Below are positions 1-42,837 of a stretch of 42,837 nucleotides of DNA, in pieces. Under the pieces are notes generated by a model. The model saw only the letters and a list, made by a program, of their open reading frames with translations. It was not told the origin of the DNA and made no database searches. The translations under genes and the position numbers were made by a program. This stretch comes from a virus. Location: the IMG/VR virus record IMGVR_UViG_3300044974_000121, positions 1-42,837 of that record; one strand, 5' to 3'. Position 1 is the stretch's first letter. Each line of letters begins with the position of its first letter.

Positions 1-9
1 AATGGGGGT

Positions 10-1806
10 TTGGGGGTTGAGCAGGCTGCTCGTCGGGCTCGTTTGAGTGTGTCTTCGGCGTATCGGTTTGAGCGTGGGGATCCGTCTTGTGGGGGTTTGG
101 AGGCTGCTGCTGTTTTGGGGGTGGTGTCGGTTGGGGGGTGTGTGGTTGCGTCGCCGTTGTCTGTTGAGGCGCAGCGGTCTTTGGAGGATTTTTCGTTTTT
201 TCGGTTGCGGTTTTTTGGGCGTCGGTCTTCGCCGTGGCAGGAGCGGGCTGCGTATGAGGTGTTGCGGAGTGTTGAGTCGGGGGATCGTGAGTTTGTGGTG
301 ATGAATGAGCCTCCTGGTTCGGGTAAGTCAACGTTGTTTACGCATGATATTCCGTGTTGGTTGATTGCGAGGAATAGGCGTATCAGGATCATGATTGGTT
401 CGCGTACTGAGCGGCAGGCGCGGATGTATGTGGGTCGGATGAAGCGTTCGTTGGAGCGGGATGCTCCGTTGCGGGCTGATGCTGAGTCGTTGGAGCGTGG
501 GTTGCTGGCTGATGCTGAGGCTTGTTTGCAGGATGATTTTGGGCCGTTTCGTCCTGAGGGCCGGTCGGATAAGTGGCGGGCTGATGAGTTGGTTGTGCGT
601 CAGTTGGATGGGGTGTCGGTTGACGATAAGGAGCCGACGGTGTCGGCGTGGGGGCAGGATTCGGGTTTCCTGGGTGGCCGGTTCGATCTGGTGATCTGGG
701 ATGACTTGGTTGACAGGAAGAACACGAAGACTCAGGACAGTAAGGAGGGGATCAGGGAGTGGTGGGATTCGGAGGCTGAGACCCGGCTGGAGCCTGGGGG
801 GACCCTGTTGTTGCAGGGGCAGCGGATCGCGCATGATGACTTGTACCGGTATTGCCTGGATAAGCGGACGCTGGATGAGCAGCCGAAGTACCGGCATGTG
901 GTGTATCAGGCGCATGACGAGGAACGCTGCAGCGGGGATCATGACGATCTGGAGCCTTGGCCGAGGTCGTGCCTGCTGGATCCGCATCGGCTGCCGTGGC
1001 GTTACCTGGAAACCCTGAGGCATAACAACCCGCGTGCTTTTGAGGTGATGTACCAGCAGCAGGACGGCGACGTGATCGGTGGCCTTGTCGATCCGGCGTG
1101 GATCACGGGCGGTGTCGACGCTGACGGATACCCGGCTCCCGGCTGCCTGGACAAGGACCGGGTGTTCCTTGACCCGCCAGCGCACCTGATCTCCCAGGAT
1201 TCCTGGTCGTTCGTGACGGTCGACCCGAGCCCTACGGAATGGTGGGGCATCATCTGGTGGCTGTATGACCCTGAGTCCGGGAACCGGTACGTGATCCGGC
1301 TGGACCGCAGGCGCATGAACCCTGAGCAGTTCCTGTCGCTGGACTTGAATGACTTCTCCTGGTCTGGCCTGGTCCATGACCTGTGGTGGCATGGCAACGA
1401 GTTGGGCATCCCGATCACCCATGTCGTCGTTGAGGTGAACGCGGCGCAGCGGTGGCTGCTGTCCCAGCCGCATGTGCAGAAATGGTCAGCGATGACTGGT
1501 GTCGCGTTCGTCCCGCACACCACCAGCATCAACAAGCAAGACCCGAAGTACGGCCTTGAGTCGATTGGCGACCTGTTCCGTCAGGGCATGATCCGGCTTC
1601 CGTGGGGCGACATGACCAGCCGCATCGCCTGCCAGCATCTGATAGATGAAGCGACACGCTACCCTGACTACGACACGACGGACCTCATCATGGCGACTTG
1701 GTTCCAGAAACTAGCGATTGAGAACCATTACACTCCACGCAGAGAAGGGCTATACCGGATGTCCAGGCCAGCGTGGATCGGGCACTCTCGGAGAGGCATT
1801 GCATGA
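10..1806 (+). CDS. terL: Terminase large subunit (with N-terminal HTH-like segment)
   Basis: Packaging motor ATPase and nuclease that cuts concatemeric DNA and pumps it through the portal. Visible motifs: Walker A PPGSGKST at about residues 101-108, Walker B VIWDD at about 228-232, and an RNase H-like nuclease with acidic residues in VTVDPS (about D405), VVVEVN (about E475) and DTTDL (about D556). This fits a two-domain TerL of about 600 aa. The first 25 residues (EQAARRARLSVSSAYRFERG) look like a helix-turn-helix, as in small terminase subunits. No separate small terminase gene is seen, so the HTH may be fused or the gene may continue beyond the window: the frame is open to base 1, and TTG at 10 is only the first possible start. 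The first 650 bases are strikingly G/T-rich compared with the rest of the gene. It overlaps the portal gene by 4 bases (ATGA). Confidence 0.93.
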   Translation: MGVEQAARRARLSVSSAYRFERGDPSCGGLEAAAVLGVVSVGGCVVASPLSVEAQRSLEDFSFFRLRFFGRRSSPWQERAAYEVLRSVESGDREFVVMNEPPGSGKSTLFTHDIPCWLIARNRRIRIMIGSRTERQARMYVGRMKRSLERDAPLRADAESLERGLLADAEACLQDDFGPFRPEGRSDKWRADELVVRQLDGVSVDDKEPTVSAWGQDSGFLGGRFDLVIWDDLVDRKNTKTQDSKEGIREWWDSEAETRLEPGGTLLLQGQRIAHDDLYRYCLDKRTLDEQPKYRHVVYQAHDEERCSGDHDDLEPWPRSCLLDPHRLPWRYLETLRHNNPRAFEVMYQQQDGDVIGGLVDPAWITGGVDADGYPAPGCLDKDRVFLDPPAHLISQDSWSFVTVDPSPTEWWGIIWWLYDPESGNRYVIRLDRRRMNPEQFLSLDLNDFSWSGLVHDLWWHGNELGIPITHVVVEVNAAQRWLLSQPHVQKWSAMTGVAFVPHTTSINKQDPKYGLESIGDLFRQGMIRLPWGDMTSRIACQHLIDEATRYPDYDTTDLIMATWFQKLAIENHYTPRREGLYRMSRPAWIGHSRRGIA

Positions 1807-3644
1807 GGCAAGTTGACGAAGTCCTTTCGCTGTACCGGCAGCGTGTCCAGCACTATGGGCCACTGCACTCCAAGATGCGGATGATCCAGCAGATCTACAA
1901 CGGCTCGTTTCAGGTCCCGCTACCGGACATGGAGGAGAACGCGATGCCGTCCGCGCCGAACCTCCTCGCCGCCGGTATCGACCAGATGGCCGGTCGGATC
2001 ACCAGCGTCGTCCCGGCAGTCAACTTCGCGTCCAGCAAGCCAGGTGTCCGGTCGTATGACCGGCGTGCCCTGACCGCTGCCCGCACCGTGACGGGCTGGT
2101 GGCAGTTGGACCGGGTGCCGATGAAGATGAAGCAGCGTGGCAGGCACCTGATCGCCTACGGCATGTCGCCTGTGGTGCTCCGCTGGGACAGCGAGGAGAA
2201 CGTCCCGACCTGGCATGTCCGTCACCCGCTGGAGACCTACCCCAGCCCTGACATCGTCCCCGGCAAGGTCACCCCGACTGACTGCATCTTCGCGTACCGG
2301 CGCACCGCAGGCTGGCTGCGGGACCAGGGATACGGGATGCAACTCCTCGCCCTGACCGGAGAGACCCTGCCCAGGGACACCAGCATCCTGCTGCTGGAGT
2401 ACATCGACTCCGACGTGACCATGCTGATCGCTGCCGGGTACAAGACAGCGGACCCGTACAGCATCAACCTGGAATACGACACCGGGAACTCGTCCCTGAA
2501 GGGCGTGGTGCTGGAAGCGTTCGAGAACCCGACCGAGGAATGCCCAGTCGTGGTGCCGATGCGGGTGACGCTGGACACCGCTGCGGGCCAGTTCGACAAC
2601 ATGATCGGTATGTACTACCAGCAGGCCAAGTTGATGGCCCTTGAGGTCATCGCTGTGGAGAAGGGGATCTTCCCTGACACGTATCTGGTTAGTCGTCCGG
2701 GTGAGGTCGGTCGTTACCTTGACGGACCACACGATGGCCGGACAGGCATGGTCAATATCGTTGCGGGTGGAGACATCCGGGAGATCCAGTCGCAGCCTGG
2801 GTACCTCACTAACCCCACCATTGATCGTCTTGAGCGAAATCAGCGTGTTACGGCTGGTATCCCGGCAGAGTTCGGCGGGGAGTCATCCTCCAACATTCGC
2901 ACTGGGCGTAGAGGAGATGCTGTTCTTTCCGCTGTCATCGACTTCCCGGTAGCCGAAGCGCAGGAAACATTCGCTTACTCGCTGGAAGAAGAGAACGAGA
3001 TAGCGATTGAGTTGTCCAAGAAGTGGGACGGGAACAACTCCCGCACCATTTTCGTGGGCACCGGCAACGCTGCCCGCCCGGTTACCTACACCCCGAACGT
3101 CACGTTTGAGCAGACTGAGCACATCGTGTCCTACCCGGCATCGGGCACTGACGTGAACAGCCTCATCATCGGCATCGGGCAGCGCGTCGGCCTTGGGATC
3201 ATGTCGAAGCAGACAGCGGCGACGCTTGACCCGTACATCGACAACCCTGAGACTGAGCACGACGCCATCATTGCCGAGGGCTTGGAGCAGGCACTGATGT
3301 CCGGTTTGCAGCAGCAGGCCGCTCAGGGCGCTATCCCCCCGCTCACTATCGCGAAGATCATGGATCTGGTGAAGAACGACCGGATGGAACTCGCTGAGGC
3401 GCTGAACAAGGTCACCGAGGACGCAATGAAGGAGCAGCAGGCGCAGCAGGAAGCGCAGACCCCTGAGGCCGCTATGGCCCCTGGCGCTCTTGCGGCGCTT
3501 GCTGGCGGCGGTGCCGCGCAGCCGCAGTCCCCGATCCCAGGCGTAGGGCCGGGAATGGCGAGCCTTGGCGACCTGCTTGGGTCGCTGCGTAGACCGGCGA
3601 TGACGATCAGCCCGATGCGTGGCGTGTCACGAGGAGCGGTCTGA
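1803..3644 (+). CDS. Portal protein
   Basis: Predicted dodecameric portal ring at the capsid vertex, through which DNA is packaged and ejected. Size (613 aa) and position directly after TerL fit. The N-terminal half has the mixed alpha/beta pattern of large podovirus-type portals (segments such as VRHPLETYPSPDIVPG and VVPMRVTLDTAAGQFDNMIG). The C-terminal half is helical and ends in a Gln/Ala/Pro-rich tail. The ATG at 1803 is preferred because it overlaps the terminase stop as ATGA and has a GGAGAG ribosome site just upstream; an in-frame start 30 bases earlier lies inside terL. Function rests on context and overall character rather than one diagnostic motif. Confidence 0.82.
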   Translation: MRQVDEVLSLYRQRVQHYGPLHSKMRMIQQIYNGSFQVPLPDMEENAMPSAPNLLAAGIDQMAGRITSVVPAVNFASSKPGVRSYDRRALTAARTVTGWWQLDRVPMKMKQRGRHLIAYGMSPVVLRWDSEENVPTWHVRHPLETYPSPDIVPGKVTPTDCIFAYRRTAGWLRDQGYGMQLLALTGETLPRDTSILLLEYIDSDVTMLIAAGYKTADPYSINLEYDTGNSSLKGVVLEAFENPTEECPVVVPMRVTLDTAAGQFDNMIGMYYQQAKLMALEVIAVEKGIFPDTYLVSRPGEVGRYLDGPHDGRTGMVNIVAGGDIREIQSQPGYLTNPTIDRLERNQRVTAGIPAEFGGESSSNIRTGRRGDAVLSAVIDFPVAEAQETFAYSLEEENEIAIELSKKWDGNNSRTIFVGTGNAARPVTYTPNVTFEQTEHIVSYPASGTDVNSLIIGIGQRVGLGIMSKQTAATLDPYIDNPETEHDAIIAEGLEQALMSGLQQQAAQGAIPPLTIAKIMDLVKNDRMELAEALNKVTEDAMKEQQAQQEAQTPEAAMAPGALAALAGGGAAQPQSPIPGVGPGMASLGDLLGSLRRPAMTISPMRGVSRGAV

Positions 3645-4033
3645 TGCCTCGCGGGCGTGGCGGCGCACGCCAGGGAACCCCAGGCAAGGCGTACACCAAC
3701 CGCACTGACCTGGGCGTGAACTACAACATGGGCGACGGATCACCCGCTACAGGGGGAATGAAGGCTCCTAGCGGGTCGGAGCCAGTCAGGCTTCCCGTAT
3801 ACCCAGAGGACATTCCCGACCTGTCCTTGCCCACGCAGCGCCCGGATGAGCCAATCGCTGACGGGTTGCCTGTCGGTCCTGGTCGCGGGCCTGAGGCTAT
3901 GTCCAACTTCGACCCCCGTGTCGGGGAGACCAGGCAGTTGAAGATGTGGATGCCGCTGCTGGAGCCACTCGCGAACGACCCCGAGACCCCCGACTCAGTC
4001 AGGACCCTGATCCAGTACATCAGGAGCATCTAA
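3644..4033 (+). CDS. Small virion-region protein, Pro/Gly-rich
   Basis: A 129-aa protein with a basic, Gly-rich N-terminus (MPRGRGGARQGTPGK), a Pro-rich disordered middle and a short helical C-terminal segment (MWMPLLEPLANDPETPDSVRTLIQYIRS). Its ATG overlaps the portal stop by one base (TGATG), so it is probably co-translated with the portal. No family is recognised. Position between portal and the giant protein suggests a head-assembly or connector-associated role, which is inference only. Confidence 0.7.
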   Translation: MPRGRGGARQGTPGKAYTNRTDLGVNYNMGDGSPATGGMKAPSGSEPVRLPVYPEDIPDLSLPTQRPDEPIADGLPVGPGRGPEAMSNFDPRVGETRQLKMWMPLLEPLANDPETPDSVRTLIQYIRSI

Positions 4034-4212
4034 TGTCCAACGTGCAGTTCATCCGTGACCTGGCTGCATTCACCGAGGCGCTAGGCGTGCAGAACGCGCC
4101 GACCGTCTTCTACCTCGCCCAGGTCCCCTGGCCCACCGAGCAGGAACGGGACAGGTTCATCACTCAGTTGACTGGCGTGAATCTCACGATTGAGCGGTCG
4201 TATGGCGGATAA
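4033..4212 (+). CDS. Small hypothetical protein (59 aa)
   Basis: Starts at the ATG that overlaps the previous stop (TAATG) and runs 59 codons, ending inside the start of the next gene. The sequence is amphipathic (VQFIRDLAAFTEALGV, PTEQERDRFITQLTG), with no recognised motif. The overlaps on both sides support it as a real, translationally coupled gene of the portal-region operon. A longer in-frame upstream extension would overlap the previous gene heavily and is not needed. Confidence 0.6.
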   Translation: MSNVQFIRDLAAFTEALGVQNAPTVFYLAQVPWPTEQERDRFITQLTGVNLTIERSYGG

Positions 4213-7200
4213 GAAGAAACTCACGCTGGAGGAGATCAACACCCGTAACCGGACAGGCCAAGGCTGGAAACTGTCCGACTTCGGCACCTACAGCGGCGAG
4301 CCGTTCCAACTGCCTGACCAGCCTCAGTATCGCGGGATCGAAGGAACCACGTTCAACCGGCAGGTCGGCCCGCCCCAGCCACCGATGGCGAGCCCCACGA
4401 CAACCAAGCCGGTGACTGAAGTCCTGTCGCCCGCTGAGGTCGAGCGTGTCCGCACGTTCGTACAGAACCCTCAGGAACTGGGCATCGTTTCCGGCGCTGT
4501 CAACTCAACCGCCACGTTCCTCAGCAACCTGTTCAACACGGACGACGAGAAGGAAACCATCGTCGAAAGCGCCTGGGACGGGCTGTTCAAGGGGCTGATG
4601 TGGCCAGTAGATCAGGTCAACCACCTCACGGCAGCAGCGATCTCAGCAATGCCAGGTGGCATGAGGACACTGACGTGGGACGAGGCCAACGACGTATCCA
4701 CCGGGCAGGCGCTGGTCACCGACTACGGCACCCGCGCAGGGATGGTGCGCCGTGGAGAGGCGAACGTCTTCGATGTCGCCGGATTCGCCAGCCCGATTGG
4801 CGCTATCGCTGGCGCTGCCGCGTTCAACAACCCTGACTCCCCAGTCCAGCAGGCAGGCTTTGATGTCACGACCGCAGAGGGGAAGAAGGCTTTCGACTCC
4901 GGGTACGAGAAGTTCTTCTCAGGGGTAACCGACTTCGGGATGGCGTTCGCGGATCCGCTTTTCCTCGCGGGCGGCGCAGCGAAACTGGCACGCATCAAGT
5001 TCGTTGACCGGCTCGTCGTCACTGACGCGCAGCGTGCCCGCCTCGTGGAGGAACTGAAGACCGGGTACACCGCTCCTCCTGGGCAGGCAGCCCCAATCGC
5101 CGAGTTCAACCGAGCCGTCACGGAGATCAACCCGGAAACCGGCCAGAAAGTCATGTCGTATGACGACATCTATAACCATAAGTCGATACGTAACTCCACC
5201 AATCGGGAAATCCTCGCGAAGGCGTACTACAACGCCCGCGACGTCACCGTCACCGACGTGCTTGACCCGTCGAAGTCGAAGTCGATCAGCGGATACGACC
5301 TGTCCTCGCTGATTACCCGATGGGCATACGGAGACAAGGACGCCGCCAGGCAACTCGCTGAGGTCCGCGCAGACATGGCCGACGCCCTCGCGCTGGGCGA
5401 GCGGAACCGGATCGCCGTGTCGTACGCACTCAACCCTGAAGCCCGAGAGAAGTCGATCAAGGTAGCGGAGAGCGCGGTAGAGAAAGCGGACCGCCAGATC
5501 CGTTCCCTGGAACGCCAAGGACTGGCCGGTACTGCCGACTGGGAGGCAGCGACAAGGGCCAAGGGGATCGCCCAGTCGACAGTCGATGACCTCGTTGACG
5601 GCAAGTTCGACATCCTGCAGCAGAACACCCCAGAGGCCAAGGCTCTCGCCAGCCGCGTCTTCAAGGACCTTGTCGCCAACAACGATGCCCTCAGGGCCGC
5701 TATCGGCTCCGACCGGGCAACCGCCTACGGCGGGATCATGGGTTCGCTTCAGGACTCCACCAAGGGCTTCGCTGCGAACAACCGGGTCGGAAGGCGCATT
5801 GAGCAGCGCCGCCTGAAGCAGGCCAAGGCGACGACGACCGCGCAGCAGACCAGGGGACGGGTCGTCGGAACCGGGCAGATGACTGCGCGAGGCGGGCGTG
5901 CGGAGAAGATGGAGCGCGTCGCCAACCCGTTCAACCGCTCATTCTGGACAGCGGACGAGTACGGCGACGGGTTCACGCGGAACGTGATCGTGTGGCGTCG
6001 GGCATCCGCTGAAGCCCCAGCAGGATTCATCATCACCAAGGGACTTGGCGCTCAGGAGGGATACCGGGAACTCCGCGCCGTTCTCAATGGCATCAAGTTG
6101 TTCAGCGGTGACGCCCGCCGTGTCGTCATTGACGACGGAAGCGTCGTCCTCGTCGGCGGCGCTGAGAAGAAGCGTCAGATGCTGGAGACATACGCGCAGG
6201 CATTGGCGCAGAACGTCGAAGGCGGGATGGACGCCGCGAAAGCGCTCCGTCAGGTCGAACGCGAGATCGAAAGCAACATGTTCGCCTGGTATGGGGTGAA
6301 CAAGGACACCGCCCAGAACCTGATGGAGCAGGCATTCAAGTCCCGGCAGCGCCTGATGGAAGGCATGACCGACCAGAATCGAGGCTTCTGGGTGGACGAT
6401 CAGGGCAAGTTCAACCTCGTCAAGGACGCCTGGCTGGACTCCCAACTCCAGAACGGCACCTTCATGCAGAACTACCGCGAACTAGAGCGGCTGCTGGGGA
6501 GGACCGAGAAGACCGGGTTGATGGGCCTGCTGTCGGACGGCACCGCAGTGACTGGACGGACGTTCAGCACGGTGGCCCGCTACTTCAATGAGATCTGGCG
6601 TCCGCTTGTCCTGATGCGCCTCGGGTACACGATGAGGAACGTCATCGAAGGCCAGGTCCGTGCCGCTGCTTTCACCGCCAGCCTTGACCCGTTCAGCGCC
6701 GCGATGGTCAACGCCGGGTACAGCGCAAGAGGACTGTTCGGCAAACTGGCAGGGCATCAGAACATCGACCGGGTAGCAGCAGAAGCGAGGATCAACGCCG
6801 CCAAGTCCGGTGGCAGGAAACTTCCCAGGAAGTTCGAACCGTGGCTGAGGACTCAGATCCAAGGACGTATGCGCCAGAACAACGAGTTCCAGGCGTACAT
6901 CGCGTCAACGGTCCCAGACATCGCCAAGCACAGCCCAGAGATACGCACATGGGGACTGGACTGGTATCAGAAGACGATCAGCAAACTCAGTTCAGACTCC
7001 GCTGATGCTAGACGCCTTGGATCCTTGGACGAGGCCGACGCCATTGATGAAGTCATCACCACGATGATGAAGCAGATGGATGAAGTCAACTCCATCAAGA
7101 CGTTCGAAAAGTACACACCTGACGCTGTCGAGACATTCAACGATTTGCGATTCAACGCGATGCTTCTGGACGACGGGTACAGGAAACTGGATCTGTTGAA

Positions 7201-9784
7201 CGACGACGCTACAGCGCTAAGCATGTTCTACCGTCAGGGCAAGGCGCGTGCCCGCGCATACTCAGGCACGGTCCAGACCCCCGACTCCAAGACCATGTAC
7301 AGCGCGTTCAACCCGGAGAACCCATTCACCCCGGTAGCGCTGTCGCTGCTGTCGGCTGACTCAACAACGAAGTCGATGGTCGGCGGCAGGACCGCGTCAC
7401 TTGAATCGCTGTTCCGCGCCAAGTCGCAGACCAACTACGCCATCGTCAAGCCGTCCGACCCGAAGTACTGGGAGTCGCTGTCCAACGCGATTGCCCAGGT
7501 CCGGTTCAGCAGCATCGGCAGCCGCATCATGCGCGGCCAGACGGACGACGAGATCGTCAACTTCCTGCTGACTGACCGTGATGGGATTGAGACCCTCCGC
7601 TTCCTGAACGGCGCGGTGACCAAGGAGAAGGTCAAGAAGACCGGCGAGGTGACCCGCGTGCGGGCTGCGCGGGAGGTCCAGGTCGGCGGGCAAGCCGTGA
7701 TGATCGGCAAGGGCGTTGAGCCTGGGCCGGATGTCGCACGGTTCTTCGTGGAGCAGGCCAGGAGCCGGTACGAGCAGTTGACCCCGAATCTCGGCTTCCG
7801 GTCCTACGTGGAGTCGCAGCCGTCAGGCGTTGAGTACGCCGCTAAGCAACTGGAGTCCGCGTTCAGGGACGCTGGCGGCGACACGAAAGCCCTGCACGCT
7901 GTCGTGGGCACCCATCTGGATGAGTTCGGGTTGAAGAACCCGATGGATGTGTGGCGTACGTTCACCGGGTACACGATGAAGTGGCTTGGCACGATCCCTG
8001 AGGACACGTTCGTCCGGTCTCCGTTCTACGGTGCCCGCTATCAGGCATCGACCAAGCGGCTTGTGGATATCGCGATGAAGCAGTCCGGTGGGACTGTCAC
8101 GATGCGGGAGATCGACACGATCACCAGGCAGGCGCATGCGCGAGCCCTCAAGGACACCAAGGACTGGCTGTACACCATCGACCGCCCGACACTGCTCGGC
8201 AGCATTGGCGAGACAACGGTGCCGTTCATCTCCGCTGCCCAGAACTCCATGACAACGCTGGGCAGGCTGGTCTACAACGACCCGAACACTGCGCTTGTCC
8301 TTGCTTCGCTGTGGCGGGCACCGACCTCTGCTGGCATGGAAGATGAGAGCGGCAACATCGTCATCCCTATCCCGCATGAGTGGATCCCTGACGGGGTTGA
8401 GAAGTTCTTCGGCCTTGACGCCATGCAGAACTGGAAGATCAAGAAGAACCAGTTGAACGTCATCGTCCCTGAGTCAGGCTTCGGGTTCGTCCCGCGCCCT
8501 GGCCCGCTTGTCGCTGTCCCGGTATCAGAGTTGATGAAGCGCGGCTGGCTCGGCCAGCAGGTCGAGTCGCCTGAGATCCTGCGAACGGTCCTTGGGGGCA
8601 AGGAGCAGGCCGATCAGGTGTGGAACGTGTACAAGGCGTACATGTTCGGCGAGGGGCAGGGCGCTGCGTCCGACCCCAACTCGCTTTCCATGTTCCTGCC
8701 ACCGGTCGGGCAGAGGATGATGCGCCTGTTCCAGCAGGAAGGCAACCAGCAGTTCGGCTACAACTACAACCTCATCATGCGTTCGCAGTGGGCGTTGTAC
8801 TCCGCTGGGATGCGGGATCAGCCGACGAAGCAGGAGATCCTGAACCAGACTGTCGGCTTTGAGTTGCTGCGGTTGATCGCGAACCTGACGGCCATCACTC
8901 CTCCTCAGTACGAGTCGGTGATCGACCCGATGGTGCAGACAGTGCGGTACTACGAGCGGACGTACCCAGACGATGCGCCACGGATCATCAACGAGAAGTT
9001 CGGCCCTGTGCTACAGATGCTGGGCGATTTCTCCAACTCGCAGAGCAACGCCGGGATGCTCGCGAACGCTGACACCGTGGAGCGGTCAAGGAAGTACAGC
9101 GACATCATCGCCAAGACCGCTCCTGTCCTTGACGAGCGCGGCGACATGTCGGTGCTGACGATGCTGGCGATGAACAACGCGAACCAGTTGTATGACGACT
9201 CTGCCTATGCGTGGCAGTTCGCGAACCGCGTCCCTGGCACGAATAAGTCATATCGGGAGTGGCAGTCAGCCCAGCAGTCCTGGATCCAGTCCGATGTGAA
9301 TGCTGGCTGGGCTACGTATCTGCGGGGCGAGGACGGGTTCCAGGCGAGGCTGCGGCAGATGGGCCTGACATCGTTCGACAAGGCTCCTGAGTTACAGGCT
9401 GAGCGGGATGCATGGCTATCGGATATGGCAAACAACCCGTTCTTTGAGAACTGGTACAGGGATTACAAGGATTACGGTTCCAGCAGAACCATGTCAGCGG
9501 TCTACATGATGAATGAACTGGTCAATGACCAGAGGTTCATGGATGACAATAAGGACAACGTGATCTGGCAGTTTGCACCCCTGTACCTGTATCACCGGGA
9601 CAGAGTCCTCAACGCGCTGCAGGAATCCGGCAAGGGCATCGACAATCCTGACAACATCCAGATCCGAGAGTACTGGGACAGCGTCCGCGCAGACCTGAAC
9701 TCCTACCCGCAATGGTCCGCTTTCTCCAACAGGTTCCTGAACGGCGACGACGCGCCAGAGGCTCCTGGCGTTACCTTCATGTGA
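4202..9784 (+). CDS. Giant virion protein (about 1860 aa), probable internal/ejection protein
   Basis: By far the largest gene in the window. The product is almost entirely helical, with many charged stretches, and has Gly/Ala-rich hydrophobic segments near residues 195-210 (FASPIGAIAGAAAF) and 240-260 that could touch membranes. Its place between portal and capsid, followed by three more helical proteins, resembles the internal virion (ejection) protein blocks of podoviruses. A tape measure is less likely because no tail-tube or tail-assembly genes accompany it. No lysozyme or MuF motif was recognised by eye. ATG 4202 (MADKKK) is chosen; an in-frame TTG lies 12 bases upstream. It overlaps the 59-aa gene by 11 bases. 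Confidence 0.72.
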   Translation: MADKKKLTLEEINTRNRTGQGWKLSDFGTYSGEPFQLPDQPQYRGIEGTTFNRQVGPPQPPMASPTTTKPVTEVLSPAEVERVRTFVQNPQELGIVSGAVNSTATFLSNLFNTDDEKETIVESAWDGLFKGLMWPVDQVNHLTAAAISAMPGGMRTLTWDEANDVSTGQALVTDYGTRAGMVRRGEANVFDVAGFASPIGAIAGAAAFNNPDSPVQQAGFDVTTAEGKKAFDSGYEKFFSGVTDFGMAFADPLFLAGGAAKLARIKFVDRLVVTDAQRARLVEELKTGYTAPPGQAAPIAEFNRAVTEINPETGQKVMSYDDIYNHKSIRNSTNREILAKAYYNARDVTVTDVLDPSKSKSISGYDLSSLITRWAYGDKDAARQLAEVRADMADALALGERNRIAVSYALNPEAREKSIKVAESAVEKADRQIRSLERQGLAGTADWEAATRAKGIAQSTVDDLVDGKFDILQQNTPEAKALASRVFKDLVANNDALRAAIGSDRATAYGGIMGSLQDSTKGFAANNRVGRRIEQRRLKQAKATTTAQQTRGRVVGTGQMTARGGRAEKMERVANPFNRSFWTADEYGDGFTRNVIVWRRASAEAPAGFIITKGLGAQEGYRELRAVLNGIKLFSGDARRVVIDDGSVVLVGGAEKKRQMLETYAQALAQNVEGGMDAAKALRQVEREIESNMFAWYGVNKDTAQNLMEQAFKSRQRLMEGMTDQNRGFWVDDQGKFNLVKDAWLDSQLQNGTFMQNYRELERLLGRTEKTGLMGLLSDGTAVTGRTFSTVARYFNEIWRPLVLMRLGYTMRNVIEGQVRAAAFTASLDPFSAAMVNAGYSARGLFGKLAGHQNIDRVAAEARINAAKSGGRKLPRKFEPWLRTQIQGRMRQNNEFQAYIASTVPDIAKHSPEIRTWGLDWYQKTISKLSSDSADARRLGSLDEADAIDEVITTMMKQMDEVNSIKTFEKYTPDAVETFNDLRFNAMLLDDGYRKLDLLNDDATALSMFYRQGKARARAYSGTVQTPDSKTMYSAFNPENPFTPVALSLLSADSTTKSMVGGRTASLESLFRAKSQTNYAIVKPSDPKYWESLSNAIAQVRFSSIGSRIMRGQTDDEIVNFLLTDRDGIETLRFLNGAVTKEKVKKTGEVTRVRAAREVQVGGQAVMIGKGVEPGPDVARFFVEQARSRYEQLTPNLGFRSYVESQPSGVEYAAKQLESAFRDAGGDTKALHAVVGTHLDEFGLKNPMDVWRTFTGYTMKWLGTIPEDTFVRSPFYGARYQASTKRLVDIAMKQSGGTVTMREIDTITRQAHARALKDTKDWLYTIDRPTLLGSIGETTVPFISAAQNSMTTLGRLVYNDPNTALVLASLWRAPTSAGMEDESGNIVIPIPHEWIPDGVEKFFGLDAMQNWKIKKNQLNVIVPESGFGFVPRPGPLVAVPVSELMKRGWLGQQVESPEILRTVLGGKEQADQVWNVYKAYMFGEGQGAASDPNSLSMFLPPVGQRMMRLFQQEGNQQFGYNYNLIMRSQWALYSAGMRDQPTKQEILNQTVGFELLRLIANLTAITPPQYESVIDPMVQTVRYYERTYPDDAPRIINEKFGPVLQMLGDFSNSQSNAGMLANADTVERSRKYSDIIAKTAPVLDERGDMSVLTMLAMNNANQLYDDSAYAWQFANRVPGTNKSYREWQSAQQSWIQSDVNAGWATYLRGEDGFQARLRQMGLTSFDKAPELQAERDAWLSDMANNPFFENWYRDYKDYGSSRTMSAVYMMNELVNDQRFMDDNKDNVIWQFAPLYLYHRDRVLNALQESGKGIDNPDNIQIREYWDSVRADLNSYPQWSAFSNRFLNGDDAPEAPGVTFM

Positions 9785-9795
9785 GGATGTGACAT

Positions 9796-10605
9796 ATGGC
9801 TATCTACCCGCAGCCAACCCCTCCTGGTGGGACTGGTGCCGAGATCGACCCAGGGCGACGGTTCGGGTTCCCATCGCGTGATGGGCTGGATGCCTCCCAG
9901 TACAGCGGTTCCACGTCGATGCGGCCTGCTGAGGTATCCGGTTTCGGCCAGAACGCTCAAGCCGTTGCCAGCGGTAGTTGGGTGTACTGGGGAAGGGACA
10001 CCAAGAATGGCAAGGACAGGTTCCTGACGACTTCCCAGGCGAACAACGCCTGGTTCGGGGACGAGAAGATCAAGAGCCGCGTCACCGAGATCATGAACAG
10101 CGCTTTCGGCGACGGCGACTGGACATTCGGCAAGGCCCAGTACTACTGGAACCAGGCTGTGTCTGGAGCGAACTACGGGCTCTACGTCAATAACCAGTAC
10201 CTGCAGCCGCTTGACCTTCTGCCGTCGGTGATAGGCGAGGACGCGAAGAAGAAAGGTGGGGCTGGTGGCGGGGGAGGGCCGACCAGGACGACTCAGATCC
10301 GGCTGACTGACCCGCAGGGCGCTCGGGTGCTTATCGACAATGCCCTTACCCAGTATCTGGGGAGGAGGGCTTCAGCGTCTGAGCAGGCAGAGTTCCTGAA
10401 GGCGCTGAATGTGCAGGAGGCTAGGAATCCAACGGTCACTACTTCCGCTGCTGGTGGTGGTGGGGCCACGGTCGTGACGACTGGCGGGTTCAACCCTTCG
10501 ACGTTCGCTCAGGACTACGCTCAGGGCATGGAAGGCTCGGCTGAGTTCCAGGCAGCGACTACGTATCTTGACGCCTTCATCCAAGCGCTTAGGCCGGTGG
10601 TGTGA
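9796..10605 (+). CDS. Virion-region protein, probable internal/ejection protein 2
   Basis: A 269-aa protein preceded by a GAGGATGTGACAT leader. It has a Pro/Gly-rich N-terminus and a central helical region (SRVTEIMNSAFGDGDWTFGKAQYYWNQAV). A Gly-rich linker near residue 155 is followed by a helical C-terminal part (LIDNALTQYLGRRASASEQ). That C-terminal pattern recurs in the next protein (RRASQLGARLTASELDAI), suggesting the two are related. It is in the same direction and nearly contiguous with the giant protein gene. No enzymatic motif is seen; the structural role is inferred from position. Confidence 0.62.
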   Translation: MAIYPQPTPPGGTGAEIDPGRRFGFPSRDGLDASQYSGSTSMRPAEVSGFGQNAQAVASGSWVYWGRDTKNGKDRFLTTSQANNAWFGDEKIKSRVTEIMNSAFGDGDWTFGKAQYYWNQAVSGANYGLYVNNQYLQPLDLLPSVIGEDAKKKGGAGGGGGPTRTTQIRLTDPQGARVLIDNALTQYLGRRASASEQAEFLKALNVQEARNPTVTTSAAGGGGATVVTTGGFNPSTFAQDYAQGMEGSAEFQAATTYLDAFIQALRPVV

Positions 10606-11576
10606 TGTCAGTCATGGAGCAGTCCCAGGTCAGGGATAAGCGCAAAGGCAAGGGCAACACGAAGGTAAACCCCAACGGCGTCGTCCCCCCTGACCAGTTG
10701 AGCCGTGACGAACTGGCACGCGAGTACGGGTATGCGCTGCAGTTGATCTACTCGGTCCCTGAGTTGAAGAACCTTTTCGAACGGGCGTTCAGCGCGACCA
10801 AGGGGCAGTGGGACACCAAGAAGTTCCAGGCCGCTATCCAGAACACCGACTGGTACAAGACGAACGATGTCTATGCGCGTACCGCGTGGGCCAAGGAATC
10901 GGTTGGCGGCGCTGACTGGGAATCCACCGTCAATACATCCAAGGAGATCGTCAAGCGGAGAGCGTCCCAGTTAGGTGCCAGGCTGACCGCTTCAGAACTG
11001 GACGCGATCACCCGCAGGTACATCTACGAGGGGTGGGGCGAGTCCAGCCGGTCCACGTTCCTGGACAACGCTCTCGCTCAGGAGATCTCCTATCTTCCCG
11101 ACGGGCGGGGTGTCGCTGGTTTCACCGGCCAGGCTGGCACCCTCGTTGACCGTCTCAAGGAACTGGCTATGGCGAACGGTGTTCGCTACGCGGATCCCTG
11201 GTACGAGTCTGAGGCGAGGTCTGTCACCAGCGGGTTGAAGAGCGAGGAAGACAGTTTCAGGGAGATACAGGACCTGGCTGCTAGCCGCTGGCAGCCTTGG
11301 GCTGAGCGGATCCGGGCAGGGCAGACCGCATACGAGTTGGCTTCCCCGTACATCAACCGCATGGCCGACATCCTTGAGATCAACCCGATGTCGATAACCC
11401 TGGACGATCCGTACATCTCCAAGGCAGCGATGGGTGTTGATGGTCAGGCGATGCCGTTGTGGGATTTTGAGCAGCAGTTGCGGAAGGATCCGCGCTGGCT
11501 GAACACGAACCGTGCTCAGAACGATGTGACTGGTATCGCGAGTGCTGTGATGCAGATGTTCGGATTGAGAGGCTGA
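10605..11576 (+). CDS. Virion-region protein, probable internal/ejection protein 3
   Basis: A 323-aa, strongly charged, helical protein. Its ATG overlaps the previous stop (TGATG); a GTG three bases upstream is the alternative. The N-terminus is Lys/Arg-rich (QVRDKRKGKGNTKVNP). The middle carries the segment RRASQLGARLTASELDAITRR, which resembles part of the preceding protein. No known domain is recognised. It sits in the block between the giant protein and the scaffold/capsid genes, consistent with an internal head protein. Confidence 0.6.
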   Translation: MSVMEQSQVRDKRKGKGNTKVNPNGVVPPDQLSRDELAREYGYALQLIYSVPELKNLFERAFSATKGQWDTKKFQAAIQNTDWYKTNDVYARTAWAKESVGGADWESTVNTSKEIVKRRASQLGARLTASELDAITRRYIYEGWGESSRSTFLDNALAQEISYLPDGRGVAGFTGQAGTLVDRLKELAMANGVRYADPWYESEARSVTSGLKSEEDSFREIQDLAASRWQPWAERIRAGQTAYELASPYINRMADILEINPMSITLDDPYISKAAMGVDGQAMPLWDFEQQLRKDPRWLNTNRAQNDVTGIASAVMQMFGLRG

Positions 11577-11577
11577 T

Positions 11578-12582
11578 ATGGCTAATGGCGCACCATTCAC
11601 AATGGATGAACTTGCCGCTGCTATGCCTGGTTATTCTGGGCCTACTTTCACTCAGCCAGTCGACTTGACCAATGTAGGGGCGAGTCCAGCCGGATGGGAT
11701 TTTGGCGGCGGTAGGGGTGGTGGTGGAGGTGAGACTCCTGAGCGTGACTACATGCGGGAGTACTACGAGAGCCTGGAACGTCAGCGGAAAACCAACGCAA
11801 TCGCCGTAATCAAGGGCGTCCTGTCCCAGTATGGGCTTGAATCCCTGTACAGCAAGATCGTTGAGTATGTCCAGAACGGGTACGACGCGGATGCCGTGAT
11901 GGCCCTGATCCGCACGACCCCTGAGTACAAGCAGCGGTTTCCTGCTATGGACGCCCTCGCCAAGAAAGGCAGGGCTATCAGCGAGGCTGAGTACATCAAC
12001 TATGAGCAGACCGCCAGTGGCCTTGAGCGCCGCTACGGCCTGCCTGGCGGGATGCTGATGGGCAAGGTCACGGACCTTCTGAGCAACGAGGTGTCCGCTA
12101 CTGAGTTGAATGACCGGGTGGTGCTGGCGTCCGCTGCGTCTATCCAGGCTCCGCAGGATCTGCGGGACACGTTCCAGCGGTTCTACGGCATCGACCAGGG
12201 TGGCTTGACTGCCTACTTCCTTGACCCGACTGTGGCTACCCCGCTGCTGGAAAAGCGGTATGGGACAGCGATCATCGGCAGGGAGGCCGCTGCTCAGGGC
12301 GTCGGCCTGGATGTGTATGGCGCTGAGAATCTGCAGTCGCTTGGGATCACGCAGGAGCAGGCCCGTCAGGGCTTCGGTGAGGTTGCTGGTGCTCGTGAGT
12401 TGACCACTGGTCGTGGCGATGTGGTGTCTCAGGGCGAGTTGATCTCTGGGACGTTCGGGCAGAGCCAGGAGGCGCAGCGTGCCATTGAGCGTGCCCGTGG
12501 CGGCAGGACGGCTAGGTTCCAGGGTGGCGGTCAGTTCGCGATGGGTGAGCGCGGTTCAGCCCTGGGCACTGCAGCCACCTAA
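11578..12582 (+). CDS. Virion-region protein, probable internal/ejection protein 4
   Basis: A 334-aa protein with a short Gly-rich linker near residue 43 and an otherwise helical body. It ends in a basic, Gly-rich tail (RARGGRTARFQGGGQF). It is the last gene of the first rightward block. Its TAA stop overlaps the first two bases of a 20-bp palindrome (12581-12600), after which a new promoter starts the scaffold/capsid operon. No catalytic motif is recognised; role by context. Confidence 0.6.
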   Translation: MANGAPFTMDELAAAMPGYSGPTFTQPVDLTNVGASPAGWDFGGGRGGGGGETPERDYMREYYESLERQRKTNAIAVIKGVLSQYGLESLYSKIVEYVQNGYDADAVMALIRTTPEYKQRFPAMDALAKKGRAISEAEYINYEQTASGLERRYGLPGGMLMGKVTDLLSNEVSATELNDRVVLASAASIQAPQDLRDTFQRFYGIDQGGLTAYFLDPTVATPLLEKRYGTAIIGREAAAQGVGLDVYGAENLQSLGITQEQARQGFGEVAGARELTTGRGDVVSQGELISGTFGQSQEAQRAIERARGGRTARFQGGGQFAMGERGSALGTAAT

Positions 12583-12600
12583 ACCGACCCAGGTCGGTTT
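12581..12600 (+). repeat. Palindromic element copy 1 (AAACCGACC-CA-GGTCGGTTT)
   Basis: Perfect 9-2-9 inverted repeat. It overlaps the stop codon of the upstream gene and ends four bases before the -35 hexamer of the capsid-operon promoter. This is the only copy directly in front of an obvious promoter on the rightward strand. The central CA reads in the direction of transcription. Confidence 0.95.
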
Positions 12601-12604
12601 ACCG

Positions 12605-12632
12605 TTGACTTCATAAGTAGTGGATGTATGAT
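12605..12632 (+). promoter_or_regulatory. Sigma70-like promoter of the scaffold/capsid operon
   Basis: TTGACT at 12605-12610 and TATGAT at 12627-12632 with a 16-base spacer form a near-consensus promoter. It lies in a gap that separates two structural gene blocks and sits immediately after palindromic copy 1, which could act as an operator or activator site. Confidence 0.7.
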
Positions 12633-12821
12633 CTGAGTCGGATCGGCTGTCGGCCCTGCTGAGAAGCGGGAGCGCTGGCAGGGTCCAGTTCCAGCGGGGT
12701 GTAGCCGCCCCCGGCTGAGTATGAATGGCTTCATGTAACCAGTCATGCCTCAGACAGGCATGTCTTTGAATCCTCCGCACCGCTACTCCCGGTGGTGCGC
12801 GTTTAAGGGAAGGGAAGGGCA
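12633..12821 (+). other. Structured 5' leader of the scaffold/capsid transcript
   Basis: About 190 bases between promoter and scaffold start without a credible gene. It contains a perfect 7-bp hairpin (CATGCCT/AGGCATG, 12744-12762, 5-base loop), complementary CCCTGC/GCAGGG segments near 12654-12684, and a GCACC/GGTGC pairing just before the ribosome site AGGGAAGGGCA. It may set translation level or RNA stability for the most abundant virion protein; this is inference. Confidence 0.45.
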
Positions 12822-13298
12822 ATGTCCGACAACTACACAGATGACGACTTCGACTCCGAAGCAGAGGGATCGGACGGCGATGTCGGCGACATCAAGTCGC
12901 TGCGCCGGGCCGCTAACTCAAAGAAGAAACTGGAGCAGGAACTCGCGAACCTGAAGCGGGAACTCGCCTTCGCTAAGGCAGGCATTGACCTGTCGGACCC
13001 GAAGATGCGGTACTTCGTGAAGGGTTACGACGGTGAGATGACTGCCGACGCTGTCCGTGAAGCAGCGATGGACGCTGGGTTCTTGCAGTCCCAGCAGCCG
13101 CAGCAGCAGACGGAGCAGGTGCCGGTGAGCGTGGCAGCGGCCCAGGACCGTGTGGTTCAGGCAGCGGCTGGCGCGATCAGTCAGGACAACAGCGAGCAGG
13201 CGGCTCTTGCGAGGCTTCAGGCAGCGATGGAAGAAGGCGGAATCGAAGCGATGATGGATGTTGCCCAACAGTACGGAATCCCAATCGGCGAAGGCTAA
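12822..13298 (+). CDS. Scaffolding protein
   Basis: A 158-aa acidic protein directly upstream of the capsid gene, the classic position of a scaffold. The acidic N-terminus (DDDFDSEAEGSDGDVGD) is followed by a coiled-coil-like stretch at about residues 32-52 (KKKLEQELANLKRELAF), then a Gln-rich disordered region and a helical C-terminus (AALARLQAAMEEGGIEAMMD). It starts at an ATG after the ribosome site GGGAAGGGCA. Scaffolds direct procapsid assembly and leave the head before maturation. Sequence identity to a named family was not established; size, charge pattern and place are the evidence. Confidence 0.75.
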   Translation: MSDNYTDDDFDSEAEGSDGDVGDIKSLRRAANSKKKLEQELANLKRELAFAKAGIDLSDPKMRYFVKGYDGEMTADAVREAAMDAGFLQSQQPQQQTEQVPVSVAAAQDRVVQAAAGAISQDNSEQAALARLQAAMEEGGIEAMMDVAQQYGIPIGEG

Positions 13299-13313
13299 GA
13301 AAGGTAAGAAGAA

Positions 13314-14351
13314 ATGCCAGCAGGTACCGGCACCCCTGGTGCCAATCAGAACGGTCCAGCGACGAGCCCGATGTTCTCCCCTGGGGAGATCGTCACCGCT
13401 GCTGGCCCGCTGTCCATCAACGCACCGGCCCCGGTCGTTGACATCACTCTCGGCGGTCAGTTCGTCACGAAGGCGTACGACCTTGCCATCTACCCGTCCC
13501 TCCGCCCTGAACTCATCTTCGATCAGTTCGCGACGGTTAAGGCCACCAACACCACTCACCGTGGTGGCAGTGTCCGGTTCTCGTTCATTAATGACATCGC
13601 TGAGCAGACCACTCCGCTTCTGGAGAACATCGACGTTGACTCGGTGACTCTGTCCAGCAAGGCGCTCACCGTCACGATGCGTGAGTACGGCACCGCTGTC
13701 ACGAACACCGCCCTGATCCGTGGCACCAGCATGGTTGCGCTGGACCCGATCATCGCGGAGCGTGTCGGCTACAACGCTGGTCTGTCGATTGACACCCTCG
13801 CTCGGGTTGCTCTTGACCAGACCACGGTCACCTATGACGATGCTTCGACCGCTTCGGTCGGGTCTGTCGGCAACCTGTCGGGTCCTCTGACTGGCGCTCA
13901 CCTGCGCACTGGTGTTGCGACGCTTCGTGCGAACAATGTTCGTCCGCTGCGTGGCGGCAACTATGTCGCGGTCATCAGCCCGTATCAGGCTCAGCATCTG
14001 TTCTCCGAGACCACTGATACCGGCTTCCGTTGGATGGTCGGCTACGCGGGTGGCGAGGGCACTGCTGGGAACAGCATCTTCATGGGCGAGGTCGGCACCT
14101 ACGAAGGTGTCCGCATCATCGTCAACAACCACCTGACCGACCTGGGTCGTGGGTACCTGATGGGCGCTGAGGCGCTCGCTAAGGCGTACTCCACCGCTCC
14201 TGGCTTCGGGGCGAACCCGAAGACCGTCGTCGCTCCGGTGGTTGACAAGTTGCGCCGGTTTGCCAGCATCGGCTGGTACCACCTGGTCGGGTACAGCATT
14301 TTCCGTGCTGATGCCCTGCTCCAGATCCGTACCCAGTCGACGCTGGTCTAG
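13314..14351 (+). CDS. Major capsid protein, N4-gp56 type
   Basis: A 345-aa protein with the HK97-like features of the N4-gp56 capsid family. These include an early segment LYPS-like (DLAIYPSLRPELIFDQFAT), the RGGSVRFSFIND strand, the LTVTMREYGTAVTNTALIR motif, PYQAQHLF and GYLMGAEALAKAY, and a C-terminal GWYHLVGYSIFRADAL. It is preceded by AAAGGTAAGAAGAA and followed by a large hairpin. Codon use in this gene is noticeably regular (GTC, CTG, ACC), as expected for a highly expressed protein. Family assignment is from recalled family pattern; no search was run. Confidence 0.88.
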   Translation: MPAGTGTPGANQNGPATSPMFSPGEIVTAAGPLSINAPAPVVDITLGGQFVTKAYDLAIYPSLRPELIFDQFATVKATNTTHRGGSVRFSFINDIAEQTTPLLENIDVDSVTLSSKALTVTMREYGTAVTNTALIRGTSMVALDPIIAERVGYNAGLSIDTLARVALDQTTVTYDDASTASVGSVGNLSGPLTGAHLRTGVATLRANNVRPLRGGNYVAVISPYQAQHLFSETTDTGFRWMVGYAGGEGTAGNSIFMGEVGTYEGVRIIVNNHLTDLGRGYLMGAEALAKAYSTAPGFGANPKTVVAPVVDKLRRFASIGWYHLVGYSIFRADALLQIRTQSTLV

Positions 14352-14399
14352 TTGGGCTGCCCCCGCCCTGTTCCTCCCCGGTGGGGCGGGGGCTCAACT
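14351..14399 (+). terminator. GC-rich hairpin after the capsid gene
   Basis: GCCCCCGCCC (14359-14368) pairs perfectly with GGGCGGGGGC (14384-14393), and the flanking AGTTG/CAACT arms can extend the stem. It starts right at the capsid stop and lies just before the ribosome site of the next gene. No T-run follows on the plus strand, so it may act as a partial terminator or 3'-end stabiliser that lowers expression of downstream genes relative to capsid. Confidence 0.6.
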
Positions 14400-14410
14400 A
14401 AGGAGCCTTG

Positions 14411-14572
14411 ATGGCTAAGACGAAGGTGCAGAAGGTGATGGGTGAGTTCAAGCGCGGGACTCTCCATAGCGGATCCAAGAAGGGTCCGAAGGTGACCAGC
14501 AGGAAGCAGGCGGTCGCTATTGCGCTGTCTGAGCAGCGGCGGGCGAAGTCTCGCGGAAAGCGTGGTCGGTGA
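14411..14572 (+). CDS. Small basic protein, DUF6496-like
   Basis: A 53-aa protein rich in Lys/Arg, starting after AAGGAGCCTTG. The pattern KVMGEFKRGTLHSGSKKG followed by VTSRKQAVAIALSEQRR matches the small DUF6496-type proteins common in phage and bacterial genomes, whose function is unknown. It is the first of a run of small basic genes after the capsid. It overlaps the next ATG by one base (TGATG). Confidence 0.75.
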   Translation: MAKTKVQKVMGEFKRGTLHSGSKKGPKVTSRKQAVAIALSEQRRAKSRGKRGR

Positions 14573-15057
14573 TGGCTAAGAAACCTGTCTCCCAGTCTCG
14601 CACCATGTGGGTGAAGGCTGGTGAGGTTGTCAACGGGAAGACCGTGAAGAAGGGCTATCTCGCTCAGTACGGCAAGCCTGAGAAGCGTGTCACCGCTCGG
14701 GTCAAGATCGTGACTGATACGGAGAGCGGCAAGAAGGCTGGCGAGGTTTACAAGTACAAGGCTGGTCGGACTGTCAAGCCTTCTGAAAAGGTCAAGGGGC
14801 CAAAGGGCACCGGTGGCACCGGTGGTGGCGGTGGTGGCGGCGGGGGCGGCGGCGGGGGTGGTGCTAGTAACTACATGACCGCTCCGCGTCTTGGCAAGCC
14901 TGGTGAATACCAGGCCGGGCGTGGGATGAAGACCGTCAAGGTGACTTCCGACCGCGCCCGCACTGCTGGCCGTGCCCGTGCGATGGCTAATCGCGGCAAG
15001 TATCAGATGTACTACAACTGGGAAACCGGCACGTTTGATCGTAAGAAGGTGAAGTGA
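14572..15057 (+). CDS. Basic protein with poly-glycine linker
   Basis: A 161-aa Lys/Arg-rich protein. An N-terminal beta-like part (residues 1-75) and a C-terminal basic part (KTVKVTSDRARTAGRARAMANRGKYQ) are joined by a run of about 14 glycines near residues 84-97. It starts at the ATG overlapping the previous stop. The function is unknown; high positive charge and position in the virion block suggest DNA binding or a structural role in the head. Confidence 0.65.
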   Translation: MAKKPVSQSRTMWVKAGEVVNGKTVKKGYLAQYGKPEKRVTARVKIVTDTESGKKAGEVYKYKAGRTVKPSEKVKGPKGTGGTGGGGGGGGGGGGGGASNYMTAPRLGKPGEYQAGRGMKTVKVTSDRARTAGRARAMANRGKYQMYYNWETGTFDRKKVK

Positions 15058-15058
15058 A

Positions 15059-15721
15059 ATGCCTGGTGTGAAGGATGGTCCCAGGAACCTGGGGAACATG
15101 GGCCGTGGCGCTGGTTCTGGCCGTGGCGCTGGTTCTAGTAGCGGTGGCAGTGCCCGTGCGGCAAAGAAAACGACTCCGTCGAAGACCGCTACTAAGGCTG
15201 CACCTGCTAAGAAAGCCACTCCCGCTAAGAAAGCCACTCCGGTAAAGGCGGCACCTGCCAAGAAGGCCGCTCCTGCTAGGAGCCCTAGGTCTGCTGAGCA
15301 GGCCGCTTCCCGCAGCCAAGCCGCTAAGACAACGTCGCGCTCTCGCACGACTCGCATGTCTGCACCTGCCGGTCAGCAAACGTCAGGCCAGCGTCGCACT
15401 CAAGCGCCTGCTTCTCAGCAGTCTGCCCCTACCGCTCAGCCAAGCCAGGCGTCTTCTGTGCGTGCTGGGATGAGGGCGAAGATGGGTCAGATTGATCCTG
15501 CTTCCCGGTCCGCTTTCAAGATGGCTGGTGTAGCGGCTGGCATCGGTGCCGGTGTTGCTGGTGCTGCCGGTCTGAAGAAGTTGAGCGATATGCGCACTGA
15601 GGAGTACCGGGCTACGAACAAGCCTAAGTTCGCTAAGAAGGGTGATAAGGCTACTGGGAGGGGTGGCGTGAAACTTGTCTGGGACGGCAAGGGCTGGGTC
15701 GCTGCCCCTAAGAAGCGGTGA
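15059..15721 (+). CDS. Histone H1-like Lys/Ala/Pro-rich protein
   Basis: A 220-aa very basic protein. The N-terminal Gly/Ser region is followed at about residues 35-75 by repeats of the PAKKA/TPAKKA type, as in linker histones and the tails of actinobacterial nucleoid proteins. A Ser/Gln/Ala-rich low-complexity region follows. A hydrophobic Gly/Ala segment near residues 157-178 (MAGVAAGIGAGVAGAAGL) could be a membrane helix. The C-terminus is again basic and Trp-containing. A role in condensing packaged or ejected DNA is possible but not shown. Confidence 0.6.
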   Translation: MPGVKDGPRNLGNMGRGAGSGRGAGSSSGGSARAAKKTTPSKTATKAAPAKKATPAKKATPVKAAPAKKAAPARSPRSAEQAASRSQAAKTTSRSRTTRMSAPAGQQTSGQRRTQAPASQQSAPTAQPSQASSVRAGMRAKMGQIDPASRSAFKMAGVAAGIGAGVAGAAGLKKLSDMRTEEYRATNKPKFAKKGDKATGRGGVKLVWDGKGWVAAPKKR

Positions 15722-15730
15722 TCGCTAGTC

Positions 15731-16000
15731 ATGGCTAAGTCTCCTGCGTGGCAGCGGTCTGCCGGGAAGAACCCGAAGGGCGGGTTGAATGCGAAGGGTC
15801 GTGCTTCGGCAAAGGCCCAGGGCATGAATCTGAAGCCCCCGGTGAAGGCAGCGCAAGCCAAGAAGTCCCCTAAGGCCGCTGCCCGCAGGAAGTCTTTCTG
15901 TGCCCGTATGGAGGGCATGAAGGCGAAGAACACGTCGTCTAAGACGGCGAAGAATCCGAATAGCAGGATTAATAAGTCGCTACGAGCATGGGATTGCTGA
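15731..16000 (+). CDS. Small basic protein, DUF6321-like
   Basis: An 89-aa Lys/Arg-rich protein. The opening SPAWQRSAGKNPKGGLNAKG, the middle RKSFCARMEGMKAKN and the ending SRINKSLRAWDC match the conserved pattern I recall for small DUF6321-type phage proteins of unknown function. It ends in the expected WDC. Immediately downstream, another frame reads AEAKRSAKKYPKAK before a stop, which looks like the tail of a lost or frame-shifted gene (see findings). Confidence 0.72.
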   Translation: MAKSPAWQRSAGKNPKGGLNAKGRASAKAQGMNLKPPVKAAQAKKSPKAAARRKSFCARMEGMKAKNTSSKTAKNPNSRINKSLRAWDC

Positions 16001-16056
16001 GGCGAAGCGTTCCGCTAAGAAGTATCCAAAGGCGAAGTGAAAGAAGGTTGATCGTA

Positions 16057-16224
16057 ATGATGAAGAAGCCGATGAAGAAGCCTGATGTGACGATCATGCC
16101 GGTTCGGCCAGGTAAGCCTGGCACTAAGCCGGTTCCTCCTCGCGGTAAGAAGCCTGATGCGACGATCATGCCGGTCAAGTCAGGCGCGAAGAAGCCGATG
16201 AAGAAGATGCAGAGGTACATGTAG
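16057..16224 (+). CDS. Small Lys/Pro-rich protein with internal duplication
   Basis: A 55-aa basic protein preceded by AGAAGGTTGATCGTA. The segment KKPDVTIMPVRPG is repeated as KKPDATIMPVKSG, and KKPMKK occurs at both ends, showing an internal duplication. No family is recognised. It belongs to the run of small basic genes between capsid and fibre. Confidence 0.5.
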   Translation: MMKKPMKKPDVTIMPVRPGKPGTKPVPPRGKKPDATIMPVKSGAKKPMKKMQRYM

Positions 16225-16226
16225 CC

Positions 16227-16367
16227 ATGTGCATGAAGTGCGGGTGCTCAACCCCGAATGACAAGAAGGTCGCTAAGCCGATGATCGTCCCGAATGGATC
16301 GAGCGGGACGAGCAGGGTGGTGCCAGCGACTGACACGAAGCCCGGTGGCTATGACTATGACGACTAA
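16227..16367 (+). CDS. Small Cys-containing protein (46 aa)
   Basis: Begins MCMKCGCS, a cluster of three cysteines (C-x2-C-x-C) that could bind metal. A polar stretch and an acidic end (YDYDD) follow. It starts two bases after the previous stop and overlaps the next gene by 17 bases. No known family; its place suggests a minor virion or assembly protein. Confidence 0.45.
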   Translation: MCMKCGCSTPNDKKVAKPMIVPNGSSGTSRVVPATDTKPGGYDYDD

Positions 16368-16518
16368 GCCGTTCTGGGAGACTGCGAATCCTAGGAAGAA
16401 GTCTCGTCCGTTGTCTGCGTCGCAGAAGTCTGCTGCGAAGGCTAGGGCTAAGGCTGCTGGTCGTCCGTATCCGAATCTGGTTGACAACGCCGCTGTTCGA
16501 CGGAGAAAGAGCAAGTAG
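16351..16518 (+). CDS. Small basic protein (KPFWE...PYPNLVDN type)
   Basis: A 55-aa basic protein with the pattern KPFWETANPRKKSRPLSASQ followed by KAAGRPYPNLVDN and a Lys/Arg end. I recall similar short proteins in many tailed phages, of unknown function. ATG 16351 is used; ATG 16357 is also possible. Its TAG stop overlaps the GTG start of the next gene (TAGTG). Confidence 0.6.
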   Translation: MTMTTKPFWETANPRKKSRPLSASQKSAAKARAKAAGRPYPNLVDNAAVRRRKSK

Positions 16519-16850
16519 TGACTGTTCAGAAGCAACTGCTAGGGCGGGCCACCTACGGTCCCAGGGTCCAGGTCGGTCCTGGGATCAGCCCGCTCTGGCA
16601 GTTCTTCCTGTCGCCGCCAGCGCAGGAGTCGATCCTGATCTACGACGACGGGACCGTGGTTGAGCAGCAGACGTTCGAGAACGAGGACATCAAGGACCCG
16701 AGCGTTCACACGTACATCCTGGGCGGGACGGACTATCGGACTACTGAGGGGTCGTTTGAGTACAACGCGCTGACAGCGGCGGGGTTCACCTGGCGTGACG
16801 TGTACTCAGGGAATACTTACGCCGACGATTACGACACGGATTACAACTAG
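16518..16850 (+). CDS. Hypothetical virion-region protein (110 aa)
   Basis: GTG start overlapping the previous stop. The product is beta-rich, with [29 protein letters not shown] and a Tyr/Asp-rich end ([11 protein letters not shown]). No motif is recognised. Placed between the basic cassette and the fibre gene; a head-tail or fibre-attachment role is only a guess. Confidence 0.55.
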
Positions 16851-16859
16851 GAGCAGTGG

Positions 16860-17543
16860 ATGCCGAGCCTGAATCTGCCTACCCCGAATAAGACTCCTGG
16901 GGATGGTGCGCCAGCGGATGACATCAACCTCGTTATTGAGGCGATTAATACGCTGAACTCGGCTGTCACGAATATCGCTGCTGGTCCTACCGGGCCTACG
17001 GGGGATGCTGGACCTACCGGCCCGGCTGGGCCTACGGGTGCCGCGTCCACGGTGACTGGCCCGACTGGGGCTAAGGGTGATGATGGGCCTACGGGTCCGA
17101 CTGGTCCTCAGGGTCCGATTGGGTTGACTGGCCCGACTGGTCCTCCTGGTCAGGCGGCGAATCTTGGTGCTACTGGGCCGACTGGGCCTACTGGTGCTCA
17201 GGGGCCGACTGGGCCTCAGGGTGACGCTGGTCCTGCTGGTGAGGCTGGTGCGGCTGGGGTGACGGGGCCGACCGGCCCTCAGGGCTCTATTGGCCCTACC
17301 GGGCCTACTGGGGCGAGTGGCGCGGCGTCCACGGTCACGGGTCCTACCGGGCCGACTGGTGCGACTGGTGCCGCTGGCGCGGCAGGAGCGACCGGACCTA
17401 CCGGGCCTACTGGACCGACCGGGCCGACTGGCGCTACCGGTGCTGCCGGGGCTACCGGACCGACCGGCCCGACTGGGCCTACGGGTACGTCTGGGACAAA
17501 CGCACCTGAGTTCCTAGGGTCGCTGCTGCTAGGGGGCATGTGA
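16860..17543 (+). CDS. Collagen-like (Gly-Pro-Thr repeat) fibre protein
   Basis: A 227-aa protein. Residues 1-40 form a non-repetitive attachment segment ([19 protein letters not shown]). Residues about 41-215 are collagen-like Gly-X-Y triplets dominated by GPT (about 23 of them), interrupted twice by the same STVT insert. A short hydrophobic C-terminal tail ([11 protein letters not shown]) follows. Such repeats form rod-like trimers in phage fibres. In spore BclA-type proteins GPT threonines are sugar-modified, which is notable because a glycosyltransferase gene overlaps this stop by one base. The ribosome site is AGGAGCAGTGG. Confidence 0.85.
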
Positions 17544-18592
17544 TGCGGGTAGCGGTGTACGCGATCAACAAGAACCACGCCGAGAACCTTCAGCGGTGGG
17601 CTGACTGCGCCCGCGACGCCGACTACCTCATCATGGCTGACACGGGCTCCACTGACGACAGCATCGCCGCTGGTCTCGCTGCCGGTATCCAGATGTCGTC
17701 CATCGTGATCGACCCGTGGCGGTATGACCATGCCCGTAATGCTGCGCTGGCGCTGGTGCCGGATGACGTGGACTACTGCATCGCACTGGACACGGATGAG
17801 TTCCTTCAGCCTGGCTGGCGGCGTCATCTTCAGGAAGCGTTCGACGCTGGGATCACGCGCCCGAGGTACAGGTTCGTGTGGTCGTGGGATGAGCGGGGCA
17901 AGCCTGGGTTGGAGTTCGCTGCGGAGAAGATCCACCCCCGGCATGGATATCGGTGGCGGCACGCGGCGCATGAAACGTTGTTCACTGAGGTGCAGGAGCG
18001 GCAGGGCTGGTGCGGGCTGGAGATCCACCATCATCAGGTCCCGAAGCCGTACCGGGCGCATGAGTTGCCGCTGCTTGAGATAGCGGTGACTGAGGCACCG
18101 GACGATGACCGGATGGCGCACTATCACGCGAGGGCGTTGATGTTCGCTGGCCGTGGCATGGATGCGCTGCGCCAGTTCCAGCGGCATCTGGATCTTCCGT
18201 CAGCCCGCTGGGTGGATGAGCGTGCCCAGTCGATGCGGTACATGTTCAGGATCACGAAGGATGTCCGGTATCTGCATGACGCTTACCGGGAGGCTCCTCA
18301 CCGCAGGGAGGCGGCGGTTGACGCGGCCCGCTACCACCATGGCTTGGGGGAGTGGGAGGAGTGCTTGCTGTGGGCGAAGCGGGCGCTGGACGTGAAGGAC
18401 CGGGATCTGCTGTACCTGACTGAGCCGGATGCGTGGGGTTCGCTGCCGCATGACCTTGCTGCGGTAGCGGCATACAACCTTGGGTTCTTCCGTGAGGCTG
18501 ACTGGCATGGCATGGAGGCGCTGAAACTGGATCCGTATGACCAGCGGCTGGTGCGTAATGTCGGGTTCTACCGTGAGAAGGTGGCGGCATGA
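17543..18592 (+). CDS. Glycosyltransferase, GT2-like (GT-A fold)
   Basis: A 350-aa enzyme that probably transfers a sugar from a nucleotide donor. The N-terminal GT-A domain shows [19 protein letters not shown], the donor-binding ADTGSTDDS loop (about residues 31-39) and the metal-binding DTDEF (DxD-like, about residues 81-85). A C-terminal helical part (about 200-350) looks TPR-like, with repeated Ala-rich helices. It starts at the ATG overlapping the fibre stop (TGATG) and overlaps the next tail gene by 4 bases. This coupling suggests that it modifies a virion protein such as the GPT-repeat fibre. Confidence 0.85.
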   Translation: MRVAVYAINKNHAENLQRWADCARDADYLIMADTGSTDDSIAAGLAAGIQMSSIVIDPWRYDHARNAALALVPDDVDYCIALDTDEFLQPGWRRHLQEAFDAGITRPRYRFVWSWDERGKPGLEFAAEKIHPRHGYRWRHAAHETLFTEVQERQGWCGLEIHHHQVPKPYRAHELPLLEIAVTEAPDDDRMAHYHARALMFAGRGMDALRQFQRHLDLPSARWVDERAQSMRYMFRITKDVRYLHDAYREAPHRREAAVDAARYHHGLGEWEECLLWAKRALDVKDRDLLYLTEPDAWGSLPHDLAAVAAYNLGFFREADWHGMEALKLDPYDQRLVRNVGFYREKVAA

Positions 18593-19479
18593 CGACGCTG
18601 AAGGACATGGTTGCCGAGTCCCGCCGGATGGCGTATGGGTCGATGAGCGAGCAGATCAACCTTGTCGCTACGGAGTACACCGCTGGGTCTGACGAGTTGT
18701 ACCTGGAACTTGATGTCTCCGGCATCACTCCTGGGATGGTGCTGTCCAGCGGCTTGAATGTCTGGTACGTGAAGGGCATTGAGGCGGCGTCGAAACTGGT
18801 GTACGTGATACCGGGGTACGACAACGCCCCTGGCGGGGTCGCCGCTGTGAACGACTTCGTGTACATCAAGCCGAAGGTCACTGAGTGGTTCATGTTCGAT
18901 GAGATGGGCAAGGAGATCACTCGCCTGTCCAGCCCTGACGTGGGCCTGTACAAGATCGCGTCGTGGGAAGTTGAGGCTGATCCGACGTGGCAGACGTATG
19001 AGATTCCGTCTACCGCGTTCGACATGGCTGGGCTGCTGAGGGTCCGGTACCGGGTTCCTGGGAGCGAGGATGTGTGGATCGACATTCCCGAGAAGTCGTA
19101 TCGGGTGCAGTTCACTGATACCCAGTCGTCGTCGTATGTGCGGCTGCTGCGGAACATCCCGAGCGGCACGGATGTCAAGTTCATTTACAAGGCTCCGTTC
19201 ACTGCTCCGACGTCGCTGTCGGATGACCCGGTGGCTGACTGCGGGCTCACGCCGACGATGGTCGATATTCCACCGCTGGGTGTTCTGGGTGCGTTGCTCC
19301 GCACTACGGAGTCTCGCCGGGGCCAGGTTCAGACTCAGGGTGATTCGCGTCGCGCTGGTGAGGTTCCTCCTGGGACGAACAGCAGCATGGCTGCCCGGAT
19401 CGACCGCGAGTACTCAAACCGGGTGCGGGAGGAATATGCGCGGCTAGTGCAGCGGGTGTCCATTGTGAGGAGCCTGTAG
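18589..19479 (+). CDS. Tail/connector protein, possible head-tail adaptor
   Basis: A 296-aa beta-rich protein starting at an ATGA overlap with the glycosyltransferase. Features are an N-terminal helix (LKDMVAESRRMAYGS), then many beta strands (LYLELDVSGITPGMVLSSG, SYRVQFTDTQSSSYVRLL) and a basic helical C-terminus (SNRVREEYARLVQRVSIVR). It sits just before the large nozzle-like gene, where podoviruses carry adaptor or tail-tubular genes. No named family was recognised; the structural role is inferred. Confidence 0.62.
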   Translation: MTTLKDMVAESRRMAYGSMSEQINLVATEYTAGSDELYLELDVSGITPGMVLSSGLNVWYVKGIEAASKLVYVIPGYDNAPGGVAAVNDFVYIKPKVTEWFMFDEMGKEITRLSSPDVGLYKIASWEVEADPTWQTYEIPSTAFDMAGLLRVRYRVPGSEDVWIDIPEKSYRVQFTDTQSSSYVRLLRNIPSGTDVKFIYKAPFTAPTSLSDDPVADCGLTPTMVDIPPLGVLGALLRTTESRRGQVQTQGDSRRAGEVPPGTNSSMAARIDREYSNRVREEYARLVQRVSIVRSL

Positions 19480-21371
19480 TGGGCTATGAGATCACTGACA
19501 CGTTCAGTGAGCCGTTCTCGCAGGCGACGGCTTCGCTGCCGTCGTACTTCTCCCCGAGTGTTGTCGGTATCGCCGGGCTGCCGTATCTGCTGGATACGGA
19601 GTCGGGGACGTACCGGCGTGAGTCGTTCGACGTGGTGCAGCAGCGGAACACTACGGACGCCCGTGACCAGTTGCTGCTGCCGGTGGATGTGTGGCGTCAG
19701 CAGGCGCAGTCGTGGCATTTCGGTGCGGGCCAGTCGAACCTTGACCGGGATGGGACGCTGCCGTACCGGTTCTACTCGTCGTATGGGGTGGATCCGTGGA
19801 CTGAGTGGCGGCTGTCGCTGCTGCCGTCTACGTCGCAACTCGCGGGTACTTCCTCGCTGAGCGGGGACACGCAGGTGTTCACGGCGAACGCTTCCAACAC
19901 TGACTACCTGATCGTGCTGAACGGGCAGGTGGCGTACTGGTACACGTCGCTGTCCACGACTGCCGCGCCGGTCGGGTCGGTGACGATGAGCGCCGGGAAC
20001 ACGATCATCGACGCGACGAGCGACGGCGGGAACGTGATCGCTGCCGTGTCGGATCAGTTCATCTGGTACGTGAACGGGCCGTCTGGGACACCGACGAAGT
20101 GGGCGAATCACACGTATACGGCGTTGTCGATGGTGGAGTACGAGAAGGATTACCTGATCGCCGCTGACCAGAACAAGTTGTACAACGCGCTGAAGGGCAA
20201 CAATCCGACGCTGCTGTTCACCCATCCTGACACGGCTTTCCGCTGGTACTCGGCGGCGTCAGGCAGCCTCGCGATCTACGTCCTGGGCAGGCTGAACCAG
20301 AAGACGTTCATTCACAGGATCGGGGTGAAGTCGGACGGCACCGGCCTGACAACCCCGGTCGTCGCAGCGGAACTCCCTGACGGTGAGGTCGGGTATGAGA
20401 TTGAGGCGTACCTGGGGTTCATCCTGATCGGCACCAGCAAGGGCGTCCGGGTCGCTTTACCTGACAGCAACGGTGACCTGACGCTGGGTTCGATCATCCC
20501 GACGACGGTCCCTGTCCGCTGCTTCGAAGGTCAGGACCGGTTCGTGTGGTTCGGGAACTCGGCGGTCGACGGTGCGTATTCGCCGTCCAGTGAGACTGAC
20601 ATCTTCCCCAGCGGGACGGTGTGCGGCCTGTCACGGATGGACCTGTCCCGCACGACGGTGAACCAGTTGACCCCTGCGTATGCGCAGGACATCGTGGCCG
20701 CGTCGGTCACTGGGCAGGTGGTGCAGTCGGTGGCGACGTTCGCTGACAAGCGGGTGTTCGCCCTCGGTAACGGGGATGTGTGGTTTGAGGGGACTGCGAG
20801 GATGCCGGGTGGGTGGCTGCGGCAGGGCATCATTTCGTACAGCGTGGAGGACATCAAGACTGGCCTGTACATGCAGACGAAGTGGGAGCCGTTGAAGGGG
20901 GAGGTGGACCTGGATGTGTCGTATGACTCCACTGGGTTCATCCGGGTCGCTGACTTCGTGATCCAGGATTCGATCCGGTCGGGGAACGTGACGATGAACG
21001 GGGTCCAGTTCTCCCGCATGGAGCCCCGCCTGGTGCTGAAGCGGTCATCGACGGACACGACTCTGGGGCCGGTGCTGACCCGGTGGGAGGTCAGGTCGAT
21101 CCCGGTGAAGGGCCGGAACAACCGGTGGACGCTGCCGATCTACAACTATGAGGACATTGAGATCGACAACGTGCCGTATAAGCGGGACCCGCTCGGGGTG
21201 CTTGACACGCTGCTGGGGCTGGTTGAGTCGGGTGTGCTGTTCACTCTGCAAGAATCAGGCCAGGCTTATACGGTCCACGCGAAGGAGTACCGCTGGCAGC
21301 CGGAGAAGTTGACTGAGAACGGCAAGTCCTGGCAGGGAGTGTTTACGCTGGTGGTTGAGGAGGTTGCGTGA
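19479..21371 (+). CDS. Tail nozzle / beta-propeller-like tail protein (630 aa)
   Basis: GTG start (TAGTG overlap). The middle of the protein has repeated WY/FVW blades (VAYWYTSL, QFIWYVNG, FRWYSAAS, DRFVWFGNS, DVWFEG), consistent with a beta-propeller, as in podovirus tail-nozzle proteins. The C-terminal third looks like a beta-sandwich (VDLDVSYDSTGFIRVADFV, GKSWQGVFTLVVEEV). It overlaps the following gene by 4 bases (GTGA). It could alternatively be a minor tail protein of a long-tailed phage, but no tape-measure or tube gene accompanies it. Confidence 0.65.
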   Translation: MGYEITDTFSEPFSQATASLPSYFSPSVVGIAGLPYLLDTESGTYRRESFDVVQQRNTTDARDQLLLPVDVWRQQAQSWHFGAGQSNLDRDGTLPYRFYSSYGVDPWTEWRLSLLPSTSQLAGTSSLSGDTQVFTANASNTDYLIVLNGQVAYWYTSLSTTAAPVGSVTMSAGNTIIDATSDGGNVIAAVSDQFIWYVNGPSGTPTKWANHTYTALSMVEYEKDYLIAADQNKLYNALKGNNPTLLFTHPDTAFRWYSAASGSLAIYVLGRLNQKTFIHRIGVKSDGTGLTTPVVAAELPDGEVGYEIEAYLGFILIGTSKGVRVALPDSNGDLTLGSIIPTTVPVRCFEGQDRFVWFGNSAVDGAYSPSSETDIFPSGTVCGLSRMDLSRTTVNQLTPAYAQDIVAASVTGQVVQSVATFADKRVFALGNGDVWFEGTARMPGGWLRQGIISYSVEDIKTGLYMQTKWEPLKGEVDLDVSYDSTGFIRVADFVIQDSIRSGNVTMNGVQFSRMEPRLVLKRSSTDTTLGPVLTRWEVRSIPVKGRNNRWTLPIYNYEDIEIDNVPYKRDPLGVLDTLLGLVESGVLFTLQESGQAYTVHAKEYRWQPEKLTENGKSWQGVFTLVVEEVA

Positions 21372-21901
21372 GAAGGCAATATGAGGGCGGCGCTCAGCCC
21401 AGTGTCCTCACGTCAGCGCTCGGGTCGTCTACTGCTGACTTGACGATCTTCTGCAATGACCTGTCGAACTGGCCGACCGGCACTGGTAGTCGCCCGTTCT
21501 ATGTGGTGATCGACCGGGGCAAGGCGAACGAGGAGAAGATCCTCTGTTCTAGCCGGGCTGGGAACACGCTGTCGGTGTACAACGTGGGCTTGGTGAATGG
21601 GCGGGCAGCGGACGGCACCCCTATCTCTCAGCATTCGATTAATGCGGTGATTGAGCATGTGTTCACTGCTACGGATGCTGATGAGGCGAACGCGCATGTG
21701 AACTCCGCGAGTGTGCATGTGGCGGCGAATCAGCGGTCGGTGACGATTTGCACGTCGTCTACCCGGCCTGGGTCTCCGGTGGCGAATGAAGTGATTCTGG
21801 AGACTGACACTCTGGCTATCCGTGTGTGGGATGGTTCGGAGTGGGATCAAGTAACCTCTACAGGCGGGTATCCCGACCTGTTTCTACTGATGGGTGCGTG
21901 A
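21368..21901 (+). CDS. Tail fibre/attachment protein (177 aa)
   Basis: GTG start overlapping the previous stop. The beginning RRQYEGGAQPSVLTSALGSSTADLTI and the middle RPFYVVIDRGKANEEKILCSS, with the turn YNVGLVNGRAADGT, resemble N-terminal attachment domains of phage fibre proteins that bind the tail and end in a trimerising helix (ATDADEANAHVNSASVHVAA). A C-terminal beta segment includes VWDGSEWDQVTS. It probably links the tail to the downstream adhesins; inference from pattern and place. Confidence 0.62.
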   Translation: MRRQYEGGAQPSVLTSALGSSTADLTIFCNDLSNWPTGTGSRPFYVVIDRGKANEEKILCSSRAGNTLSVYNVGLVNGRAADGTPISQHSINAVIEHVFTATDADEANAHVNSASVHVAANQRSVTICTSSTRPGSPVANEVILETDTLAIRVWDGSEWDQVTSTGGYPDLFLLMGA

Positions 21902-21904
21902 GTT

Positions 21905-22249
21905 ATGCCTACTGTGTATAAGCAACTCGGTGCGGCTGCGGGCAGCGGCACGATCACTACTGCTGCTCAGTTGTATGCGGCGTCAGCGACGGCGTCTACG
22001 TCCACGATTATTTCCAGCATCGTGATCTGTAATACGTCGTCGTCTGCTGCGACGTACAGCATCGGTGTGAATACTGCGACGGCTACGTTTGCTGCTGGCC
22101 GGTATGTGGTGTTTCAGGCGACGATTGCCGGTAATGACACGGTTGCGCTGACGCTTGGGTTGGTGCTTGATCCGACGAATCGGTTCTTGAATGTGTCGTC
22201 TTCTACTGCGTCGGTGAACTTTTCGGCGTATGGGGTGGAGAACTCGTAA
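21905..22249 (+). CDS. Small beta-rich tail protein (114 aa)
   Basis: A Ser/Thr/Ala-rich beta-sandwich-like protein (STIISSIVICNTSSSAATYSI, GRYVVFQATIAGNDTVALTL). Short proteins of this kind often follow fibre-attachment genes in phages and decorate the fibre or head. Its TAA stop overlaps the next ATG (TAATG). Function not established. Confidence 0.58.
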   Translation: MPTVYKQLGAAAGSGTITTAAQLYAASATASTSTIISSIVICNTSSSAATYSIGVNTATATFAAGRYVVFQATIAGNDTVALTLGLVLDPTNRFLNVSSSTASVNFSAYGVENS

Positions 22250-22983
22250 TGACTATGAGCAACCTCAACACCAACAAGTTGGCGCCTGAAAGGGTAGAAG
22301 TAACCCCGAACGCCGACTTCTCCAACACCCCCACGGGGACGTACATTGACGGCGCGACGGGGTACGGCTACAAGTACCTAACGATGACTGTATCCGGCAC
22401 GCTGACGATCACGACCGTGGGATATGCCGACATTCTCCTTGTCGGCGGTGGAGGCGGTGGAGGCGGTGCAACGAACTTCAGCGGACGCCCGGGTGCTGGT
22501 GGTGGTGTTATTGCACGGGGCTACTGGCTGTCCGCAACCTCATGGGCCGTTGTCATAGGGGCCGGGGGAGCAGGGGGGGCAATCAATACTGGAAGCGGCG
22601 GAGCGGTCGGCGGCAACTCCAGCCTCGCTGATCTAGTCGCCTACGGTGGCGGAGGCGGTGGCAGCGGCATGAATGGCAGCAGCAACGGTGGAAGCGGCGG
22701 CTCAGGTGGATCAGGTGCGACCACTAATGGCACCGCCGTTCTCAGCGGCCTACAGGGATACAGCGGCAACTCTTTCGGCTCTGGCGGGGCTGGTGGAGCA
22801 GCCACGGCCGGTAATGGTGGAGGCCCACCGATGACCAGTTCGATCACCGGAACTGCCCTGAACTACGCCAAGGCTGGTGGCAACGCGACTACCACTACGG
22901 GATACGGGGATGGGGGCCTGTCTCCTTACGCCGGTACCGCTGGCGGCAACGGCGTGTTCATCATCCGAGTGAGGACTTCCTAA
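22249..22983 (+). CDS. Glycine-rich adhesin/tail fibre tip 1
   Basis: A 244-aa protein. A beta N-terminus leads into YADILLVGGGGGGGG, then a long Gly/Ser/Asn/Ala-rich stretch (about residues 65-230), and closes with GVFIIRVRTS. The DxLLVGGGG opening and the VxVR closing strand are shared with the two Gly-rich units of the next protein. Gly-rich stretches of this kind can pack as polyglycine-II helices in phage adhesins. It probably binds the host surface. Confidence 0.7.
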   Translation: MTMSNLNTNKLAPERVEVTPNADFSNTPTGTYIDGATGYGYKYLTMTVSGTLTITTVGYADILLVGGGGGGGGATNFSGRPGAGGGVIARGYWLSATSWAVVIGAGGAGGAINTGSGGAVGGNSSLADLVAYGGGGGGSGMNGSSNGGSGGSGGSGATTNGTAVLSGLQGYSGNSFGSGGAGGAATAGNGGGPPMTSSITGTALNYAKAGGNATTTTGYGDGGLSPYAGTAGGNGVFIIRVRTS

Positions 22984-24689
22984 TGGCTATCCAGAAACTG
23001 TCTACGACGACTGGTGCCGGTGTCACTGCCCCTTCAGCGGGCAGGTTTGCTCAGATCAGTAGTGGTGGTACTCGGACTACGTATACGTCTGGTGGGGTGA
23101 CGTATGAGGTGAGGACGTTCAACTCGTCTGGGACGCTGGAGGTGGGGTCTAGCGGTGTCGTGGATGTGCTGCTGGTCGGTGGCGGCGGCGGTGGTGGCGC
23201 GGCTCAAGGCGGTGGCGGTGGCGGTGGTCAGGTCATTTCCGCTAGCAGTTTTTTCCTGAATGCCGGTTCTTTCACTGTCACTGTCGGCGCTGCTGGTGCA
23301 GGCGCTACGTATTCAACGACTGTTGTCGGTGGCGGCTCTAATGGCGGTGACTCGCGGCTCGGCCCGCTTGAGGCTATTGGCGGCGGTGGTGGTGGAAGTA
23401 ATAATAATCAAACTAATAATGGATACTTTGGTCACCGTGGAGCAAATGGTGGTGGTGGCTCGGGTGGGGGGGCTGCTTCTGCGAGCAATGGAGGGGTGAC
23501 GCTTCTTACTGGTGGTTTCGCTGGCGGTAACGGTTTCGTTGGCACTAACGGTGCCGGTGGTGGTGGTGGTGGAGATAGCGCCGTGGGGGCGAACTCGACT
23601 AGCGCTACCGCAGCGGGCGCTGGTGGCGCTGGTACTTCAAGCAGCCTTCAGACTGGCTCTGCCGTTACCTATGCTGGTGGTGGTGGCGGGGGTAGCAGTA
23701 CGACTGGTGCTGGTACTGGTGGTTCTGGTGGTGGCGGCGCTGGTGGTAACAATGCTGCTGGTACTGCTGGATCGTCTAATACTGGCGGTGGTGGTGGCGG
23801 TACTGGTAGCGCTGCTGCTGGCGCTAACGGTGGTAGTGGTGTGGTGATTGTTCGCACGATCATCTCGGGTACAGCGGCTGGTGTGGCAGCGAGTGGTGGT
23901 ACTGAGTCGACGTATACGGGTGATGGTTCTAATGGTGTGAATGGTCAGGTGTACAAGGTTCACACGTTCACTACGTCGGGTTCGTTGTCGGTGGCTGCGC
24001 CTGGGTTCGTGGACGTGCTGGTCGTCGGCGGTGGCGGCGGCGGCTCTAAGGCTTACGCTGGTGCAGGTGGAGCAGGCGGTCATCTGTATATCACCAATGC
24101 TTATCTACCCGCAGATACGTTGACTGTGACTATTGGCGGGGGTGGCAGCGGCCAGACGACAGCCAACCAGGTCGGATACTCAGGTGAGGCCAGCCGACTA
24201 GGCAGTTACTACGCCCCTGGTGGTGGCGGTGGCGGGTCACAAGGCATCAATGGCCTTTCAGGTGGCAGCGGCGGTGGTGGCGGCGGGAACTCCACTGCTA
24301 CGGGCGGGACAGGTGCCACCGGTATAGGCAATAACGGCGGAACCGGCTCGGCTACAAGCGCCAAGGGCGGCGGCGGTGGTGGCGGATCTTCTGCGGCGGG
24401 TTCAAACGGCAGTGCTGGCGGCGGGGGGAACGGCGGCAATGGGACCGCTAACTCGATAACTGGCACGAGCGTTACACGCGCTGGCGGCGGTGGTGGCGGA
24501 TCACTGGGTGGCACGGCTGGCACTGGTGGCACCGGAGGCGGCGGCAATGGCACCAACAATGACACTGCCGCAGCGAATGCTTCACCCGCTAACTGTGGCA
24601 GCGGTGGCGGCGGTGGAGGCGTGACAACGGGCGGCGGTAATGGCGGTAATGGCGCAAGCGGCGTTGTCGTTGTCAGATACCCAATCTAG
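22983..24689 (+). CDS. Glycine-rich adhesin/tail fibre tip 2, two tandem units
   Basis: A 568-aa protein with two successive Gly-rich domains. The first opens at about residue 60 (VVDVLLVGGGGGGG) and closes near 295 (GVVIVRTII). The second opens near 340 (FVDVLVVGGGGGG) and closes at the end (GVVVVRYPI). Between them lies a repeat of the N-terminal beta module (YTGDGSNGVNGQVYKVHTFTTSGSL versus VTYEVRTFNSSGTL). With the preceding gene this makes three related adhesin units. Base composition follows the Gly repeats (GGTGGCGGT). Probable receptor-binding tip, with repeat number likely to vary by recombination. Confidence 0.72.
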   Translation: MAIQKLSTTTGAGVTAPSAGRFAQISSGGTRTTYTSGGVTYEVRTFNSSGTLEVGSSGVVDVLLVGGGGGGGAAQGGGGGGGQVISASSFFLNAGSFTVTVGAAGAGATYSTTVVGGGSNGGDSRLGPLEAIGGGGGGSNNNQTNNGYFGHRGANGGGGSGGGAASASNGGVTLLTGGFAGGNGFVGTNGAGGGGGGDSAVGANSTSATAAGAGGAGTSSSLQTGSAVTYAGGGGGGSSTTGAGTGGSGGGGAGGNNAAGTAGSSNTGGGGGGTGSAAAGANGGSGVVIVRTIISGTAAGVAASGGTESTYTGDGSNGVNGQVYKVHTFTTSGSLSVAAPGFVDVLVVGGGGGGSKAYAGAGGAGGHLYITNAYLPADTLTVTIGGGGSGQTTANQVGYSGEASRLGSYYAPGGGGGGSQGINGLSGGSGGGGGGNSTATGGTGATGIGNNGGTGSATSAKGGGGGGGSSAAGSNGSAGGGGNGGNGTANSITGTSVTRAGGGGGGSLGGTAGTGGTGGGGNGTNNDTAAANASPANCGSGGGGGGVTTGGGNGGNGASGVVVVRYPI

Positions 24690-24702
24690 AAAGGAACAGA
24701 AA

Positions 24703-24951
24703 ATGCCATACGAGAATGCGCACGCAGCAAGGATCGACAGCGACGGCATCGTCCGTGAAGTCATCGTCATCCCCTACCTGGACGATGATGACGCGAAGAT
24801 CACGGCTTACTGCAATCAGATCGGCCTGCCAGGCACTTGGATTGACACGAGTTACCTTGGCTCCAGGCGGGGGAAGTATGCGGGTGTTGGTGATAAGTAC
24901 GACGCTGCTCTTGATGAGTTCGTGTCGCCGGTTGCGGCACCTGTGGAGTAG
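24703..24951 (+). CDS. Small fibre-associated protein (82 aa)
   Basis: Starts at ATG 24703 after GAAAGGAACAGAAA. The pattern HAARIDSDGIVREVIVIP, then GTWIDTSYLGSRRGKYAG and VGDKYDAALDEF, resembles a small conserved protein found after fibre genes in other tailed phages (including marine ones). There it reads as a strand-rich module with the WxxTSY...KNYAGIG-type core. Function unknown; probably tail-associated. Confidence 0.6.
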   Translation: MPYENAHAARIDSDGIVREVIVIPYLDDDDAKITAYCNQIGLPGTWIDTSYLGSRRGKYAGVGDKYDAALDEFVSPVAAPVE

Positions 24952-24953
24952 CG

Positions 24954-25166
24954 ATGGAATGGCTTGACTCTCCACCGGAGATCCTCACCCTGCTGTCCAT
25001 CGGTGGGGTCATCATCGGTGTCCTGTTCTATCTGATTGATACCCGGTTGAACAAGGTGCTGAAGGAGTTCAAGCCGAACAGCGGCTCCAGCATGAAGGAC
25101 CAACTGGACCGTATTGAGAAGAAGATCGACAACCATCTCGGTTGGCATCTGGATCGGAGCAACTAG
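24954..25166 (+). CDS. Holin-like membrane protein 1 (70 aa)
   Basis: One N-terminal membrane helix (about residues 11-28, ILTLLSIGGVIIGVLFYLI) is followed by a charged, possibly coiled-coil tail (MKDQLDRIEKKIDNHLGW). Size, topology and position just before a second small membrane protein and an endolysin fit a holin or antiholin. Its TAG stop overlaps the next GTG start (TAGTG). Confidence 0.62.
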   Translation: MEWLDSPPEILTLLSIGGVIIGVLFYLIDTRLNKVLKEFKPNSGSSMKDQLDRIEKKIDNHLGWHLDRSN

Positions 25167-25351
25167 TGGACTGGTTCACCCCGCATCGTCGTCGCTGGAT
25201 CTATGGGATCAGCATGGCTCTGGGGCCGCTGCTCGTGTTCTATGGGGTGGTGGAGGAGTCGGCGTGGCCGCTGTGGGTTGCGGTGATCCAGCAGGTGCTG
25301 GTCCCGGCGATGGCGTTGAACTTCGTTCCAGCGGGTGAGGAGGAGCAGTGA
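25166..25351 (+). CDS. Holin-like membrane protein 2 (61 aa)
   Basis: GTG start at 25166 overlapping the upstream stop; an in-frame TTG at 25142 is less likely. A basic N-terminus (FTPHRRRWIYG) is followed by two hydrophobic segments (ISMALGPLLVFYGVV and WPLWVAVIQQVLVPAMALNFV) and an acidic end, giving a two-helix holin-like topology. It is coupled to the endolysin by a GTGA overlap. Together these two membrane proteins and the peptidase form the lysis cassette. Confidence 0.62.
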   Translation: MDWFTPHRRRWIYGISMALGPLLVFYGVVEESAWPLWVAVIQQVLVPAMALNFVPAGEEEQ

Positions 25352-25842
25352 GGAAGGTCAGCCTGAATGGGTGGACTGCGCCGCCTAGGACGTTGAAGGT
25401 GTTCAAGATCCCTGGCTGCAACAGGAAGTTGACGCTGGACAAGGACGCGGGTCGGCTGCTGACAGCCCTGGCTGCGGATTATCACGCGACGGTGCGCCCG
25501 CTGGATGTGGGGAAGGTGGATGAGGGCGGGTATGCGTTCCGTGAGGCGAACGGCGCGTCCGGTCACCTGTCCAACCATGCATCCGGTACAGCGATTGACT
25601 TGAACTGGAGCGAGGAGGGCGCTCAGGGTTCCAAGTGGGGTCAGGTGTTCTTCCACAAGGTGAAGCATCGGAAGGCGATCAACGACATCAAGGCCCGCTA
25701 TGGCCGCTGGGTGAACTGGGGCGGGGACTGGCGGGCGAAGGACTACATGCATTGGGAGATCAAGCCTGGGGTGACTCGGGTGATGGTGGTCAATGCGTGC
25801 AAGCAGTTGGGTATTGACGCGAATGGTGTCCGCAAGCCTTAG
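25348..25842 (+). CDS. Endolysin, M15-type peptidoglycan peptidase
   Basis: A 164-aa cell-wall peptidase, expected to cut stem peptides of peptidoglycan at lysis. Zinc-site motifs of the M15/VanY group are visible: SNHASGTAIDLN (SxHxxGxAxD, about residues 75-86) and DYMHWEI (HxE-type, about 132-138). There is no signal peptide, so release would need the adjacent holin-like proteins. GTG start overlapping the previous gene; the 3' end overlaps the following gene by 20 bases. Confidence 0.85.
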   Translation: MRKVSLNGWTAPPRTLKVFKIPGCNRKLTLDKDAGRLLTALAADYHATVRPLDVGKVDEGGYAFREANGASGHLSNHASGTAIDLNWSEEGAQGSKWGQVFFHKVKHRKAINDIKARYGRWVNWGGDWRAKDYMHWEIKPGVTRVMVVNACKQLGIDANGVRKP

Positions 25843-26434
25843 CCATTTCTACCATGTGTATGCCGCTGGTCATTGGGTTGAGCCGGTAGCGGAGCACTGC
25901 ACGGCGCTGCTTGAGCATGGGCTGTATGCGGCGCTGGATGAGTTCTATGTGGGGCTGGTCGGGTCGCAGGATCAGATCAGTGAAGCGGTCGCGTACATCC
26001 AGGGTCGTGGGCTGGATCCGGTGGTGGTGTCCAGGTCGTGGTCTGGGTGGGAGCAGGAGACTCTGCGGCATGTGCAGCCGTGGGCTGGGCAGTCTGACGG
26101 GCTGTGCCTGTATGCGCATACGAAAAGCGCCCATGACCCGTCCGCTATCAACGTGCCGTGGCGTCAGTCGATGTGCTTCTACTCGGTGGTGCAGTGGCGG
26201 CAGGCGGTGGAGGGGCTGGGTGTCGGCTGGGACACGGCGGGGTCGCATTGGCTGGGTGACATGTATGGGGGGAACTACTGGTGGTCGACTGCGGCTTATC
26301 TGCGGTCGCTGCCTCCGTTGGAGTACGTGTCCCGGTGGCATGCGGAGGGCTGGATCTCTAAGGGTGAGCCGCATCGGGCGAAGGACTTGAACCCTGGGCA
26401 TCCTGGGGAGCGGCGGTTCGTCACTCAATGGTGA
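25823..26434 (+). CDS. Glycosyltransferase-like protein A (tandem paralogue)
   Basis: A 203-aa protein starting SHFYHVYAAGHW. It has the core YAHTKSAH...VPWRQSMCFYSVVQW and the later GGNYWWSTAAYLRSL. These H-T-K and G-N-(Y/F)-W-W signatures are shared with the next gene and recall a family of small sugar-transfer-type enzymes from polysaccharide clusters. The two genes look like a tandem duplication. ATG 25823 is chosen, with GTG 25826 as alternative; both lie inside the endolysin 3' end. Exact substrate unknown. Confidence 0.62.
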   Translation: MVSASLSHFYHVYAAGHWVEPVAEHCTALLEHGLYAALDEFYVGLVGSQDQISEAVAYIQGRGLDPVVVSRSWSGWEQETLRHVQPWAGQSDGLCLYAHTKSAHDPSAINVPWRQSMCFYSVVQWRQAVEGLGVGWDTAGSHWLGDMYGGNYWWSTAAYLRSLPPLEYVSRWHAEGWISKGEPHRAKDLNPGHPGERRFVTQW

Positions 26435-27054
26435 CGCACCTGTATCACGTTTACGCTGGCGGTGACTGGCAGCGGCCCGTCCGTGAGCATTTCACGGCTT
26501 TGAACGGGTCTGGCCTGATGGGGGTGCTGGACTTCATCGGGGTGGGGATCGTCGGCCCTGAGGCTTCTATCAGCGAGGTGCGGGGAGTGCTGCCTTCCGG
26601 GGTGGAGGTGGTGACGATGGCTCAGACTGGGTTTGAGCAGGCGACGCTGGACTGCATCCCGGGACTGCCTGACGGGCCTCTGCTGTACGCCCACACGAAG
26701 GGCTCGTTCCAGGTCAGTGCGAGGCAGGATGCGTGGCGCAGGACGATGACATGGTTCAACGTGATGCAGTGGCGGTCGATGCTGGATGCGTTGCGGACCC
26801 ATGACACGGCTGGGATCTGGTGGATACCTGAGCCGGTGCATCCCCGGCCCCACTATCAGGGGAACTTCTGGTGGGCGAACAGCGACTACGTGAAGGGGTT
26901 GCGGTTTCCGGTGCCGGGGTTCTCCAGGTGGGAGGCTGAGTTGTGGCTGGGGACTGGCAGGCCGCTGCCGTGGGATGCTTACCCTGGCAGCGAAGGGGAC
27001 TGCGAACCGGTGGAGGAGTGGGTTGATGACTTCGATAGGGAACCTGAGGCATAA
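26428..27054 (+). CDS. Glycosyltransferase-like protein B (tandem paralogue)
   Basis: A 208-aa protein clearly related to the preceding one: THLYHVYAGGDW, LYAHTKGSF, AWRRTMTWFNVMQW and GNFWWANSDYVKGL match it in the same order. It starts at ATG 26428, overlapping the upstream stop by 7 bases. The shared features suggest a GT-A-like sugar transferase. Duplication followed by divergence is the simplest explanation. The acidic C-terminal tail overlaps the next gene. Confidence 0.62.
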   Translation: MVTHLYHVYAGGDWQRPVREHFTALNGSGLMGVLDFIGVGIVGPEASISEVRGVLPSGVEVVTMAQTGFEQATLDCIPGLPDGPLLYAHTKGSFQVSARQDAWRRTMTWFNVMQWRSMLDALRTHDTAGIWWIPEPVHPRPHYQGNFWWANSDYVKGLRFPVPGFSRWEAELWLGTGRPLPWDAYPGSEGDCEPVEEWVDDFDREPEA

Positions 27055-27670
27055 GTGGTATGGGGAGACTGCGTGGGTGGTGGGGTCTGGGGCGACGCTC
27101 GGGCATGTGAGCCGGGGGTTCTTCAACGGGAAACGCACCATCGCGGTGAACCATGTGTCCCGGCTGCACGGCTTCACCCCTGATGTGCTGTTCTCCCACT
27201 ATCACCGGGATGTGCAGGAGTCGCTTGAGCCGCAGTCGCTGGGGGTGACGTTGCGGCTGGACACGAACACGTTGCAGCCGTGGCTGGATGCGCCGTCGAA
27301 TGTGGTGTTCGTGGATGTTCCGTATGAGTCGCCGCCCGGCCCGGCGTGGGACCCGTACCTGTTTCCCCCTGAGCCGAACTCCCTGGTGTACGGGTCCAGC
27401 AGTATTCATGGCGCGATCCATCTCGCTGCGCATATGGGGGCGACGTTCATCGTGCTGGTCGGGGTGGACTGCGGCTGGCTGGATGGGCAGCATCGGTTCC
27501 CCGGCTACCCGGATCCTGCGAGCCCGCCGCCTGACGTGATGCCGATATGGGAGCGGCATCTGCGACTGTTGAAGCAGTGGCTGCGGGAACGGTATGACGT
27601 GGACGTGTACTCGCTGAACCCGTTCCTGAACCTGAACCTTGAGGGGCATGAGTTCAGGGGGGCTGGCTGA
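27026..27670 (+). CDS. DUF115/MptE-like Rossmann protein of the sugar cassette
   Basis: A 214-aa protein. A Rossmann-like nucleotide site AWVVGSGATLGHV (about residues 14-26) is followed by TIAVNHVSRLHGFTPDVLF, and a second signature SSSIHGAIHLAAHMGATFIV leads to GVDCGW. This pattern is typical of MptE-like/DUF115 proteins, some of which act in sugar transfer to surface proteins. ATG 27026 follows GGAGGAGTGGGTTG and lies within the upstream gene (29-base overlap). Its role in the phage is inferred from the neighbouring transferases. Confidence 0.65.
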   Translation: MTSIGNLRHKWYGETAWVVGSGATLGHVSRGFFNGKRTIAVNHVSRLHGFTPDVLFSHYHRDVQESLEPQSLGVTLRLDTNTLQPWLDAPSNVVFVDVPYESPPGPAWDPYLFPPEPNSLVYGSSSIHGAIHLAAHMGATFIVLVGVDCGWLDGQHRFPGYPDPASPPPDVMPIWERHLRLLKQWLRERYDVDVYSLNPFLNLNLEGHEFRGAG

Positions 27671-28716
27671 TGCCTGTCGCGTTCCTGACGAACGATTTCA
27701 CGAACCTTGGCGGCGGCATCGAAGTGCCTGGGGGGTGCGCGTATTACCGCTGCTCGCTGCCGATGTTCGCGAGTGGTGAGCCAGCGATGCTGGGCCGTCC
27801 CGCTTTCCATCCTGATTACGGGTTCGGGATCAAGGAGAGCGATCAGCGGGCGGTGTTCAAGTTCGACACGGTGGTGCTGAAACTCATCATGTTCCGGTGG
27901 ACACCGAGGCAGATGCTGATCGCTCAGCAGTTGGGTCAGCGGGTCATCGTTGATGTGGATGATGCGTATGACTTCCTGCCTGAGGTGAACAAGGCGTGGG
28001 AGCAGACGCACCCTGACCGGAACAAGGTAATGAACCGGGACCATTACCGGGAAGTGATCGCCGCCGCTGACACGTTAACGGTGTCCACCCAGTTCCTACT
28101 GGATCATCATCGGGATCATCGGGATGTGCGGCTGGTCAGGAACGGTCCGCATCCTGGGATGTTCCCTGTGAAACGCCAGTCGGCCAGGCCGGTGATCGGC
28201 TGGGTGGGTGCTATCCCGTTCCGGGGCGGGGACTTGGAGATCATGCGGGACTGGCTGCCTGCATTCCTTGATGAGCATGACTTGCTGTTCCATCACTCAG
28301 GGGATGACCCGACAGCGCCGTCTTTCGCTGAGGTGGTGGGCATCCCAGTGGAGCGGATGTCGTGCTCACCGCTGGCACCGATCAACCAGTATCCGCAGTT
28401 GTTTGAGCATTTCGACATCGGCCTGGTCCCGTTGAATGACATCCCGTTCAACCATGCGAAGTCCACGATCAAGGGACTGGAGTATGCGTCAGCGGGGATC
28501 CCGTTCGTGGCGTCCGGTTTGCCTGAGTATCAGCGGCTCGCTGATGACGGGGTTGGGAGGATCGCTAATACCCCTGAGGAGTGGGTGCGGCATCTGACTG
28601 AGTTGCTGGATCTCGGGGTAAGAAAGAAGGAAGCCGCCCAGCAGCGACGGATCGTTGCTGAGCGGCATTCCATCCAGGCCCGTGAGGCCGAGTGGCAGGC
28701 GGTGTTCAGGACGTGA
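27670..28716 (+). CDS. Glycosyltransferase, GT-B fold (GT4-like)
   Basis: A 348-aa enzyme. The N-terminal domain includes CAYYRCSLPM and the stretch VIVDVDDAYDFL. The C-terminal donor-binding domain has PVIGWVGAIPFRGGD (about residues 177-191), LFEHFDIGLVPLND, and the acidic donor signature region KSTIKGLEYASAGIPFVAS (about 263-281; K..K..EY-A-G-P, as in GT4). It ends the rightward arm and overlaps the first leftward gene by 11 bases in convergent orientation. Target sugar and acceptor unknown. Confidence 0.82.
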   Translation: MPVAFLTNDFTNLGGGIEVPGGCAYYRCSLPMFASGEPAMLGRPAFHPDYGFGIKESDQRAVFKFDTVVLKLIMFRWTPRQMLIAQQLGQRVIVDVDDAYDFLPEVNKAWEQTHPDRNKVMNRDHYREVIAAADTLTVSTQFLLDHHRDHRDVRLVRNGPHPGMFPVKRQSARPVIGWVGAIPFRGGDLEIMRDWLPAFLDEHDLLFHHSGDDPTAPSFAEVVGIPVERMSCSPLAPINQYPQLFEHFDIGLVPLNDIPFNHAKSTIKGLEYASAGIPFVASGLPEYQRLADDGVGRIANTPEEWVRHLTELLDLGVRKKEAAQQRRIVAERHSIQAREAEWQAVFRT

Positions 28717-28873
28717 AGCGACTGCCTATCGGCTGCATTGAGAAACTGATCTTCCGCTTCGGCTTGTGCCCGATGGCGCACTCTCGGCACATGCGGTTCC
28801 CGTTGTTGTTGTAGAGGTATGCGTCGGGGACGGTCAGGTCGTGGCCCTTCTCGCATTTGGTGAACACGCTCAT
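28706..28873 (-). CDS. Small zinc-ribbon-like protein (55 aa)
   Basis: MSVFTKCEKGHDL...MCRECAIGHK: two Cys pairs (C-x2-GH and C-x2-C) around a short beta loop (LYNNNGNR) form a probable zinc knuckle. It starts at an ATGA overlap with the upstream gene and is the last gene of the leftward arm. It ends convergently inside the last 11 bases of the glycosyltransferase. Function unknown. Confidence 0.65.
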   Translation of the reverse strand: MSVFTKCEKGHDLTVPDAYLYNNNGNRMCRECAIGHKPKRKISFSMQPIGSRFTS

Positions 28874-29136
28874 CCGATGAACTCCTTGCATCCGCAGTTG
28901 CATTCTCCTGTGTGCTTGTGATGGCAGGCCACGCATTTCCCATCTGGCGGAGGGGGTGGTGGCTGAGCGATTACGAGCGGGATCGGCTGGTCAGCGAACA
29001 CTTCAATCAGTGGCGCTCCTTGGCAGTCGGCGTCGGTCCAGGTGATCTTCCTGACGTGATCTCCTGCATGCCCGGCGCGGAGGCTGCACCTGTTGCTGTC
29101 GTAGTAGGCCCAGCATTGACGGAATTCTCTTGTCAT
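28870..29136 (-). CDS. Cys/His-rich small protein (88 aa)
   Basis: The N-terminal motif CWAYYDSNRCSLRAGHAGDH is the C-x(8)-C-x-L-x2-GH-x-G-x-H pattern common in small actinophage proteins. A Pro-rich linker leads to a second Cys cluster (CVACHHKHTGECNCGC) that could bind zinc. The ribosome site AAGGAGACAGG lies directly before the ATG, and palindromic copy 2 lies 15 bases upstream of the start. Function unknown. Confidence 0.72.
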   Translation of the reverse strand: MTREFRQCWAYYDSNRCSLRAGHAGDHVRKITWTDADCQGAPLIEVFADQPIPLVIAQPPPPPPDGKCVACHHKHTGECNCGCKEFIG

Positions 29137-29151
29137 CCTGTCTCCTTGTTT

Positions 29152-29169
29152 AACCGACCTGGGTCGGTT
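29152..29169 (-). repeat. Palindromic element copy 2
   Basis: On the transcribed strand AACCGACC-CA-GGTCGGTT, 15 bases upstream of the ATG of the 88-aa gene. It follows the strong hairpin that ends the exonuclease operon. Confidence 0.95.
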
Positions 29170-29176
29170 TTAGTTG

Positions 29177-29214
29177 GCGGGGGGCTGGGAACAGGAGAGG
29201 AACCAGCCCCCCGC
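29177..29214 (-). terminator. Strong hairpin after the exonuclease gene
   Basis: Perfect 12-bp stem (GCGGGGGGCTGG, 29177-29188, with CCAGCCCCCCGC, 29203-29214) and a 14-base loop. It lies downstream of the leftward exonuclease stop. No long U-run follows leftward, so termination or RNA 3'-end protection are both possible. Confidence 0.65.
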
Positions 29215-29257
29215 TTCTTCTCTACCTCAGCATGGGGGGACGCTGAGGGAGAAGCCT

Positions 29258-30202
29258 TTATGAGCGCCGGACTTTCCTCACGTCCAGCCTCGCATACCCT
29301 TGCTTGTCGAACGCTTCGACCCTTGTGGACGCTACCTCTACCCATCTTACCTGCCATGTGCCGGTCGTGCCGTTGATACCTGAGAGCCTGGCAGATGCCT
29401 CGTCCTTCATCTGCTTGGCGTGCTTCTCAAGGTCGCGGGCATCGACGTACATGTCGATGGCTGAGATGAGCATCTCGTCTTCGATGAACTGCTGCCCGTC
29501 GTGTACTTCCAGCCCGCCACGGCACGCTGTGAAGAACGGGCAGATCTTCTCGCAGACAGCGGCAGGTATGTCACGGGATCCGTCCTCCCCGTTCTTGACG
29601 GCGTAGATCACGTCCTGGATCCAAGAGTCGATCTCGTCGGTGAGAGTGGGGTCGAACTCGTCAATGAGGAAGTACGGCTCCTGCTTCTTGCCGCTCCGGT
29701 CGATGTACATGTTGCCGACGTACACCGTCTTGCTGCTGTCCAGCAGCCCTGCCTGCATGGCCCCGAGGGCGTAGGCGTGCCGCTGGTACTTGTGGTTCAG
29801 CGACGTGCCCTGCCGCTTGACCCATTCGAAACCATCGACGGTCTTCACGTCGATGATCGCGTTGTCGGCTGGGCAGATCAGGTCGGGGGTGCCGCTGATT
29901 GCTGCGCCGGATGGGAACGTGGCGGTGACCTTCTCGCTGTCAGCGATCCAGCCCTGGTTGGCGGCTGCGAATGCGTGGGCGAGGTATCGGTGGATTGCGG
30001 TGCCGATCCGTGCCGATGCTTCGTTGGTCTGGTCGGTGCGTTCCACTCCGATGGTGGTGAGGACTGCTTTCTGGCGGCAGAACCCGAGATCGGATGGGCC
30101 GAGGATGCCGTCCCTGGACTGCTTGCTGCGCGGGTCGGCGTATGAGTAGTCGATGATTGCCTGGCTGAGCGCTTGCTGCAGCCCTGGGAGTAGGTCACTC
30201 AC
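29258..30202 (-). CDS. Cas4/RecB-like exonuclease, PD-(D/E)XK with Fe-S cysteines
   Basis: A 314-aa DNA exonuclease that probably resects ends for the neighbouring annealing protein. Motifs from the GTG start: SDLGFC (Cys42), GTAIHRYL (His71), GTPDL (Asp107), IIDVKT (Asp118, Lys120), YQRHAYALG, and the C-terminal CEKICPFFTAC. The four cysteines match the Cas4/AddB iron-sulphur pattern. GTG 30202 is preferred over an upstream TTG because GGGAGG lies six bases before it and it overlaps the annealing-protein stop. The pair resembles an exonuclease/annealase recombination module. Confidence 0.85.
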   Translation of the reverse strand: MSDLLPGLQQALSQAIIDYSYADPRSKQSRDGILGPSDLGFCRQKAVLTTIGVERTDQTNEASARIGTAIHRYLAHAFAAANQGWIADSEKVTATFPSGAAISGTPDLICPADNAIIDVKTVDGFEWVKRQGTSLNHKYQRHAYALGAMQAGLLDSSKTVYVGNMYIDRSGKKQEPYFLIDEFDPTLTDEIDSWIQDVIYAVKNGEDGSRDIPAAVCEKICPFFTACRGGLEVHDGQQFIEDEMLISAIDMYVDARDLEKHAKQMKDEASARLSGINGTTGTWQVRWVEVASTRVEAFDKQGYARLDVRKVRRS

Positions 30203-30659
30203 TGGGTGCCTCCCGGTCAAGGGTCTTCATGACTACGTCGTCAAGCCTGCCGTCTGCATAGAGGCTGAGCCCGAACTGGGTGCCGAGGTTGATCGCTGCC
30301 CGCTTGAGCGCGTCCGATTCCGCTGTCTTAACCGCCATATCGTGAGCCTCACCGCGTTGCGGTAGCGACGCTGATCCGATGGATGCCTCCGTGTAGGTGC
30401 AGTGGAGGCTTGGGATGGTGAGAACTCCGATGACTTTGTACCCAACCTGCCATTGGCCTTTCTCGTTCTGGTCCTCATAGGCGAGGTCAGCAGTGAGGAC
30501 GTTCCATGACCATCCTCCGAATCCGAAGATGCGGATGAGGTGGGCTTTCACGTCCCATGCCTCTAGGTAGGACAGGTTGCGGCCTGCCTGCTGCCGCTTG
30601 GCTACGCGGCTGGGGTTGAGTGGCTTGAGCAGTTGCTCGTATTGCATGGCGTTCAGCAT
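30195..30659 (-). CDS. Rad52-like single-strand annealing protein
   Basis: A 154-aa protein. LLKPLNPSRVAKRQQAGRNLSYLEAWDVKAHLIRIFGFGGWSWNV and the later GEAHDMAVKTAESDALKRAAINLGTQFGLSLY match the Rad52/22 family core (helix, beta sheet, then the A-x-S/D-A-LKRA helix). It anneals complementary strands in phage recombination or repair. ATG 30659 follows ACAGGAGACTAGAC. It is transcribed from the promoter at 30695-30724 and overlaps the exonuclease start. Confidence 0.86.
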   Translation of the reverse strand: MLNAMQYEQLLKPLNPSRVAKRQQAGRNLSYLEAWDVKAHLIRIFGFGGWSWNVLTADLAYEDQNEKGQWQVGYKVIGVLTIPSLHCTYTEASIGSASLPQRGEAHDMAVKTAESDALKRAAINLGTQFGLSLYADGRLDDVVMKTLDREAPSE

Positions 30660-30694
30660 GTCTAGTCTCCTGTTCTGTACTGTGCTGTGTGAAC

Positions 30695-30724
30695 ATCTTA
30701 CCACCTATACCGGAGGACGGTCAA
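30695..30724 (-). promoter_or_regulatory. Leftward promoter of the annealing protein/exonuclease operon
   Basis: On the minus strand TTGACC (30719-30724) and TAAGAT (30695-30700) with an 18-base spacer. The -35 box overlaps the start codon of the divergent HTH gene, so binding or transcription on one strand should interfere with the other. Confidence 0.68.
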
Positions 30725-31077
30725 TGGCCCGCCGATACTCAGAGTTCTATGACTTGTTCGTGGACCTCATCGACAGCATCGTCCACGACGCCGACCCAGT
30801 GGACCGGCTCATGGCCCTCAGGCTTATCACCAGGGACGGGCACCGCATCCTGATACAGGAGAGGAACCGCGCCGCATACGACCTGCGGGTCAAGATGACA
30901 GCCGACGAGGCAGCCAGGGTCTCGGGTATCCCACGAAAGCACCTGAACTCGTGGGCTGCACGGCATCCCGGCCCAGAGAAGTTGAAGCGGAAGAACCGGA
31001 GCAGCATCCCGGTCGGGGTAAACATGAGCGAGGACGCCGGATTTCCCAGTCCATATCCTTCTAATAAGGAGGATTAG
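30724..31077 (+). CDS. HTH DNA-binding protein, candidate regulator
   Basis: A 117-aa protein and one of only two rightward genes in the right arm. The N-terminal half is helical and acidic (YDLFVDLIDSIVHDADPVDRLMALRLI). At about residues 60-82 a helix-turn-helix is visible (MTADEAARVSGIPRKHLNSWAARH), followed by a basic tail. The ribosome site GGAGG precedes ATG 30724. It is divergent from the recombination operon, shares its promoter region, and meets the HNH gene convergently with a 4-base overlap. This placement fits a transcriptional regulator; target not known. Confidence 0.72.
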   Translation: MARRYSEFYDLFVDLIDSIVHDADPVDRLMALRLITRDGHRILIQERNRAAYDLRVKMTADEAARVSGIPRKHLNSWAARHPGPEKLKRKNRSSIPVGVNMSEDAGFPSPYPSNKED

Positions 31078-31430
31078 GCGTCCCCGCTCACGCTGCGCTT
31101 CCCCAACGCATCAACCACTGTACCGTCGTCAAGCAGCAGAACCAGCCCCAGGTACGACTTCACCGGCACCTCCGCTGGCGACTGCCACTGCGACACCAGC
31201 CACCCGTTCCTGAGTGACCGCTCCCTGCTGGATTCGATATCGGCGTGGCAGGCGGGGTGTACGGCGAGGCAGTTGGACGGGGCACCTGAGTCCAGCGACT
31301 TCGTCCCGCCCATGCCTCGTGGCCTGCGATGGTGGAAGTGAGCCACCTGCAGCCTGACGCCGCACAGTTCGCACCTGCCGTTGGATCGCTGCCTGACGGT
31401 TGCCCTGACCTTGTCGGTGAACGCTGTCAC
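31074..31430 (-). CDS. HNH endonuclease
   Basis: A 118-aa protein with a complete HNH nuclease: CELCG (zinc Cys pair), QVAHFHHRRPRGMGG (first His), SNCLAVHPACHADIES (Asn and final His), then WLVSQW. HNH proteins of this size act in packaging-site cutting, nicking or homing; here the gene is inside the early operon. GTG start at 31430 overlaps the stop of the small membrane protein (GTGA). Confidence 0.85.
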   Translation of the reverse strand: MTAFTDKVRATVRQRSNGRCELCGVRLQVAHFHHRRPRGMGGTKSLDSGAPSNCLAVHPACHADIESSRERSLRNGWLVSQWQSPAEVPVKSYLGLVLLLDDGTVVDALGKRSVSGDA

Positions 31431-31552
31431 TTGCGGGTCACTGCCTGACGGATGACGTAGACGATGCCGGTCGCTACGGACACGACAGCGATGATCGCCA
31501 GCCCGATCCAGTAGATGCCGTACTCGTCAACGGTCGCGTACCACCATCTCAT
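31427..31552 (-). CDS. Single-pass membrane miniprotein (41 aa)
   Basis: MRWWYATVDEYGIYW followed by one strong membrane helix (IGLAIIAVVSVATGIVYVI) and a basic end (RQAVTRK). It has ATGA and GTGA overlaps with its upstream and downstream neighbours, which strongly supports that it is translated. No family known; possible roles include membrane signalling, superinfection exclusion or lysis control. Confidence 0.68.
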   Translation of the reverse strand: MRWWYATVDEYGIYWIGLAIIAVVSVATGIVYVIRQAVTRK

Positions 31553-31890
31553 TTGAACCCTGCCCTTCTCAGGAGGAGCACCAGCATCCACAGCGGCATG
31601 GTCGCGTACGACTCACCGGGATCGCCCTTGCCTTTCCGCTTGTGGATCACGACCCCCAGGATGGTGTCGTTGTTGACGCATTCGACCTGCATCTCGTCTA
31701 CCCAGCCTGCGATGTCCATGCGGGCCTGGTTCTTGCATTCGATGGTGAAGTCGTGGATGCCGTGGATGTCGCCTCGGTCGTCTGCCCAGCCGACCCTGGT
31801 TCGCTCGGTGGCGAATCCGGCGTCGTTGAGGTAGTCGGCTATGGCTCGTTCGAACCGTGATCCTTTCTGCTTCTGCCTACTTGTCATCAT
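31549..31890 (-). CDS. Holliday-junction-resolvase-like PD-(D/E)XK nuclease
   Basis: A 113-aa protein. GSRFERAIADYLNDAGF is followed by the nuclease core GDIHGIHDFTIECKN (D...E-x-K) and a C-terminal helix ending RRAGFK. The order and spacing (E in ERAI, GD-x7-8-ECK) match Hjc-like resolvases, often annotated as such in actinophages. It would resolve branched recombination intermediates made by the annealing protein/exonuclease pair. ATG 31890 lies within the previous gene; ATG 31887 is equally possible. Confidence 0.78.
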   Translation of the reverse strand: MMTSRQKQKGSRFERAIADYLNDAGFATERTRVGWADDRGDIHGIHDFTIECKNQARMDIAGWVDEMQVECVNNDTILGVVIHKRKGKGDPGESYATMPLWMLVLLLRRAGFK

Positions 31891-32122
31891 GTGTCCATCC
31901 GTGGGCGTAGGCATCTGCCATCTCGGGTATCCACATGTCCCTGGTCACTCCGTCGATGATGGCGGTGCCGAAGCGGAGGCGAACCTTGATGGGCTCGTCG
32001 CAGTCAGGGCAGTCGATCCTTACGGTTCGCCAGTCCTCACTCTTCGGGTCGTCCATGTTGATGGTCGTTCTCGGGTCCTCGTCTTTCAGGAAAGCGGGTA
32101 TCACGTTGTCTCCTGTGGTCAT
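31877..32122 (-). CDS. Small protein with Cys pair (81 aa)
   Basis: An acidic protein with CPDCDEPIKVRLRFG in the middle (one C-x2-C pair in a beta-hairpin context) and a His/Asp end. Its ATG overlaps the preceding stop (ATGA); an internal GTG six codons in also has a GGAG site. Function unknown. Confidence 0.65.
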   Translation of the reverse strand: MTTGDNVIPAFLKDEDPRTTINMDDPKSEDWRTVRIDCPDCDEPIKVRLRFGTAIIDGVTRDMWIPEMADAYAHGWTHDDK

Positions 32123-32493
32123 TGCTTTCCCTTCAGTGCGTCGATAGCGGCGAGGGCGTCGGCTGCTGAGATTTGGCCGTGCTGGTACTTGTCCAGCCCA
32201 TCCACCGCTTCCCGTGCAGCATCCAGACCCGACGCATACCCTGCATCAAACTGGTCGCGTGAAAACCTCTCCTTCAGTGCGTCGATGGCAGCGATGGCTT
32301 GCCTCTGTGTTGCGGCTGGACCCTGATCTCGGTTGAGGGGGTCGAATGGCAGCGCAGCAACCGCTTCCCGTGCAGCGTCTAGCAATCGCCGTTCTATGCG
32401 TCGTACTTGTCGGCAGATGCAGATACGTTCGCAGTTTGGGTGGTATCCGGCTCCGCTGAATGCGTAGTCGTCGCAGTCAGGTAGGTGTGTCAT
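32119..32493 (-). CDS. Helical repeat protein (AREAV...ADALAAIDALK family), 124 aa
   Basis: N-terminal Cys/His motif (MTHLPDCDDY...CERICICRQ), then two copies of a helical module: LLDAAREAVAAL...QAIAAIDALKERF and GLDAAREAVDGL...ADALAAIDALKGKQ. The same module occurs in the next gene upstream. ATG 32493 follows GGGAGAAGCC and overlaps the upstream stop. The function is unknown; repeats suggest an oligomerising or scaffolding helical bundle. Confidence 0.68.
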   Translation of the reverse strand: MTHLPDCDDYAFSGAGYHPNCERICICRQVRRIERRLLDAAREAVAALPFDPLNRDQGPAATQRQAIAAIDALKERFSRDQFDAGYASGLDAAREAVDGLDKYQHGQISAADALAAIDALKGKQ

Positions 32494-32783
32494 GGCTTCT
32501 CCCGTAGTGCGTCGATAGCGGCCAAGGCGTCGGCTCTCACGTCCACGCTGAACCGGACATCCCTGCCGATGTCCAGCGCCGCTATCGCTTCCCGTGCAGC
32601 GGTCAGGCCAGCGCGGATTCCCTCGACGCGGGCGGCTGCCATCTGCTCGCTGGTGTGATCCCACAGGGTTGCGGCTGACTGGCGCACGCGCTGCTCGCAG
32701 GCACGAAACATTTCGCAGGCTGGACACCAGTCTTCGGGCATATTGGCGAACCAGCGGTGGCACTCGGGTAGGTGCTTGCTCAT
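32490..32783 (-). CDS. Helical repeat protein paralogue, 97 aa
   Basis: A 97-aa protein with an N-terminal metal-site-like segment (MSKHLPECHRW...CPACEMFRACEQ) and the same C-terminal module as its neighbour (LTAAREAIAALD...ADALAAIDALREKP). ATG overlaps the upstream stop (ATGA). This and the adjacent gene look like products of local duplication. Confidence 0.68.
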   Translation of the reverse strand: MSKHLPECHRWFANMPEDWCPACEMFRACEQRVRQSAATLWDHTSEQMAAARVEGIRAGLTAAREAIAALDIGRDVRFSVDVRADALAAIDALREKP

Positions 32784-32932
32784 TCGCTCATCGCATCCGC
32801 TAGCAGCGCGTTCACCTCGGACAGCGCCTTCCTCCTGGCACCGTCGTCGTCAAGGCAAGTCAGGATCTCCTTGACCTCCCACAGCGCCTCACGGTACCCC
32901 TGCGCCCGCCCATCCATGTATTCCTGGTTCAT
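32780..32932 (-). CDS. Small helical protein (50 aa)
   Basis: A 50-aa protein with two helices (GYREALWEVKEILTCL and RRKALSEVNALLADAM). The order resembles, at low identity, the helical module of the two following genes. A GAGGAGAGCACG ribosome site precedes the ATG, and it has ATGA-type overlaps on both sides. Function unknown. Confidence 0.6.
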   Translation of the reverse strand: MNQEYMDGRAQGYREALWEVKEILTCLDDDGARRKALSEVNALLADAMSE

Positions 32933-33573
32933 CGTGCTCTCCTCTTCTTCTGTACGGTCCAATGAACTGTCTCTCCCCATACCCGCCTCTCGCTGAGGTC
33001 GTCCGGGTCGTCCCACGCAAGCGGGGGAAGCCACCTGCGTTTGTCGGCCCACTTGGCGACCCGCTCGCTCGGCCCATGAATCATGCTGATCTCGTCGTAC
33101 AGCCGCTTCATACTGTTGTGGGTTGAGATCCTGACATGCTTCCTGCGGCCAGTCGACACGGCGCATAGCACGCTGGAACTGATCCCTGACCGTTCCGTGA
33201 TGGAGTCCTGGTCCCAGCCCATCCACATCAGGGCGCGGATTCTCCGCTGGGTGGGGATCGCTGACACGATCTCCTGCGGATCTTCTCCAGGCTTGATGGC
33301 GAGGATCTTCGCTGCGTTGTGCCTGAGCATCCTCTTGCCGTAGTACTTCGGGTACACGAACCGATTGATCGTGGAGATGCTGAGCCCGGCTTTCTTGGCG
33401 ATGGTGTTCTGGCTCATGCCCGCTGCCCTGAGCAGGGTGACGTGATCCCTGACTGGGGCAGGGTCGATGCTCTGCGGTCCCCTGAGCCGGTACTCCTTCA
33501 CTTTCCTGGTGTTCGCTGCCTTGCACACGTCGCACCGGCAGCCAGTCCGGTACCTGTCGTACCCGTGTTCCAT
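32929..33573 (-). CDS. HTH DNA-binding protein with N-terminal Cys cluster
   Basis: A 214-aa protein. The start MEHGYDRYRTGCRCDVCKAA has the H-G...GC-x-CxxC pattern of small actinophage DNA-binding proteins. HTH 1 is at about residues 52-74 (MSQNTIAKKAGLSISTINRFV), and a second HTH-like unit is at about 115-140 (DQDSITERSGISSSVLCAVSTGRR). The tail is basic and Trp-rich. The ribosome site is GGGGAGGGGATC. Two HTH units make it a good candidate regulator, possibly of the palindromic element. Confidence 0.75.
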   Translation of the reverse strand: MEHGYDRYRTGCRCDVCKAANTRKVKEYRLRGPQSIDPAPVRDHVTLLRAAGMSQNTIAKKAGLSISTINRFVYPKYYGKRMLRHNAAKILAIKPGEDPQEIVSAIPTQRRIRALMWMGWDQDSITERSGISSSVLCAVSTGRRKHVRISTHNSMKRLYDEISMIHGPSERVAKWADKRRWLPPLAWDDPDDLSERRVWGETVHWTVQKKRRAR

Positions 33574-33596
33574 GATCCCCTCCCCGGTAGTTCTTT

Positions 33597-34070
33597 CTAT
33601 GTCGGTGTGAGCCTGTTGCAGGGCGACCCGGCGAGGTGCCAGTGCCGCCAGCCTTTCCCTTCCCCGCTGAGCAAGACCTCCGCGTAGAGCACGTCCTGGT
33701 AGACGGGCCTCCAGTATCGGATCGGGGTAGCCATCAGCCGCTGCCTAACGTAGGTAGCGGTGTCCCGGTCGTAGCCGTAGCGGATGAGGCGTTTCCACAC
33801 GTTCCACGCCCCGCCCTTTCGCCAAGACCCGTCCAGGAACTGATACCTGCCGGATGCGCTACTCGCTGGATTTTTAGCGAGGTAACTCTTGCTGGGGTGG
33901 TCGTTGCCGTAACCGCTCTCACGCTCGCTGATGCACAGGGTGAACGGCTCCCACTCTGGCGGGATCTGCCGTGCCTGCCGTGCTGCTGTGATGTTGGCTG
34001 ACCGGATGGCCTGCGCCTGGTCCGGGACCGGCGCTATGAAGATCGCTGCTGCGATGAGGGCGTCAAGCAT
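33597..34070 (-). CDS. Secreted lysozyme/transglycosylase-like protein
   Basis: A 157-aa protein. A hydrophobic N-terminus (MLDALIAAAIFIAPVPDQAQA) looks like a signal or membrane anchor, though it lacks an early Lys/Arg. The domain CISERESGYG...SSASGRYQFLDGSWR has the catalytic-Glu and G-x-YQF pattern of lysozyme/transglycosylase-like or Rpf-like folds. Cysteines near both ends could form a disulphide. ATG 34070 is chosen because it overlaps the stop of a short leader (ATGCTTGA); a start at 34100 is the alternative. It is in the early region, apart from the late lysis cassette, so it may serve entry or wall remodelling. Confidence 0.68.
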   Translation of the reverse strand: MLDALIAAAIFIAPVPDQAQAIRSANITAARQARQIPPEWEPFTLCISERESGYGNDHPSKSYLAKNPASSASGRYQFLDGSWRKGGAWNVWKRLIRYGYDRDTATYVRQRLMATPIRYWRPVYQDVLYAEVLLSGEGKGWRHWHLAGSPCNRLTPT

Positions 34071-34119
34071 CGCACTCCAATCCTCGGCCAACATTGTCAT
34101 CGAACTGGTAGTGCATCAT
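34063..34119 (-). CDS. Short leader ORF (18 codons) before the lysozyme-like gene
   Basis: Starts at ATG 34119, overlapping the upstream stop (TGATG), behind a strong AAGGAG site. It encodes MMHYQFDDNVGRGLECDA and stops within the first codons of the lysozyme-like gene (ATGCTTGA). The arrangement suggests translational coupling that sets lysozyme level, rather than a functional peptide. Confidence 0.4.
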   Translation of the reverse strand: MMHYQFDDNVGRGLECDA

Positions 34120-34460
34120 CACGCTCCTTCTTTCCCTGCGTAGTAGCAGACGATCCTGGTTTCGTTGGTGTGCTGGCTGAGCCGCTGCTCGCCTCGGTGG
34201 ACGATTGATTCGTCCTGCCGTAACTCTCCGCACCGTTTCCAGTAGCAGGACGTGAGAGGCAGCCCGGCGCGTACAGCGGCCTCGTCGTCCGTCAACCCAG
34301 CCGGGTATGCGTCCCGGTAGGCGTCAAGAAGTCTAGCCTTCTGCGTCCCTGCTCGGTACTGAACGCTTCCTGCGCCTGCGATTGACGTTACCCAGTCTGG
34401 ATTCCTGTGCCTGCCATTCCTGTATTCGGGATCGAACATCGTCCCCTGTTCTGATTGCAT
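34119..34460 (-). CDS. Winged-helix-like DNA-binding protein (113 aa)
   Basis: The core AGTQKARLLDAYRDAYPAGLTDDEAAVRAGL...CYWKRCGELRQDESI has the helix-turn-helix-wing layout of small phage proteins that read like MarR/DnaD-type domains, followed by a basic end (RGEQRLSQHTNETRIVCYY). The strong site ACAGGAGGAAAGAG precedes ATG 34460. The first 128 bases of this gene overlap the 3' end of the preceding zinc-knuckle gene in another frame. Confidence 0.65.
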   Translation of the reverse strand: MQSEQGTMFDPEYRNGRHRNPDWVTSIAGAGSVQYRAGTQKARLLDAYRDAYPAGLTDDEAAVRAGLPLTSCYWKRCGELRQDESIVHRGEQRLSQHTNETRIVCYYAGKEGA

Positions 34461-34581
34461 CTCTTTCCTCCTGTTTCTTGCATTTGCAGTCGCAGAACCA
34501 ACTGTTTCCTTCGTAGAACGTGAATGCCTTGCATTCCTTGTGGTGGCCGGTGATGCACCAGCCGCAGATAGGCGAGCCCAT
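34333..34581 (-). CDS. Zinc-knuckle-like protein with long overlap (82 aa)
   Basis: MGSPICGWCITGHHKECKAF followed by FCDCKCKKQEER gives the C-x2-C-x2-G-x-H-x2-C...C-x-C-x-C arrangement seen in small actinophage proteins. The start overlaps the upstream stop (TGATG). The C-terminal half is basic and shares 128 bases with the next gene in a different frame, which is unusual. The Cys-rich N-terminal part is convincing; the tail may be a by-product of the overlap. Confidence 0.55.
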   Translation of the reverse strand: MGSPICGWCITGHHKECKAFTFYEGNSWFCDCKCKKQEERDAIRTGDDVRSRIQEWQAQESRLGNVNRRRRKRSVPSRDAEG

Positions 34582-34721
34582 CAGATGGTTCGCTCTCGCC
34601 ACATCATTTCCCTGCGGTCTTCCCATGCTTCCCATGCCGCTTGGCATGGCTGGCAGTCGTCCTCGTCGTAGCCCTCGTGCCATTCGCATTCGGCTACCCG
34701 ACCGCTGTCAGGATCTCGCAT
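34581..34721 (-). CDS. Small acidic Trp/Cys protein (46 aa)
   Basis: MRDPDSGRVAECEWHEGYDE followed by CQPCQAAWEAWEDRREMMW, with one C-x2-C pair plus another Cys/His. GGAAGGGG precedes the start, which lies inside the end of the 28-aa gene. Its stop overlaps the next start (TGATG). Function unknown. Confidence 0.55.
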   Translation of the reverse strand: MRDPDSGRVAECEWHEGYDEDDCQPCQAAWEAWEDRREMMWRERTI

Positions 34722-34780
34722 GTCACGCACCCCTTCCCCTTGTAGATCCATCCTCCGCATCCGTGGCATCTGTAGATCAT
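34694..34780 (-). CDS. 28-residue zinc-ribbon miniprotein
   Basis: MIYRCHGCGGWIYKGKGCVTC... contains two C-x2-C pairs (CHGC and CVTC) 10 residues apart, a minimal zinc ribbon. A strong GGAAGGAG site lies just before ATG 34780. It overlaps both neighbours in the operon. Such minimal zinc fingers in phages can bind host RNA polymerase or nucleic acid, but no role is established here. Confidence 0.6.
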   Translation of the reverse strand: MIYRCHGCGGWIYKGKGCVTCEILTAVG

Positions 34781-35160
34781 GTGCTTCTCCTTCCGATGAC
34801 TGCTTGCAGTGCCGGGTCCGTCGCTGGCACTGGGACCATGTGGGTGTGCTCGCCTGGGATGCAGCGGCAGATCTGGCATCCGACTGGGTGGTATCGCTCC
34901 TCGCACGGAATGTGCCCGTACTCCCAGCCTGACCTGACTCGCTGGACCTGGGGCGGGTGCTCGCACAGGCTGCGGACGTTCGTCACCACGAACGACGGGT
35001 TCGGGTTCCGCTCGTTGACGTAGCAAGCCTTAGCGAGGTCGTCTGTGTGCCAGCCTTGCTCGACTGCCCGCATGACGTACTCGTCGATGTTCCACGGGTT
35101 CGGCCTGAGCGCTGGGGGTAGCGCCCTCATGAACTGGTTCGTGACCTGACTCACCGGCAT
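34777..35160 (-). CDS. Hypothetical early protein with Cys/His site (127 aa)
   Basis: First gene of the long leftward operon. The N-terminal part is helical (MRALPPALRPNPWNIDEYVMRAVEQGWHTDDLAKACY). The C-terminal part has CEERYHPVGCQICRC...HTH, a likely metal site. The ribosome site ACGGAGAGAAGAA precedes ATG 35160. A 19-bp palindrome (35189-35207) lies 28 bases upstream. No family is recognised. Confidence 0.65.
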   Translation of the reverse strand: MPVSQVTNQFMRALPPALRPNPWNIDEYVMRAVEQGWHTDDLAKACYVNERNPNPSFVVTNVRSLCEHPPQVQRVRSGWEYGHIPCEERYHPVGCQICRCIPGEHTHMVPVPATDPALQAVIGRRST

Positions 35161-35188
35161 TTCTTCTCTCCGTTCCTAGACTGACGCC

Positions 35189-35207
35189 GTGTCTAACGGT
35201 TAGACAC
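35189..35207. promoter_or_regulatory. 19-bp palindrome GTGTCTAAC-G-GTTAGACAC, candidate operator
   Basis: Perfect 9-1-9 inverted repeat just upstream of the first gene of the long leftward operon. Its sequence is different from the ten-copy element. Size and symmetry resemble TetR-type repressor operators. No clear -10/-35 pair could be placed with confidence. Confidence 0.6.
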
Positions 35208-35453
35208 TTCGTTCCGATTCTGTGTTCCGCGTCGCCAGGCCCCTGCCGGGACCTGACCACGCTGGTAATGGATGTTCAGGTACTTCTCCCATCTCTCCTC
35301 GGCTCGTTGCAGCCCGCATCTACTCCGCTGTTGGTCGCCCCTTGCTGGGCATGGCGATGATTCCCCTACGACGGGTGTTCAAGCCTCGGGATCAGCGGGC
35401 CGACCGTTGCTGTACTCCGCCAGCGGTCTGGTGGCGGATCTGTTCGAGGCCGG
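35208..35453. other. Non-coding stretch, upstream of the long leftward operon
   Basis: No convincing gene on either strand: open frames here lack ribosome sites and have random-looking composition. It separates the terminator-like RNA at 35454 from the palindrome at 35189 and may hold the promoter of the long leftward operon, which I could not place. Confidence 0.4.
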
Positions 35454-35560
35454 AAAAGCGAAAAGCCCCTGCTTATGCGCAGAGGCTCTGAGGTCAGGTA
35501 GAGTTCTACCTAGCGCAGTCGCCTCTGCGTTCTTGCTCGCTGACCAGCGCTAACTGGTGC
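35454..35560 (-). ncRNA. Attenuator-like structured RNA / small RNA with intrinsic terminator
   Basis: Reading leftward: a small hairpin (ACCAG/CTGGT, 35543-35558), segment 1 CGCAGAGGC (35521-35529), a 6-bp hairpin (AGGTAG/CTACCT, 35496-35511), segment 2 GCCTCTGCG (35478-35486), segment 3 GCAGGGGC (35465-35472), then TTTTCGCTTTT. Segment 2 can pair perfectly with segment 1, or with segment 3 to make a terminator followed by T-runs. This is the competing-hairpin layout of an attenuator or riboswitch platform. It could also be a small RNA ending at that terminator. Confidence 0.5.
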
Positions 35561-35575
35561 AGCGGTGCGATCTTA

Positions 35576-35613
35576 GGTATGGCCCCCAGCGGATGTCAAC
35601 TGGGGGCCATACC
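35576..35613 (-). terminator. Strong 14-bp hairpin at the end of the SSB operon
   Basis: GGTATGGCCCCCAG (35576-35589) pairs perfectly with CTGGGGGCCATACC (35600-35613), with a 10-base loop. It starts six bases after the leftward stop of the 74-aa gene. There is no U-run, so it may be a terminator or an RNA end-protecting hairpin. Confidence 0.75.
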
Positions 35614-35618
35614 GTCTT

Positions 35619-35843
35619 CTAGAGGATTCCCTCTTCTTCCAGCAGTGCCCTCGCCGCAGCGATGCTGTGGGCTCGCCGCTCCGCTGCGGTGCGGTTGAGG
35701 CGAACGTCCACTCCTACTTCGGCGTACGCCTCACGCAGCAGGGTGCGCCACTCAGCATCGTACTGCTTGCGCAGCCGCTTGGATGCGAGGTGACGTGCCT
35801 TCGCGATTGCCACCTGACGGTCATTCACATTGCTGTCTTCCAT
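35619..35843 (-). CDS. Small basic helical protein (74 aa)
   Basis: A helical, Arg/Ala-rich protein (VAIAKARHLASKRLRKQYDAEW, AAERRAHSIAAARALLEEE). The site GGGAGAGG lies before ATG 35843, and palindromic copy 3 lies 20 bases upstream of the start. It is the last gene before a strong hairpin. No family recognised; nucleic-acid binding is possible from charge. Confidence 0.68.
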   Translation of the reverse strand: MEDSNVNDRQVAIAKARHLASKRLRKQYDAEWRTLLREAYAEVGVDVRLNRTAAERRAHSIAAARALLEEEGIL

Positions 35844-35863
35844 CTGTACCTCTCCCTTGGTTT

Positions 35864-35881
35864 AACCGACCTGGGTCGGTT
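35864..35881 (-). repeat. Palindromic element copy 3
   Basis: AACCGACC-CA-GGTCGGTT on the transcribed strand, lying between the SSB stop codon (which overlaps its edge by one base) and the start of the 74-aa gene (20 bases). Confidence 0.95.
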
Positions 35882-36306
35882 TAGAACGGTGCTTCGGTCT
35901 GCTGCGGCATGTCGAACGCCTGGGCGACGACCTGCGCTGGGTTGCTGGTTGATTCGATAGCCCGCTGGGTGCGGGCCGTTCCCCACCGTGTGGACACCCC
36001 GACAGTGTCGGCTGATATCTGCATGGTGGAGTGCTTGGTGCCGTCCTTCTCCCAGTTCCGCTGCTTGAGCCGCCCGGTGACGATGATGGTGTCGCCCTTG
36101 CAGACGGACTCGTACAGGTGCTCAGCGCCGTTGCCGACGATGATGTCGATGAACAGCGGGTCTCCGTCTGCCCATCCTCCGTTGGCGTCCCTGACCCTGT
36201 CCTTGGCGATGCCACGGATCTTCAGCCAGGCACTGCCCTTGTCGCTGAACTTGATCTCAGGGTCAGCGACGACGCCGAACTCTCCTTGGATTCCTGGTAG
36301 TGCCAT
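35881..36306 (-). CDS. ssb: Single-stranded DNA-binding protein
   Basis: A 141-aa OB-fold protein that coats single-stranded DNA in replication and recombination. The fold is visible as GEFGVVADPEIKFSDKGSAWLKIRGIAKDRV, then PLFIDIIVGNGAEHLYESVCKGDTIIVTGRLKQRNWEKDGTKHSTMQISADTVGVS split over strands 3-5. The acidic/Pro tail is short and ends QTEAPF, with the phenylalanine end typical of SSB tails that bind partner proteins. ATG 36306 follows AAAGGCAATGAC. The stop overlaps palindromic copy 3. Confidence 0.88.
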   Translation of the reverse strand: MALPGIQGEFGVVADPEIKFSDKGSAWLKIRGIAKDRVRDANGGWADGDPLFIDIIVGNGAEHLYESVCKGDTIIVTGRLKQRNWEKDGTKHSTMQISADTVGVSTRWGTARTQRAIESTSNPAQVVAQAFDMPQQTEAPF

Positions 36307-36307
36307 G

Positions 36308-36634
36308 TCATTGCCTTTCTGTTCCTGCGGTGATGGATTCGTAGTGCGCTGCCAGCAGCCTTGAGAACTGGCCGAGTGGCAGGCCGACCCATGCCCCTGA
36401 GACAACGTCGATGCCAGCGTCGAACCGTATGCAGGCATTGATGTTGGGTGACTCGTCCGGGTATGAGCGTATGAGGTCGTGCCAGTGCTGCAGTTTCTTG
36501 CTGGTCGTGACGTCAATCTTGTACGGGTATGGCATCAGGATGGATGAGTGTCCTCCGTCCCATGCGCAGCCTGGTATGCCGGTGCTTCCGGTGATGTACC
36601 TGGCTACGGCACGGCCCTTGTCCTGCCGCCTCAT
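36308..36634 (-). CDS. Hypothetical early protein (108 aa)
   Basis: Starts at an ATGA overlap with the upstream gene. Features: MRRQDKGRAVARYI, GCAWDGGHSSILMPYPYKIDVTTSKK, and a helical C-terminus (PLGQFSRLLAAHYESI). No family recognised. It lies directly before ssb, so a replication or recombination role is plausible but unproven. Confidence 0.65.
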   Translation of the reverse strand: MRRQDKGRAVARYITGSTGIPGCAWDGGHSSILMPYPYKIDVTTSKKLQHWHDLIRSYPDESPNINACIRFDAGIDVVSGAWVGLPLGQFSRLLAAHYESITAGTERQ

Positions 36635-36939
36635 CGCTGGTCGTTGCCGATGTACCTGACCCACACGCCGACTCGCTTCTCCTGGTCGCTCTTGCGCGTG
36701 GTGAGTTCCCAGTTGCGGGTCATGTACTGCTCTGCCTGCTCAGGGTCCATGTCCAGGTCGGACAGGAACGCCCGGTAGCGGCCTCTCCTGATGTGGGTGG
36801 CTACTCCTGGGCTGTGGTTCCCGATGAATGCCCAGGCTCCGTCCAGTCCTCTGACTTTCTGGGCTACGTCAAGCCAGCGGTCGCGTGACTTGTTCCTGAC
36901 CGGCATGGGTGGTGGGTCTTGCGGGGTGACCTCTTGCAT
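36631..36939 (-). CDS. Hypothetical early protein (102 aa)
   Basis: A basic protein with WLDVAQKVRGLDGAWAFIGNHSPGVATHIRRGRYRAF and a beta C-terminus (WELTTRKSDQEKRVGVWVRYIG). The pattern is like small actinophage proteins of unknown function encoded near recombination genes. AGAAGGAGCACG precedes ATG 36939. It overlaps the next gene by 4 bases. Confidence 0.68.
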   Translation of the reverse strand: MQEVTPQDPPPMPVRNKSRDRWLDVAQKVRGLDGAWAFIGNHSPGVATHIRRGRYRAFLSDLDMDPEQAEQYMTRNWELTTRKSDQEKRVGVWVRYIGNDQR

Positions 36940-36957
36940 CGTGCTCCTTCTAGTCGG

Positions 36958-36991
36958 GCTGGGCGAGGGAGGGTGTCCTCCCCCGCCCAGC
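36958..36991 (-). terminator. Hairpin between two early genes
   Basis: GCTGGGCG (36958-36965) pairs with CGCCCAGC (36984-36991), continued inside by GGGAGG/CCTCCC with a GTGT loop. It lies after the leftward stop at 36997 and before the ribosome site of the next gene. It could be a partial terminator or processing signal. Confidence 0.6.
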
Positions 36992-36996
36992 GGGTT

Positions 36997-37431
36997 CTAC
37001 GGGCGGATCTCTCGCACGTAGTCGATGTCGGCATCCACGCCGTTGTCCAGGTCGTAGGTGAGGTCAAGGTTGTCGCTCAGCCATTCCTCCATGCTGACCG
37101 TGTAGCCATCGCCCGACTCGTCGATCTGGTCCGAGTACAGCATGTCCTGCACCTTGCTTTGGGCCTCTTCCTCGTCACCTGCCTCCACCTCAACGGTCAT
37201 CGACTTGCTGATGCTCGCGTTGACCGTGACCTTGACCTTGTACTTGTACTTGGGCGCGTTGAACTTCATGCCCTTGGGTGCTTGCGCGTTGATGATGTCT
37301 ATCGCCTCGTGGTACGCCAGTCCCCATGAGTGCTTGATGCTTGCTGCGTTGAGCGTGCTGTTGATGATGCCGATGAATGCGATCAGGTCACCGGCGAGGT
37401 CGGTGTCCTGCGTGTCTGGCTGGGTGTTCAT
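36997..37431 (-). CDS. Acidic hypothetical protein (144 aa)
   Basis: The N-terminal helical part (LAGDLIAFIGIINSTLNAASIKHSWGLAYHEAIDIIN) is followed by a beta part with alternating KYKYKVKVTVNASISKSMTVEVEA and a strongly acidic end (DLDNGVDADIDYVREI). No family recognised. ACAGGAGATCAC lies before ATG 37431, and palindromic copy 4 lies 24 bases upstream of the start. Confidence 0.7.
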   Translation of the reverse strand: MNTQPDTQDTDLAGDLIAFIGIINSTLNAASIKHSWGLAYHEAIDIINAQAPKGMKFNAPKYKYKVKVTVNASISKSMTVEVEAGDEEEAQSKVQDMLYSDQIDESGDGYTVSMEEWLSDNLDLTYDLDNGVDADIDYVREIRP

Positions 37432-37455
37432 GTGATCTCCTGTTCTTGTCGGGTA

Positions 37456-37473
37456 AATCGACCTGGGTCGGTT
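37456..37473 (-). repeat. Palindromic element copy 4 (one arm variant)
   Basis: AACCGACC-CA-GGTCGATT on the transcribed strand (one mismatch). It overlaps the stop of the 38-aa gene by two bases and lies 24 bases upstream of the next ATG. Confidence 0.9.
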
Positions 37474-37588
37474 ATTCGGACTTGCTGTGCAGAGCGATGA
37501 GGGCTTCAAGTTCCTCTAGTGCCTTGTCTAGTTCGCTCCACGTGTCGTTCTTCCTCTTGCTGTTGATGCTGATGACGTTGTCAGTCAT
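37472..37588 (-). CDS. Small helical protein (38 aa)
   Basis: MTDNVISINSKRKNDTWSEL continues as an acidic amphipathic helix (LDKALEELEALIAL). The strong site AGAGGAGAGG precedes ATG 37588, downstream of a good promoter. Its TAA stop lies at the edge of palindromic copy 4. Function unknown. Confidence 0.65.
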   Translation of the reverse strand: MTDNVISINSKRKNDTWSELDKALEELEALIALHSKSE

Positions 37589-37615
37589 GACGTACCTCTC
37601 CTCTCTAGTAAACCA

Positions 37616-37645
37616 ATCATATCATTACTCACCTGCATTGGTCAA
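37616..37645 (-). promoter_or_regulatory. Leftward promoter of the SSB operon
   Basis: Minus strand TTGACC (37640-37645) and TATGAT (37616-37621) with an 18-base spacer, in a locally AT-rich gap, 28 bases from the first ATG. It is divergent from the HNH gene at 37664. Confidence 0.75.
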
Positions 37646-37663
37646 TGGTGCTACGTTCGCCAC

Positions 37664-38158
37664 ATGACCCCGAACCGAGCAGAGATTGCCCGATTCAACC
37701 GGCTCGCCATCAGGCAACCGGACGGATGCTGGCTATGGGCTGGGAAGGACGGGACCAAGGACGGATACGGAAAGTTCCGACCCAGCCCCGGCCATCCCAA
37801 CCACATGGCCCACAGATGGGCGTATCAAGCCTTCAAAGGCCCCATCCCAGACGGGATGCAGATAGACCACCTATGCCACACCAACGACTCAGCATGTCCC
37901 GGTGGCCCAGACTGCAGGCACCGGCGCTGCGTCAACCCCGACCATCTAGAGCCGGTCACCGGCAGCGAGAACACGCTGCGGCAGCGGCACGCCGAGCGGC
38001 TGCGTACCGAGTGCCCGCAAGGGCACCCATACGAGGGCAGCAACCTGATCGTCGGGGCTGACGGCAAGCGGCACTGTCGCGAGTGCGACATCGCACGCAA
38101 GCGACGCGCCAGGCAGGCTAAGCAGACTCAGTCGCCTGTCCCGTCTGCTCCTGAATGA
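37664..38158 (+). CDS. HNH endonuclease, homing-type
   Basis: A 164-aa protein: WLWAGKDGTKDGYGKF followed by HRWAYQAFKGPIPDGMQIDHLCHTN and CVNPDHLEPVT, the typical HNH core with paired zinc cysteines. A second Cys/His group follows (CPQGHPY...CRECD). It is rightward inside leftward operons and has no obvious ribosome site. It lies between a divergent promoter and a convergent 41-base overlap with the 69-aa gene, as expected for an inserted selfish endonuclease gene. Confidence 0.85.
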   Translation: MTPNRAEIARFNRLAIRQPDGCWLWAGKDGTKDGYGKFRPSPGHPNHMAHRWAYQAFKGPIPDGMQIDHLCHTNDSACPGGPDCRHRRCVNPDHLEPVTGSENTLRQRHAERLRTECPQGHPYEGSNLIVGADGKRHCRECDIARKRRARQAKQTQSPVPSAPE

Positions 38159-38327
38159 AGGTGGTGATGGCGAACGCAATCGCCTCTGCCTCCGCGAATT
38201 TCAGCGCGATGTCGCACGACCCGTACCGGCTGTCGCCCAAGCGGAGCCAAAGGTGGCCCTCAATAATGGATTTTTCGACCAGCGGCCCGTCGTTGTTCTC
38301 CATGCGGGTGTTGCTGTAGAGATACAT
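38118..38327 (-). CDS. Hypothetical protein (69 aa)
   Basis: LVEKSIIEGHLWLRLGDSRYGSCDIALKFAEAEAIAFAITTFIQEQ: a beta-hairpin then helix. The strong site ACAGGAGGAACAG lies before ATG 38327, and palindromic copy 5 lies 21 bases upstream of the start. The 3' end overlaps the convergent HNH gene by 41 bases. Function unknown. Confidence 0.65.
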   Translation of the reverse strand: MYLYSNTRMENNDGPLVEKSIIEGHLWLRLGDSRYGSCDIALKFAEAEAIAFAITTFIQEQTGQATESA

Positions 38328-38346
38328 TTCCTGTTCCTCCTGTTGT

Positions 38347-38565
38347 TTAACCGACCTGGGTCGGCTTTACCGGTGTGATTCGTGTTGCGTATCCACAGAT
38401 CACGCATTCGATAGCGTGAAAGTGGCACTTCTTTACTGTACCAAACGTGCCGCCTATCGCATAGTGCGTAACTGGTGCATCGCACTCGCTGTACCCGCAG
38501 CGGTCACGTCGTGCCCGCGAGGCAGGGTGCCTGCGGATAGCGTCATTCAGCGCGTCGTCGTCCAT
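38347..38565 (-). CDS. Small Cys/His protein ending in the palindromic element (72 aa)
   Basis: CGYSECDAPVTHYAI...CHFHAIECVICGY has three Cys groups plus His residues and is probably zinc-binding. The start lies one base after the gp88-like gene stop, behind GGGAAGGAGGG. The last residues KPTQVG and the stop codon are encoded by palindromic copy 5. Confidence 0.7.
   Translation of the reverse strand: MDDDALNDAIRRHPASRARRDRCGYSECDAPVTHYAIGGTFGTVKKCHFHAIECVICGYATRITPVKPTQVG
38349..38366 (-). repeat. Palindromic element copy 5 (one arm variant, inside a coding end)
   Basis: AGCCGACC-CA-GGTCGGTT on the transcribed strand. It is translated as the last residues (PTQVG) and supplies the TAA stop of the 72-aa gene, 21 bases before the next ATG. 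Confidence 0.9.
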
Positions 38566-38566
38566 G

Positions 38567-39289
38567 TCATCCCTCCTTCCCGTATCTGAAGGCCACGTCT
38601 GCCTTGCCGTGGACGCAGAGCCTGCACTTGGCGCACGCGCCGCCTGCGGAGTCGATCAGCGGCACCTGCCCGGTCTGCTCAGGGCATGCCCCCAGCGGCC
38701 TGCCGTACTCGCCCGCGTACAGGTCACGGGCTGCGGCGAACGACTCGTCCATGACGGCGAGCCGCAGCGTGGGGTACTGCTGCCGCATGCTGACCGCTAT
38801 GTCCCAGTTGTCCCGGTCTGCGCTGAAGTACAGGGCGAGGTTGGGCACGCCGAGCAGGTGCGGCACAGCGTCAGGGTTGCGGGTGTAGGCCCAGAACGCC
38901 ACATGCGGGTGGACGATGGCCACGTCGCGCCATGCCTGGGCGTACTCCGGTGAGAAGAAGTCGCCGTCCCAGTGGATGCGGAAGATCATGGGCGTGCCCG
39001 GTGATCTGCGCTGATGGTCGGTGACGTACTGCCCGACAGCGTCGGACAGCATGGTGCGCATCTCCTGCTGCGTCGCCTGCATGAGCGCGGTGGTGTTGCG
39101 CCCGACGAGTCCCTTGACGGTCGGGTAGCGCTCTATGGCGCTGGCGTAGCAGACGTTGCCGCAGATGCCGGTCATGCCTGGGCATGTGACTCCGGCGGTG
39201 AGCCCGAATGCGTTGGCGACGGCGGGGAGTGTGCCGTTGGCGTTGGCGATGGGCGTTGTCTTGCGGTCCTTGCTGAGCGTGAGTTGCAT
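38567..39289 (-). CDS. gp88-family protein with probable metal/Fe-S cysteines
   Basis: A 240-aa protein matching the pattern of the mycobacteriophage gene-88 family (function unknown). It starts LTLSKDRKTTPIANANGTLP. Next comes CPGMTGICGNVCYA (C36-x6-C43-x3-C47), then FRIHWDGDFFSPEYAQAW and VAFWAYTRNPD, and a C-terminal Cys group (CPEQTGQ...CAKCRLC). The cysteine sets look suited to a metal or iron-sulphur cluster, and some related folds are barrel-like. ATG 39289 follows GACAGGAGACACC, with palindromic copy 6 and a strong promoter upstream. Confidence 0.8.
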   Translation of the reverse strand: MQLTLSKDRKTTPIANANGTLPAVANAFGLTAGVTCPGMTGICGNVCYASAIERYPTVKGLVGRNTTALMQATQQEMRTMLSDAVGQYVTDHQRRSPGTPMIFRIHWDGDFFSPEYAQAWRDVAIVHPHVAFWAYTRNPDAVPHLLGVPNLALYFSADRDNWDIAVSMRQQYPTLRLAVMDESFAAARDLYAGEYGRPLGACPEQTGQVPLIDSAGGACAKCRLCVHGKADVAFRYGKEG

Positions 39290-39305
39290 GGTGTCTCCTG
39301 TCCTA

Positions 39306-39323
39306 AACCGACCGGGGTCGGTT
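39306..39323 (-). repeat. Palindromic element copy 6 (CC centre)
   Basis: AACCGACC-CC-GGTCGGTT on the transcribed strand. It lies in the 5' leader between the promoter at 39349-39377 and the ATG of the gp88-like gene (16 bases). Confidence 0.93.
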
Positions 39324-39348
39324 ATCTCCTGTTTGTGTTGCAGGACAT

Positions 39349-39377
39349 ATATTACATCAGTTTCGACGTAAGCGCAA
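39349..39377 (-). promoter_or_regulatory. Leftward promoter of the gp88-like operon
   Basis: Minus strand TTGCGC (39372-39377) and TAATAT (39349-39354), 17-base spacer. It is preceded by C and followed by T after the -35, and has GATG just before the -10, exactly as in the promoter at 41379-41407. Confidence 0.72.
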
Positions 39378-39446
39378 GGGTATGGCGGCGCGTGCATGCA
39401 GCGCCAGCCACGAAATCTCTCCCAATCGTTGCGGGTGCGCCCCCTA

Positions 39447-39464
39447 AACCGACCTGGGTCGGTT
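39447..39464 (-). repeat. Palindromic element copy 7
   Basis: AACCGACC-CA-GGTCGGTT on the transcribed strand, upstream of the gp88 promoter rather than next to a start codon. It lies inside a segment flanked by 10-bp direct repeats (39435-39444 and 39486-39495). Confidence 0.93.
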
Positions 39465-39486
39465 ATGGCAGCGGTGTTGCTGGCCG

Positions 39487-39510
39487 TGCGCCCCCAGGAG
39501 TCGAACCTGG
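39487..39510 (-). other. tRNA 3'-end fragment (T-arm and acceptor), possible attP or tRNA relic
   Basis: Minus strand CCAGG-TTCGACT-CCTGG (39494-39510) is a perfect T-stem/loop with the GGTTCGANTCC consensus. It is followed by GGGCGCA (39487-39493) where a 3' acceptor strand would lie. No matching 5' acceptor, D-arm or anticodon arm is found upstream, where a small gene ends instead. Phage attachment sites often carry such tRNA 3' ends, but no integrase is visible. Confidence 0.5.
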
Positions 39511-39534
39511 GCTAAGACCGTCGGCGCGAACCAT

Positions 39535-39675
39535 CTACATGGTTTCGTACAGGTAGCAGTCGCCTGCTTCGTGATCGCACCCGGCCTGCTTGTAGATGTG
39601 GTCATAGTCGGGTACGTAGTCGCATCCCAGGCCATCGGTGTGCCCGCAGCATGGATAGTCCTCGCATCTAGCCAT
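39535..39675 (-). CDS. Small Cys-rich protein (46 aa)
   Basis: MARCEDYPCCGHTDGLGCDY...GCDHEAGDCY: six cysteines and several His/Asp, a likely zinc-binding miniprotein. It starts at a TGATG overlap, behind ACAGGAGACAAG encoded in the upstream gene. It shares the opening MARC with that upstream gene. Confidence 0.68.
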   Translation of the reverse strand: MARCEDYPCCGHTDGLGCDYVPDYDHIYKQAGCDHEAGDCYLYETM

Positions 39676-39782
39676 CACTTGTCTCCTGTCTCTTGTGCGT
39701 TGCATAGGTCGAACCATGTGCCGGGCTCGTCGCTGTATGCGTGCGGCCCGTCGTGCCCGTATGGAAGATCGCATCTGGCCAT
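39675..39782 (-). CDS. Small protein with C...GH-x-G-x-H motif (35 aa)
   Basis: MARCDLPYGHDGPHAYSDEP followed by WFDLC. The C-x4-GH-x-G-x-H pattern is the same small actinophage motif seen in the 88-aa gene at 28870. It overlaps both neighbours as TGATG, which supports translation. Function unknown. Confidence 0.65.
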   Translation of the reverse strand: MARCDLPYGHDGPHAYSDEPGTWFDLCNAQETGDK

Positions 39783-40015
39783 CAGTAATCGTCATCCCAT
39801 CTCTCGCCTGCGTACAGCGGGTCGAAGTCAGCAGGCTCGTTGTAGGGGTAGCGCTGGTCGATCTCCTGCTGCCTGACCACGCGCTCCTCCCAGTGCTTGT
39901 CGCACCGGGGGTAGGAAATGCCGGTCCCGGATAGCGCGAACCGGTACTCCAATGTGCCTTCGCAGTCCTCATAGTGGCCGTCAAGGCACTCCAGTTGCTC
40001 CTGCGTGCTACTCAT
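39782..40015 (-). CDS. Acidic small protein with Cys pairs (77 aa)
   Basis: QLECLDGHYEDCEGTLEYRFALSG followed by YPRCDKHWEERVVRQQEI: a treble-cleft-like C...H...C...C-x2-H arrangement, then a Tyr/Asp-rich acidic tail. The start overlaps the ArdC-like gene end by 8 bases, with an AGGAAGGACACC site. Similar short proteins occur in actinophages; function unknown. Confidence 0.68.
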   Translation of the reverse strand: MSSTQEQLECLDGHYEDCEGTLEYRFALSGTGISYPRCDKHWEERVVRQQEIDQRYPYNEPADFDPLYAGERWDDDY

Positions 40016-40862
40016 TGTCGGTGTCCTTCCTGTCGGTGATGTGATCTATGGCTTTCTGCGCAGCCTGCGCTGCCTTGACGATCAGCGAGTGGTCGTCCTG
40101 GAGGGCACGGAGCCAGCCCTTGACGTAGGACCCCATCTGGGGCATGTCCACGTCGATGCCGACGCCTTGCATGAGCATGGAGGCACCGATCTCGGCGATC
40201 AGTTCCTCCTTGGCGTACTCGGCACGGTGCCCGATCTGGCCCGGCTCAAAGCGGTTGAGCCTGCTTGAGTGCCCGGTTGAGTGGACCATCTCGTGGCAGA
40301 TCGTCTCCGCGTAGCCCTGCGTGCTGTCGAACTGCTCCAGCAGCGGCATGGTGATGCTGTCAGTGCTGGGCTGGTAGTACGCCCGGTCACCAGCGGTGTG
40401 CGTGATGCTGGGCGGGTTGGGGTAGTCGGCGATCAACTGCTTGAGCGCCACTGGCACGTCCACCGGGTCACGGTCGGGCATGTTCCAGTCGATGCCGTCG
40501 ATCTGGTCGGTGTTGAACACGGCTGTGACCTTGGTGATGAAGAACTTCTTCTCCTCCCCAGTCGTCTCGTCCTGCTTGAGCATGGGCTTCCAGAAGATCA
40601 CGTGGGTGGCCTTCTCGCCCTTGCGTACCTGTGCGCCGCGCTGGAACGCGGCCTTGTAGGTGGTCCACGCCGGGGACTGGTAGCCCTTCTCCATGGCAGC
40701 CATGCCAAGGATCAGCGGGTTGATTCCACGGTATGGACGCTGTGAGTAGTAGTTGTGGGGCAGCACACCGGAGCCTGACCAGGGCTTGCGCCAGGGCACC
40801 ACTCCTTTCTCTAGTTGTTCGATGAACTTCTGCGCGACTTCCTCGTAGACCTTGTTCGACAT
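40008..40862 (-). CDS. ardC: ArdC-like antirestriction protein with zincin domain
   Basis: A 284-aa protein in the order typical of ArdC. The N-terminal ssDNA-binding domain reads YEEVAQKFIEQLEKGVVPWRKPW, then YRGINPLIL, then ATHVIFWKP. A C-terminal zincin metalloprotease-like domain has HEMVH (His190-Glu191-His194) and the downstream glutamates EYAKEELIAEIGA (third ligand about E219-223). ArdC proteins protect incoming DNA from restriction and occur on plasmids and phages. The start lies one base after the upstream stop, with GAGAGGAAGGC. Confidence 0.87.
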   Translation of the reverse strand: MSNKVYEEVAQKFIEQLEKGVVPWRKPWSGSGVLPHNYYSQRPYRGINPLILGMAAMEKGYQSPAWTTYKAAFQRGAQVRKGEKATHVIFWKPMLKQDETTGEEKKFFITKVTAVFNTDQIDGIDWNMPDRDPVDVPVALKQLIADYPNPPSITHTAGDRAYYQPSTDSITMPLLEQFDSTQGYAETICHEMVHSTGHSSRLNRFEPGQIGHRAEYAKEELIAEIGASMLMQGVGIDVDMPQMGSYVKGWLRALQDDHSLIVKAAQAAQKAIDHITDRKDTDNE

Positions 40863-40863
40863 G

Positions 40864-41055
40864 TCATGCCTTCCTCTCGGCTGTGATCGGTTGTCCCCAG
40901 GTTTCCCAGGGTGAGCGGACGGCGACGGTTACCTCGCCATCGGGCCAGAAGTCGATGAGCAGTTGCTCACCGTCGATGGTGGCCCAGTAGGACCGTGGTC
41001 CTGTCATGAGCAGCGCCTCGCAGTCAAGGCACCTGTGGGTGTCGCGGTCTGGCAT
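40864..41055 (-). CDS. Small protein with N-terminal Cys pair (63 aa)
   Basis: HRCLDCEALLMTGPRSYWATIDGEQLLIDFWPDGEVTVAVR: one C-x2-C pair then a beta-sheet pattern. AAAAGGAGAGACACC precedes ATG 41055, and palindromic copy 8 lies 21 bases upstream of the start. It is directly upstream of the ArdC-like gene and probably co-transcribed. Function unknown. Confidence 0.68.
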   Translation of the reverse strand: MPDRDTHRCLDCEALLMTGPRSYWATIDGEQLLIDFWPDGEVTVAVRSPWETWGQPITAERKA

Positions 41056-41076
41056 GGTGTCTCTCCTTTTCGTGAT

Positions 41077-41094
41077 AACCGACCGGGGTCGGTT
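41077..41094 (-). repeat. Palindromic element copy 8 (CC centre)
   Basis: AACCGACC-CC-GGTCGGTT on the transcribed strand. It touches the stop codon of the 71-aa gene and lies 21 bases upstream of the next ATG. Confidence 0.93.
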
Positions 41095-41309
41095 TAGTTG
41101 GCTGGCTGGAAGCAGCAGCGGCAGATGCCGTTCTCGTAGGCGTGGTAGCCGTCTGCGCAGTCGTCGCATTCGGGGTACGGGTCGATGCTGGCGCGTAGGT
41201 CTGCGAGTTCCTGTGCGAGTTCGCGCCGGTCAAGCCAGAGGATGCCGGTGGTCGCTGACAGGACGGGCAGTGCGATCAGCATGAGCAGGGTGAGTAGTTG
41301 GCCTTCCAT
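41094..41309 (-). CDS. Membrane-anchored zinc-ribbon protein (71 aa)
   Basis: An N-terminal hydrophobic helix (LLTLLMLIALPVLSATTGILW), then an amphipathic helix (RRELAQELADLRASI), then a Cys cluster (CDDC...GICRCC). This gives membrane anchoring plus a probable zinc ribbon. AAAAGGAGAAACCCC precedes ATG 41309, and palindromic copy 9 lies 19 bases upstream of the start. First gene of its operon. Confidence 0.7.
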   Translation of the reverse strand: MEGQLLTLLMLIALPVLSATTGILWLDRRELAQELADLRASIDPYPECDDCADGYHAYENGICRCCFQPAN

Positions 41310-41328
41310 GGGGTTTCTCCTTTTGGTT

Positions 41329-41346
41329 AACCGACCTGGGTCGGTT
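41329..41346 (-). repeat. Palindromic element copy 9
   Basis: AACCGACC-CA-GGTCGGTT on the transcribed strand, in the leader between the promoter at 41379-41407 and the ATG of the 71-aa gene (19 bases). Confidence 0.95.
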
Positions 41347-41378
41347 TATGGGCTCGGCCTTGTTCAACCGATATGCAT

Positions 41379-41407
41379 AGTTTACATCATCTCGAGGGTT
41401 AGCGCAA
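41379..41407 (-). promoter_or_regulatory. Leftward promoter of the ArdC operon
   Basis: Minus strand TTGCGC (41402-41407) and TAAACT (41379-41384), 17-base spacer ending GATG. The same architecture as the gp88 promoter, including a palindromic copy in the transcribed leader. Confidence 0.7.
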
Positions 41408-41606
41408 GAGGTGTAGTGAAGCCTAGGTCGGTGGTGTGGTGCGGCCCGGTGGCGCTGCCCGGTGCAGCGGACGCAACGGCCAGGCGGCGTGCGTGATCGC
41501 GACCCGGTGACGTCGCAGCCCGGCCACGTGGCAACACGATCACGTTCACAATCGGTGCGGGTGAGCCGGTCCCGGCGAGCCCGTCGCGGGCGAGCCCGGA
41601 CATGCG
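41408..41606. other. GC-rich gap between the ArdC-operon promoter and the terminator
   Basis: About 200 bases with no supported gene. A leftward open frame of 73 codons exists but runs over the promoter and has no ribosome site. Several short CCCG/CGGG inverted repeats are present. Composition is more GC-rich than the neighbouring genes. Confidence 0.4.
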
Positions 41607-41642
41607 AAGGCCCCCGATCCCCTCACGGGGACCGGGGGCCTT
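41607..41642 (-). terminator. Hairpin terminator after the Lys/Ala-rich gene
   Basis: AAGGCCCCCG (41607-41616) pairs with CGGGGGCCTT (41633-41642), with an inner TCCCC/GGGGA stem. It starts 11 bases after the leftward stop at 41654. Confidence 0.75.
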
Positions 41643-41653
41643 CTGGTTAGGAC

Positions 41654-42493
41654 CTAGGCAGCCTTGCCGCCCTTGCGGGTCTTGGCAGCCTTGGCAGCCT
41701 TGGCAGCCATGGTCCTGTCATGCTCGCGCCGCGCGTTGGCCAGGCAGATTTCGATTGCTTGGAACGCCGCGTACTCCTCAGGGCTCAGTTCGAACGGGCT
41801 CGCCTTGCTGGAGCCGTTACGGCGGTCCTGCACGATGCGGGCCGCCATGGCCGCTAGGTCACGGTAGCCGGGCACCGTGCCGGTGGGCTCAACGTCGCGC
41901 GTCCCACCCTTGCCCGCGTCCGGCGTGGTCTGGCTGCCCTTGCCCGCGTCCTTGCCACCCTTGCCCGCGTCCGGCGTGGTCGACGTGGTGACGTTCGGGT
42001 TGGTGTTGTCGGCCCCGTTCGGGCCGACGTTCGCACCCTGCTGGCCCTTCTGGGTCGACTTGGCGCGTCCGTTGACGAATGCGACCGGGTCCGCAACGTA
42101 CTTGGCTGCCAGGGCAGCAATGTCTTCCGCCGTGCCCGCCTTGACTGCCTGGCGGACCTTCAGGACCCACTCCTTGCCGTCCGACACATTGGCTAGGTGC
42201 TTGCTGACGATCACGGCCACCGTGATGAGCCGATTAACGGCGGTCACTGCTGAAGGCCGCTTGCAGCCCGTGCCAGCGGCGTATTGCTCAATCCACGCTG
42301 CCCGCATGACTTCCGGTGCGGACTTGCCGGGCCGACCCTTGCCCTTGGCCAGCAGCGGGCCCAGGTCCCTGGCGATGGTGCCCGCCGTGGCGATCATCGA
42401 CGCGGCGAACCTTTCGCGAGCCGCTTCCGCTCCATCCAGCGCAATGGCGGCGGTCAGGGTGTCGGACGGTGTGTAGGTGATTGCCTTTGGCAT
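41654..42493 (-). CDS. Hypothetical Ala/Lys-rich protein with linker repeats (279 aa)
   Basis: First gene of the leftward arm. A helical N-terminal domain (about residues 1-135; AIALDGAEAARERFAASMIATAGTIARDL, a GKGRPGKSAPEV linker, then AVTAVNRLITVAVIVSKHLANVSDGKEW) is followed by a low-complexity linker. The linker carries repeated TTPDAGKGG units (TTPDAGKGGKDAGKGSQ, TTPDAGKGGT). A helical C-terminal part ends in a basic tail of AAKAAK/KGGKAA type, as in nucleoid-associated proteins. DNA binding is likely; function unknown. The ribosome site AAAAGGAGAG can be masked by a stem with the upstream leader. It is a single-gene operon closed by a hairpin. Confidence 0.68.
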   Translation of the reverse strand: MPKAITYTPSDTLTAAIALDGAEAARERFAASMIATAGTIARDLGPLLAKGKGRPGKSAPEVMRAAWIEQYAAGTGCKRPSAVTAVNRLITVAVIVSKHLANVSDGKEWVLKVRQAVKAGTAEDIAALAAKYVADPVAFVNGRAKSTQKGQQGANVGPNGADNTNPNVTTSTTPDAGKGGKDAGKGSQTTPDAGKGGTRDVEPTGTVPGYRDLAAMAARIVQDRRNGSSKASPFELSPEEYAAFQAIEICLANARREHDRTMAAKAAKAAKTRKGGKAA

Positions 42494-42494
42494 G

Positions 42495-42545
42495 CCGTTC
42501 TCTCCTTTTCTATGCGGGCCCCCCTTGGGCCCAACAAGAGAACGG
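42495..42545 (-). promoter_or_regulatory. Leader hairpin masking the ribosome site of the 279-aa gene
   Basis: On the transcript, CCGTTCTCT (plus strand 42537-42545) can pair over nine bases with AGAGAACGG (42495-42503), which contains the end of the ribosome site and lies next to the ATG. An inner GGGCCC/GGGCCC stem (about 42515-42532) strengthens it. A candidate cis-acting translation switch. A TTGACG box at 42554-42559 may be the -35 of its promoter, but no good -10 is seen. Confidence 0.55.
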
Positions 42546-42603
42546 TATCACAGCGTCAAGCCACACGAAAGGTGGGCCATGCATCCACCATGCGTCCCGC
42601 CGT

Positions 42604-42623
42604 AAATCGACCCAGGTCGATTT
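42604..42623 (+). repeat. Palindromic element copy 10 (AAATCGACC-CA-GGTCGATTT)
   Basis: Perfect 9-2-9 palindrome with a compensated change in both arms (CCGACC to TCGACC). Its CA centre reads rightward, opposite to the nearest gene. It points to the end of the window and, if the genome is circular or concatemeric, to the terminase operon. Confidence 0.92.
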
Positions 42624-42837
42624 AGTTCCAGCGGGCGAGCCAGCGCCAGCGATACGACCGAAGACACGCCCCCACGTATATGACTAGACAACCACCCACC
42701 CCGCCACCCACCGACCCGAACCCAACACCACCCCAGGTCCGGTTGGGAATGGTTATGAGAATCGTTCTCACTAGTTTCTTCTGGCCGAATGTTTGACCGG
42801 GGGCATGCCCAGCCCCCCCACCCCCCCCATACCTACT
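42624..42837. other. Gene-free C/A-rich right end
   Basis: No supported gene. The plus strand is very C/A-rich (runs such as CACCCACCCCGCC), the mirror of the G/T-rich first 650 bases of the window. Contains a GGGGGCATGCCCAGCCCCCC inverted repeat near 42800 and the palindrome at 42756. It probably holds the packaging or physical end of the genome, or an origin; not determinable from sequence alone. Confidence 0.4.
42756..42770. promoter_or_regulatory. Palindrome TGAGAA-TCG-TTCTCA (Zur/Fur-box-like)
   Basis: A 6-3-6 inverted repeat resembling the actinobacterial Zur/Fur operator shape (TGAnAAnCnTTnTCA). It lies in the gene-free right end. Similarity is by eye; a host regulator link is speculative. 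Confidence 0.35.

Follow-up and report, generated by a model that had tools for sequence, protein, structure and literature searches.

The window analyzed here, the whole 42,837-nt virus record IMGVR_UViG_3300044974_000121 (positions 1 to 42,837), encodes behind its lysis genes a cassette of four putative glycosyltransferases, A to D. An enzymatic role in sugar transfer is largely supported, while the target is one that we infer: we think it somewhat probable that A to D form a late-expressed, soluble set whose product is a short glycan attached to virion proteins of the phage itself. Fusions between A- and D-type domains, glycosyltransferase folds and profile matches, purifying selection, and the position of C relatives beside capsid genes all support this reading. 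What goes beyond routine annotation is the unlisted family to which A and B belong, the repeated fusions of that family, and the capsid-side setting of its partners. The host of this uncultured phage is probably a member of the Actinobacteria.

A Four-Gene Cassette Closes the Late Operon

The first-pass annotation had described four overlapping, same-strand genes behind the lysis genes at 25823-28716, and the open reading frames (ORFs), their overlaps, position, and strand were all confirmed. The features that bear on the analysis are as follows.

10-1806, terminase
1773-3644, portal (annotated in the window)
13314..14351, + strand, major head protein (PHROG 1357 at 7.6e-40); candidate glycan acceptor
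16860..17543, + strand, collagen-like tail fiber protein (PHROG tail-fiber matches), adjoining the GT2-like gene; second candidate acceptor
17540..18592, + strand, GT2-like gene (PHROG 13126 at 8e-88; DTD motif), outside the cassette proper
25348..25842, + strand, endolysin (Peptidase_M15_4), overlapping gene A; cassette context
25823..26434, + strand, gene A, ATG start, 203 aa, predicted GT-A-type glycosyltransferase
26428..27054, + strand, gene B, 208 aa, paralog of A
27026..27670, + strand, gene C, 214 aa, predicted GT42/GT29-like (sialyltransferase-type), weak MptE-like match
27670..28716, + strand, gene D, 348 aa, GT4-type (GT-B) glycosyltransferase by profile

The head and fiber genes are followed by more virion genes, glycine-rich proteins, the lysis genes, and then the cassette, which adjoins the lysis genes instead of the head protein gene ~11 kb away. 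The ORFs overlap by 20 nt (endolysin/A), 7 nt (A/B), 29 nt (B/C), and 1 nt (C/D), and the next clear genes 3′ of D lie on the opposite strand in convergent orientation. Since overlapping same-strand ORFs follow the endolysin and opposite-strand genes lie past D, the cassette is the final stretch of the late operon. GC3 of A to D was 0.75-0.81, compared to 0.75-0.80 in the capsid, portal, and endolysin genes.

The window contains five glycosyltransferase genes, which occupy ~9% of its length. Although the count stood, its description as an unusually large share did not. On one contig, L002, six or more glycosyltransferase-like genes lie within 12.9 kb (by inspection), and five are not exceptional among the relatives of this phage.

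Conservation in a Sister Phage

An Actinomycetales MAG includes a 43,036-base contig that largely shares the gene order of the window but in rotated form, so that the two genomes are probably near-complete and circularly permuted. This sister phage retains A-B-C-D with identities of 87, 79, 60, and 72%, respectively. The dN/dS values against the sister were 0.14 for A, 0.29 for B, 0.33 for C, and 0.24 for D, compared to 0.08 for both the head protein (93% identical) and the endolysin, indicating that all four cassette genes are under purifying selection. Phage-typical GC3, together with conservation at low dN/dS, rules out that A to D are chance ORFs. The sister has one additional gene, recognized by inspection as class I methyltransferase-like (L007 7839-8501), which separates C from D.

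We also observed differences outside the cassette. In place of the glycine-rich virion-type proteins at 22249-24689 (244 and 568 aa, the former matching Gly_rich_2), the sister has an unrelated 677-aa repeat protein. A 1864-aa ORF at 4190-9784, between the portal and head protein genes, matches PHROG 10618, a group of unknown function, and the sister protein is only 35% identical over part of the length.

A and B Belong to an Unlisted Family with a Predicted GT-A Fold

A and B, noted at first pass as two tandem glycosyltransferase-like genes, are paralogs with 39% identity (E 7e-39). B groups with the B of the sister phage at 100/100 support, and as A and B each pair with their own sister counterpart, the duplication is older than the split of the two phages. 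Tandem A-type paralogs also occur in bacteria (L012, L013, and L016, all Prevotella/Segatella genomes).

An AlphaFold model of A, built with a 52-member alignment, had a pLDDT of 94.3. Compared to the PDB, it gave 26 matches at E ≤ 0.001, all of which were glycosyltransferases or nucleotidyltransferases with a TM of about 0.5. The model clearly predicts a GT-A / nucleotide-diphospho-sugar transferase fold, with no clear close kinship to any solved enzyme, and by paralogy B would adopt the same fold. For A, C, and D, searching solved structures by sequence gave no meaningful match.

A metal-binding DXD motif after strand 4 is usual, though not universal, in GT-A enzymes. We did not find DXD in A or B; that place, after the fourth strand, is taken by H99-T100-K101. 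Both H99 and K101 are invariant in 52/52 A-type members, and the full set of invariant residues in the family is H11, E77, Y97, H99, K101, W113, G140, G150, W153, R171, and E175. With HTK in place of DXD, the mechanism of A and B would be metal-independent.

No credible Pfam, NCBIfam, or PHROG match was obtained for any of the 52 A-type members, although relatives are encoded in at least 569 IMG/VR stretches. For B and C, single-protein scans of IMG/VR gave no confirmed relatives, whereas alignment-based scans did; six A-type proteins aligned together were too diverse a set for use as a scan query.

A-type domains are repeatedly joined to other enzymes. On four contigs (L075, L081, L084, and L085, the last incomplete), a single protein combines A- and D-type domains. 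Each of the ten large viral A-containing proteins that were scanned carries recognized glycosyltransferase domains (GT2 in nine, GT1/GT9 in one), and a methyltransferase domain is also present in three of the ten. Viral proteins of 600-1000 residues that join A-type, GT2, and methyltransferase domains are found on L199, L213, L195, L202, L239, and others. On L034 and L035, from phages related to this one, the genes after A are a methyltransferase-like gene and a convergent D.

Gene C Resembles Sialyltransferases and Its Relatives Lie beside Capsid Genes

C had been described as DUF115/MptE-like. This label fits less well, as the match to Pfam MptE-like (PF01973) reached 21.5 bits, below the cut-off of 34.6; all eight C relatives tested likewise matched it weakly. 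The underlying assignment to sugar transfer was kept, with C now placed as GT42-like. PHROG 4603 (alpha-2,3-sialyltransferase) matches C at 1e-7 and 18/20 C-family members. The AlphaFold model of C (pLDDT 91.2) has CstII as its best PDB match (E 4.7e-4, TM 0.52), followed by SteA and further sialyltransferases. The nearest solved folds are GT42 and GT29 sialyltransferases (CstII, ST6GALNAC2), at about 12% identity and only moderate similarity, the PHROG profile points the same way, and we predict that C is GT42/GT29 (sialyltransferase)-like. Structure prediction had been proposed as a check at first pass; run on A and C, it returned glycosyltransferase-type rather than unrelated folds for both. 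With B covered by its paralogy to A, and D and the GT2 protein by sequence profile, the enzymatic reading withstands the refuting condition set at first pass. A pterin enzyme was rejected as a candidate for C, since the fold is nearest to sialyltransferases and the MptE-like match is sub-threshold.

Among contigs encoding C relatives, a major capsid gene lies ≤2.8 kb upstream in 40/42, usually with a GT4 gene between. When one contig was kept per near-identical group, the capsid gene was upstream of the C relative in seven of eight. As a counterpoint, such neighborhoods could equally well reflect co-expression or a hot spot for insertion rather than a substrate. We also observed a recurrent block of capsid, GT4, GT2 (or A-type), C, and head-tail connector genes on L103 (4717-9251) and similar C-family contigs, many from freshwater-type phages, suggesting a common virion-glycosylation locus.

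The MAG holding the sister phage contains one NeuB-family gene. The gene is a weak hint that a nonulosonic acid donor could be available, and the status of this MAG as host is itself uncertain. For a GT42 sialyltransferase, the donor would be CMP-sialic acid.

Gene D and the GT2-like Gene

The identification of D as GT4-like was borne out. D matches Pfam Glyco_trans_1_2 at 25.9 bits, above the cut-off of 25, and Glyco_trans_1_4 at 24.4 bits, below the cut-off of 27. It also matches PHROG 7162 (glycosyltransferase) at 1.6e-28, and alignments covering 84-93% of D give 25-32% identity to annotated glycosyltransferases from Arthrobacter phage and from Streptomyces phage Zuko. Profile matches thus identify D as a GT4 enzyme and a member of PHROG 7162, whose Arthrobacter and Streptomyces phage proteins are likewise putative glycosyltransferases.

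The separate GT2-like gene of the first-pass annotation is likewise real, as its PHROG 13126 match and DXD motif indicate; its product also has a TPR-like tail. The gene overlaps the collagen-like fiber gene by 4 nt, is inserted between it and the next virion gene, and has no counterpart there in the sister phage, where the fiber gene differs. This arrangement would fit a role in which glycans placed specifically on tail-fiber or adhesin proteins adjust how the host is recognized and the GT2 protein (17540) acts on the adjoining fiber. However, the argument is one of adjacency, and A to D are conserved in the sister despite its partly replaced fiber and downstream tail genes, so that we regard this explanation as quite improbable.

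Comparison with Known Virion Glycosylation Systems

In mycobacteriophages Che8, Corndog, and Myrna, phage glycosyltransferases modify capsid and tail proteins, according to accounts of this work (Freeman et al., 2023, via PMC11256854 and PMC12363180). Those enzymes are likewise encoded by phages of Actinobacteria. For our cassette, acceptor and glycan are predictions, and no Mycobacterium phage was among the tblastn matches of A, B, C, and D in phage records.

A second likeness is to chloroviruses. Compared to the viral structures in BFVD, the model of A matched a 638-residue protein (E 2.5e-13, TM 0.85; the matched domain was not reported), and further near matches were giant-virus proteins, some named glycosyltransferase. 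A064R of chlorovirus PBCV-1 is also a 638-residue protein, and its domain 2, assigned to a new family, is an inverting rhamnosyltransferase that works without cations (PMC9614988); in the A064R / A061L machinery, glycosyltransferase domains and a methyltransferase act jointly on the capsid glycan. Cation independence of domain 2 fits the absence of DXD from A and B, while A064R differs in being a single fused protein of a eukaryotic virus rather than separate phage genes. The link between A/B and A064R domain 2, drawn from fold match and chain length, is suggestive only. We regard the mycobacteriophage and chlorovirus systems as the closest analogs and as precedents for function, not as proof of membership.

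A broader proposal, which we put forward tentatively and consider rather doubtful as a whole, is that A and B represent an undescribed metal-independent GT-A family common to phages, bacteria, and probably giant viruses. The family would serve as an exchangeable module for virus-particle glycans, either standing alone or joined to GT4, GT2, or methyltransferase domains. The cassette would then correspond, in a prokaryotic virus, to the machinery that makes the chlorovirus capsid glycan, and C would add a nonulosonic acid cap.

Virion glycosylation by phage enzymes has so far been described in a few mycobacteriophages. If our reading is true, it would be widespread in environmental phages, partly via an enzyme family absent from standard libraries, and hundreds of viral glycosyltransferases would now be filed as "hypothetical proteins." For probing how phages sugar-coat their particles, the compact cassette and the fusions of A- and D-type domains provide small, soluble enzymes that lend themselves to testing.

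Neighbors of A Relatives and the Likely Target

Bacterial A-type genes lie within cell-surface polysaccharide loci, where the neighboring genes encode glycosyltransferases, epimerases, flippases, and LicD. This is a counterpoint to a virion target, as a wall target fits the family too: A to D could alter the host cell-wall glycopolymer or capsule late in infection, and the receptor change would free particles from debris or exclude a second phage. GT4 enzymes, moreover, commonly act on lipid-linked glycans. However, hydropathy revealed no clear membrane segment in A to D or the GT2 protein, all of which look soluble, so the cassette would lack a flippase or GtrA/GtrB-type partner. In phage seroconversion of the GtrABC type, a membrane flippase and a polyprenyl-phosphate glycosyltransferase are encoded beside the specific transferase; the cassette does not follow this pattern, as it has no clear membrane segment and is flanked by the endolysin and convergent genes. 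Its position among the latest genes would also leave little time for cell protection, and a search for an integrase found none, so that no lysogenic conversion is apparent. We therefore consider modification of the host wall unlikely, and the superinfection block by this route that had been raised at first pass is without direct support here.

The neighbors of viral A-type genes include glycosyltransferases, epimerases, methyltransferases, and major head proteins. Some phage glycosyltransferases modify DNA bases, and A to D might in principle protect phage DNA from restriction in this way. We searched for a thymidylate-synthase-type hydroxymethylase and found none, and both the late-operon position and the surface-glycan genes adjoining the relatives argue against this role, which we judge highly improbable. 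Since the cassette is placed in the late operon and its relatives lie beside capsid genes, we favor a virion target (capsid or tail), which is most likely when compared to the host wall.

With the virion as target, the glycan would be assembled in the host cytoplasm ahead of lysis. No nucleotide-sugar synthesis gene was noticed in the partly annotated window, and host nucleotide sugars are thus assumed to be the donors. D and A/B would add sugars one after another, with catalysis by A/B proceeding without a divalent metal, and a nonulosonic (sialic-type) acid or a related sugar may be added by C as the terminal cap. As acceptor we propose the major head protein and/or tail or fiber proteins, and the benefit would be a changed particle surface, affecting adsorption, stability, and recognition.

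In the bacterial A-type loci, eight neighbor proteins match DUF6080, suggesting a tie between two uncharacterized families.
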